The position numbers were made by a program, and so were the translations under genes. Under the pieces are notes generated by a model. The model was not told the origin of the DNA and did no database searches. It worked only from the letters and a program-made list of their open reading frames with translations. Shown one piece after another: positions 1 through 64,000 of a stretch of 64,000 bases of DNA. The DNA is from Haliclystus octoradiatus (taxonomy: Eukaryota > Cnidaria > Staurozoa > Stauromedusae > Haliclystidae), in assembly GCA_916610825.1 (NCBI GenBank), contig OU744446.1, positions 7,590,309-7,654,308 on the forward strand, in the 5' to 3' direction. The first letter of the stretch is position 1. The number at the start of each line of letters is the position of its first letter.

Positions 1-2750
1 TATCTTATTATGATTATTTTCATTTTTTGGTTTGTTAAGTTTCTGCTGAGCAGTTGACATCAGTTGGGAACGTTCGTTTTTATTTTTCGCTCGACGCGAT
101 ACATTTTTGACTTGTAAATATCTATATAAAGTTCTATTTAAATTATTCTACTGTTCTATCTGAAGCAAATCTAATTTCTTCTCCGTCGTTGTGAAAATGT
201 AGTTGGGTTCGTTTTAACCCTTTGCCAAGCCTAGCTTTACTGTTTATTTTTTGACGCGACATGTCCTTTTTTGTCGCCAAATTATGTATGACGGAGACGC
301 GACACATTTCTTGTCGAAAACTCACACAAATTAATTTATGAGGAAATATCTGATATCATCTATGTATATATAAAATATGTATCACTTTAAAAAGATCTTC
401 TTACTTGATTTATGATAATATATAAGAATGTAAATATTGATTTCAGCTGATAATATTCCGCTGTAAGGATTTACTGCGCCATGAACACGTTGGTTTTTGC
501 CCTTCGAAATGTATTTCGCTAAGATATATAAATAGCAATACGTATGGTATTGCAAACAATTAATAATAACGATGTATATTATTCATATTTGGTTACTATC
601 GAAGTAGCATATTTGAGATGTTAACAATATTTTTTATGTTACATTTACGAAGCTGGTATTGTTATGTAATTTTGACCAAATTGTGAAAATAATATCATTA
701 ATATATGGTTTATTTAATCAACTTGCGTGATTTATGACTCTTGAAACTACAAATTCTTCAGAAACTTTATCATTTTTCGCCCACGAAACTGCGTGGAAGT
801 CCAAAACAATAATGATGCAAAATACACCACACGCGTTGTTTTGGTACGCAACACATTTCGAATTATAAATTTACACCATGGAGACGAACCTTAACTCTTA
901 CGTAACATAACAAAAACATTAAAATTGGATTGTTTCATTTCGTAACTTGAGAAACAATTTCAAAGTTATTTACTTTAGGTTACCCATCGGTTGCTATGTG
1001 TTGTTTTGTTACTAGTAAATACTATCCTCTGAATATATTGGCATTCTGATAACGTTGGTAATATCCTCACATTGCGTCACGCGGTAAAAGAATTCCCGCT
1101 CTCTGACCTTCTAACATGTTTATTATAAAATATTCATGAACTGCACTTTAAAGGGGATTTTCTCAAAACAAATTTATTTACTAGCGATAAATAACTAGAA
1201 CTCCAGTCAGGATATTCGTGTGAATGAATTACTGTCGTGACTTGCAACAAACCAGACCAACGCTTTGTCTACAAAAATAGATTGGACAAAAATATGCATG
1301 TTGTTTTTGTTGACAAAGTTTAACGACTGTTTTATTTCGGGCACGAACATTTATTTCACTAGGAATAAAAACACGATATAAGGGGAAAATCATGAATTTA
1401 GATATAATGGACTTTGATACTTGTAAATCATTCGATCGGATACCGGCAAAGGCAAGTGGACGTGACTCTTTGTTTAGGCCTGTTTTGGGATTATTTTCCA
1501 CTGTTTTCCTATATTTACAAAATACACAATTGCGTGCTCTGTTTTGGCGGATAATGAATTGATTTGGTTGCGGCATTGTTCACAACACCCAATTAAACCG
1601 GTTGTCACGACTTTCCAATCATTTCACAAACTTATAACAACGAAATAATGATCAAATCAATGAGCTACTGCAGTTTAGCAATATGCACATGATTGATAAT
1701 GATTGAGGTGATATAATTTCAGTTATTGCAAGCGTGAAACAAAACTTTATACAAATGAATTGTTATTGTATGAAATGTTTTTGGAATTTTACTGCATTGA
1801 TTCTGTTGTTTCGTTGAAACGTGTCATGGTTTACATAACAATTATAATTGTTAACGCTCAGGCGCGGATCCAGAGGGGTTCAAGTGGTCACTATCTAGGG
1901 GTTACATTCACTAGGGATTGTAAACTTTTTATGGCGAGAACTCTGTTTGAAAGCAGAGAAAGCATGGTTCTCGGCAACTAAAAATATACGAGAACATCGT
2001 CGAAAAAAAAATTCAACTTTACTTCACAATTTACAATAGCTTTGTATGCGTCTGAAATTTGGTGAGAACTAATAACCAATAAAAACGATAGTGCGTGTAT
2101 CAGCGGCTTTCCCGAGGGGGTGAACCCCTGGGACCCCGCGCTCCCAGGGGGGATTAGTTGAGTTTGTTAAGAAATAGATGCCGTAGGGGGAAGGGGTTTT
2201 GTCTTCTTTTGCAAATTTTATTTGTACCCCGAAACCCCCGGGCAATGTAATTTATGGTCAGCAGGTTTATATAAAAAATGTTTCCTCCAGAATTGTTGTA
2301 CATTGCACATTTATGTATGAGAAATTGTATTAGTATTTTTGTTGTCATATTCATTGGCAATATGTTTTGTGTAGATATTCCCTATATTAACATTAGAAAT
2401 TTAAATTGTAATCAAAATAATGATACTTAATAGTATCAAATCATATGTTAATCTATCATGCATGTTTGTGAGCTTATTTATTTATTAGATACATCCTTAC
2501 CTTTTATTTGTAAATTTTTAAATTGCAAAATCAATGTTGCCCGTCACCCAGTGGGGATTATATCAGTTTGCCGGTGAGACCAATTTGGCAAATCCCTTGG
2601 GATTCCCGGGGGTGACCACTTGGCACATTTTTTTTATTGCCATGTAATTAAAATAGAAAAGAAAGTCATTGGTCTAGCAATTTTAAGCGGGAAAACTGAA
2701 ACAAAATAAAATGCACTTATTCTGCAACTAAAAATGGCTCGTAGGATTTT
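1..2750. other. Intergenic AT-rich DNA, no supported gene
   Basis: I see no convincing exon here. Short open frames around 143-325, 1229-1576 and 1760-1981 have no recognisable motif and no splice-consistent partners. A degenerate GACGCGAC-type motif recurs around 85-310. A GC-richer patch at 2090-2260 is a dispersed repeat, listed separately. A small GC-rich hairpin (GTCACCC at about 2554, GGGTGAC at about 2610) stands out from its surroundings. Confidence 0.5.
2090..2260 (+). repeat. Dispersed GC-rich repeat, copy 1
   Basis: This patch is much richer in G and C than its surroundings and contains runs such as CCCAGGGGGGATTAG. The reverse complement of 32020-32190 aligns with it along most of its length: shared blocks include GGGGGATTAGT, TTTGTCTTCTT, CCCCGGG and a shared end reading AATGTAATTT. 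It is therefore a dispersed element with one copy on each strand of the window. I could not define its ends or its family. Confidence 0.6.
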
Positions 2751-2928
2751 GCCTCAAAAGCGTTTGTTGTCTTGCGGACTTGGTGTACTCTTGCTAAGGT
2801 TCAAAAAGTTTCGAAAGAAACGTATCGTTCGTAACTATTGGGTAAAAGACCTTGCGTAACACAGGCCAAAAGGACGTCGCAAGGTTCCGCAAATAATTTA
2901 ATTGAAGAAATGAGGTTGACTGATAGCA

Positions 2929-3470
2929 ATGGTTTCAGAAACTTTCTTAGGTATTGAGCTTGCATATTTAGATAATATATCAATATTTACAGTAGTGTAT
3001 TCAATTGCATATTTGGCTACTTACAATTTTAGAATGGATAGAACATTATTTGACGAATTACTAGGGAAAGTCAAGCCAGTGGTTACTAAGCAAGATACTG
3101 TGATGAGTGATTCTTTGACAGCTAATCAGAAGTTATCATTTACATTGAGATTTTTATCATCAGGGGAATCATATAAAGATATCATGTATGCATTCAGGGT
3201 ATCAATGTCCTCCATATCAAAAGAGATACCGAAGGTATGCGAGGCAATATATAACGTGGTAAAAGATCAATACCTACCTGCTCCATCAACGATAGAAGAG
3301 TGGTTATCAATAGAGCAAGACTTTAGAAAAAATGGAAATTCCCACATGCAGTTGGTGCAATTGATGGGAAACATATCAACATTAATTACAAGAAACGGTT
3401 TAGCATAGTTCTCATGGCAATTGCTGATGCCAACGCCAAATTTATTAATTTCAAGCTTTTCTAGTTCATG
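2929..3470 (+). pseudogene. PIF/Harbinger transposase, N-terminal half, frameshifted
   Basis: The open frame resembles the N-terminal part of PIF/Harbinger (HARBI1-like) DDE transposases. It has a 'FRMDRTLFDELLGKV' type start, a 'LTANQKLSFTLRFLSSGESY' block and a helix-turn-helix-like stretch with 'FRVSMSSISKEIP'. After the run of six A at about 3326-3333 the reading frame shifts. The next frame continues with 'GAIDGKHI', which holds the first catalytic Asp of the family, and then stops at about 3463. The C-terminal half lies 1.2 kb downstream, beyond unrelated repeat DNA. The copy is therefore dead, through a frameshift and an interrupted coding region. In intact elements this enzyme cuts and pastes the transposon. 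Confidence 0.8.
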
Positions 3471-3517
3471 TTCCGTCTAAGCAGACAAAGTAAACTTGTT
3501 CAAGTGTCAATGAATGG

Positions 3518-3815
3518 TTCATGAAGTTTGCAAGAAGCTCATGAATCATAAACAGTTCATTAACTGTTCATTAACATTTGATTATTCATGAACTGTTTAT
3601 TAACTTTTCAGGCCATTTAACATTTATGAACTATATTCCTAAGTAAGATTATTATATAATCAGATTTGATAGATCCCCTACCAAAAACAATTCAGGAACA
3701 TGAAGAACAGTTCATGAACAGTTTATGAACCTTCACGGGCAGTTCATGAACAGTTCATGAAAACTTGGGGTCATTTAGCGTTCATGAACTCCTGAACTGT
3801 TTTTCGCAGGTAAAT
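3518..3815. repeat. TTCATGAAC palindromic repeat inside the Harbinger relic
   Basis: This stretch is dense in GTTCATGAAC and AACAGTTCATGAA, ending with CTCCTGAACTGTTTTTCGCAGG. The same ends recur at 54637-54809 and elsewhere (see there). It separates the two transposase halves, so it probably inserted into the Harbinger element. Confidence 0.65.
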
Positions 3816-4085
3816 TATGAAGGTCTGCCAAACACATATTGTGAACCTTACAATTTTACTCACTTGTAATAAAAGTTACGAAAATTTATTGAGGATTATT
3901 AATGAAAGGAAAGTTAATGGTTGAGGAATTTTTCAAATATTAAAGGTGGAGGAAATTGTTTTCTTCATACAAGCTTTCTTTGTCTGCTCAAACCAAATAA
4001 AGAACTAAAAAAAGAGCAAATCATCAGAACTGCAGCCAAGCTCATCCATCTTTGATTCAATAGAATATACTATTTTAAGATATTG

Positions 4086-4152
4086 CGAGAGTGACCACTT
4101 TGGACAGATGGCCGCTGTATAGAGATGGCTGTTATAGCAGGTTTGATTGTAT
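4086..4152. repeat. Partial pogo-type 'GGTCACC' repeat
   Basis: The text reads GAGTGACCACTTTGGACAG, then a CTGTATAGAG stretch and a GTTATAGCAGG end. It matches one arm of the copies at 47577-47720 and 55312-55490. It also lies between the transposase halves. Confidence 0.55.
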
Positions 4153-4659
4153 ATGTGTATAGGATATATTCAACATTTTAGGCAAAACCTTTAGGCGAAG
4201 TTCCTGTGTTCAATTTTAATTCCATGGTTAAATTATTAACATGAACGACTGGGTAACTGTAGTCTATGTCATACGTAGTTACAATGATGTCCTGTCGAGG
4301 AGGAATTAAGTTATTAATTCTTTAGTTAATTGGATACATAATGACAGCAGAGAAATTTTAAGCACATTATATGAGCTAAATGGTGCAGGGGTACTATTTC
4401 AAATGATATTCCTTCAAATTAGCCTCACAGCCTCGCTTTCATGTTTCTACTGGGAATGACAGATTATAACAACCAGTGTTGTTATAATCTGTGTGGAAAT
4501 ACCATTAATCAAATTGCGAAATTAAGGCATTTTGCCTACTCCGATTTCAGAATATTTTGGATATGTTGTTAAGCATAAAATTTGACCCTAGAATTTAATG
4601 AAAAATGCTTCTGTTGCAATTTGTGTGAGGTCATTTTTTATAATGACTGTACTAATATG

Positions 4660-4877
4660 AGAAAGTGTTCAATTACAGGTTATCGAGAGCAAGAAGAATC
4701 GTAGAAAACGCATTCGGTATTTTATGCAGTAGGTTCAGCATATTGCTAAGAACATTGCAACTAGACGTCCCAAATGCCATCCAAATCGCAAGAGCTTGCG
4801 TTGCTCTCCACAATTTCTTGATAGATAAGAAGGAACAATCACATCCAACAATAGATTCGTGTAATTCAAATGAGTAA
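4660..4877 (+). pseudogene. PIF/Harbinger transposase, C-terminal fragment
   Basis: The fragment encodes the conserved C-terminal block of Harbinger transposases, 'FNYRLSRARRIVENAFGIL', followed by 'RTLQLDVPNAIQIARACVAL' and 'HNFL'. The Glu of 'VENAFG' lies in the region of the third catalytic acid of the family. There is no usable start codon in frame near its beginning, which reads GTG at 4665. With 2929-3470 it forms the remains of one element in the same orientation. The middle of the DDE domain is lost or overwritten by later insertions. Confidence 0.8.
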
Positions 4878-5288
4878 AATATAAATGTCAATGAAATATG
4901 CGATTTTACAGCCCAGTCATGAGGTTCGTTCTCATAGCGTTCAAGCAGGAGAAGTTCGAAATGAATTGAAGGACTATTTCTTTGGTGAAGGTATTGTGGA
5001 CTTTCAGTGGAGAATGACAAAATAATTTGCTAAATATTTAATAAATAGAAAATCGTAGAAAGATAGAAGACACATAAATGTTTGAACTAAATAGAACTGA
5101 GCAATTGTTTCATTAAATAATTACATAAAAAGGTTAGTTATATCTACAAACCATGGTGATGATAAGGCCGATACAATGGCTGCAGTGATGGAATATTTTG
5201 AATGTATTAAACCGACTCAAACCAACAATAATTGGACTGTCTTGACTGCATACGTTCTCAGTGGCATTACATAGAACATACTGCAAAA

Positions 5289-5720
5289 TTACAAAATTGT
5301 AGAGCGTCTTCGCAAACCTTGATCCGTCATTGCTCTGATAGAATTGGCCACATCTCTCCCGGATATATCCCACTCATCTTCAGTTCCAGCTTCGTTTGCC
5401 ATTTTGTTCAAAGCAGAAGCAGCAGTTTCCATCCAGGCTGTATCACCATCCTTTCTTTTCCTTTTCGGGTGTCCGTCATTGGCTGGGGCTATTAGACCTG
5501 CCGTCATACTGCTGTTGGGGTCATCTTGGTCGGAATCTTCCATCCCCGCGACTGTTGAATCGAAGCTTGATGTATCATTGGACGCAGTTGGCCTATTGGA
5601 CCATGATTGGACAATATTGCATCTCGCAAAGAATATTGGTCGTAGCAGCTACCCCATTTCCAGTCGATTCGCTTTGTTTCACTTTGCGGAACTCTTCGCG
5701 GAATGTTGACCGGAGCCCTT
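5289..5720 (-). pseudogene. Harbinger MADF/Myb-like accessory protein relic
   Basis: Read on the minus strand from about 5720, one frame begins with 'FREEFRKVKQS', a typical MADF (Myb/SANT-like) pattern. A neighbouring frame continues with 'WKWGSCYDQYSLRDAIL', so the domain is frameshifted. A third stretch (5543-5289) encodes an acidic start, a 'KRKRK' basic patch and a helical tail ending 'GLRRRSTIL'. PIF/Harbinger elements usually carry such a DNA-binding accessory gene next to the transposase. The convergent position downstream of the transposase fits that arrangement. Assignment rests on motif shape and context only. Confidence 0.55.
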
Positions 5721-6081
5721 GGATTTTATCTACGAATTACTTTTGGGAATAATAATGTTAGTCGATGTACATAATTTTATCTATAGAATTGGTAGGATGC
5801 TTTACCAGCTATCCACGTCAAAACATATCCCCCCAATGAATACAGCTAGATACATGATAGTAAAGCAGTATTAAACGCAAATTACATGCTACTTATAGAA
5901 CACACTTCTATCTTCCGGGTCTATATTATCCTCGAGAATTTTAGAGCATAGCTAAACAATCATTAATGAGTTTCATATCATTGCCAATTTCAGTCTCAGT
6001 TTCATATTTTTAACCTTTAGCACAACATGAACACAGACACGACATGTAGTAAACATTAAAAATGCAGTACGCAAAGTGAAA

Positions 6082-6293
6082 ATGTATGTATGTATGTATG
6101 TATGTATGTATGTATGTATGTATGTATGTATGTATGTATGTATGTATGTATGTATGTATGTATGTATGTATGTATGTATGTATGTATGTATGTATGTATG
6201 TACATGTATGTATGTATGTATGTATGTATGTATGTATGTATGTATGTATGTATGTATGTATGTATGTATGTATGTATGTATGTATGTATGATG

Positions 6294-6322
<29 letters not shown>
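6082..6322. repeat. (ATGT)n microsatellite, about 240 bp
   Basis: About 60 tandem copies of the tetranucleotide ATGT, with interruptions at about 6201 (TACATGT) and 6290 (ATGATGT). Because 4 is not a multiple of 3, the repeat stays open in several frames (MYVC repeats on plus, HTYI repeats on minus). These frames are not genes. Confidence 0.98.
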
Positions 6323-6326
<4 letters not shown>

Positions 6327-7984
6327 TTGTAGAACAATGGCTAATAGGTTAATGAAGAAAGGAGGATATTTCTAGATGTATCCTCACTTACATGTGACTT
6401 TAAAAAAAATATATATATATTAGTGTAAATTTGAACTTATCTGTAAAGAGCTAGACGATGCAACTTCTTCAGGAAGAGAGTTCCATGGATTGATTATTCT
6501 ATTTGCAAAGTAATGGTTGCAATAGTCATAGTTAATGATTTTAGTTGGGTAAAGCGTCAGTGAATGTCCGCGCAAGGAATATTTAGAATGTTTAATAGTG
6601 AAAACTCATCTGGAACCAAGTCAATCAAGTTTTCAAAATTCTGAAGACCATGTGAAGATCAAACTTAAGGCGGCGTAATTCTAGAGACTCAAGGCTGAGG
6701 TAGGCAAGATGATCTACATATAGGGCTTGTAAGCATTATTTTTCAAACAAACATAACTTAAACAAAATAAAATAATTCCTGGATCCGTGCCTGTTGCCAT
6801 CTTCCAGCATTGTTACCTGGAATCAATAACTTCCGTACCTTGTAGAAACTTGAGAAAATGTTAACTATCTACTTTACGATTTCATACTGTACACCATTAG
6901 AGCCATAGCTACCACATTTATTATGATATAATGATTAATTATTTCTTACTTATTAAGTTGAAGATAACGGCAATGATAAGAGAGACAAAATTAACAACCT
7001 TCCATAATCCATTATCTTTAAATTCCATAAGCCAGATTAGGTCAGACATGTGAAGAGAGTAATGACATTTTACAAAGTTTTAGAAGTAAACAACATTAAC
7101 AAATTATAAAATAGTGGTTAGTTTTATCAAGTTAATTACTTTTCCTTATAGATATTTTACATATTAATTACATACATATCAAACTCTTGCCTGACGGATG
7201 ACGCCTTATCAATTAGGAAGGTAACGAAAAACTGCTGAATTGAAGGTCTATTTTATCACTATCGGCATTTTATCTCTATTATTGACGACATACAATCATT
7301 ACAATGCCACAATATTGCCTCTTTCATCGTTATTTCTAACCATCGTACCAGTTTCTCGTACCCGGAATTTTGCCATGATTATAGCAACTTTGTACTTTGA
7401 TACAAGCAAGATATTTAGGGTCGGGTTTCTAACAAGAAAGTCCGTCTCAAAATCGGAGAACTTATTAATTGATTTAAACACTTGCCTATTGGGTATACTT
7501 CCCGAGGATCTGGGTGACGTGTAGTGCTGCCAATTGACTGGTGCTTTGCTCTTTCATCAAATATATATTTTATTGGGTAAAGATGTTGCTCCTATGATTT
7601 CAAACTCTCGTGGTGGTTTATATTATCAATATTAAACGTTAATGGAGTACAATGCGAGCGTATTCAATCATAGGAAAAATGATTATATGTCCGCCAGTCC
7701 GCGATAATAAAAAGTTATTCATCTATGCCCGCAGAATCTGGTTGACGTGACAGTGGCTTCCGCTGCGGCTACAGCAGAGACCGTCTCTCCTTCGGATTCT
7801 GACCAGAGCAGGGCTATCTCAGTATTTCTAATAAATAGCTCTGATTCTGACCATCTGACAAGAAGATTTTGGTCTTTTGAACCTGTGTCGGATCTATAGA
7901 CTTGAATTATATTATTCTATGTGTAATTAATGCCATCACGAGATGTGAATCCTGTAATATATTGTATATCTGTGTTTAGATAAT

Positions 7985-8112
7985 AAATAAAATGAGTCAA
8001 AAAAGAGACATACTGTTCTCGTTACTCCGAGTTTCACGCTTTATACGGCTATCATCAGGCAAGTATAGATTTTATTATTTTATTATTATTTTGACTCATT
8101 TTATTTATTTAT
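7985..8112 (-). ncRNA. Hammerhead-ribozyme-like motif in a hairpin (Penelope-type)
   Basis: On the minus strand the sequence reads CTGATGA (8058-8052), a 16-nt segment in the stem II position, GAAA (8035-8032), then ACTCGGAGT followed by AACGAG. CTGATGA...GAAA is the conserved core of hammerhead ribozymes, and ACTC-G-GAGT can form a very short stem III. The flanks are a long inverted repeat (AAAATGAGTCAAAA near 7990, TTTTGACTCATTTT near 8092) that would close the outer stem. Hammerheads with very short stem III are known from the terminal repeats of Penelope-like elements. Stem II is poorly paired here, so the copy may be inactive. Confidence 0.5.
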
Positions 8113-8712
8113 CTATTAAAGCTCTGATATTTATCATTGAGCACTATACCTACACAAGTGTGGACAACTTTAATTTACATTATTTATCTATATCTGTGTT
8201 TATATAGTCTATAGAAAGGACGCCTTATATGAATAACAAATCAGTTCCAGTTTGACCGTCGTTGTGCTCACTAGTTCTCAGTGTCGTTTATTATATAGCA
8301 TAGTCAGAGCGGGAGTCACAACTATCTACCGACAGAAAGGGGCTGGGATCAAGTTTCACGCACATTTCAATTTGGAAATGGAAACTCACAAGTTGCGCCC
8401 CTTCCCCTGGTTTGGTAAAGATTGGTTTTCTATTCCGAAAATCCTATATGCCGTTCAATATTCCTTTCACGAATCTCGAAAAGGATATAAATTAACATCC
8501 AATCATGAAAAAGCTAATAATATCATAATTTTTACTGAAACCACTCAAAATCGCACCGTGATTATTTGAGCAGATCCAGTTTACTATAAAATCATCCTTT
8601 TTCTAACCATATACAAATAATGCTAGCTATAGTTCTATATGGAGACTAAATCGCATATTAAAAATCTAGTAGATATCTGGTATATATAGAAGTATATCTA
8701 CGTTGTTTAAAT

Positions 8713-11700
8713 CTATACTAACAATTTATACACAAAGTTTGTATGCCCTTTTCCAATACAATTACAATCATTTTTGACATCACATTTCTTGTGATCTGGA
8801 TTAACGCAAGATTCAGATGGACCGTGAATATTGTGTGAGAATTCTCCTTCCGTTCCACTCCAGCATTCTCCATAGTATTGTAAGCCAACATATGTGTAGC
8901 CTTTCTTTTGTGCAACAGACACGCAATGATGAAGGAGTCTACATAATAATAAACACACATTAAAGGTACTGTGAATACTTAAGTAGATACTTTGATTTAA
9001 TATTATTTATATCGTAGGCTATACGAGGCTACAAAGCACTACGAGGACAGTGTAATATGAAATTCAAAATATGTAACCCGGCTCATATCCCGTTCTATGA
9101 TGTAACTAATCAGACTCTTGAATTCAACTCAAAAAGTATTCTTCTCAGTTGGAATATGGACCCAAACAGGGGGACGTCCCGCACGTATATCCATCATACA
9201 GGGTCTAACCCACGGCGCCTGGACCCAGATTCAGATTCACATTGTCCAGATCCTCAAAAATGTCAAGGACCAGACCACCTATGCTATACTACAGTATACA
9301 TGTATACAGTATAGTGTATAGTGGGTATTTTGTACCCTCTTTCAACATGATACTCTCTATACGAGACGATTTCCTTCAACCTAGCAAGACTACATTACAA
9401 TGAACAGCTATTTCATGAATTTCTAGTGAATATTTTATAGAACACCGGTAGAACGCGTATAAATTACGCAAGCGAGTATCAACTTACTGCTATAATATAC
9501 TATAAATGTGTGCGGTGGAGGGGCGGGGGGGGGGGGGTAAAATAACTTTGCCCCAAGGTACGAAAATTGGACATGGGATATGATGGACTGGACGTTTCAG
9601 TACTTCATACTACATATTTCATATCGTCAGAATATTTTTGAGTGCTATCAATGATGAACTTGAAACTTGGTCAATAAATGACAGGTAATACCTAATGATA
9701 ATGAGGCATTTTTGTAATTTAGTAGGAATCCTGCTTCAGGCGACATATAGTGGCAGTACGACTTACCGAATAAGAGTAAGGCGGTAATTGTTCCAATCAA
9801 ATTTTTTATACATTTCACTCATTTTATGACGATGGTTGACAAGTAAATGAGGCAATGCACGATTGTCTACGTTATCATGAAAACAACCAACTTTTGCGTA
9901 TTTAACGTCAGGCGGTGGGATAGGATCTGTGAATCAAAATAATGTTAAGATTGAATGTTGTGAATCAGGAGAGAAAGTAATAAAACAAGTTATACTAACA
10001 TCAACGAGATATCTATAGACAATTACACATCTTTGTGAGCTATTTATATTTCAATACGAATTGCTTCAGAGTCATCCCTTAATGGAAATACCAGAAGTTT
10101 TATTACAAATTCTATCAGTTTTAGTCTCTTCAAAAGAAATGATGGAAACTTACTATTTTTATAATATTTAAATTCATTGTAGCCTATTATATAATCACTT
10201 ATTACTAAAAGAATACTATACTTATATATGTGACTCAAATTTGTTGCATACTACTCTTGTCAAAATAAATAATAATAGAGATCCGAAGAGGATTTATGTG
10301 ACTGTGCTGGTGCACGTCACACAACCCCCTTATTTACCAATGACAAGCGAGCGCCCCGTCGCTCTTGTGCATTGTGCAATGGATATTTTGAGAAGTAGAT
10401 ATGAGTGTTGCATGGAAGTGGGCCACACACGTGAGGCTGTTTCTTGCTTTCGACCTGTAACGGTATTTTGTGACCAAAAATTCTAAAGCAGCCTTTTTTC
10501 TTGACTGGCTCCAAGTCCCGCTTACTTTGATGCCGAGATGTGATGGTTGGTAAGCCAACATATCAAAATCGTCATAAAAATAAGTGAGACTTGGGAGCAA
10601 GTCAACCTTTTTTCAAGCTTTAGGGTGATGATACCTTCAGATAAAAATCCCCTTCAGTGACCCTTGTTTTTGGACCTATCTTTGGATTGAGAATATTTTG
10701 GAATAAAAGTGTTACTCAAAGAGAGATGGGCAACGTATCACTGATTAGTACATAGACCCTATATGATAAATTGAAAAATAAACCATAATTGGCATCTACA
10801 ACAGCAGACAAGTACTAGCCATTAACGCGTCATCAGTACTGTTCATGCTCAGTGGACAAGGGACTGACTTCGATTGTTATAGGTTTGTCAAGTTATGAGT
10901 AAGTCAATGTGGTGAAAAAATTCATCACATGAAAAAATCTACTAACCTAGTCTGTAAACAAAATTTGTGTATCCTTCTCCGATGCAAAGTTCTCCAGATG
11001 TCTTGTTGCATCTTTTAAATTCTCCGTCGATACATGTTTTGACTTTACCATCTGCTTTATATGTATTCTGAGCATTTTCACCACTGAAACATTCTCCGTA
11101 AAACTGAAGACCAAATACTTTATATGACTTATCAAAAGTCTTCCTTGCACAATGGCAAACAAGCCTAAAACGACAATATATATATTCATATATCTCGAAC
11201 AAAGCTAATAACTGATCAAAAGTTTCTTCGTAAAACATTTCAGAGTGAAAGATAGCGACAAAAAACTACAAGTAGTGTTCGTTGAAAATGTAGTTGTAGT
11301 TTTTTGCCACTATCTTTCACTCTGTAAAGCTAATAATATAGCCTTTATACATAGGCGTAGGAGCTGGGGGGGCAGGGGGGGCATTTGCCCCCCCCAAACG
11401 CATTTGAGAAAAAAATTCGGGCAATTTTTCGGGCAAATCAACAAATTACAAGTCTTTTGTGGTACAGTGAAAGTGTTCAGGAAATTTATTGTGTATTAAT
11501 AAAATTCAACACTTCACAAAAACAGTTTTATGAACAGGAGTATACTATGTATTGCAAGCCTACTGGCAAGCTTTCTTCTTATCATGTTCCAATCTAATAT
11601 TCATAATTTTATGCAATAATTATGGTTGCTATATCGCTTAATTATTTTGAAGACTCCACCTCCACTCGTTTTGCAATATAAAAAATCCAGAACTCATCTA

Positions 11701-14700
11701 CACGCTTTATATATTAACGTCTAAAAAGATTAAGACCGTGATGACATGAGAAATGTTACATTGACCCAAATGTGTAAGTGGAATTTTTTAGGTCAATTTT
11801 CGGGCAGATCAAGCTATTTCTTATATCTCTTTGCAAATGAAATTATTCAGTCATTCAATATTTCACAGGTTATACGTAACGTTGTCCTGAAAAATATCAG
11901 TAAACAATAATCCAATTTTTCTTGCTCGCTCTGCTCGCAACAATTCTTCGCATCAGATCATATAGGGATTAGTGAAGCAGATCACTATTTGCCATAAAAT
12001 AGGCTTGTCTCGCTCTTTCAAATTAAATACATAACCCAGTGCTGCATATGAAAGTGTATTTTACGGTGCCTAAAATACACTGCTATATGCAGCAAAATAT
12101 TCTGCTCTAAGGTGTCTAGACATTCTCAGGAAATAAAAGTAAATACCTAAAATAGGATGACCTATATGACGAGCCAGGTATGACTAAAACGTTCTTTATA
12201 ACGATCCACTACAGGGATAAATGAACGTTATTATTTACACCGTAAAGCTAAGTTGCAGGAGGAATGGAATAGCTGATAACGGCTTTTTGAATTCAGTAAA
12301 AAATTATATAATCATATATGATTGCTTAAAATGAATGTGATATGAATATGTTTCAATATTTAATGACTGTATTAAGAAATTTGTGGGGCTGAAGGAGGCC
12401 TGTGATGTCTGTGTTTGTATCCTGTGATACATCTTCTGTAATTTTGCATGTGAGTTACCTCTTATAACAACATTTCCCGGAAAAATTTTTTCGGGCAAAA
12501 CCATTTTTGCCCCCCTGGTTGGAAATGTGCCCCTACGCCTATGCCTTTATACTTCATCAAGTATAACACAGGTCCTATAGATTTCTATGGGAAAATAATA
12601 TACAAAAACGTACTTATATCGTGAGACAAGAGAAAATCGTAGGGTGAATATTTTGTCATGCTTTTCGACTTCGAGTACCTCATCAAGTACATCAATAATT
12701 GTATTATCTTCCAAAAAGATCGAGTGCATGTGTTATAGTTGATTTATGAGGAATTATAACTCATACAGCAGAAATTTGAAGTTTCTGATTATTCATATAG
12801 TGATATCCTGCTTCCTAACAGCACCTAGCAAATACCCTCTATCTTGTGATGTATATTTGAGTGTGTATGTAAAAACTATTTGTTGTTGTTGCCTTTGTAA
12901 CATCATCTTTATTTAATTAAGGGGATGTGTTGTCTGTCAAAACCTCGTTTCAATTTAGGATTTGGAAGTACCACTCTTTTTTTTTTGTTTTTTTTTTTGG
13001 ATTTATCATTTATCCACAAACCGGGTAAGCTTGTAGCTTTTTTTCACCGGGGTGGTTGGTTAATTTGTTAGTATTTTGAAGCTTGTGTGCGTTTAATAGC
13101 CGAATGCCCTTCCTGACGCCAACCTATAGTGCTTCGGACAGGTATTGAACCCAAGACCCTGCGGGCCGTGGTCCAACCCCCTAGCCACTACACCAAGGCC
13201 GATGTGGACACATATCCCATTGAGGGTATCACAAAGTTTGAAGGGATTATGCAAATGGTAGAGGACTGTATAGCAAGTTCATTAATTTCCTTCAATCTTT
13301 GGTCTTTTATTATTCAACAATAAGCCCAATTCAATAAACAAAATAAATAGAATATGGTAGTAGTTGGTTGCCTGTTGGTTGCCTGTTGGTAAAGTAGTTG
13401 GTTGCCTGTAACTGCGACTCAAAGAAGAAACTTTAGTAATAAGTTAACAAAATATTTATAATTAAATCAAAGAGATGCTATCATCGCCAGCCACAGTTAC
13501 AGAACACATGTAATTAAAGGGTGCAGTAGCCTTGTATATTTTGCTATTGCACCATACTTTACAAACAACCAATCATAAAACAACACAAGACAATCACACG
13601 TATCAACTTTAGCTCTAAGTCCAATGTACTAATTACAAACACGCTAGGTACAGAACATAGTTACAACACACAAACGAGGTTAATATTAAAGTGAGGCTCA
13701 GGCGATCACAGAGGGAGAGTGTGCAGCATATTGCCTTTTATAATAACCAGATTTACATATTTTTTTTTGCTCAATGGGTCTATGATATATATAAGACAAA
13801 CAACAAAATAGACGTATTTGTTCTTTGTAAGATATTATGGTATTTTCAAGCAGTGATGAAATGAAAAAGGGCGCATATGGGACATCTGAATAAAAATGTT
13901 CATTTGATATAAAATAATTTACAATATAATGCAGTAATCTCAAATATATCTTACAAATATGAACTTAAAAACATAATAAAACAAGGGTTTATATTGAATC
14001 AAATTCACTTACTTCCTAACAGATTGTTTGTAATCCCCCCATTTGATGACGGTGTTGTCGAACTCTGTTGTTCGATGGTTATCCAGTAACTGTGGGATTG
14101 GTCTGTTGCCTATGTAACCTTTGTCTGAATAGCAACCAACTGGTTGAAAACTATACATACACGGATCTGCAATACCGATAAAATATAAAAACGTGTGAAT
14201 GTTGAACCTATAGTGGCTTACGGGTGGCTTACTTCAGGCCAGGGTCCACAAAAGTAGAAATCTTAGATTCAGGAAGGTTGGAGCAAATTCTGAAAAAAAT
14301 GTTGAAATGTCTTTACGATTCCAGAAGGCCGAATCTTTTGTCGGAACCGACTTCAGACTTTCCAACATCATGCTGTATGTATTTTATCGATAACTAATAT
14401 GTAGGTATGACGTGTAGGAGATATGTAACTCTAATAGGTGACCTCCTAGGTGCAATTGTTAAAGGAGCAAAAATGACCGGCAGGCGCTACGCACTTAGGA
14501 TCACGTGCACGCTTATTGTTATAACACAATGTTCATTGTTGACATGAATTTTATTATAAGTTAGGCCTGCGTATAACAATTGTTTCAAAGCGAGACGGTT
14601 GAATTACGCTAAGCATAAATTCAACTTGTGCTCGCAGCGGTCGCCGGTCAATTTTGCCCCTTTAATTATTCAAGTATTTTAATATAGCTATTCTACCCAT

Positions 14701-17683
14701 TTTTAACATATTTAATTCTGTATACATAATTTTAACAGTTTACACCATTCATTTTTAATCTACTTTAGATCAAATCATGATCAAATCAAATGTAAAAAGC
14801 GCTAGCGATGGAGCGTAGAATAGAATATGAGCAAAACATTCGCTCAACATCCCATCATGCATGTTGATCCTAGGAATCTGATATTTACTAGTCTTGTATT
14901 TGGCATTTGGTGCTTGGCTGATGGGGTGATCTGTGTAAGTTGTATGTAGTAGGCAATGAGGCCTGTCACCCCCCCATCAGCAAGCCCCAGTCACACTGCT
15001 AAGTCAGTGGAATTCCTAATCATACTTCCCCATAAAATATGCGGAGTGGAGGGTGGGAGATATATCATCAAAACCTTGGAATGTAATTTCCCAAGACGGA
15101 TAGCTGTTGTAGCAGTTATATTGACCCAATGCATTGAGCGCATTAGGGAGTAGTAGCATATAATTGGGTTACTGAGTGAACAGCTGCTATGTATTGAATG
15201 CAATGGCGTGAGATGTAATGAAACTGACTTGTAATAATAGTAAGTAATATTGAATGACTGAATCAATATCATTCTGCTGATAGGTTAGCATACTGCAAGG
15301 CATTTTTGAAGATTAATAAATTTAGCAGTAGTGATAGCAGTAGCGACATCGATAACTAGCAGGGTTGAACTGATTATATTTTTTTTGGCATCTGTAATAC
15401 CCTAGGTTAATTAATTTCAAGTGCCTAATAATCAGGTGATAATCTATTAAACACGTGTACCAGAATTTTGAATATATGAAATAGAGTATTAATAATCTGT
15501 TATCCGTTGCGTCTTTCACCATAATGGTTAGTCAAGCCAAGAGGACATTTTTCAAGTGTTAAGGCCGGGTACCGGCATTATAGATGTTAATAAATGCAAT
15601 TTGGACGATCTTTTTATTTGTGTTAATAGATTATGTTACGATATATTGGTATGTTTGTTAGGTTTCAGATTTGCTATTTTACATTATATGAGTTGGTATT
15701 GAAAAAAACTTTTCGGTCGATAAATAAATCTACACAAATACATACCGCACTCCTCCGTCGCGTCTTGCTGAATATTCACTCTCCTAACATGTTCATACCG
15801 AGATTGCATGAAATCGAGTAATTGCGTCTCTGCTTTGATTTCATCTTGCATGTGTTTCAAAGCATTGTCTTCTTCATTGCTTTCATTATAATTTTCATCT
15901 GAATTGTTATCTTCGTCTGTGTCTTCTTTTTCTTCATAATCGTCGATTTCCTCATCCTCGAGGTTATTAACATCGTCATCTGATTGAAACTCTGTTGCAA
16001 TTCTTGATTCATAACCTGCGTAATAAACGCACACACAATAAACAATATCCTTGCCTAGATTACATATTTAAATAGTCATTACTTAAATTAGCGTAGTCTT
16101 TTCTGTTTCAAATTGTTTATATGTCTTGGATTAAACTTTCTATCTAAACAAAAATAAAAAAATCATCTTTAAGACTCAATACCACCTATGAACCCGATTG
16201 GGAACTTCCATCTTTTTTGAAAGGGTATCATTTCCAATAAAACCGGCAAAGCTATTATAGGCAGAGCCATCTATTTACAAGAGTTGGGACACTTCTGCCA
16301 TTTTTGTATCTTTTTGCCTGGACCCGAGCACGTTTTAACAGTGCGCATGTGCAGGAGAATGTTGTGTGTTTTTTTCAGCCATATTGGATTGTATTTTTTC
16401 GCGCGTTTCACTTGAAATGATCGACAACCTGTTTCTGAAAGAACAAAGATGGCGTCCAAAAATCACGTGACTGGCATCTGTCCAATTGGAGACGATAGCG
16501 GCACATGAAAGCGTGCCTCAACTCTTGTAAATAAATGGCTCTGATTATAGGGTGCTAGCAAGATGATGTAAATGTACCAAATGTAAATTACCAAACCCAT
16601 TGTACCAATTTAAACGTAATTTTTTTTCATTTCGTGTTGTAAATATGTGGAATGTATTACCAGAAAATGTTGTAAATTCAATGTCTCTAAATCTATTTAA
16701 ATGTCGTTTAAATTAGGTAGATCTAAGCAAATTTTGCAAATGTTTTAAAAAAGGTTTTATGTAGGTGCTTTTCGAAGCCATTATTAGCCTAATTTCATAA
16801 CTACATATGAATTGAAATGAAGTAAAAAAAAAAAAAAAAAAAAATGGCACACACGCCATGCACACACACGTACAAAAACTACCGATGTACCCTCTGGGCC
16901 AATAGGACTCTGAATTCGTTCAAAATTGAAAACAAGATGAATTAAACACAAGTTTCTGCATAATAAAGAATCCTTCATGTAGACTTGTTATAAGATAAAT
17001 TCACGCATTTGATTCTCTCCCCTGTTCCCTCACTTTTGCCATGAGTTTGAGAGGATGCATTGAACATCGTATTTATATGCACACTGGCTATCTACTGTAG
17101 TGGAAATAGCACCAAAGATGTGTTTCATACACACTATACAGTATTATACATTCATATACAGTTGCTCATACATTGATACTTGTTATGCTAATGCGTATTA
17201 CCATAATTAGACTAATATCGACTTCCCCTTTCCCCTGTGTATTACCCTTTATTTTACTAATTACATTTGACTCCGTTTTGAAATCTCTACGAGAGTGGAT
17301 GTTATTTTATCGCTCTCAATCATTTTACCCTCATAACATACTACTATATACGTTTAATACTCATCTTTAATAACTCCTACATTGGATTCATACCTTCAAA
17401 ATTATCTCCTTCAAATTTAGAGGGAAATTGGTATATATACAGAAGTCTTAAGAAATTGCTTGTGCGATGGCATATAGTATTCGTATTTAATTGGTGAAAT
17501 GTTCATGGATTTCATGTATAATAAACACCGATGGACTTATGATGTAACTGCATGATCAGATCTGATCTTCTAACATAAACTACGTGAAGCCCATATATTC
17601 TTCAAATTTACAATAAATAAACGCATAAATTTCTTACCTATGATGTAAATGAAACACAATAGACAGAATAATAATTTCTTCAT
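8713..17683 (-). CDS. Secreted acidic protein with two WSC-like module pairs (paralogue 1)
   Basis: Six exons in frame (minus): 17683-17638, 16015-15746, 14166-14013, 11164-10947, 9926-9767, 8938-8713, giving 357 residues. Exon 1 is a signal peptide ('MKKLLFCLLCFIYIIG'). Exon 2 (residues about 16-105) is a linker dominated by Asp, Glu and Asn. Then come alternating modules. A modules (exons 3 and 5) carry a 'VGCY/VGCF...RPIP/RALP...LL.NHR' pattern. B modules (exons 4 and 6) carry 'FGLQFYGECFSG' or 'VGLQYYGECWSG', spaced Cys, 'CIG' and 'TNFVY'. The GLQxxxECWSG motif resembles the WSC carbohydrate-binding domain family, so an extracellular glycan-binding or matrix role is an inference. Intron phases are 1,1,2,1,2. 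All exons are module-sized, suggesting exon shuffling. A good 3' splice site lies 25 nt before the ATG. The gene faces its paralogue at 22142-28402. Confidence 0.85.
9057..9766. other. Intron 5 of the minus-strand WSC-like gene
   Basis: This is non-coding. A 13-G run at about 9526-9538, preceded by GGTGGAGGGGC, is the only strongly G-rich spot nearby and could form a quadruplex. A short TATAC/GTATA palindrome lies near 9295-9315. Confidence 0.4.
11241..11324. repeat. Short foldback, about 31-bp arms
   Basis: CAGAGTGAAAGATAGCGACA at the left and its near-exact complement ending CTATCTTTCACTCTG at the right pair over about 31 bp, with a roughly 22-nt loop. It lies inside intron 3 of the minus-strand WSC-like gene, just beside the 11351 element. 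Confidence 0.8.
11341..12552. mobile_element. 1.19-kb non-autonomous DNA transposon, 10-bp TSD
   Basis: The body is 11351-12542. It begins ATAGGCGTAGGAGC and ends GCCCCTACGCCTAT, an inverted repeat of about 14 bp with one mismatch. Both sides are flanked by GCCTTTATAC (11341-11350 and 12543-12552), a perfect 10-bp target duplication. The inner ends are C/G runs (GGGGGGCATTTGCCCCCC left, TTGCCCCCC right). No transposase is encoded. Duplications of 9-10 bp are typical of Mutator-like elements, but I cannot assign the family. It sits in intron 3 of the minus-strand WSC-like gene. Confidence 0.8.
12976..13202 (-). mobile_element. tRNA-derived SINE
   Basis: On the minus strand the element starts at about 13202 with CGGCCTTGGTGTAGTGGCTA (A-box-like) and has GGGTTCAATACC (13152-13141, B-box-like) about 50 nt later. 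This is the spacing of an internal RNA polymerase III promoter. A GGCGTCAGGAAGGGCATTCG stretch follows, a body sequence seen in several animal tRNA-SINEs. It ends in an A-rich tail, seen on the plus strand as T runs at 12976-12998. It lies in intron 3 of the minus-strand WSC-like gene. Confidence 0.75.
13354..13412. repeat. Short tandem GTTGGTTGCCT repeat
   Basis: GTAGTTGGTTGCCTGTTGGT is repeated with partial units about 2.5 times. It is a small local tandem duplication within an intron. Confidence 0.8.
14240..14375. repeat. Dispersed repeat, 'TTAGATTC...GGTTGGAGCAAA' family
   Basis: The segment has AGATTCAGGAAGGTTGGAGC near the left and GATTCCAGAAGG and CTTTTGTCGG near the right. Similar text occurs at 53583-53690, 56395-56560, 57235-57350, 59805-59880 and (opposite strand) 60165-60305, where GATTTATTGGTCAAAC is also shared. 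It is a dispersed family of unknown class, with about six diverged copies in this window. Confidence 0.55.
14413..14452 (+). repeat. Diverged fragment of the LTR found at 39229
   Basis: TGTAGGAGATATGTAACTCT, followed by a block ending TCCTAGGTG, closely matches the first 41 bp of the LTR at 39229-39269. It begins with the same TGTAGGAGAT terminus. It stops abruptly next to a TTAA MITE that begins at 14459. Confidence 0.55.
14459..14665 (+). mobile_element. TTAA-flanked MITE, copy 1
   Basis: The ends are TTAA-AGGAGCAAAAATGACCGG and CCGGTCAATTTTGCCCCT-TTAA. The element matches 22510-22724 in inverted orientation through almost its whole length; both carry CGCTTATTGTTATAACACAA or its complement. 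TTAA duplications are used by piggyBac and Kolobok-type elements. It has no coding capacity. It lies in intron 2 of the minus-strand WSC-like gene. Confidence 0.85.
16618..16716 (+). pseudogene. LINE ORF2 C-terminal fragment
   Basis: The plus-strand frame encodes 'FFSFRVVNMWNVLPENVVNS' followed by a short 'LNLFKCRLN' end and a stop. The R.VN.WN.LP..VV..S...FK..L pattern is the typical C-terminal end of CR1/Jockey-type LINE reverse transcriptases. Upstream sequence is degenerate. It is a 5'-truncated relic lying in intron 1 of the minus-strand WSC-like gene, in antisense orientation to that gene. The A20 run at 16824-16843 is too far away to assign to it with confidence. Confidence 0.7.
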
Positions 17684-18304
17684 TGTGATTCAGAATATTC
17701 CAGAAGATCTGTAACATAAAATAATTAGCTTCTAATAACATTTGCCTACTATTATGTATATATGCTATGCGATACTGATGACACATTTTGATCTAAAAAT
17801 AAATATATCGGAATTATTACAGTTGACTAACCATATTTTTTTTCAAAGAACAACTAAATTTTGTCAATCTTTAGGTCACACAACTTCACATCTTAAACCG
17901 CATAGAAGTACTCTTAATAACCGTTCGCATTACGATGCATGTGTACAGTATTATTATTCATCAAGCAAAGTTCAACTCTTGATGTTGAACATTTTTTGTG
18001 AACTATCAAAGTATCAAGACATGGATCATCTCCTCTTTAAATTTTGAAAGGCAGTAATTCCTTGATTTCCCAGTGACATTAGAATGAAGTGAATTTCTGA
18101 TAAAAAACGTACAATATTTACCATGCAGTCTGTCCATGAGGTGAAACAGTGGATGATGTGATTCAGCGAAAGTGAAATCGTTGAATGAAAGATAATTAAT
18201 TTTGTTTTCACAGGCGGTGATATTATAGGAACCCGTTAAAATTGATTGATGTTTTAATTATAATAGGTATATAAACGACAATGATATAAATGAAACAAAG
18301 ATTC

Positions 18305-18360
18305 GTCAAGTTTTACCGTGACTCTGAGTTTCGCGCTTGTGCGCTCTTTAGACGGAATTT
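18305..18360 (-). ncRNA. Decayed hammerhead-like motif
   Basis: On the minus strand, GCGC-ACAA-GCGC-GAAA-CTCAGAGT has the stem II hairpin, the GAAA core and a short stem III candidate. The first core box reads CTAAAGA instead of CTGATGA, so it would not be active. The layout parallels the motif at 7985-8112, and both probably derive from the same kind of Penelope-like element. Confidence 0.4.
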
Positions 18361-21300
18361 ATTCTAATGGGTGTATCAGTTAATTAATTCTAATTCAGAA
18401 CTGCATTAATAGTGAGATTAAGTGCAACTATACCGCGCAAACGTCAGGCGGAAGGCTGAGAGGAAAGTATTACAAAGAATGCTTTACTAATTTGAGCAAG
18501 AACTTCTGAATGATACATCTTGCTTGAAAATATGCCAACGTTGAGTTTGGAGAGAGGGGTCTTCTTCTGTAGGAGAGCGGTGCAGCAAAAATCCCATTAA
18601 CAGGCTCACATGGAACAGTTTTCTAGATTCATAAATTTTATATCTCAGAATTTCAGTGCATACCGTAACATATAGCCTCCACTCCAAAGTGGCAATATGT
18701 CCTCTAATACTATTGCATTTTTCAATTGTAAAATTGGGGGATTTTGTGAATCGAAGAAAGTCCCCAGCGCGGTGAAGTGCGGTTATAAACAATATTGTTT
18801 CTTGTTTTCATGTATTAACGAAAGATATTATCAGCTTTTAGTAAATAAACTATTCAAAAGACATTTTTATTGTGCTTGTCTCACAGCATTTGACGGCGGC
18901 ACAAATTAATGTAAACAAGAAGATTATTCTGATGAGATAATGTTGTCAATTTAATTTTGATCATAAGCAGATTACTGTTGTAAATGATCTTCAAATCCTT
19001 CGTAACGATACCTTGAACGATACTAATGTGCTTCAATGTAACGTCATGGTTAAAATTGGATGATGGTGGTTGGATTACATGGAAATTAGTTTTCTATTAA
19101 AATCATATATGTATAATCACAAAAAATATATACGCTCAAGCCTTAAGTCAATATAATATATACCAAAAATAAAACCATTTTACATTCGTCCTTTTACTGC
19201 CCATGAGGAGCAGCTCCTGATGAAGTCGTATCCCGATTGCAATCTATATTCAGCGTCATCCCCTATAGATAATGCTAATTAGTTATAATCTTCTAGATGT
19301 TGCTTATTAAGTAGGCGGCTACCTACACGTATAGCGCTAGTTAATTTCAAAGACCATGTGTTTACTTTTGGTTACATGGAAATGCTATATTCAAATTTTC
19401 ATGGCATTGAAAATACATCACTATCAAAATAAGTAGGCACAGAAGTAGGACGTACTATAGTACATTTATGAAGGTTCATATACAATCAGAGCAATTGAAT
19501 GTATATCGAGTCTACATACAATAGTTCACGTCTTGGTTAGATATCGCTTTGACTACTGCATTTAATTTGGTCTAAACCCCAATTCAGCAACATCCATCGT
19601 CTGACACACAATTTTTCTTTCTCTTCATTGATAGAATCAAGTCGCAGTCGTAACATCATTTCACATGGGTATCGATATATTGATTCTTAAATTCGTTACA
19701 CATTCATACTTAATTCAAATCATGTCCCAAAAATGAATGGAAACGCTGTGTTGTCTCATAAAATCTCATTAGGTTTGGTCATTGATCTACGAAACACAAA
19801 TTAATACCATTTTAGTACTGTAAAGTGCATATATATATGGAGAAGAATTGCTGAAAAACTCCACCCTCCGCTTGGCTTCGTGGTACCCGCAAACGGCATT
19901 ACTATTACTACGTACTGTATATGGGCAAAAATAGTATATAATTATACTGCGTTGTGTCCTTTGTCCTATATGTGATACGGAACAATAAACTTTTATTAAG
20001 ATGAAATTCAGCAACCCAACACAGATCCCATTCCTAAGCTCTATTTTCTGATTCTGTGAAGGGAGTTTGAAAATATTGATCAAGATATAGTGAGTAGTGA
20101 GTATATTTTCGACAAGACTATCATAATTTAAGTCTTCGATAAATCATTACAACATAAATACAATTGACAATCCTACCTCGTATGTAGGTGTACCGTGTAT
20201 AGAATTAACTGTCCAGGTCAAATATTTCTTCGTATATGAACGACCACCGGCAACGATCCCTCTCTAGCTACATTCCTTTCGGAATTTCCAAAATCCACTA
20301 TATTTGCCGCTTATTTCAAAATAATAATTTAGTCTCCTAGGTAACTGATCTTCTTATTTACATAACCCCAAAGTGGTATCGATAACTGACATTACGGACA
20401 TTAAAGTCAAGATTGTCATCATTATTGAAACAATATTTGCACCACATTCCAAGATTAGGCACAATCGGGGCACCACCCGCTACATAATTATTTTCATTCT
20501 GTCAAAATGATCAATTTAGAATATAAATTTGAAACCAACGCAATTTACAAATCATATTTTAGTGCCTATATTTTTATCTTTCGTATAAAGTACGATTTAT
20601 TTTTATTAATTTTCAATTGTATTATATAACAATGACTATGAAACAAAGATAAAATGTAATTTAAAAATAAATTCTTAGGTTAAAGTCTTCATTAGGACTA
20701 TTCATTCATCCATGTTTTTATTTCAAATAATTTGTGCATGCTATGAGGCATTCAAGAAAAATCTGAAAAGACCGTTTCGAAAAATCTGCCTATACAAATA
20801 GCAATATGAAATCATGAAATATGATATACCGTAAACATAGTAAAAGATATAATGGAATTGTGTTGACAGAAATATTATGTGTGCAGTGTGGCTAGTGGGT
20901 GTGTACATACAATGTACACACAAAAATCATCAAACTCATCCAAGAGCTCTCGCCTATACAGAGATATCCTCGCAAGTTTTCTCCGTTATGCTTTTGGCAA
21001 TAATTGTTACAATAAATTGAGCTACATAACTCAATATTTATTGCAACACCACAGATCATAAATATTTCAAATCTCTGTTCAACATGGAAAAATGCTTTCA
21101 GACCTCCGATTTCAGTGTTTTTCCACATAACTTTATAAAGTTTAATTGTAGAGTTTCATTAAATACCTTTCCGACTGTATATAGTGCTATATCATAAGAA
21201 TTTATATATGTATTAATAGAGTAAAAATGCTGCAACCAATCAGAATCAGAGCATTTATATATAGGTCCTTTAGTAATCTTCATCGCAATTTAGTTAAATA

Positions 21301-21750
21301 GTTCGTTGCATTCGACTTATATTTCGATCACTTTTTAAAGCAATTTTTTCGTATTGTTATAATTTTGTCAAAAACAATCATGGATCATTTTTCAGTGTCA
21401 ATATTGCTGTTACTATGGTGTTTCGAGAAAAATAATCAGATTTCTAAATTGGGTGTGTCCTTACGATGAAATTATGAAATATCTAAAATTTTATTGTTGC
21501 TATGCTGTATATAATACTTAGAACACATATTATTGAGATTGGGCAGACGGCGAAGTAAAGATCATACGATACGAAGGGTAAGTGTTAAGACATCTTGACC
21601 GTAATGCAGAATAAGAAATTCTATGTATATTTAATTTGCCTAAAATATCTTTGAAATCCATGGATGTTGTTCGCGTAGAACGAAATAGAATTTTGTAGCT
21701 GTACAGGAATTTAATTTATTTTAAAATACTCACAAATTTCCATTAGTTTT

Positions 21751-21890
21751 AAATTTGGAAACATTTATCGAAAATCCAAATGCTTTTATGATACCGACTA
21801 TGTATAGACTACTGTTGGTCAAATTTAGAAACACTTATTGAAAATGCATGTGCTTCTATGATACTGACCATGTATAGACTACTGTTGGTT
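21751..21890. repeat. Two-copy 70-bp tandem repeat
   Basis: Units 21751-21820 and 21821-21890 share AAATTT(G/A)GAAACA at the start and TGTATAGACTACTGTTGGT at the end, with scattered differences. The repeat lies about 220-360 bp upstream of the 5' exon edge of the plus-strand WSC-like gene. Confidence 0.9.
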
Positions 21891-22141
21891 ATCTATATGG
21901 TTATTTAGATGGCCTTTTTGCTCTATTAAATACCGAGATAACGTGTAGCCAACTCAACCCATCTTCAACTGAAATACGACGACAGTAATGTAAAAAATGT
22001 ATACTATTCCAAGTTTAAAAATTGTAAGAATCATATAATAAAATTTATTATCATATTCCAATACTTTCTTGAGAATGATCAATCTAATTTGGATGGTTTT
22101 TCATTTTTAGGTGATTGGAAGCTGTAGCACATCGGGTCAAC

Positions 22142-25100
22142 ATGAAGACTTCTATCTTTCTGCTACTGTTATTTAATATCTTAGGTGAGCTGGATGATAC
22201 TGTTAATAACATTTTCAGATTCTCAACTCAAGGGGGCGTAATTTGAGAACCTGATGCTTAGACTGTTTATAGATAGCAATATAAAGTTGGCGAAAATCTT
22301 CTGAAAGCTATTTTAGGCTGTTAATTGTTATATTTAGATAAGGACAGGAGTCTTGAGTCTAATAGCTATCAAACACAAACTCAAAGGGCATAGTATATAG
22401 TATATATATAGATATTTGAACGATCCCAAGAAAAATACAGTAATCAAGTATTTATGCAATTGATGCCATTTTGTGAGACGAAAAAGCATCATATGTGTTT
22501 GATCAGATATTAAAGGGGCAAAATTGACCGGCGACCGCTGCGAGCACAAATTGAATTTATGCTTAGCGTAATTCAAAATTTCAACCGTCTCGCTTTGAAG
22601 CAATTGTTATACGCAGGCCTAACTTGTAATAAAATTCATGTCAACAATGAACATTGTGTTATAACAATAAGCGTGCACGTGATCCTAAGTGCGTAGCGTC
22701 TGTCGGTCATTTTTGCTCCTTTAATCAAATACCAAGGAATCAAATTCTATCCTGCAAAAACGAAATCTGCAATATAACGCATCAAAATCACTAGCAAAAG
22801 TTTCAGACAAAATAAGAATAATCAACTGTTAAGCAAGCAGAACATTCTTTGAAGAATTCAATATCTCATGTGCATCACTTTTTCAATTCATGTAAAATAA
22901 ATAATAGAGATCGCACTTACACAGAATCAAATATGTGAGGAAATCTCATAGAGCATACATGGACGAGTGTGTTTGAGTATGTTATTTAGTATCACGGTGT
23001 TACCAATTGTATTTCCCTGGAAACGAAATGGTGTTGACGTTGACCTATCACAACATAGCTATTATTATACTAAAAAGGTTAAAATAACATTCCGGCATTG
23101 TCTATAACCAACGACACTATGGCCAGCAGCTTCCAAGGAAATAGCAGAAAGTAAAAAAAAAATCTATAATAACGTATAAGTATATTAGGATGTTTGGATG
23201 TTGCTCTGGTGCGTTACAAATATAATAATACTTTATGTATAAATTTTCAGTTCAAACCATTTAAATGCGCTGTTGAATTTGTTTTTGAGGAAATCCTGCA
23301 CAGCATACAAATAAAGTTGCTTATCATTATAGGAAGATATAACGACCAAATAACGACGATATGACAATCAATTGACGAATTTTTTTTATATAATTTTTTC
23401 CCATCCAACATAATTTTTTAATTCAATTTCATCACAATAATACTAAAGGGCTACCACACAATTGCCGTGTTTGTATTCATATTTACTACACGAGAAATGT
23501 TGGAAGACACGAGTGGAGTATTGAAAGCTCAATCCGGACGCGAGTGCTTTCAACACTTCCCTAGTGTCTTCCGCCATTTCCAAGTGTAGTAAGTATGAAT
23601 ACAAACACGACAAAGTGTGTGGTAACCCATTTCTAAAATAAAACAATTATCAAAATCAAGATTGTTTGCATTGCAGAATGTCGCTCAAATCTTGAATTAA
23701 TGATTTAAAATTCAATTCAAATTCAATGTTTTCATTTTCTAAAATGTCCTTGGATCAAATTTAAACTACAAACGTTAGCCTATTCTTAATAGAGATAGCT
23801 TTGTTGTTATTATTTATTTAGCAATACATTGCAGTTTCCTACTTTTCTTCAGCTTTGAGGATCTGAAAAATTTTATATACGAATTTCGACTGAAATTTTC
23901 GAAAAAATGTTTACCTTGTATTTCCAATTGACCAACCAATCAAATTGCAGGATTACGTTTTTTCTTGCCTTTGAAAGAATGTCCATTGGCGGATGTTGCT
24001 TCTCAAATTGAGCAGGATAGTGTTTTTCATTGAATGATTTTAACCAATCGACTATACATATGACGACTATATGACGAAGGACGGTATAATCATGATATAA
24101 TTCATCAAATCTAATATATTAAGTAATTAATATTTTGATTGTGTCTGCTTATATAGTTATACAAACGATTTCTGCAACTCATGATCATTTCGAAGAAGAA
24201 GAGGATGAAAATGCCACTGAGTTAGAGAATGAGAACATCGAAGAGGATGAAGATATTGACGAAGATGATGAAGATGAAGATAGAGAAGATAGAGAAGATA
24301 ATGATGCTAGCCAATTAAATTACGAAGATGATGATGACGATGAAGATAATGAACACAATGATCTAACAGATCTCAATTCAAAGGATGAACTTGAGAAACG
24401 AGGTTATGGGTATCATTACAGAAGAAGAAAGAAGCCACAGCCAGAAACATGTGGTAAGTTTATGCTAAGAATCCCAATTATATAGAGCACATTCTAAATA
24501 GGAAAATATCCCGAGGGGGAAAATATGTAGTTTGCATTTCGTTATGATCATGAAAGCACTTCGAGCTGTTGTTTCAATATTGAAGTATTGTATGTAAATC
24601 ATAGACTTTGCATAGACTGCATGCTGACGAAAATATGAAACACGGGGAACAAAGATGGCTGACGCAAATGACTTATTTTAGCTCTCTTCTCAGTTCACAT
24701 TTTCAACTGAAATACTTGATGTTTCTTATAAACTCGTTTGCAATCTAAACTCTAAACAATATGCTCTCACTGTCATAGAAATATGGTTTTAAATGGAAAA
24801 ATAGGAATTTACAGCCAGCGAAGCGAGATTTATTCGTAGGATCACAATTATTTTCAAACATTTATGAATAATTCAAAGTCACACTGATAGATAAGGAAAT
24901 ATAAAGTTAGAGAAAAAACTATTTACCTTCAGATACGATTACAAAACAGATAGTTCAACTCATAAATGATGAAGCTTTAGATTCTACGTCATAAATAGCT
25001 CTTTTATTAAAGACAAATATGTAGCCCTATTGGTATAAATGTAATAATCAGTTATTTTTAATGAGAAAAATGTATTTTTCGATGCTCCCTATGTTAGGTC

Positions 25101-28100
25101 AATACTCTAGCATATTTCCTTTAGACCTATAAATATTTCTGACAAATTCGTGGTTTCATATTCCACCGAATGAACCAATTATAGCAAGTATTATAATTAT
25201 TAACATCTATTAACTGATGTATCCTTTTGAAGATCTTTGCAATCAAGCCTTCACACCCATTGGCTGCTATGGTGATAAACATTGTAGATGTAGTCGACCG
25301 ATGACAAGGATGCTTTTTCAAACAAAAAAATGTCACAAGAAGATGGGAAGCGCTGAATTTAAGAAGCACGTAGAAAGGTATACAGCTAGTACACATAAAC
25401 TAAACTTCATGTGTTGACAAACTGAATCTTCAATCATATTCAATATTGATAATTTGTTGTAACTTCTACATAAGAACACATTGTATGAGAACGTTGTTGT
25501 TCCGATTTTCGAGTTTTTAAGTATATATATAGCTTTCAAGCAGGGAATTAAGAATAGACTACAGGTTCCACCAAATTTGAAGTTTCTTGATTAATTAAGA
25601 AGTATAATATAGTTGTAAACCTTGTGCACAAAGTTACACTGCCCACACATACCAGGAATATCCCTCTACAAGATATTTCCATTAAACTGTAATTATGAAT
25701 TTATGATATAATTCATGAATAAAATCTTTTGACAGCGTTTAGCATGTCAGATGAAATACAAAAAATGATCATCAACATCATGCCTGACAAGAGTGACAAA
25801 AGTAGTACTGTCTCTTCTGTCATCTTACTATCTGATGAGCTTGTCAGAATCTGCCAATGCCAAACAATTTGCCTGTTCTGATGGTGTATAGGTGATTACA
25901 ATAGCTTCCACTCATAAGTAAAATTAATTTGCATTAAACCCTGGTTCCCATATAGCCAATTTGTCTGCGTCCTTGCCTGCGACATTTGCCTCGTTCGGGT
26001 GTTCAACTTGCAGGCAAATGTCGCAGACAAGGACGCAGGCAAATTGGCTATATGGGAACCAGGCTTAAATAGGAAGCGGATACAAAATGTCATAAATATT
26101 GAAAAGGGGTGGAATCTGAGAAGGACATCTTATTTAGATTAGTGGCTATTGTTTACAAAACAATGGAACGATGACGACATCGCCTAAGCTCATCAAAAGT
26201 TAATAATCAAGAACTCCTTTCGAAAGTGCGGGTTGAAATAATATAGGAAAAAAAGTTATCTTTTCTTTCGAAATGCGAAGCACGGAAGGATTTGAAAACG
26301 CGAATACTCTATTTACACACAATGAACAATAACTAATCGATTGGTATGCTTATCGAATGTTTAGCACACAGATTGGCAAAGATGAATGCATACATACATA
26401 CCGGACAACACGCAAAAAGAAACTAACAAATATAGGCTAAGATACACGCTTATAGCTCATTCTTATTCTTGCTGTTATCAAAAGACATATTTATGATATC
26501 ACTTATGTTGAACTAATATTGTGTGTTCTAATGACTCATTATTAACATTATCAACTTTCCTTCTCCAAAATAGTGTAATCTGCAGATGTGCGAAAGAGAG
26601 CAGAAAGCGTGGTTATCAAACTTTTGGAATCCAAGATCACCATCAATGCTGGAGTGGAAGTAGAGCGCACAAAGATTATTATGTGAATGGGGAACGAGAA
26701 AAATCTTGCTACAATCTTGATAGAAAAATATGCAATTCTACCAAAGATCGTTTGTGCATTGGTGGAAGAAGAGCAAATTATGTCTATAAATTAGGTATAG
26801 ATTTGCTTCTTTGCAATATTTTGTATAATGATCTTTTTAGTAACAATGATAATAATCGTACTATACTAATCACTTTCATTTTGATTGTAGAACCAATAAA
26901 AAAGCCTGCTGTAAAATTCTCTCGAGTTGGCTGCTTTAATGATAAAAAAGACGACAGAGCGTTGAAATTTGAATTGGATAATCATCGTGATAAAACTAGT
27001 AAAATATTCCACGGACCAATCATTGACTGGAAAAAGTTTGAAAAAACCATCAAAACGTAAGTCTGCATGCCACTATATGTAAATCCTACAAAATGCAAAA
27101 CGTAGCTATGTCTGGATCACACACCATAGGCAAATTAGCCACTGCTGAGTTCATATGCATTTATCATAAACTCAGTCATATAATATACACTCCCAAAAGG
27201 TGTTATTTTATAAAATTTCTTGTGAACTTTCATCACGCCGTTTGGAGAAAAGCTCCTGCAAACGGCCAAACTGGAAACCGTCACTTTGTTTGCAGGAAAC
27301 AAATGCGATAATGGAAAGCAAATTTGAAAATGTTGGAAATACCAGAAATCAAAATAACAGTCGTCAATGTATCGTTGAAGCACGACATGACAACTTCGGC
27401 GCATAACTGAGACATATGCCCTGGATTTTACAAAACATGATATAACGAAGTTTAGGAATGTTATTCGACAGCTCTCAAAATGAATGCATGCACGCATGAA
27501 TGGCGTGCCATCATCACTGACCCGAGGCGATTTAAATGTTTCACCCGTGCTTTCTCCAGTTATACCATATAGTTTATATAGTAGAATAGTTTATATAGTA
27601 GAATAGTTTATATAGTAGAATAGTTTATAAACTATATTTATATGTAGACTGCAATATTCAAGTTGTGCCACGTTCAACTTTTGATCATCACTTGAATGAA
27701 GCTATGCCCGTTGATTAGGCGAAACTTTATAGGGCATATATTTTTGTTTCTTTATCGTTCTTCTAAATGTATCAACTAAATTTATGTGATACACATGATA
27801 TTTTACTTGATTCAAGCATTTTACATGCTAAGGTATTGAATGTTTTGTCTTGCAAGTTAAATCATTACGGCCGTGTTTGGTCGAGCATAATACATTATTT
27901 AGGCACGGCACATGTAAAAGCACGGCGTAAAACGTAGGCCTATTGACTTTAACAACTTGGGCTGCAGACATGAAACTATTTATTCTAATGTGAAATTGAT
28001 TATGCAAGATTACTTGCAGGATATATTGAATTATCTAAGATGTTCTCGAGAGATTCAGAATTCGTCCTGTCCTCATTGTTTCTTGGATATCAATTAAAAA

Positions 28101-28402
28101 GGTTTCATGTGAATCACTGTCAGCTCTCGCAGATGATGTTTAGCTATTATTCATGTCATTTGTATTATTTATTTAGTCTTGCTGATCATTGTGCTGAGAA
28201 GGCCAAAGCAAAAGGCTACAAATATTTCGGTCTTCAATATTACGGTGAATGTTGGAGTGGAAATGATGGAGAATCACGCTACAAGATGCATGGTTCATCA
28301 AAGGCATGTGTCAATTCAGAATACAAAGAATGTGACATGTCAAAGGATTGCTTGTGTATTGGAAAACAATTAACAAATTTTGTTTACAAAATTGACGAGT
28401 AA
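22142..28402 (+). CDS. Secreted acidic protein with WSC-like module pairs (paralogue 2)
   Basis: Six exons in frame: 22142-22184, 24157-24453, 25233-25377, 26574-26794, 26891-27056, 28177-28402, giving 365 residues. Exon 1 is a signal peptide ('MKTSIFLLLLFNILG'). Exon 2 (residues about 15-113) is a long Asp/Glu run that ends in a basic stretch ('YHYRRRKK'). Exons 3 and 5 encode A modules, exons 4 and 6 B modules; exon 6 has 'YFGLQYYGECWSG', 'CIGK' and 'TNFVYK'. Intron phases 1,1,2,1,2 are the same as in paralogue 1. The first A module keeps 'IGCY' but has lost the usual LPxLLxNHR part and gained extra Cys. The first B module reads 'FGIQDHHQCWSG'. The second pair is the better conserved. A poly(A) signal AATAAA lies near 28703. 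Function is unknown; an extracellular glycan- or calcium-binding role is inference. Confidence 0.85.
22510..22724 (-). mobile_element. TTAA-flanked MITE, copy 2
   Basis: The ends are TTAA-AGGGGCAAAATTGACCGG and CGGTCATTTTTGCTCCT-TTAA. It is the inverted counterpart of 14459-14665. It lies in intron 1 of the plus-strand WSC-like gene. Confidence 0.85.
23448..23628. repeat. Long foldback element, TIR GGGYTACCACACA
   Basis: The left arm (GGGCTACCACACA, then GTGTTTGTATTCATA and GGAAGACAC) pairs with the right arm (GTGTCTTCC, TATGAATACAAACAC, then TGTGTGGTAACCC) over about 75 bp. The outer end matches GGGTAACACCACACACTTGC at 50480-50510, so this is a mobile foldback family. It lies in intron 1 of the plus-strand WSC-like gene. 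Confidence 0.8.
25936..26068. mobile_element. 52-bp-arm foldback flanked by TTAA
   Basis: Left arm 25940-25991 and right arm 26012-26063 are complementary with only two mismatches in 52 bp, around a 20-nt loop. TTAA lies just outside both ends (ATTAAACCCTGG; CCAGGCTTAAAT). It is probably a minimal TTAA-targeting MITE. The near-perfect arms suggest recent insertion. It lies in intron 3 of the plus-strand WSC-like gene. Confidence 0.85.
27569..27640. repeat. 17-bp tandem repeat
   Basis: ATAGTTTATATAGTAGA is repeated about 3.5 times, ending in ATAGTTTATAAACTAT. The unit is nearly palindromic and AT-rich. It lies in intron 5 of the plus-strand WSC-like gene. Confidence 0.9.
27637..27860 (+). repeat. 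Dispersed repeat shared with 40003-40680
   Basis: The segment opens TATGTAGACTGCA and contains GTGCCACGTTCAACTTTT, ATTCAAGCATTTT and GAATGTTTTG. The same blocks, in the same order, occur at 40003-40150 and 40610-40680, where about 450 bp of other sequence separates them. The class is unknown. Confidence 0.65.
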
Positions 28403-30276
28403 ATATCTTTTGACTTATAGTATAAATAGTTGCTTTAAACGTAGTTTAACATGATTTTATAGTGTATAAATCTATATTATATTATTTGATTTTAGAAAAT
28501 AATTAGTTAATATTCACTACTAACAGTAAAACAATGAAAAAACTTGATATTTCATAGCATCTTCGTGGCACCTGTTTTCATGGTTTTCAAACTTTTTATG
28601 TCTTCAATTTTGTGGTTTTTCACTTTTTAACATGTTCAAGGCGTTTTCATGACACGTTCATGGCATTTTCATGGTTTTGGTGTTTGTAGTTGTTTAGAAG
28701 TAAATAAATCGAGGTTGGTTAAATCGGAAATACATTAAACACCTGTTTTACAGACACTGACAATTTGAACGTCTTGGAGTTTTGTGTATCTGATCACCCA
28801 ATTCGCAAGGCGCCGAATCTGGGGCGAGCTGTGATTTGTAAGGCTGTTTTGTGAAAGTCAACAAACACAAATGTTATCTTAATGGGATATTAACAATTTC
28901 ATTCGAAATTGACTTTACTTTTATTATTGAATCTGTGTCAAATTTGGCTGAATCAATGGAGACTTCATAGCGACTGTAAAGTAAAGTATACAAGCTGTAG
29001 CGAAAAGAAAATTTGCTTTCGACCTTATATTTGTCTGGTGTACGTGTGATTGTGTTGCCTGGTATGCACTGAAATCTGTAGTTTTGGTCGGTATAGCAAC
29101 CGTTGATAATAACAAACTGTTGATGATACTAAAGGAATATATTTATTGAATCAATGGCGAAAGTCTCCTTGATTAGCTAAACAACGTTGTTAGGCCTCAC
29201 TTACCTTCCAAAATGAAGGTCTAACCATAGCAAATTTTCTTACCACTACAGCTTGTATGATTTGTAGAACAGTCGCTGCGAAATCTCTATTGATTCAGCC
29301 AGATTTAACATACTTATAAAAAGTAAGGTCAATTTCATACGAAATATTTAAATTTGTAATATATCCCAGCAGGCAAACCAACGTCGAGACAACGTTAGAT
29401 TAAGGTTGGATACACCGTTGTCCCAACGTTGGATAAACAAAAGAGCTACGCTTGTATATGAAAGGTATCCCATTAAGAAAGATTTGCGTTTGTAGATCTT
29501 CACCAAACAGATACACAATTCATAGCTCGCCCCAGACACTGCGCCTCGTGAATTCCGCTCTCGACGATATATTTTGATGTGCTCCCTGGATCAGTAACGG
29601 AGGTCTGGGCACGGAAATATGTTATTGTTTGTCATTTTCTGTTAACACGTGATCTCCATGCACCCGACACAGCCATTCATGGGAAGTCTTCACAAGTGTC
29701 ATTTCACCACAACGCACTCAGTTTATTAACTCGTTTCATTTCAACATCGTTGATATCTTCAAGCTGGTTTAGTAAAAGTTCACGTTATTTGCTCATTCTC
29801 ATAAAATTGATGGTCAATTAATTTAGTAGCCTCGTGATTTTTTACTACAGTCTCCCAGCAGGCAAACCGACGTTGGAACAACGTTAGATTAAGGTTGGAT
29901 ACAACGTTGGTCCAATGTTGGATAAACAAAAGAGCTACGTTGTATATGAAAGGTGGACCGACCGACCTATCCGACGTTGGAATTGGGTAGATATCCGACC
30001 CTCGACCAACGTGGACCAACGCTGATCCAATCTTAATCCAACTTAAAGAGCCTATTGTTTCAGAAGTCACGGTTTCTGTCCAAAAATCACGCCATCTCTT
30101 AAAAAGTCTTCCTGTCGTGAAAACAACATGAATGCTCGAAGAGCGAGGCAAATTGAACACGTCTGACAACTTTTGTGGTGTCGTATATATTAATAATAAC
30201 GAAAGAATAACAATAACGAAAGCTAATAAAAAGACAAAAGTTTACAGAATAAAAGTTTACAGTTGTTTACGAGGTT
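28403..30276. other. Intergenic: 3' region of the WSC-like gene plus CCAACGTTGG repeats
   Basis: The first 300 bp look like the 3' UTR of the gene ending at 28402. 29369-29465 and 29858-30040 share CCAGCAGGCAAAC, GACGTTGG-type words and GGATAAACAAAAGAGCTACG, so they are two copies of one repeat. I see no gene. Open frames here (for example minus 30169-29780) are translations of that repeat. Confidence 0.6.
29369..30040. repeat. CCCAGCAGGC / CCAACGTTGG repeat copies
   Basis: Two copies begin CCAGCAGGCAAACC (about 29369 and 29858) and are rich in AACGTTGG and its complement. A third relative at 34310-34540 ends TGTCTGCTGGG, which is the complement of that start. The ends CCCAGCAG...CTGCTGGG suggest a terminal inverted repeat. 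The interior is a run of short degenerate ACGTTGG units. Confidence 0.7.
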
Positions 30277-33200
30277 TTACAATGGAAAATCTTGCCGTCT
30301 TCTTTTTCCTCCATCTAGACGGTCAGGTGCGTATTTTAACCTGTCAGCAATATACTTTTCAACATCGGCCCTCGTCGCTTTACTGTGGTGTTGGATAACT
30401 GTTTCTAAGGAATTAATCAACAATCATGGTTTGAAATAAAATATGTATTATATCGATTTGAGCAAAATTTCAGTTCTTGTTTTATAAGAGAATCAATAAG
30501 CCTATGCTAAACCTTACAATTTTCAAGGAACTTATTAGGAAACTGAGAAAAACTTTTTGATCAAAATGTCTTTTACATGCCTTATATATTCACAGCTCTG
30601 AACATTGATAAACTTTTCGAATTGAAATCCAACAAAAGTTTAATAGTACTATAGTACAGTCTAGGCTTCTATAACAAAATATGTGTAAATTCAAAGAATT
30701 ATATACAGTACTTAAGTTTCTTGAAATTTCTAAAGGCCCAATGATAATGCCAATTGATTAGTTTCTTATAAAAGGATTTCTTATTAAAATATATGTGTAT
30801 AGTAAATGTGCAAACAATAATTGTTAGACCTTATTCTACTGTACATATATACATGATTACACAAACACAATAGGCCTACACAATAATATTTTTATATTTT
30901 AATTAAATAGGCCTACTTACCCACTACTGCCTGCATAATTCTTGAGGCTCCAACGCCAACCTTATTCCCCCTTTTTCCTCCCATATTCATTTCTGCCATT
31001 ACTTTGTCAGACAAAAATCTATGAAGATAATAAAGGTAATCAATTAAAAGGTGACTTATGTGACTTGAACCCACCTCGAATAATTATAGCAGTAAATTGT
31101 GTAAACCCAGCTCGATTGTATTAGCTAATGTTCTTACAATTTGGTGATTACATTCGTATATACTTACTTCTTTAGAATATTTGCAACTTCTTCTTTGACA
31201 GAATTCCCCCCAATAGTAGATAACTGAGCCACCTTGTGATAAAGAAAACAGTTTTGTAACAAACATTGTAATTGATTTGCTAGTCGAGCTTAGATCAGTA
31301 AATTATGGGGCTGTAGAGAGTCATGTGAAAAATGCTTGTGGCTTATCAGGTTCTGAATAATTGATAAAGATGATAATGATATGATGTTTATTATTATTGT
31401 TACGCCCACTCTATATGTGCTGTAGTGCGGGTAAGAAATACATTGCATGCGTCACATAAAACAGACCCCAATGTTCTTAAATTGTTTTGGCTTGTGACAC
31501 AAACCAGCATAGCCAGTTCAAACATTCACTTTACTTTAAATGGGAGCTCAGTTTTGTTTCGAAAATGTAAAATTATTATTATTATTATTATATGGGATAG
31601 CTTCATTTGCTATGTTGATCCCATGTTGAGATTCATTTTTCAGGGCAGTATTGTGCAATCATATTTTACTTACAAAGTGTTGGTACTCAGTGTCAGACTC
31701 AATATCATTTTCCAACTCATCAAACTCCTCCATCAAATCAACATACTTCAAGTTCCTAGCCGATAAACCTAGTGAACACACATAGAAAATGATATTACAT
31801 TGATTGGCGAAACGAAGCACAGTAGTAAACATAGATCAACCATATGAAAGTATTGACTATTTGTTGTACTTTGGAATATTTTATTTAAATCTTTTGTGCC
31901 GAAAGACTTACTGAAACCAGATCATGATGCAACATTTATTAAATTCAAGGATCAAGATGGGTAATTTACTTAATAGATTGTTGTGTCTGTTATTAATTAT
32001 GCCTATTCGTTTTAAAAAATTACATTTCCCGGGGTTTTTCTTGGGGGCTAAAGATCAAAATGTGCAGAAGAAGACAAATCTACTTCCCCCCAGGGAATCC
32101 ATTTCTCGGCAAAACCCGACTAATCCCCCTCAAGAGCCTAGGGACGACCCCTCCGGGAACTGGGAAGCCACTGATACAGTGATATATGCATGAGAACAGA
32201 AAGTCACTCATAATACCCGTACAATGTTCTCAAAATAAGTTGATCTATGGAACAAACTAGCAGTACCATGATTCACTTTTCAAAGGTCTATTTATGTATT
32301 GACTATAAATGCAGTATCATTCGTTCTTCTGAACCTGTGTTCAAATTCATGATGTCATAGAGAGAGGTGCCTGGGTTATCTTGAATAATATAATAATAAA
32401 TTATAAGTGCTTGTACTCTGCATCATCAGCCATATTATTCTGATAGTCATAGTAGCCTAGCCTATATGGCCTACACTGTGAGGTGTGAGGTGACCTATCT
32501 CATTCAAAGGGATCATTAGGCTCATTATTCTCACCTGATTTGTTTAAGCAATTGTTTAAAATATGGATGACATTGGAATGTGTATGCACAGGTCTCTTTG
32601 TATCTCTAGCAAAAGGCAAATTCCTTGTTTCTGAAAATCATAAAGTAAAAACAACATAAAACTACGGAGTATCAACAACATTTAATATTTCCAAGTAAAT
32701 AATGATTCCACATATAGATTTCAAGGGGTTCAAATTGTAACAAAATTATTAGCCTACCGTATCACTGCATTGAGTAGGCCTACCAATTCCTCCATCCGTC
32801 AGTTGGTTTGAAGAGCTGATGAGTTAAAAAGTAGTATAAACAAAATATGCTGATATAATTGGACATTGCTTCACTTATTAATTTGTTGGCCTACCCATAT
32901 ACTCTATCTGTAGGTAGACTGCTACTCTGCTTCACTTTTTCAGATGGTTATGCATTCAATGATCGTTAATAGCCTATTGATTCTAAATTAAATCAATAAA
33001 TAAAGAAATGTGATGAAAATATGTTTAATTGTTGTTATCATGTAACTATAATAATTGATAATGAGATTGACATGCATCGCCTACAACACCAGGCCTGCTC
33101 ATAAATATGTAAATCGATTACCAGTTAGGCCTACATTTCAGTGTGTTCGCTTATTCTTTCTCGTTGACATTCTTTACATATTGATGAACTCAGAACTGCA

Positions 33201-33754
33201 GTTTAACAACATAATTTAACTCAGTAACTCATGATCCAACTAAACTATCTGCATTCTGCAGGACGAGCTACAGATCTCCACATCTTAGTCTCTAACTAGT
33301 ATCAGCATACATTCTCAGTTTGAGTTCTACAATAGCAATGACAATCTATAAAAATCCATAAATTTTAACAAAACAACATCAGCTTACAAGTCAATGAATC
33401 ACAAATTTCATTTCTAGTCCTACCTTGGCTCTGTGTTAGATTCAACAATTTGTGGGGATTCCAAATTCATCATACAAGAACTATCCTACAAACACAAATT
33501 AAATTGTTGACGGATTGGTCTAATTGTCAATTTGTCATGCATATGCTTTTGCTTGTTAAATAGCCTAGTCTAGTACGGTAGCTGGCTGGCTTACCTGATT
33601 TATTGATAAAAAGAAGTTATTTCCAAGCCAATGCAGTAATAACAATCCAATATTTAATGTGATGAAATTATATGGGATAGATTCAACGTGATTTAAGATA
33701 AATATAATACTTCTCGAAGTTTTCGTCCTCTGATAAAATCTTACAAACCGGCAT
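30277..33754 (-). CDS. DUF4806-domain protein
   Basis: Seven exons chain in frame on the minus strand: 33485-33424, 32815-32784, 32630-32535, 31768-31674, 31232-31168, 31018-30921, 30404-30277. They give 191 residues from the first base of 33485. A further ATG-CCG exon at 33754-33749 can join in phase through a GTTTGT donor; otherwise translation starts at the MM in the 33485 exon. The C-terminal half has the layout of DUF4806 proteins: 'FDELE', then 'LSTIGGNSVKEEV', 'ILKKFLSDKVM', a Gly/Lys-rich 'MGGKRGNKVG' step, and 'IMQAVV' before a basic tail ending 'GKRRRQDFPL'. The N-terminal half is unrecognised and Ser/Thr/Asn-rich. DUF4806 is a domain of unknown function common in invertebrates and often linked to mobile elements. 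The tail contains a possible nuclear signal. Seven perfect phase matches make the model strong even though the product is obscure. Confidence 0.75.
32020..32190 (-). repeat. Dispersed GC-rich repeat, copy 2
   Basis: Its reverse complement matches 2090-2260 (see there). It lies in an intron of the DUF4806 gene. Runs of C (TTCCCCCC, AATCCCCCT) stand out from AT-rich flanks. Confidence 0.6.
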
Positions 33755-35336
33755 TTTGAATTCTAGACTGACGTCTGTGTTATCTTTACAAACCGCCAAG
33801 TTTTCAAATAATCCTCCTGTTTGCAGACCTGTTCAATAATGACGCTTTCGATGTGACCTAGTCTCCTTTGAGTCATGGTCGTTTTATCCAATATATATAT
33901 GTATATCGTTTTATCTTACAATTATAATGTAAATTAAAATTAAAATAATTATGATAGATATCAAATTATTTGTAAACTATATTTCTCCGTTTTTGCTGCA
34001 CCAGATAAATCTCACATTTTCAATTACAATTTAAAATGATTCTCAGATATATAGTATATAGGGGGTGCAGATAAAAAATTGGAACAATCTTTCAGAAAAA
34101 AAATAATAAAGTCAGCTTCAGTAGGGCGATCTACCAGCCCAGCATTCTACTTATTAGGGTTTTCAAGTCTGAAATTATTTTTTTAAGGGTAATGACATTT
34201 GACAAATATTTCATAATCTATATTTTGGTTCCTCTCTGACGTCTTACCGGAAACCTTATATGATGCAAAATAAAATTGAAAATGAAACTGATCTTTGACT
34301 CTCATGATATTTATAGAGGTGTGGTTGGGCATGTGTCGGCTTTCTTATGTCGATCCAACCTTATTTACTACACCGTTGGATCTTCGTTGTTATCCAACAT
34401 AAATCCAATCATTCTTATGCACCGTTGGATTTCTGTTGGGCAAATGACGTTGGAGCAATGTTGGATATTCCAATCCAACGTCAACCAACCAACCGACGTT
34501 GGAACAACGTTGCTCCAACGTCGGTGTGTCTGCTGGGCTGTAGGAAAAATAATGGAAATTTCTTTCAATCAACGAAGGAAATGGCGAACTGAATTGATGT
34601 GCTGATGAAAGTTTAGAAGAGTATATACTGCTTACAGAAAACCCTTATTTATTGCTCAAAGATTTGTAAATCTAAATGTGGTTTTAACCCTTCACACACA
34701 AGATAAAAACATCCTGCTAAAAATCACCGGATGTCAATAACTATAACAGTTCTCATACCCTGCTCTCGAAGTGTTTTTTCAAACAAATATTTTTTCATTC
34801 TCGCATCTAAGTGATCATAATAAACTGTATAAAGGACATTTTATCAAAACCATTTTACAAATTATATACAAACATTATTTTGAATTATATATACAAACAT
34901 TATTTTGAATTATTATTATTATTGACATTATTTAGGCGTAATATATTACAATAGTTCCAATGCAAAATTAAATATTTACATTCTGCTAATCCTCATAAAT
35001 ATTAATTTTCTATAATTTAATTAATCATTGAATAACTACACATATATAGGATGGAAACATTCTTGAAACAATTGAGGAACAGTTCAAATGGAAAGAACGA
35101 AAATATTCAACCTAATTCCACACCAAATTTTCACAGAATTTAATGACAACTGTGACGAATTGTGATCTTTCGCATTTTCCAGCACTTCATACAAATCCGC
35201 CAACAGTTCTTGGATATGTTGGTGTTGGTCCAGGATACTTCATGATTTCAGATATTATAAGAGCTGATGTGTGACCGATGAAGACCCTCTCTGTTATATA
35301 ACGACATTGTAATATTACCAATGTAATAATGTGTGC
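33755..35336. other. Spacer between the DUF4806 gene and DCAF12
   Basis: This should contain the DUF4806 promoter (just above 33754) and the DCAF12 3' UTR (below 35337). A third CCAACGTTGG-type repeat lies at 34310-34540. An ATTAAA on the minus strand near 35140 is a candidate DCAF12 poly(A) signal. I see no further exon. Confidence 0.5.
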
Positions 35337-38300
35337 TTATTCCCATACTGCTGAATAATTGCCTTGTAAACCAATGGCTTGCGGTCCTCCAGCTGTGAAC
35401 AATCGTGTTAAAGTTGGATCATAACAATGAGTGAAGATAGCATTTGTGCACGCATTCTCATCCCAGAAATGTTCACGATAAACATCATTATGACACTAGC
35501 AATAGAAATAATGTGTGAGATAGACTTGTAAGACTTTAGTTAAATCAATATTAGATATATCACATAAGTCCAGAGGTATCTTTTTTCAAAGTTCAAAGCA
35601 TCGTTTAAATGCCAAAACCCAGCACCAGGCTATACTACTGTAATAAGCTAATAATCTATTTGTCATATACATGTGCTACGAGCTAATAATCTTTTTGAAC
35701 AGCTGATCTCTTATTTGATTTATTTTCCCGCTAAAGCTGCCAAAACGTCACGACGCCATTGTTTATCCCTCCAAGAAAATGACGGAAGTCGATGACAGGG
35801 GAGGTCACGTGGTTATCTTTCTATAACTTATACCTCTATGGCTTCACATATATCAAGCATACATCACTGTAACAGTCCATATTTAGAAGTTAATGCTATG
35901 CAGTATTCATAATCTAATAATAATTACTCACAAGCCAACCTTTTCCAGCTTTCAGTACGCATGCTGAATTGCGATTCTCGCTATATGTTGATAAATATTT
36001 TTGCATCCTCAAATCGTAAAAACTAATTGTGCCGACACCTGTACCAATCGTAATAACCAATTCACGAAAGCTAATTGAACGAACACCTGTCGATATATTC
36101 AAGGTATAAGAACATTACTTCATTATAAGCTATAATCCTGAGATGACAAACGTCATGGTGCTATATACAGTCGATACAGTCGAACTCAGTTAAAATCCCC
36201 CTTTTCAATGTCCCACAATGCTTAATATCCCCACATAAACCTGAGTTTCATTTTCCATTCTCCATAAAAACTCTCATAATTCTACTTACTTAATATCCCG
36301 CAACGTTGGTTAATGTCCTATTATTCATCCTTACCAGAGGGGGATATTAAGCAAGTTCGATGGTTATCTTCTTTTTAGTATAGAAATACCTAAAAACAAG
36401 TAATTCTGTTATACCATAGTTTACTGAAAGACATGGTTATAGAGAGCTACTGTTATCCTGATTATCCGTTATCTGAGGTTTCACCATTCAAGTAAAGACG
36501 AACATTCACGTGAAGTGAGCAGATGGTTAGTACTGTTGTTCTAATGACATTTTTTTCTATAAAATACATGGTTGTCAGGGGGTAAGAAAAATCCAATTAC
36601 TTTAAAAGGCACTGAGTCCTTCAATCATCCAAAATTTTACCAAAACAGTGAGTGGATATATAGATAGGATCACTTGAACTGAAACAATGTCGATAATCAT
36701 GGATATAATTATGGATCTTTACTTGGCTTCCTATATCATATATTTAGATTAAGATGAAACACACAAAGAATTACAGCAAATAGAGCGGATTATTCATAGC
36801 ACCATTCTACTTTCTCTGGCTAATTTGCTAATATTACAGATGACCGTCAGTCTCACCATCTCCTTTCCGCTGTGTGCATATTGATCCTATCGAATTACCA
36901 TCTCTTGTGTCATGTAATGAGACATGAGACATCGAGCCAATTGCGTAGAACAAATTGTTTCTTTCTTGTACAAGGCAAACGTTCTCTTTATTGTACGGCA
37001 ATACGACTGAAGAAATCTGAAAAAGTGAGAAATAATTAATGTTGAGTGACGAGTGTAGATATTATGACACCTTAACATAACGTAACAAAAATGGAGCAAT
37101 GCAGGAGCTGGAACGCGGAACTATTATGTATAGACATATCGTTCAAATAAAACTTTGTGTCGATCAATTGGAATCAGGACATAAAGCTATCATGAATAAC
37201 TCCATATACATCCATAATCCAAGATTGCCGAAACATTTATATAGCATTGCACTAATTAATAACGAACTATACTTGAGTTACAATATATAGGTTATAATAC
37301 TTTATAAAATTTGCCTCTTCCATATTGTTGCCTGAATCTATAGATGTCGTAATTTCGGCCTAAAGCTTGCAGTTAGCCCAGCTTGCGAAGAAGAGATATA
37401 AATGCAACGACAACAAAAATTCATAGCACATGAAAATAATCCAAGTTGATCTCCGAGCAAGTGTGTCAAAGGGATTCGGGCATTTTTGATAATATATGGT
37501 TTGAAATTCAAATGGAACTAAAGGGTGACCTCAACGACATCAGATTTGATGTGACCATAAACGCCAACAATTGACACCGGCCAAGAGTATTCTATTTGGT
37601 ATTGTAAAAATTTGATTTTTATAGACATTCCATCTAGTTCTTCCATGTCCAGGAGTCCACACATGTCTGTAATAATGTTTCCAAGATAACTGTTAGGATT
37701 ATTTTCCTCGTTCAAAAAAAAAATCGGCTCAGCAATTCATGTTATATGCTTCGATGTTTAGATAATTTTTGTGGAGTCTTCAAGCTAAAAATTTATCGCT
37801 TCTAAACCCCAGTGTTTTCTAAACAGGGTCCAGCAGTCAAAATAAGCATGGGCGAAGTGATTAGCTTAATTTGATAGTGTACTTAATTTATGTAATTGAG
37901 CATTGGACTTTGAATTTTTGGGTTTGGACGTTAAGTTAATTCGCGAGGAAAGACACTGAAATATGTCACACCCACCCACTCATTTTTTCTAAATTACAAA
38001 TTTTAATTACAATAGATGTCACGCATTCACAATAACATTTTTCAAGCAGTTGTTGAGAGTGGAGACGATAAAGCAGGCATTTTTTGATTAAAGTAGTAAA
38101 AATATTAGAGTCCTTGGACATTTAGAACGCAAAGAGCTAAGGCATTGAAAACATACATGAAAACATTCTCAGAAACCTAGATTTCATAAATTGCAATCAA
38201 TGAAATGGCAAATCACACTATAGGCAATGTATAGGATTCACTCCGATTTATTAATATTGTACAAATTGCATGCCATTCAATTTTTAAAAAGAATCCAATG

Positions 38301-41300
38301 ACTCAATTCACTTACCATTTGCAATGTTTCTGTATCCCATGCATGAAAATAACCATCTGACGATATGGCAGCCAATTTCTGATGAGATAATATTCATTAT
38401 AGTCATTTCATAAATCATTGATCGCTCGTGTTGCGAAAGGCTGTCAAGCTACTTGACTTCATTTAGCAAGGGCTGGAATCGTGTAAAAATAGATTAAACA
38501 AATTTGGTTTAATGACTGACAACGTATTTCAGATTTCAGGCGTACTCTGGAAATTGGATGGATTGTTTGATTTAATTCCCTGGCTAAATGGGGCTAACAT
38601 TCTGCCAGCATTTTCAAAACATTGATTCCATGAAAGTGCATTCTTCGCTTGGTCACCCTGCCATCGTTTCATAATATGTAACTCTGAAATAGTTTTAAAG
38701 AAATATTTGCTAAAAACAGCACTGAAATTTTCTATTCTAATAGTTTCTAACATAATGTTGATTTAATTGAATCTTCTGAGTGTTTAACGATGGTGATCGA
38801 GATATATTTAATAACCAGCATTTCATAAATATGGCGTGATGGAGCTCAGATTCAATTCATTCTCAATTGGAAAACATTATTCTGAAGGATATAATATCAA
38901 CGCTACATTCGAACTTTTAAGAAAAAACTTCAAAATCTTAAAACGCTGTAAAGATAGACAAACCTTTTCGTATGTATTGTATAGCATATCTCTAATACGA
39001 TTTACTGTTGGTATTCGTTGTTGAATTTTGATTGGTTGAATTTGCGGGTACAAATATGATTTATTCATTCTTGGACTTTTTTCCAGATCTTTGATTGACC
39101 AAATGGCAATACTACCATCTCTGCTACCTAAATATAAGATCTGAAAATGTTAATCATATACAGAATTGATAGAAGGTTTATTTTGAACAAATGATCATTA
39201 TAGAGAAGTTTGAAAATTTTCTTTTATATGTAGGAGATCTTATCACTCTAATGGGTGATCTTCTAGGTGTTATGGTAATCTGACTCCTTGTATTCATATT
39301 GAATTAAGAACTCCCACAAGATAATATATGTTGAATATAATTGTAATGATAAACTAATACCAGTGCTTGTCAAAGTGAATCTAATTAATAATATACTTTA
39401 CATTGGTTTTTATATGATTATAAACGAGGTTACCTCAAAAGGAGGATAAGCTAATATCAGCTGCCTGATAGAGAGGCTGATAAATTAATCCACTACAGAT
39501 GTCCCCCCTCCGAGACGGAGTCCGAGGGAATTTACAGGACTATATAGTATTACATGAATATGTATGAATGTTATAGTAGTAGTATTAGGTATCTATTTCT
39601 AACATGGTGATAGTACTATTATTCTATTCAATAATTCTATAATATTGCTAAGCTATTTATTAAGTAAATTATTGTATTATTATTATTTATTTATGTATTT
39701 TGATTGTAGGAGATCTTATCACTCTAATGGGTGATCTTCTAGGTGTTATGGTAATCTGACTCCTTGTATTCATATTGAATTAAGAACTCCCACAAGATAA
39801 TATATGTTGAATATAATTGTAATGATAAACTAATACCAGTGCTTGTCAAAGTGAATCTAATTAATAATATACTTTACATTGGTTTTTATATGATTATAAA
39901 CGAGGTTACCTCAAAAGGAGGATAAGCTAATATCAGCTGCCTGATAGAGAGGCTGATAAATTAATCCACTACATATATTACCATTTATACTATACAATAT
40001 ATTTATGTAGACTGCATGATACAAATTTGTTCCAAAGTCGTGCCACGTTCAACTTTTAATCATCATTGGAATAAATTGTTATTGTGCATATGTTTTTGGT
40101 TTCTAGTATCATTCTTTTAAATCTTTCAACAAATTTGATGTGTTCTCGGAATGATCAACAACCGTTGAGATTTGATATATTGAAAATGAAAGCCATAAAA
40201 TGAATACAATTGAAACAGTTTATTGTCTTTCATTATGCAAATTAGAATGCGAAATAAAAGATCGAAGTCCGTCAGAACGACGACCGAAAAGCAGCAATTC
40301 TAATGATATATAACCAGCGGAAAACTGGACTATGCACACGTGACGCACACACCACAAACATGCAGACTTTCGCATTTATCGACAAAGATTTATCATAAAA
40401 GTTTTAAAAATGTCCGTATTCATTGACGTTACACTATAGTTTATCCATGTTATATACAGTATACACACACGCCCTTGAAGAAACCTCAACTATAATGATC
40501 TATCACCTGCCTGAAGCAAAAACTTGATCATCGATCCAAGCTGCTGAAAATATCCAATCACGATGAAACTAGAAATGAAACAAGATAATATTGGGATTCA
40601 ACACATGCGATGATATTCCATTTGATTCAAGCATTTTGCATACTAACGGTTCGAATGTTTTGTTTTGCAAGTATAATTTACTTTAAAATTGGAAATGGAA
40701 AATAATGTTTTGCTCAAAACAGATTTGGAATCAAGAGAAATATTTTATCATGTATAGATCAGGGATAAATAAAAAACACAGTTATTTGTGACAGTTTCAA
40801 TATATCTAATATCATTTGCAAGCAATTGGTAAAGAGATCAATCAACAGTTTTACATGTTAAATATACAGTAGTTAAAATTCTAATTTGTATAATAATTAA
40901 TCTATTGTTCTATGGTCTGTTAACATGCTAAATTTAACACACATTATGACGGAATACAATATTCTATGAAGACAGTAATTACGGATACAATACAACAGCA
41001 CATTATAACACTAACAAATGCTAATAATCTTACTTCATCTTCAGGCCGGTCAGAAAGAGAATGATAGCTAATAACACAGTTTAATACATTAAAGAATTTA
41101 TTTTGTCGTATATGGCTGCTGGATTGAAATTATGTTGACCATTCCGGTCAGCATTTTTTTTGACAACATCTTGCTGGATACCTGAGATATTACTATTAAC
41201 TCAAAGGAACATTTTCCTATTATTTCTAGCTATGTTGATCATTCTGTTCAGCACTTTCATTGACAACACTTAAATTTTTTTTTACATATACTGTATACAT

Positions 41301-43499
41301 GATCTCCTTACCAATTTGCTTGAAAATTATATAAGATATATCAAATTTATTGCAAATAACTGTGTTTTCGATTTATCGCTATGATGTAGTATAACCAAAT
41401 GTTACCTAAATTTTAATAAAAAGGTTTGATTCTGCGTAAATTAAAATCTTGCAATGCACCATTATAGAATCGCTGTTTTCATGTGGTGGCTAAGAAGGAC
41501 TTCAATTTCGTTATCTATTTCATCTAGCAAAGCAATTGACTCATTTTTCATAATACTATAGCTGTGTACTATAACTGAAATTCTTATCAATTACTGTATT
41601 ACACTATTACTGCATTCTATGTTCTATCAAATTAAGCTGTATGTGTATGTTTAATATGATAGTTGCTCAGCTACGACATAATAATCTTCACAAGTTATCA
41701 AGTGGCTCGCAAAAGTACGATCGACTGAGAAATACTAATTTCTCGCTCTGACCTGCGCAGATTTTTGATCAGCATAATATATTATGTTGCACCATCCAAA
41801 AGCCAACTATGTAGAAAGTTCTTTGCCGTTTCTAATCACAACTACTGTACCACATTTGCCTCTTATTTCTTAACCCTTATGGAGCACCGCTTTTCCGTCA
41901 CGATGGATCATCTGAGAATAAAAACCGCCAAGCAAACTCATTTTAGAACTATTTATAAAGAAATGTGGTGATTTCGATACTAACAAGAACTTTTTTGTAC
42001 TGGTTAAATCTTTGCGAATTTATCTGAAATGTGAACATCTGCACATAGCAATGCCACATTTTTCACGTTAAAAATACAATTTAATTTGAGTACGATAAAA
42101 GCAGCTCACAATCATACCTCGCCAACACAAATTGGCTGAAGCGATGGTAAAGAATAAACAGCAATATCATTGGTTCTTGCACCACCTGTTACCAAGGCAG
42201 TTGATGCTGGGTTGATGCTAATTGAATGAATACCACAATTACGTAATGGTATCATTGGTCTTGTTTTTGAGCCTTCCAACATTGGTATTGTCCATTGTTT
42301 AGGGATGTCAACATTGATTGCAATAAGCTAAAAATAAACACATTGTGATATTAAACGGGAACAGTTCAACTCTTTGCAAGAATATGTTGTTTGTTTCAGT
42401 TGTTTTGAGCAAAAAATGATTTCATTATCTCCAATTTTCAAGCGATTTGGACTTGCAAGACAAAAACACTTGAAAGTTGAAGATGTACGATATGTTTTGC
42501 TCGAAATAAGGCAGGTTTGCCCCGGGGTCCAAGACAAGATGTTTTTGGCACAGAAAAAATGCAATAAACTCAAAACCGGCCAAAGATTTCTGCAAAACTT
42601 AAAGAGATGTCCTGTGTAGCTCTTAATCACTTCTATCAAGAAGCACAGCCCATGTGTAGAGAAGCGATTTTTAGTTCAGTCTCAGGAAATAGTAGTCTGC
42701 AGCTATTACGATTTTACAAAAGCTTTTGTGGAAAAAGTATAACGCGAAACAATAAAAACCTAACGCTAAATATAGAAAAAAAGTAACGAATGAATTAGTT
42801 TTTAACTACAGTTGGACATTAAATGAAGGGCGAGGTGGGATATTAAGCAAGGTAGGAATATGAGAGTTTGGAGAATTGAAATAAAAATAATTTTTGTGCG
42901 GTGATATTGAGCAAGGTGGTACATTAAAAGAGGGGATACTAGCCAATTTTGACTGTAGTAGTAGCTTAACTGAGTTATTAAGAGCCCTTTATCTCAAATC
43001 CTCAACACCGTGATACGTTGATGCTTACTGCTTGGGACAGCTTGATTAATGGGTTGGAAGCAAAATAGGATAGCTCTAGTTGAACAGTACTCGACCTGAC
43101 ACCACCAACCAGCTCCATTCACGGCGATGGATGGAGGTGGAAAATGTAAATAGAATATATCAGAAATGTCATTATTACATAAATCATCCACTTTAACCAA
43201 TAATAATATAGAGTAGCAACCAGAGGTAGCAACAACATTTGTCGCCTTCAGATGCTTACTTTATTGCATTTTGTACCACAGATCACGTGATTATTATCTA
43301 GCCATTTTGCTGTGAATATTTTATTTACTTCACCCAATGAAATCTCCCTCTCTTTAAGACAAAACGGTAATCGTCTTGAAACGAAAACTTCCGAGGGATG
43401 ACGATTCCAGCGTCTCGATAAACCAATCTCTCTGTCAACTATGTAACTTTTGACATTATTTTTTATACAACCAGGAAGTTTTACGTTGGTATTTGTCAT
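35337..43499 (-). CDS. DCAF12: DDB1- and CUL4-associated factor 12 (WD40)
   Basis: Eight exons in frame (minus): 43499-43260, 42327-42118, 40568-40511, 39127-38964, 38378-38316, 37016-36899, 36086-35932, 35495-35337, giving 388 residues. Recognition is by order-preserving matches to DCAF12: '[16 protein letters not shown]' and 'VICGTKCN' in exon 1, '[11 protein letters not shown]' in exon 2, 'DWIFSAAW' in exon 3, 'SDGYFHAWD' in exon 5, 'VRSISF' and '[16 protein letters not shown]' in exon 7, and a 'THCYD...AGGP...GNYSAVWE' end. DCAF12 is a WD40 substrate receptor of the CUL4-DDB1 ubiquitin ligase that reads C-terminal acidic degrons. The YDLR box matches the WDxR element that docks on DDB1. 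It is about 65 residues shorter than the vertebrate protein at the N terminus, missing the basic nuclear signal. The exon 3/4 junction needs a GC-AG intron. It shares its 5' side with WDR41. Confidence 0.93.
36172..36366. repeat. Pogo-type MITE with TTAATATCCCC ends
   Basis: It begins TACAGTCGAACTCAGTTAAA and ends GGGGGATATTAAGCAAGTTC, so the two ends are inverted copies of a C(T/A)TTAATATCCCC motif. TA-flanked ends starting CAGT are typical of pogo/Tc1-type elements. It lies in a DCAF12 intron. Confidence 0.6.
39229..39973 (+). mobile_element. LTR mini-retrotransposon (TRIM-like) with identical LTRs
   Basis: Two direct repeats of 269 bp, 39229-39497 and 39705-39973, appear identical base for base. 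Each starts TGTAGGAGATC and ends CCACTACA, so it has the TG...CA ends of LTRs. The flanks are TATA (39225-39228) and TATA (39974-39977), a 4-bp target duplication. The 207-bp interior has no open frame of note and begins GATGTCCCCCCTCCGAGACG; I could not recognise a primer binding site or a clear polypurine tract. Size and layout fit a terminal-repeat retrotransposon in miniature, mobilised in trans. Strand is unknown from the sequence; plus is given arbitrarily. It lies in intron 3 of DCAF12 (the GC-AG intron). Confidence 0.85.
40003..40680 (+). repeat. Dispersed repeat shared with 27637-27860 (interrupted copy)
   Basis: The blocks at 40003-40150 and 40610-40680 correspond to the two halves of 27637-27860. 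The roughly 450 bp between them are absent from the other copy, and they include DCAF12 exon 3 (40568-40511). The repeat is therefore split around an exon, or one half was captured there. Alignment by eye is approximate. Confidence 0.5.
42355..42605. repeat. Dispersed repeat shared with 63590-63800
   Basis: CCAATTTTCAAGCGATTTGG, then GCAAGACAA-type text and a TTTTGAGCAAAAA stretch, are also found at 63630-63690. CTTGCAAGAAT-type ends occur in both. The class is unknown. It lies in DCAF12 intron 1. Confidence 0.55.
42806..42961. repeat. Pogo-type MITE
   Basis: It begins CTACAGTTGGACATTAAATG and ends CCAATTTTGACTGTAGTA, giving inverted CTACAGTYRRA ends. Internal GATATTAAGCAAGG words match the 36172 copy. 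It lies in DCAF12 intron 1. Confidence 0.6.
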
Positions 43500-44194
43500 A
43501 TTATTTACTGATGTCGTAGTACTATGCTACATTTTTATATCTTTTAGCTCAAACCATTGTTCAATTATTTCTACTGTTTTCAATTTATTTACTAAAATTT
43601 GATTATCGAGATTCGATCTTTTAAATGTTCGAACTTGCAATTTGAAGATAGAATAATTCGAATTTATAATTTCTCCGTAGTTTTCGATAGGCCTACTATT
43701 ATAATTTTCAAAGTTTGCCAAATGGTCTCAAATAAAAATAATAGATTCATAATAATTAAAGGTAAATTAGATTGGAATTTAAAACTTTACATTTAACATA
43801 ACAGTCCATGTATAGAAACGTTGACAATGACAATGAATAGGGTTGGGTTAGATAGGAATTATGTATGGCCTAATTTGATGATCGACTACCTTAATTATAT
43901 ACCTGACTAAACATACAAATACTACATGTCAACAACGTCTATCAATCGTAAGTTTGTACTTCAACTCTACTATAGGAATTCTAGGCAGATTCTAGGAATA
44001 GGCACCCCTTCAGTTCGACCTCGTATCGAAGTTTCATAGTTGAAGATGGCGCGTAACAAATCTAATCAACATCTCCATGATCTCCATAAAATTAACTTCG
44101 TAATTCGTAATTTCTTACTTAACAACTTGAGCTACATCGTTTGTGAACGTATATATAGACATACTAACTAGCCTATGATAATTATTTGATTGTA
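43500..44194. promoter_or_regulatory. Putative bidirectional promoter, DCAF12 / WDR41
   Basis: The two start codons diverge across 695 bp, so both promoters must lie here or in upstream introns. I see no strong TATA box in a usable place. At 44044-44055 GAAGATGGCGCG resembles the AAGATGGCGGC YY1/TISU initiator motif in plus orientation. It opens a 40-codon frame that ends before the WDR41 ATG, so it could be either the promoter initiator or an upstream ORF. Confidence 0.45.
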
Positions 44195-47100
44195 ATGAGT
44201 ATATTCAGAGAACTTTTTGGATTTGCAAAGAATGAACAGAAGGACGGGAAATCACAACAGCAGGTAGGCACTGGCACTGCCGCATCGCACACCGCATTAG
44301 GATTAGGGTCTAGCCACCCAGGCCTGCACCTGGCTAGGCAATAGGCTTCATTCATAGCCGGCATATGCATATAGTGTATTGTAGCCTAGCTAGACTAGAC
44401 CCTATACTATGGCGTCTATGGTATGTGAAGTAGGCCTATAGTAAAATATAATATGGGCTATATATGTCTATTGGGGCCTATCCAGTAATCCAGGATAATG
44501 GCACGTGTAAAGATGTGCTGTCGCTGTTGCTGTGCACAGCAATGACAGCTGAGCTGAGTACGCCAGGCAGAAAAAGCTACTAATTCAATCTGTAAGTAGG
44601 CCAACAGCAGCCAAAAACAGCTTTGGCTGCTGCTTTGCCCCGTAGGCGAGCCCATGATCCAGTCTGCAAAGAATGGCAATCTCGTCGAGATCTCGAGGGC
44701 GACAGCGCCGAAAAATGTTAGGGTAGTGGGCGGCAACTGATCAAATTTGATTTCAGGGGCGGCAAAATCCATTATTTCAACGAAAATTGGGAAGAAAATG
44801 ACAAAAATAATCATTTTTCACTGCCAAAATTTCGATAAAACTGCAGCATCTCGAGGGCGCAGCTGCCATGCTTTGCAGACCGGCCCATGATGTCGACTCG
44901 TGGTGTGCACCAGTGGTGTTGCAAACATGTTCTCAAATTCACATTATATGGCAATGAAGCGGGGCATGTGCAAAATCAGGAATTATTTTTAAGAATGTTT
45001 CCATTGTAAGATCCCCAACAATGTTACTGAAATGTAGCCTGCATGGAAACAGACTTTTTCTTTGTATATTCTGTCTGCGCATCAGCACTGAATTTAGCGT
45101 ATTAATTGTTCTTTCCACCATCTTTTTGGCAATCTTTTGTGATTGGCTAATACAAATATGTGAATAGTTAACAAGACAATTGACAATTATTTTATAATAA
45201 TAATCATTAAGTAATGATAGGAAACAACACTATGTAAATATTTATATACTATGAATGACAAGCATTTTACTATACTCGGTGCCAATACACAAAAAGCCCA
45301 TCTGCGCAGGCTACTGAAATGTAGAAGATCAGGTTGTCCTATTTAATTCATACGTAACATTCTTACGCTAGGTATAGTTTGTATTTTTAAACTTTAACTG
45401 TACTTAAAAAGCTTCACGGTCTAGTGTCTGCATCATTTATAAATGCGAGCCGTATCAATGGGGAATAGGTGAACAATAATAATCCGTACAAAGGTGGGAG
45501 TAGTCTTTTCATCAGAAACCAATGAATTCATCGTTCTACCATCATCGGTTCTGGTGCAATGCATGCATATCTTACCATAGCCTGCATGCAGACATACTTT
45601 TCATTTGAATAGTCCATCTGCGCAATAGCACCGAATTTAGTGTACTGTTTGTTCTTTCCACTACAACTTTTTTGGTAGTATGTTGTGATTGGCTAGAATA
45701 TAGGTAAACAATTGGCGTGTATTTTAAAGTAATGAAAATTGAGTAGTAACAGGAAACTGACACTACGTAAATATTGTTTAACATGAATTCAGTACAAACA
45801 CTCAGTACAGAATACTCGGCACCATTACACAGATGGACTATACAAAAGAAAAATCAGACTGCACGCAGGCTAATTTTACCACTCATTCTTCAATTTTATA
45901 TTGTTTCACTAGATTGAGAAAACTCCTGAGATTCTAGATAATCAACCAAGAAACCCTTATACTAGATTGTGTATACTGGCTGGACATTCTGATCTGGTGA
46001 CAATTTTAATTGCTATTGACGAACGAAGGTAAGAATGCCAGTCTTCAGACATTAGCAAAAATGATTTTCAACTAGTTAAGATAACACTGACTTTTCATGT
46101 TTTGAAGTTCTGTATCTAGAAGCCCATCAGGTAGCTATAATTATAAAATTTTATAGATATTTATAATATACTCCTGAGAAAAAGCTTGTTTAGTTCATGA
46201 ACTTTATAAACTTTCATGAACTGTTCAGGAAAACCTTATAAGAAGTCCATGAACAGTTTATGAACATTAAATAGTCCAAGTCTCATGAACTTTTATCATG
46301 AACTGTTCACGAACTGCTCATGAACAGTTGAATACAATTGTAAACAATATATACAGTGAAACCTCTTTAATATCACCTCAGTTAATGTCACGACCCGCCT
46401 ATTATCATGAGTTTTCAGAAACCAGTGACCGCTCTCTATGAAATTCAACTAACTTTACCTGCTTAATATCACTCTCGATAATATCACGATTCCGCTTTAT
46501 CTTACAATTTCTAGGGGCTTTTTAATTGAAAACTCACTTTGCGTCACAATTTCTTTGAATTTGATCACACACTGCAGGTTATTAACTTATTCAAACAAGG
46601 AAGTGCTATTCGAAGTTGACTCCTTGTGAATTCTTGTGAAACACTTGCAATGATCACACGGTTTGTTGTTCTTTAGGAACAATATATTTGCATATTTGTT
46701 GAACAAACACGCATGTTTGAATGGTCTATGGGACTTCTCCTGATTACCATAAATTTCAAAAAAAGAAAATTTCAAGTTACGTGCCATTAGTTCTATTTCA
46801 GACTCTGTTGCTATGGCAATTAATTGAGAACAAACTATTTTAAATTATTAATTTAAATTACATTTATTCTGTACAGTAGTTATTGTTATTTCTATTCTTG
46901 TTTTTAATCAAATATTTTCTAAATTGCCTGTTTACAAAATTAAATGTCCATTTTGATTCCCGTCTCAGAAGTTCGGATTATTATTTCTGCGTTCAACATT
47001 TCTATTTTTACTTTTGTTCTCTATTGTTTCATGAACTATTTATGCTTCTGTGGTTAATCCGCTTAATATACGATTCTTGCTTGCTCCACCGTCGTGATAT

Positions 47101-50100
47101 TAACGTGTTTCACTGTACTAGCCTACTTACATCACTACCATATAATTATAATTTGTCTAATAACATTAAATAATCTACTGATCAAATTCCTTCTTCAAAT
47201 CTCTGCTAGCTACGCCTACTACATTTTCATTAAGAATATTTTTGGAACAAAATCCCAAACATTTTAAACACTAAATGATGTAGGCCTACAAAATTTAATC
47301 CAAAAGCCAATGTGATACAGTGTTAATACAGTATTTACTTATTATTGTTTACCGTCAATTATTCACAGTCAAGTAATAGTTATCCTAAGATGATTTTGTA
47401 TTATTTTTTATGTAATTTAGATGATACAGTAGAAACTGTCTATAGTGGCACGTCTAGGGACTTTCAAAATGTATTGTATGTTATAGGTGATGTGCGGTTA
47501 TAGCCACTAAAATTATAAGAAGAAAAATACCAAAAATGTGATGAGGAACATTGATCAGTTAAAATTCAGTACATTCAAACCTGTTATAACGGTCACCTCT
47601 ATACAGTGGTCACCTGTCTAAAGTGGTCACTCTTGCAATGTCTAAAATAGTATTTTTCTATTGAACCAAACCTGTATATAAAGGCCACCTGTCTATAGTG
47701 GTCAGTTTATCTACCTCTCCTAGTGCAATACTTGGCGCTATCAGTTTGATCAACTTTGTTTCCCAATTGTCGATTCCAATCGAACACTTAACATGTAGAT
47801 TATTGATGCGTTGAATGATTAAATAAAACTGGAAGGTCATTTTGGAGAATCATAGAAGTTTGACATACATGTAGGCCTATCGTTTGTAAACACTAATGGC
47901 AATCTACAGTATTACTTTTTCATACAACATAGGCTACATGCTATAAAACTTTATTTACGATAATCAGTTTAACACAGAATTACAATCTCTTTAAGTGGAT
48001 TTCTGTTTTTCCTTCTTTGTTCAAGGATTTTCACGGCTGGACAAGATGGCATTGGCATTATCTGGGACTGCAAGGTATCCATCCAGTTTTATAAATACTC
48101 ATTACTAAAGTAACACATTCTCATTACTTGTTACCTTTAGAGTTATTTTAGGAGTAATCTACTGTATACGGTACCAATAACTACAAAAGTCTGTGTGCCG
48201 TCCAGTTTTCCACTATTTTCTCAGTCGGTTTCCAAGTGAGATATTTGAGTTACAATATATATCATTAGAATGTCTGTTTTCCAGTTGTGGTTCAGTCATG
48301 CTTCTATTGTATAGTTTGCTGTCTGTTTTGCATAACGAAATAAACTTTATTATTGAAGCTGTATTAAAGGAGCAACGTTGATTGGTGGTTGCTAGGCACT
48401 CAATTTGAATTAAGCTTTAAACGTAAATTCAACAATCAATATCAGTATGGCTTGAAATCTTAAGCTTCAGCATGGTTTCGGCACAGAAACAATACAAATG
48501 ACAAACACACGCCTGACTCTAAGCGTGTTGAGTCCACTTGTCATTTTTGCTTCTTTAATTGTATGGCTTCCATTTTCAATATCATAATTTCATTGGTTGT
48601 CAAATTCTGAAAATTATTTATCATATCTGTTATTTAATCTAACCCAGAAATGCAGTTGACTCATTGCTACAGTAGTAGTTTTATAAACTAATTTGTAATG
48701 CGTCATATTAAATGATGAGGATTACATTTCCCCAGGATATTCTCATTGGACATCTTTTCAAACAAACGGACACACGTTGTTCTAGATATTGATCGAGACA
48801 TCAGCTCTGAATAGCCTCTGATATAATGATGTTCCAATTTTGATTTCAAATTCACGCCAGTGGAGCATCAATGCATGTTATTTTATACTGTAGTAGACTA
48901 CACATGACTTTCTTAAATTCACACTATTCTGTAGCGTTCTTTACTTTTTTTTTATAACTTAGCTTAAGAAGAAGCTGTTTGAATTAACTGGACACAACCG
49001 CCATATTTCATGTGCAACTGTCCTAGAAGATAATTTAACTGTTGATAACTTGAATGGCCTTGAAGAGGAACGGCATGGGAAGATATTGTTAACAGCATCT
49101 TATGATAACACAATACGGGTAAACTTCTGCTATGCTTATTAAAATGGGTTAGAGGGAGAGTTAGTAGAAAGTATCGGTTTTGGAATTGTACAACTTCAGC
49201 CAATTTTATACTGGTCATCCAAAATTTCTCTTTATTTGTAGAACATCAATTAATATGAATTATCGCATTCAAACGCAGCTTTGAAGAATCAAGTTGCATA
49301 TTTTAATGAAAAAAGTATCCCCAAAAGATACTAATTTTTGTAACCATCATTTTATGAAACAAATAATGAATAGAGAGCTATGAATTTCAGCCTGGTAATT
49401 GCTACCCATGCGAAAAACAGCTCAGGAGTTCATGAACAGTTCATAAATGTTAAATGGCCCCAAATTTTTATAAACTATTCATGAAAATTGGTTACATTTA
49501 ATGTAGTTGATAGCTTTTTATTCATAATTTTATTAATTCTATGTAGTGATCATTAATGTCCATTATGCTAATTCAACTATTTTGACTAAACGGGCTTGAA
49601 GAATTAATTTTGTGGTGATGACCAACATTATTATTGAATTAAACTGACAGTAGAGCCATAGTACAGGAATAGTATGGTATCCTGGTTAACAATAGCTCTG
49701 CTAAAAAATCACTGAGTCCATGAATGGTTTGGTGAATAGTTCATGAAGAGTGCATTAACTTTTCATGAACATTAGATGCATTTTTTTTCATGAACCGTTG
49801 ATAAGCATTTCATGAACATTGGGTCACTTGACGTCTATAAATTGTTTTCACAGAGGTGCCGCTATCTCCATGTATTCTCTGTATAACTAGGGAGCTTTAG
49901 ATTGGTATCGGTGCCGTTTCAAGTTCGTGTTCAGTCGAGAAGAAGATTGGGTTCTACCAGTACTTGTTCTGTCAAAACAAGACGTTTAGATTCAACAAAG
50001 TAAAATTTTAGTTTCGGTTTTCCAAGTAAATAGAAAATTCAGTCATTTTTCAAATTCGTTATGATTTTATTTTATACCATTATATTTTTTTGTCTCTTTG

Positions 50101-53100
50101 GTTCATGTTTCGCGGCAGAAGATGTTCCAAAACGAGGAAATCAGTACAGGTTTCAGAGCAAAGGGGATTCCCCAATGTGCAGAGGTGATGCGCAGCGAGT
50201 AAGATGTACTCGTAACTGTCCTGTACTAAATCTAAACCTCCCTAATTCCCTTTCTCTGAATTTCTGTAGCTATGGGATTTGGATTCAGGCATGTGCATCA
50301 GGGTTATTACTGATCATACAAAGACTATACAGGTAAGAAGTAAGTAATTCAAATATTTATATAAAACTGAAATTTTTGTTCAAAAAAAACCTCAATTTAG
50401 CATGACAATTCCTCCTATTCTATCTTCAGTGTTTTCAATTCCATCAAATTTCATCATGCGTTCTCTGTTTTATATTAAAGGGTAACACCACACACTTGCC
50501 GTGTTTTGAAAGCAGACTTTTCTGAACAATTTTTATCCTAGAGTTTGCAGACACGTGAACCAACCAATGAAATTGCAGGATTAGGTTTAATTGTGACATC
50601 ATAATTTAGAATGATATTTCTCAATGATGGTTCTATTACAAGTTTTTCTTCCAAACCATTGTAACTTGCTGATTCCTGCATTGCATTCATCATATGCTTA
50701 GTTTGATTAATTTGTATCATATTGCCATCAAATGTTTAAAATGATTGATAGGCAAGTTTATATCAACCTTGTGAAAAATATTTTTTGAATAAATAACATT
50801 GATGAAATTTGAAAAGGCTTTTATTTCAATGTTAAGGTATACTGTAATTTACAATTGTTTGTGTTATGTTTCTTTCAGTGTTTCACTTTTCTACACAACC
50901 GTAAATTTTACTGCTCAGGTGGCGATTCATTATGTATTTGGAATCAGCATATGAGATTAAAATACACTTACAAGCATATAAGCCCGGATTGTAAGTAAAT
51001 ACATGTTTTTTATTTTACAGCTAGATACTTTAACATAAATGCATGCTGCACAGGTATTCATCCTTGAGTAGGCTCATTTGGTTTTCCCATGACATCAATT
51101 CAAGCACCAAATCTAAAAAGTTAATTTTGTCACTATCAAATTCACTGTCTTAACTTCTGTCTTAAGCTCTGGGCAAACGACGGCAACTTTTGTTCAACAA
51201 ATCTGTTTTTGTCTGACGTATGTTTTTCATGTTCTGAAGCAGTCTTTTCAAGAGCGGCTAAATGGGACCGACTTTCACAAGACTTTTCTAGAAAAACTCA
51301 GACTGAGCTTAAAAAGAAACCATGTAATGACCGCAACATCGAAAGAGTTCGATACATTTCGAATGAAATGGTTCGAAAAGGATAAGACGTTCGATAACAA
51401 AAATCCTTTGAAACACTTGGAAAATGTTTGATGGCCATCAAACACAATGCGACAAATAAAATACATAATGCAACACGTCAGACAAAATCGAAAGAGGCTA
51501 AACGACAAGGACTTTCGAAGGATTTAAAAGTGGCGCAAATGTTGCCGTCGTTTGCCCAGGCCTTTTGTCTTAATGTTGAAAAAGTTTATCATACAATCCT
51601 TCATCCCAGTAAATGTATTACCCAATATTATTTTATTTGAAGTACCCTTGCGAAAAAAGTTAGTAACAGTTCATGAAATTCATGAACTGTTCATGAAATT
51701 GAAAGCCAAGATAACGAGTAGAATGTGCTCACGAGCATGGTTGAATAAATAATTTTATTTATAATTTTTTTGTATAAAGAAAAAGCAGCGGTCGGGTTTA
51801 AATTACTAAAAAACTTTAGTAATTTACCATCTAAAAGTAGATTAGACATCTAAAAGTAGCTCCCCATTCTTGGTTACTTAATTTACATTTCAATTCTAAT
51901 CAGGCATCAAGTTCCTCTTACCAATACGCGGTGAAAAGGTTGTTGCTGCAACAGACAAATCAACGTTATGTATGTTATTTATTATGTCATCTATTCATTT
52001 AAATACAACCTAATGTAGACTTATGTTATATTTTTATTTTATTTTAAGAAAATTGTCGTAAAATTAAATGTATATAATGGACTTATCAAACAACATACAA
52101 TTAAGGGGACCGTAGTGCTCTCGTCTTTAAATATATTATTTCTATTTTATTCTATTCTATTCTATTCTATTCCTATTCTATTCTATTCTATTCTATTCTA
52201 TTCTATTCTATTCTATTCTATTCTATTCTATTCTATTCTATTCTATTCTATTCTATTCTATTCTATTCTATTCTATTCTATTCTATTCTATTCTATTCTA
52301 TTCTATTCTATTCTATTCTATTCTATTCTATTCTATTCTATTCTATCATCTAAAAATTATTTATATCATTTAAACACTGTCATATGCATCTAGTCTTACT
52401 GACAATAAAAAGCCAGTGCAATGATAGTCCATATAAATGTCATTAATTTAAAATTGCTTCTTTTGTATGATCATTTTGATGAACCTTGTCTTGTAAGTTT
52501 TGAACTGAATTCTTCAAAGGCATAACATCGACCAACAGCCTTTGCACTCGGTCTTTGAATGTTGTGAGTGATTCACTACAGCTATTTTTGACTTCAAAAA
52601 TGACATTGGTTTTTCAACTTTGAGCCCGCAAAGCGCTATGTCAATTGTATGCCTTTAAGTGTAACCTTTATTAAAATTTACTTTGATTTTTTTAGTTTTG
52701 AATGATGCTTAGCAATGCCCCATGAAATGCGGTCTGTGTGTTAGGTTGCATATCTCCAAATCCTGGAGGAGGAGAGTGACATCCCCCAATAAAATTTTTT
52801 GACTAATATTGCATGCATTTTTGAGACAAAAAATTACAAAACTGTGCAATTTTGAAGGTATTACAATACTGAAGATCACAAATATGCAAATGCCACACCT
52901 TTTACCAAGCAAAGTTGACAAACCCCCCTTCCTCAGGCAGAAACACATGGATCACCGTGCTCCTGTACCATCAATATATTTGTCTTCATTGACATATGTT
53001 TTTTTTGTTATTATTTTTTAGCTGTGTATAATATCTTAATTGAGGATAATAAACGTGTTCAAGTAAACGTCTGTGCAAAGTTATCATCCCATCGAGAATC

Positions 53101-56100
53101 AATTACATCATTGATAAAGGTTTCAGGTTTGTCTCTATTCAAAGCATTCCATGTCAGTCTATCCTCAAAATACACACTCATGAGGTTCACAGAAAAGTTC
53201 ATGAATATTTTCTTGGGGTTCATTCGTGAGCAATTCATAAACAGTTCATGGAAATGAAATTAATTCGATTTAGAACAAGTCATGAACTTTTACAAGTAGT
53301 AGATGTGCTATTTTTAGTAATTCATTTTTTTAGAATTATTCGCTAACTGCTGTGTTCCTCTGATGAGAATTTCATCAATTCATAACATCTGGGACATTTT
53401 GCACGAAGCAGTTACATAATCTGTTCAGTTATTTATGAAGCTAGTTCATTGAAGAGTTCATGAACTGCTTGTAAATGAAATCAGAGCTGTAAAATTACTG
53501 CTAAAATAGTAAGTTATTACAATTACAATAGGGGATGTGCATCAAAATTTTACATGTAGATTTTATTATCGTTTACTAATAGTGATCCTGAATACCGGAA
53601 GGCTAGAGAAAACTCGGAAGAAAATTAATGATTTATTGATCAAACATGTTATATGATCCAGGAAGGCTAAACCTTTTGCCAGACAGTGCATAATGGTACA
53701 AGTAGAAAATTGAGCCATTTAACGTTCATGAACTGTTCATGATCTCCTGAACTGTTTTAGCAGGGGTAACTGTATCGAATTAAAAAATACACTTTTTTAG
53801 ATTCCTTATTTGCTTCATCATCTCATGACGGCACAATCAATATTTGGACAGCATTTCAAATTGAAGAATTTAGACAATTTAATTTTCATGAAGTTTATGA
53901 AGACAAAGTCAATAGAATGGCATTGCACCACGTCCATGCAATGATTACTATTGAAGAGGTAAATGGATCACTTTGATTGTTTTCCAAATTTTTGGTTACA
54001 GTTTTTTAATCCTGATAAGATTTCAATTGTTTCATTGTGAATTCCTACCACTGGATATTTTCATGAACAATTCATGAAGTTTGTGGGTGTGGAGGGGGAG
54101 GATTTGGGATTTCACTTATCCAAATTACACTTATGCGGGCTACACTGTTACAATGTACAACCAAATAATGTGTCTTTCAGGTCCTTCTTATTTTATAAGT
54201 ATTTGAATTAACAGATAGTTATTGCTTTTGGGGTCTCGTCAGTGATTTGGGAATTTTAAATTGTAAAACATAATCCTTTTTACCATGTACAAACTCATGT
54301 TATTGGTAGACATACCTGTGTGTATCGATTTGAACATTTGAAAAATATAATTCATATTTCTGCACACCCGTGGTATATTCCCTATATTTTACATATGTCA
54401 AATAGTGTTGTTAATAAAAATTCTAATTTTTATATTTTTATATTCAGAGGTATGTTGCTGCTGCGACTGGAAATGGATTTGCAATTTATGATGTGTTTCA
54501 AGGTAATCCAATAAAGATACCATTTGTGATCTAGTATATATTCTTTTGTTGTTAGTTAGTAGTAATTGAGGTGGTATTGCCCTACTGTAGGCATCTTTAC
54601 CAGATGAGTGGCTTCTTTTGCTAAGAGGAAAGAATACCCCTGCGAAAACAGTTCAGGAGTTCATGAATGTTAAATGGCCCCAAATTTTCATGAACTGTTC
54701 ATGAACTGTCTGTGAGTGTTCATGAACTGTTCATGAACAGTTCAGGAAAATTGGAGCCATTTAACGTTCATGAAATGTTCATGAACTCCTGAACTGTTTT
54801 TCACAGGGGTACTGATCTCAGGTGCAACATTGCTAATCAATTTCAACTGATAAGTCTCGATTGCCAATGTGCAGCTAGTTTATAATGTAATTCCCTCTGG
54901 ACCTGCCATCCTTAGATAGTACTCACTTGATGTTTTACATGAGGTCCATGCTGAGTCGAGTTATGAACTGTTCATGAACTTTTATCACACATACCGAGAT
55001 GCCTTCTTTAACAAAATGTGTGTTGTATATTGTTGTAGGACGTTGTATTGTCAATCAGCCATCTGCTCACCATTCTGATATCACATGTTTGGCTCTTATT
55101 AAAAATGGGTATGTACGTACAATACCGTTAAAGTAAACACTTACCCGCATGCATTATTTTGCAAGCACATGATGTATAATATCATAACAGTAGGATGATT
55201 GCGTAATTGAACACAATACTGTGTATAATCAAATGTTCAAGGAACAAATGAACTGTCAATTCACCATTCATCATATTACAACTTATTTCTACAATCCAAT
55301 CAAATTTACTACAGTGAAACCTGTATATAACAGCCAGCTACTAGAGGTAGATAAATTGACCACTATAGACAGGTGGTCTTTATATGCAGGTTTGATTCAA
55401 TAGAAAATACTATTGAAGACATTGTTAGAGTGACCACTATAGACAGGTGGCTGCTGTATAGAGGTGACCATTATAACAGACTTTGGATTTCTGAAGCAGG
55501 GTTTTATTAGAAATATGATTACGATTTTGATTGTATATGGCAAAGTATACTAATAGAAACAACCGCCCAATGTGTTCAGTGAAAGGAAAAATATAGTTCA
55601 TTGAAGTAGCTCATAATGTATTCATTAATAATTCTTAAGCAGTGTTTTGCATGTGATATTTTTATTTTGTAATGTAATTTTTCACAGAAATTCATGTGGC
55701 TGATGATACGTACATCGACCTGAAGTAAATGATTCTTTGACCAAATGCTGTACAGAAGCATATAATAAATATTGCTGATCTAGAAACAAACAGACGTTAC
55801 CACTTATGAACTTTATGGACATCCATGAACCGTTCATGAACCCTTGAATGAACTGTTAATGCATGAACAATAAATGACTTGTTTTCATGAACAGATCATT
55901 AAAGTCCTGTTCATGAAAATAGGTACCCAGTATACAGTAGTTACAGTCCATGAACTGTTTTCGCAGGAGTGATGCTCAGCCGGCTTAGATAATTATCTGA
56001 TTTATGCTTACTTATATACATGAATACATTGCGTATAGTATTGCTTTCTAATTTCCAGAGAATTCCTTGTCACTGCTTCAAATGACTCAAGTATAAGACT

Positions 56101-58445
56101 ATGGGCATCTCCTGTTTTACAAATTAATCGTAAGTAACTTTAATTTTATATCTGTTTGCCAAGTCGCTGCAGGAAAATATAATTAGTTCATGAACAAAAC
56201 TGCAATGAACTTTTCATGAACTTTATGATCCATTTATACACACATTGATGGAACGAGGGAAAATCATCAGTCTTAATGCAAACATGTTCTGTCTTAATCA
56301 AGTAATTTAGAATGACTGTACCTTACCCATAGTTGCTGCATTTCAATTTTCAAATGCTTAGAATCAAGTCATTGCTTGAGTCCAGAGTCTGACAAAAGTG
56401 GGGATCCTGGCATCGTAGATCTCTGAAGGCTAGTGCAAGTTCAGAACGAAATTGTATAATCTTCTGATTCACAGGTCAAACCTCAACAAAAAATTCAGAA
56501 GAAAATGTTGAGAGTTTTCAAGATACCGGAAGTGTAAATCTTTTGTCGGACACTGCCCAAGTCCTTACCCTTTTCAAGTTTATTTATGTTGAAATTTGTT
56601 TTTCTTTCAGCCTCTGATACAGAAATCAAAGGCGTATCGCCAATGACATTATTATTAGGTCAAAGGTATGTTTCTGTTTTCAATTTCTAGGAACACACAC
56701 CTCTCTGTAAATATAAATAATATATAGCTGTAGTATCACTAGTATGAATGACAATCGCATTATTTGATTGTGCTTTTCCTCTTTGCCAAATATATTTGTA
56801 CATAAAAGCCAGAAATCACTGTCAAGTAGGCCTGACAAATACGCTTGTAAAAAAGATAACATTGAGATTGACAGAAACACAACTGTAAAATGCTACATAT
56901 CTGCATGTTCTTCACGAAAACGTTCTTTGAGCTGATAGGAATTCCCTTTCAACGGTTTCGAAGCATGTGGGGTTCGTCTCAACACAGCTGAAAACCGACG
57001 TCACACATCAGTGTGTTCTGAAGCGGATCTACTTTGGATCCTAATTTTTATACCAAAGTAGCCTTAACTGTATATTCTATTTAACATATGTATGTTGTAT
57101 GACTAACTTATTCTTTGAATGTCTAATTTCAACCCATAGAGTTACAGAGGCGTCAAATAGTCCACTGAGTCTTCAACTGGTTGGTGAATGTATGGCTCAT
57201 TCTAGAGGTGTTCAGGTTTGTGTTACCCTATTCTCCTAGATCTTGAAAGGGTGAAGCAAATTCAGAGAGAACTAAATATCTTTTTGATTTATAGGCTAAA
57301 CCTTTAATACATTCTAGGATTACGTAACAACACTTTCTCAGACACTGCCCAGGCCCATGCATAAAGGGAAACAGTACGAGCCTCCGACCTATGCAATTTA
57401 CCCTTAAATCATCTCATAAACTCTGATTTATAATACAATTGTCAGAAGAAATTAGGAAACATGATTTTTCAATTCGTTTTGAAAACAATTTGAATCTTCA
57501 GAAAATGGATCAGTACCGTAATAGATCATGCCCTAATAGTTGGGTCATTTTTTTCATGCCCGGGTAACTCACCCTCCTTATAAACTCTTAGGTTCCTTTA
57601 CCATTCTATTAGATCTTTAGTATTGTATATCATGTTCTGTCAATGTTTCAGCATTTGGCTTACTGTGGACCTGAAGGACTTGCATCATGTGGTCTAGATG
57701 GTCTTGTTATATTGTGGAAGGTGAATGAATATAAGTCAATCAGATTTATTTGGTTTTGTATTCTACTTTAACTTGTTGTCTTGTGACTCCAGTACGGTCA
57801 GGCATAATTGCCACGCAAGTCATGCTCAAGGGTGATAAGAGATTTAGAATCCTGGAGAAACTTAACAGACCACCCAATTCCATAATACAGTTTAAAATAT
57901 TTAAGTAATTACTAAAAATGAATGAAGCACAGTTCATGAATGTTGAATGATTCCTTTTGTTAATTGTTCATAAAAATTGGGGGATTTAGTTTCAACAAAC
58001 TGTCACATAAATGCAAGATACAACAGCTTTGCTGAATTGCCAATCAAAGTTTATGAACTAGTTTTGTCAGATTTCCTACTCCCATTTCAGGGGTGGCACT
58101 TGTGCAAGTCAAGGGTGTCACCAGGATTTCTCCAATAAGGGGGACCATTTATAGAAAATATTTGAAAACTGCTTGGAAAAGCACCACAAATTTCCTTGAC
58201 AGCAAAAAATTGAAGAAAATCTAGAGGATCCAAATGTAGGAAGTTTCAGTACTTTTTCAATCATTTTTTATAAACCTTTTCAAGGAAATCCTGTAAATCC
58301 GTTGCCGGGTAAAACTCAAAATAAGATGGTTAAAATTGAGTTGATGCTATCTTTATTTATATCATAGGATGGGACAATTGAAGCTGAAAGGTTCAATTAT
58401 GCAGTTAGAGAGGTGATTGCAAGGCGTGGCATTTTTAGCTGTTAA
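44195..58445 (+). CDS. WDR41: WD repeat-containing protein 41
   Basis: Sixteen exons in frame: 44195-44263, 45913-46028, 48026-48074, 48963-49118, 50270-50332, 50879-50990, 51904-51969, 53022-53126, 53801-53958, 54448-54502, 55039-55108, 56059-56129, 56611-56665, 57140-57215, 57652-57720, 58368-58445. They encode 455 residues, close to the roughly 459 of vertebrate WDR41. Matches run in order: 'NPYTRLCIL' with 'HSDLV', 'GQDGIGIIWD', 'LTGHNRHIS', 'ILLTASYDNTIRLWD', 'CSGGDSLCIWN', 'SSSHDGTINIW', 'ATGNGFAIYDV', 'TASNDSSIRLWASP', 'CGLDGLVILWK'. These are WD40 blades ending in the usual W-D or I-W. WDR41 binds SMCR8 in the C9orf72-SMCR8-WDR41 complex and recruits it to lysosomes through the transporter PQLC2. 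The C-terminal tail after the last blade is short. Introns are packed with repeat elements. Confidence 0.94.
44630..44905. repeat. GC-rich imperfect foldback in WDR41 intron 1
   Basis: GCGAGCCCATGATCC with CAGTCTGCAAAGAATGGCA near 44645-44680 pairs with the complement of TGCCATGCTTTGCAGACCGG and CCCATGAT near 44865-44890. Both flank GAGATCTCGAGGGCG / ATCTCGAGGGCGC words. It is the GC-richest stretch of the intron. The open frame on its minus strand has no recognisable domain. Confidence 0.6.
45027..45321. mobile_element. hAT-like MITE with perfect 8-bp TSD
   Basis: The body 45035-45313 begins TAGCCTGC and ends GCAGGCTA. It is flanked by CTGAAATG on both sides (45027-45034 and 45314-45321), a perfect 8-bp duplication as made by hAT transposases. 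Blocks such as TCTGCGCA, GAATTTAG and GTGATTGGCTA are shared with the next copy at 45578. It lies in WDR41 intron 1. Confidence 0.85.
45570..45881. mobile_element. hAT-like MITE, second copy
   Basis: The body 45578-45872 begins TAGCCTGCATGCAGAC and ends CACGCAGGCTA. Flanks TCTTACCA (45570-45577) and TTTTACCA (45874-45881) form an 8-bp duplication with one mismatch. It has the same family and orientation as the copy 250 bp upstream. The mismatch suggests an older insertion. Confidence 0.75.
46172..46335. repeat. TTCATGAAC palindromic repeat copy
   Basis: It is dense in AGTTCATGAAC and GAACTGTTCATGAAC, starting CTCCTGAGAAAAAGC. It belongs to the family described at 54635-54811. It lies next to the pogo-type element at 46352. 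Confidence 0.65.
46352..47117. mobile_element. 766-bp pogo-type non-autonomous transposon
   Basis: It begins TACAGTGAAACCTCTTTAAT followed by ATCACC, and ends GATATTAACGTGTTTCACTGTA. The ends are inverted copies of TACAGTGAAACnnnTTAATATCAC, with TA at both borders as for pogo/Tc1 elements. Internal ATATCAC words repeat near the left end. The minus frame at 46787-46587 shows no transposase motif I can name. It lies in WDR41 intron 2. Confidence 0.75.
47430..47720. repeat. Pogo-type repeats with GGTCACC arms
   Basis: TACAGTAGAAACTGTCTATA at 47430 is followed at 47577-47720 by CCTGTTATAACGGTCACC, GTGGTCACCTGTCTA and CCTGTATATAAAGGCCACC blocks. The same blocks occur at 55312-55490 and 4086-4152. 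Left and right halves are inverted versions of one another around a TTCTATTGAA-type centre. Confidence 0.65.
48364..48558. mobile_element. TTAA-flanked MITE, diverged third copy
   Basis: The ends TTAA-AGGAGCAACGTTGAT and TCATTTTTGCTTCT-TTAA match the TTAA family at 14459 and 22510. The interior is more diverged. It lies in WDR41 intron 3. Confidence 0.6.
49404..49855. repeat. TTCATGAAC family, long copy
   Basis: It begins CTACCCATGCGAAAAACAGC and ends TTGTTTTCACAGAGGTG. The interior holds GTTCATGAACATT-type words at both ends and unrelated sequence in the centre. This may be a larger family member or two nested copies. It lies in WDR41 intron 4. Confidence 0.6.
50061..50269 (+). other. Candidate secreted Cys-containing mini-ORF in a WDR41 intron
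   Basis: An ATG at 50061 opens with a good signal-peptide shape ('MILFYTIIFFCLFGSCFAA') followed by 'EDVPKRG' and a segment with three spaced Cys ('MCRGDAQRVRCTRNC'). The frame then runs into WDR41 exon 5 in a different reading frame from WDR41, so a nested gene would have to splice out first. GCGA-GTAAGA near 50200 is a possible donor. I found no partner exon. It may be a nested gene, a relic, or chance. Confidence 0.3.
51646..51700. repeat. TTCATGAAC family fragment
   Basis: The fragment reads ACCCTTGCGAAAAAAGTTAG and then CAGTTCATGAAATTCATGAA. It is a short member of the family at 54635-54811, in WDR41 intron 6. Confidence 0.55.
52140..52347. repeat. (TTCTA)n pentanucleotide microsatellite
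   Basis: About 40 tandem copies of TTCTA with one interruption (TTCCTA at about 52169). The frame on it (FYSILFYSI repeats) is not a gene. It lies in WDR41 intron 7. Confidence 0.98.
52513..52662. repeat. MITE-like repeat with AAAGGCATAACAT ends
   Basis: It begins CAAAGGCATAACATCGACCA and ends GTCAATTGTATGCCTTTAA, giving inverted AAAGGCATA ends. A relative begins TTAAAGGCATAACATTGACC at 62964. The right flank is TTAA, so it may belong to a TTAA-targeting family. It lies in WDR41 intron 7. Confidence 0.6.
53160..53770. repeat. Cluster of TTCATGAAC family fragments
   Basis: CATGAGGTTCAC...GTTCATGAATATTT at 53177, CAGTTCATGGAAATGAAAT at 53233, GAAGAGTTCATGAACTGCTT at 53451 and CATTTAACGTTCATGAACTG to CTCCTGAACTGTTTTAGCAG at 53697-53765 are pieces of one family. 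A copy of the 14240-type repeat lies between them (53583-53690). Confidence 0.55.
54635..54811. mobile_element. TTCATGAAC MITE, cleanest copy, TA-flanked
   Basis: Body 54637-54809 starts CCCCTGCGAAAACAGTTCAG and ends CTGAACTGTTTTTCACAGGGG. Both ends read inward as GGAGTTCATGAA, giving terminal inverted repeats of about 30 bp with few differences. TA borders each end, as for Tc1/mariner-type insertions. The middle is built of GTTCATGAACTGTTCATGAAC words that are palindromes themselves, so a transcript would fold along its full length. It lies in WDR41 intron 10. Confidence 0.85.
55312..55490. repeat. Pogo-type GGTCACC MITE
   Basis: It begins TACAGTGAAACCTGTATATA with ACAGCC and ends GAGGTGACCATTATAACAG. 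The halves are inverted: GACCACTATAGACAGGTGG occurs twice, in the two halves. It matches 47577-47720. It lies in WDR41 intron 11. Confidence 0.7.
55803..55972. repeat. TTCATGAAC family copy
   Basis: CTTATGAACTTTATGGACAT leads into CCGTTCATGAACCC words and an end CATGAACTGTTTTCGCAGGAG. It is a diverged member of the family at 54635, in WDR41 intron 11. Confidence 0.6.
57920..58075. repeat. Degenerate TTCATGAAC family copy
   Basis: It holds CACAGTTCATGAATGTTGAA and AATTGTTCATAAAAATTGGG, with weak matches to the family consensus. It lies in WDR41 intron 15. Confidence 0.4.
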
Positions 58446-58930
58446 CATTTTACATATTATGGTATTAGCTTTATAGCTGGTGAATATTTCAACATTGCTG
58501 CTTGTATTCAAATTTCACAGCATGATTTTTATAGAGATTGGAATTTGTAATTAGAATAATATATTTTATGACAGTTTTGTTAATTGTAAATTTATTGATA
58601 CAAAATTGATTATCCATCCTTATTTTTAAATGCAAAATGAATCGGAGAAGATCATTGATAATAGCATTTCTGACATTACTATGTAAACTAAAATGTGAGC
58701 TGCCACTGCCAGTCTCATCTCATAGAAACATCATCTGCACCAATCCAACAAAGTTATTATTGCAAATGAAATCACATATTGCTTGGGCAGTAGCCAAGAG
58801 CAATTGGGCATTGCAAAGAAATAATTCACAAGAAGTTGGATATGTTCGCAGCAGAAGAACAGGAAGGGAAAGAGACAAGAAAAAACACCAATTTGTAGCT
58901 ACACACACTATGTAATTACATTTTCAATGC

Positions 58931-61851
<2,921 letters not shown>

Positions 61852-64000
61852 TTTGGATTCGAGCTGAAAGAGACAGAGGCTGAAAAACAGAAGAGAATAC
61901 ACAGGGAGCACCAATGGTTTATTCGAAATAATCGATTCAGAAAGTTGTGGTTCGGATAAAGATGTAAGGCTCAAAAATCCTCAATCAGGACAAAATTTGC
62001 TAGTCCTTTAATTAGGAACTTAACTTAATGCCAAGGTATCAAGTACTGTGCATGTTTTTGGTGTTTAGAATGTTGTCAAACTCACAGGATCGTATACTGC
62101 TGAGTGGTTTCTGCTAAATTTATTTATTTGTTTATGTATTTCTATAGCGCTTTACAGTAAATTTAAGGGACACTTTCATAAATTAAAATTATATAAACAC
62201 TGAAATAGATAGTTGAAAATCAGGAACAATAAGCGTCCTGTGTTTAATTATGACAATGCGTTTTAGATTGTTATATTTTTAGATTGTATTTATATTGATT
62301 CAGAGTTATGTTTGTTAGATTGTTAGATTTTAGATTAAATAATGATTTTGAATTTCTCAATTTTAACGGAAGAGAATTCCAAATTTTTAGAACGTCTAAT
62401 GACTCAATGAAAAACTTCTAACCCATAGTTTTTCAGGTTGTAGCTGTAAGCAGATTGGAAATTACCAAATAGTGCGAACTTTCCAATGCCAAATAATGAA
62501 ATGCCAAAGTCATTTAGCTATGTTATAATATCCAATGTTTTTGATACATGATGGTCAGGATTTGGACATTTACTCATGGGGTCTTCCTTAGGTTCAATTC
62601 TTGGCGAGAGCAATATCATGTCGCACGCCATGATACAATCACGCCATAAAATGCATATGGAGAACTGCATCGGATCAAAAACAAACAATTTTTTAATAAT
62701 TGCATATACTATATGAAATCAAAGATATGGCTTATACAGATTAATGGTATATAGACAATTAATTGTTTCATTGTAATGTATCGATTTTTAATCCAACATT
62801 ATGTGGCAATAATTAGAAGCTGAATACTATAATATTGCATAAAAGTTATTGGTATGATAAATATGTTTTCAATAAAAATATTGTAGAATCAACTCTCAAT
62901 TCTCCTTGTTCCAATCTGGGAAAATAAAAAATAAAACATAAAAAATAAAATCATTGTGAGAATTAAAGGCATAACATTGACCATCGCGCCTTGCGAGCTC
63001 AAACTTGAAAAGTGAATGCCAGTTTTCAAGCCCCAAGCAGTGTCCACAAGCAGTGTAGTGAATCAGTGCATATCAGTCGATTTTATGACTGGGAAAATCA
63101 ACTAAAGCCCTTAATAACACTTTGGAACAACACTGCTTGTGACGCTTTCCGTTTGTAAATGCAATCAGGCTGCACTGGCGTCGGAGCCATGGGGGTAGAG
63201 GGGGAAGGTACCCCTCTGACCTCGCAGCGTAGTACTAGCGAATGTGCCGTCCCTCTTACGTCTCACATATTTGCTACACAAAAACGCCGCAAATCACGGT
63301 CAGACATAGCTGACAAAGAAACTTGTAGATATGACAATTCACGATACATACATCTTAATTCAGAATGGACACCAGGCTTTAACTTGTACCAAAGGACAGT
63401 CATGTTAGACCCATGAATCAATAGATCCACCACATAATGATATATGCTACATTGTAATTTGCTTCTAAATTATGTTAGCGAGCAACCAACTATAATTGTC
63501 AAAATCAGCCTTACGCAAACACAATACGCAGGCTTCAACAAAATCGAATGTGCTCAATGCCCGGGGCTCAATGCTCATAAATGGTACATTTTCATTCGTG
63601 CAAGAATAATTTCCTTGTTTCATGTTTGTTTCGAGCAAAAATTCTAATTTATGTCCAATTTTCAAGCGATTTGGACATTCAAGACAATAACGTGTGAAAG
63701 AAAGACATGCATACAACCTATTTTGCAAAAAAACAAGACATTTTTACTCACAAAACAGGTGAAATAAACTTAAAACAAGCAAATATTCTTGCAAGAATTA
63801 AAATTTCCACATGATACTTCAGATGACGGAACAATTCAAATTCCAGATTTGATAGAGTGGTAAACAACGAAGGTCAACCCAATCCAACCTTGACGCTATC
63901 TGAAACAATGCTTCAGATGTTCAAATTGAATTATGAATTTACTCGATTTGACTCAGCTTATGACGCAATGTTTCGGTATGCTTTAAGAATACCTTGACCT
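61852..64000. other. RPS17 upstream region and intergenic repeats
   Basis: The RPS17 promoter should lie directly above 61851. 62120-62480 has ATAGCGCTTTACAGTAA and GGAAGAGAATTCCAAAT, typical of degenerate retroelement tails. 62964-63110 relates to 52513. 63590-63800 relates to 42355. I find no exon; frames at 63159-63416 and 63444-63728 are unsupported. Confidence 0.45.

What the first reader, a model, noticed from the sequence alone, without database searches (positions are those of the whole stretch)
8713..28402. Head-to-head pair of secreted acidic, WSC-like modular proteins
Two genes (minus 17683-8713, plus 22142-28402) have the same plan: signal-peptide exon, one-exon Asp/Glu-rich linker, then A-B-A-B Cys-rich modules, with identical intron phases 1,1,2,1,2. 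The modules carry GLQxxxECWSG and TNFVY motifs that resemble, but do not equal, the WSC domain. A strong polyanionic segment joined to putative glycan-binding modules suggests a matrix, mucus, adhesive or mineral-binding role. I know of no described protein with exactly this order. Alternative: an ordinary lineage-expanded family already predicted in related genomes.
Basis: partly seen in the sequence, partly recalled or inferred. Interest (0 to 1): 0.75.

Follow-up and report, generated by a model that had tools for sequence, protein, structure and literature searches.

The report
Acidic-fronted twin WSC-like jellyfish genes
Two neighbouring genes of a stalked jellyfish encode secreted proteins made of a strongly acidic front part and two variant WSC-type (possibly sugar-binding) domains; they belong to a large family of such genes in this animal, and the acidic front part was not found in the relatives that could be examined.

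Summary
Both six-exon genes splice cleanly (GT-AG, phases 1,1,2,1,2) into signal-bearing proteins of 357 and 365 aa. The window lies on chromosome 1 of an assembly whose sizes match Haliclystus octoradiatus, Staurozoa. The "A-B-A-B" modules are two copies of one domain, each cut by a phase-2 intron. The domain is a divergent WSC: both whole proteins pass Pfam's WSC cut-off (34.9 and 33.3 vs 27.8 bits), but 1 of 4 single domains does. It keeps six of eight WSC cysteines, lacks the C53-C71 pair and reads CIG for CGG. The family is expanded: 41 exon matches in 20 clusters. The unusual part is the acidic exon (net -21 and -37). It was not found ahead of the first domain in 8 relatives with a candidate signal exon, and each acidic exon matches only itself in the genome. 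In both genes a dibasic site follows it, then a basic two-domain part (pI 8.6, 9.3). I read this as a pre-pro-protein: an acidic pro-part for granule packing, then a two-domain surface- or glycan-binding protein. Function is inferred, not shown.

The parts
17638..17683 (-). minus gene exon 1: signal-peptide exon, ends in phase 1
   Evidence: spliced translation, donor GTAAGA; hydrophobic
15746..16015 (-). minus gene exon 2: acidic pro-segment or linker, phase 1 on both sides; dibasic RR at residues 93-94
   Evidence: only itself found in own genome
14013..14166 (-). minus gene exon 3: WSC-like domain 1, first half
10947..11164 (-). minus gene exon 4: WSC-like domain 1, second half
9767..9926 (-). 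minus gene exon 5: WSC-like domain 2, first half
8713..8938 (-). minus gene exon 6: WSC-like domain 2, second half and stop
22142..22184 (+). plus gene exon 1: signal-peptide exon, ends in phase 1
   Evidence: spliced translation, donor GTGAGC; hydrophobic
24157..24453 (+). plus gene exon 2: acidic pro-segment or linker, phase 1 on both sides; KR at residues 95-96 and RRRKK after it
   Evidence: only itself found in own genome
25233..25377 (+). plus gene exon 3: WSC-like domain 1, first half
26574..26794 (+). plus gene exon 4: WSC-like domain 1, second half
26891..27056 (+). plus gene exon 5: WSC-like domain 2, first half
28177..28402 (+). plus gene exon 6: WSC-like domain 2, second half and stop

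Best explanation
The two genes are divergently placed members of a large staurozoan family of secreted proteins built on a variant WSC (PAN/Apple-class) domain. Each makes a pre-pro-protein: signal peptide, acidic pro-segment, dibasic site, then a basic tandem of two disulfide-rich domains. Most likely (inferred) the acidic part neutralises and packs the basic part in the secretory granule of a gland cell or stinging cell and is cut off at the dibasic site; the freed two-domain protein then binds carbohydrate or other polymers, cross-linking the animal's own mucus or adhesive, or coating prey or microbes. Shown by calculation: gene structure, relation to WSC, family expansion, charge pattern. 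Inferred: cleavage, packing, ligand, tissue.
For: Gene models and phases. Pfam WSC over cut-off in both whole proteins, two stretches each. Six of eight WSC cysteines align with Kremen-1 and a fungal WSC chain and can be mapped on the Wsc1 disulfides given in PMC9024836 (passages). Family expansion: 41 and 31 matches with two B-exon queries, 20 clusters at 50 kb or less. A consistent phase-2 intron between the halves in 13 of 13 relatives tried. Charge -21 then +7, and -37 then +21; RR/KR end at residues 94/96; both tandems 253 aa. dN 0.34 against dS 2.15 between the second-domain B exons (dS near saturation). Two WSC domains in the annelid glycerotoxin are called putative carbohydrate-binding domains (PMC5336659, passages). 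WSC proteins are listed in sea anemone venom (PMC6627431, passages). Adhesive regions of Staurozoa have glandular epidermis (PMC5088631, passages).
Against: No expression, proteomic or binding data. The dibasic sites are plain KR/RR (no full furin motif by eye), and dibasics also occur inside the domains, so cleavage is uncertain. If cut there, the minus protein would be only mildly basic (+4, pI 8.26) against +25 for the plus protein. The two acidic exons do not find each other, so a common origin rests on position, phase and composition; masking of low-complexity sequence may also limit those searches. Window domains found no WSC chain among solved structures, and a profile comparison with two WSC chains gave 31% probability. 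No structure could be predicted (queue full at 17 tries, last).
Confidence: 0.5

Rival explanations
1. The acidic segment stays on the mature protein as a polyanionic, cation-binding tether and the WSC-like domains anchor it to glycans: an adhesive or mucus matrix protein.
For: Very high Asp/Glu content (28 of 76 and 42 of 75 residues); staurozoan adhesive regions are glandular (passages).
Against: Dibasic sites lie between the acidic part and the first Cys in both genes, and the rest is basic; 8 relatives with a candidate signal exon show no acidic exon, so the domain seems able to work without it.
Confidence: 0.25
2. The proteins are nematocyst or gland venom components, the tandem domains acting on prey surfaces.
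For: WSC proteins listed among sea anemone venom components; tandem WSC in glycerotoxin; expansion in clusters.
Against: No tissue data; WSC domains also occur in non-venom proteins such as Kremen-1 and Wsc1; a listing in a venom proteome does not show toxicity.
Confidence: 0.25
3. Pseudogenes or unexpressed remnants.
For: The first domain of the plus gene is divergent (15.0 bits to WSC); no expression data.
Against: Two full open frames with ten clean introns, conserved cysteines, dN below dS for the one window pair where dS could be computed within the window.
Confidence: 0.05

Closest known systems
WSC domain, Pfam PF01822 (yeast Wsc1, human Kremen-1)
   Same: Order of conserved residues: GC..D, helix Cys, Cys before (S/C)G, three late Cys; whole proteins pass the Pfam cut-off
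   Different: Equivalents of C53 and C71 missing, CGG reads CIG, extra CxC and N-terminal cysteines in 18 of 24 family domains scored; 3 of 4 single window domains under the cut-off
Glycerotoxin of the bloodworm (PMC5336659, passages seen)
   Same: Secreted, two WSC domains
   Different: About 140 kDa with EGF and CCP domains and a long unknown C-terminus; the passages seen mention no acidic pro-part
WSC domain proteins in sea anemone venom (PMC6627431, passages seen; the original proteome paper not seen)
   Same: Cnidarian secreted proteins with WSC domain
   Different: No sequences available to compare
Relatives in the same genome: L037, L039, L040, L043, L046, L047, L048, L049
   Same: Candidate signal exon ending in phase 1, then A half and B half
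   Different: No acidic stretch (11 of 30 or more) in the regions read

Membership tests
WSC domain (PF01822) | Whole-protein score over Pfam gathering cut-off 27.8 | tested here: met
   34.9 and 33.3 bits
WSC domain (PF01822) | Each single domain over the cut-off | tested here: not met
   1 of 4 window domains (30.2); the others 20.7, 26.6, 15.0
WSC domain (PF01822) | Eight cysteines in four disulfides (27-86, 90-98, 49-69, 53-71 in Wsc1; PMC9024836, passages) | tested here: not met
   Six of eight positions kept in 4 of 4 domains, C53 and C71 equivalents absent; in the family alignment no Cys at the C53 place in 20 of 20 rows that reach it, nor at the C71 place in 21 of 21 (read by eye)
WSC domain (PF01822) | CGG motif | tested here: not met
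   CIG in 4 of 4 window domains; C-x-G with x other than G in the other rows
WSC domain (PF01822) | PAN/Apple fold | not tested
   structure prediction queue full at all 17 tries
WSC domain (PF01822) | Carbohydrate or protein binding | not testable with these tools
   needs a binding assay
Pre-pro-secretory proteins cut at a dibasic site | Signal peptide, acidic pro-part, dibasic site, Cys-rich mature part | tested here: inconclusive
   All elements present by sequence; cleavage not shown. The pattern is recalled; two papers searched for pro-part terms held no passage

The most novel reading that the evidence does not exclude
A WSC subclass with a rearranged disulfide set (the C53-C71 bond lost, replaced by a bond from an N-terminal cysteine to the first Cys of the helix CxC motif) has radiated in a stalked jellyfish, and in this pair it acquired by exon insertion an acidic charge-balancing pro-part, giving a new class of stored, charge-neutralised glycan-binding secretions used in staurozoan adhesion or prey capture.
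Probability: 0.2. Interest if true: 0.55.

Novelty: new variant of a known kind. Interest (0 to 1): 0.33.

Why it matters
Of nine single copies of this domain tested, eight fall under Pfam's cut-off and two of these give no WSC hit at all, so the family is probably under-annotated. The pair looks like an exon with matching phases added to one branch of an expanded secreted family, and the family is a concrete candidate set for staurozoan adhesive, mucus or venom secretions. In the passages I read, none of these proteins was described at sequence level.

Tried and rejected
Searches for relatives in viral contigs and prokaryote genomes gave none confirmed by tblastn (39 and 37 pattern matches). 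Sequence search of solved structures with one domain and with the four-domain profile found only a designed repeat protein (E 1.1 and 0.16), no WSC chain. A profile-profile comparison with two WSC chains gave 31% probability over 56 columns, which is weak. Five motif strings (GECWSG, QYYGEC, QFYGEC, CWSGPNA, NYVYRL) were in no paper of the library. Papers on WSC and Cnidaria were few: 5 hold 'WSC domain' and 'cnidaria'; other term sets gave 0, 4 and 2. No Rfam match at gathering score and no tRNA in the window. That the acidic exon is shared family-wide was rejected for the regions read: no acidic stretch of 11 of 30 or more ahead of the first domain in the eight relatives with a candidate signal exon. 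Two acidic stretches did turn up elsewhere: 12 of 30 in L001, the locus of an ordinary WSC hit (not followed), and 14 of 30 in L050, ahead of its candidate signal exon; by eye the latter resembles a mobile-element protein (not tested). Cysteine pairing, scored by eye: of 24 domains 18 have both the N-terminal and the CxC cysteine, 4 neither, 2 only the CxC; Fisher P 0.0014 (table typed in). Dropped before the count: repeated views of the same exons and the near-identical L011; L019, L029, L030, L033, L034 (one half not readable); a lone helix piece in L035; and the second domain of L025, which would be discordant but whose exon edge is unplaced. The rows are related, so the P value is too small.

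Full report
The finding holds. From the raw sequence I spliced both genes by hand. Each has six exons, five GT-AG introns and the phase series 1,1,2,1,2; products are 357 and 365 residues. The genes diverge, with 4,459 bp between start codons. Each begins with a hydrophobic signal-like stretch and has no second strongly hydrophobic segment (highest 15-residue mean outside the first 30 residues 1.1 and 0.76), so both look secreted. No transcript data were available.

The source could be named. The window is G000:C1:7590309-7654308 in a 261,861,806-base assembly of 33 contigs. The nine contig lengths shown equal, to the rounding given, the nine chromosome sizes in Table 2 of the genome note for the stalked jellyfish Haliclystus octoradiatus, which also gives 33 scaffolds and 262 Mb (PMC9975415, abstract and passages). 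The match rests on these numbers; the tools gave no name.

Pfam finds WSC (PF01822) in both whole proteins above its cut-off, two stretches each. Taken singly, 1 of 4 window domains passes (30.2); the others score 20.7, 26.6 and 15.0 against 27.8. Of five relatives tested none passes, three hit weakly and two have no WSC hit. Aligned with Kremen-1 and a fungal WSC chain, the window domains keep GC..D, the first helix cysteine, the cysteine of GEC and three late cysteines. In yeast Wsc1 the disulfides are 27-86, 90-98, 49-69 and 53-71 (PMC9024836, passages). Both cysteines of the last pair are absent in all four window domains; in the family alignment no row has a Cys at either place (20 of 20 rows that reach the first, 21 of 21 for the second, read by eye). 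Loss of both partners together fits a WSC-derived fold that dropped one bond. CGG reads CIG. I therefore call the domain WSC-derived and do not file it as a plain WSC domain. Against this reading: the window domains found no WSC chain among solved structures, a profile-profile comparison gave 31%, and no structure could be predicted.

The family is large in this genome. The B exon of the plus gene finds 41 matches at E <= 0.001, four of them the window's own and two with an internal stop; the first B exon of the minus gene finds 31. The 41 fall into 20 clusters at 50 kb spacing, the largest with seven members on chromosome 1 at 5.34-5.40 Mb. The tool calls such counts lower bounds. The Pfam WSC model itself rings at six other places in the genome and in 0 of 14 control genomes. 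In 13 of 13 relatives tried a consistent phase-2 intron lies between the halves; these were picked because their halves break before the helix, and three of them had more than one possible junction. Four other loci (L022, L025, L028, L035) appear to break just before GECW instead, and the rest were not tried.

A tree of 21 B exons is poorly resolved (3 of 18 inner branches well supported); the second domains of the two window genes group with a long-branched relative, L012, at 89/91. Of ten pairs compared, dS could be computed in seven, and dN is below dS in 7 of 7, only just in L016-L018 (0.48 against 0.50); three values of dS are above 1.6. For the window's second domains dN is 0.34 and dS 2.15; for the other three comparisons within the window dS failed.

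The distinctive part is exon 2. It carries net charge -21 and -37 over 76 and 75 residues up to a dibasic site (RR at 93-94; KR at 95-96). The two-domain remainder, 253 residues in both, is basic, +7 and +21; counted from the dibasic site it is +4 and +25. Of 15 upstream regions fetched (L037-L051), eight (L037, L039, L040, L043, L046, L047, L048, L049) have a candidate phase-1 signal exon ahead of a first half and no stretch with 11 or more acidic residues in 30. Five of these are in one cluster and two in another, so they are not independent. The same scan put the known signal exons of both window genes first, but the candidates are unproven. The other seven (L038, L041, L042, L044, L045, L050, L051) I do not count: no first half, no or weak signal candidate, L045 cut too short; L050 has a fair candidate, with an acidic frame lying ahead of it. 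Searches of the genome with each acidic exon found only itself, though masking may limit this. An exon with phase-1 introns on both sides can be added without breaking the frame, so gain in this pair is the simplest account; loss elsewhere is not excluded.

How it most likely works: a pre-pro-protein whose acidic part shields and packs the basic two-domain part in a secretory granule, is cut at the dibasic site, and frees a protein that binds glycans or other polymers. Cutting, packing and ligand are inferences. For context I have passages only: two WSC domains in glycerotoxin, called putative carbohydrate-binding (PMC5336659); WSC proteins listed in sea anemone venom (PMC6627431); a trypsin-WSC protein in Nematostella (PMC6767649); a WSC protein of unknown role in a coral temperature proteome (PMC5792016); glandular adhesive epidermis in Staurozoa (PMC5088631). 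None tests this family.

Cysteine pattern: many family domains also have a cysteine shortly before GC and a CxC at the helix. Of 24 domains scored by eye, 18 have both, 4 neither and 2 only the CxC (Fisher P 0.0014, not corrected for relatedness; one discordant but unplaced domain of L025 left out). The second domains of both window genes lack both. This suggests, without proving, a subclass-specific disulfide that replaces the lost one.

Verdict: a lineage-expanded secreted domain family, an ordinary kind of thing, with a real variation in this pair. Interest is moderate to low until expression or binding data exist.

Noticed in passing
window 14459-14665 (minus) and 22510-22724 (plus): A TTAA-ended miniature inverted-repeat element sits in an intron of each gene; its first 27 bases occur 682 + 715 times in the genome with up to 2 mismatches, 0 in the reversed control.
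   Followed up: partly
window 2920-4877: Remnant that looks like a Harbinger-type transposase; the 4656-4874 frame hits Pfam DDE_Tnp_4 at 2.5e-11, the 2920-3405 frame has no Pfam hit (the Harbinger label is recalled).
   Followed up: partly
window 6082-6323 and 52140-52346: Long near-perfect simple repeats, ATGT x 60 and TTCTA x 41.
   Followed up: no
window 26795-26890: Intron 4 of the plus gene is 96 bp and open in frame, so its retention would keep the reading frame.
   Followed up: no
L010 and L011 (G000:C7:8898235 and 8964516): Two family copies 66 kb apart differ at 9 of 3,216 bases: a very recent duplication or an assembly duplicate.
   Followed up: no
L022, L025, L028, L035: A second branch of the family seems to carry its intron just before the GECW motif, not before the helix (splice sites not modelled).
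   Followed up: partly
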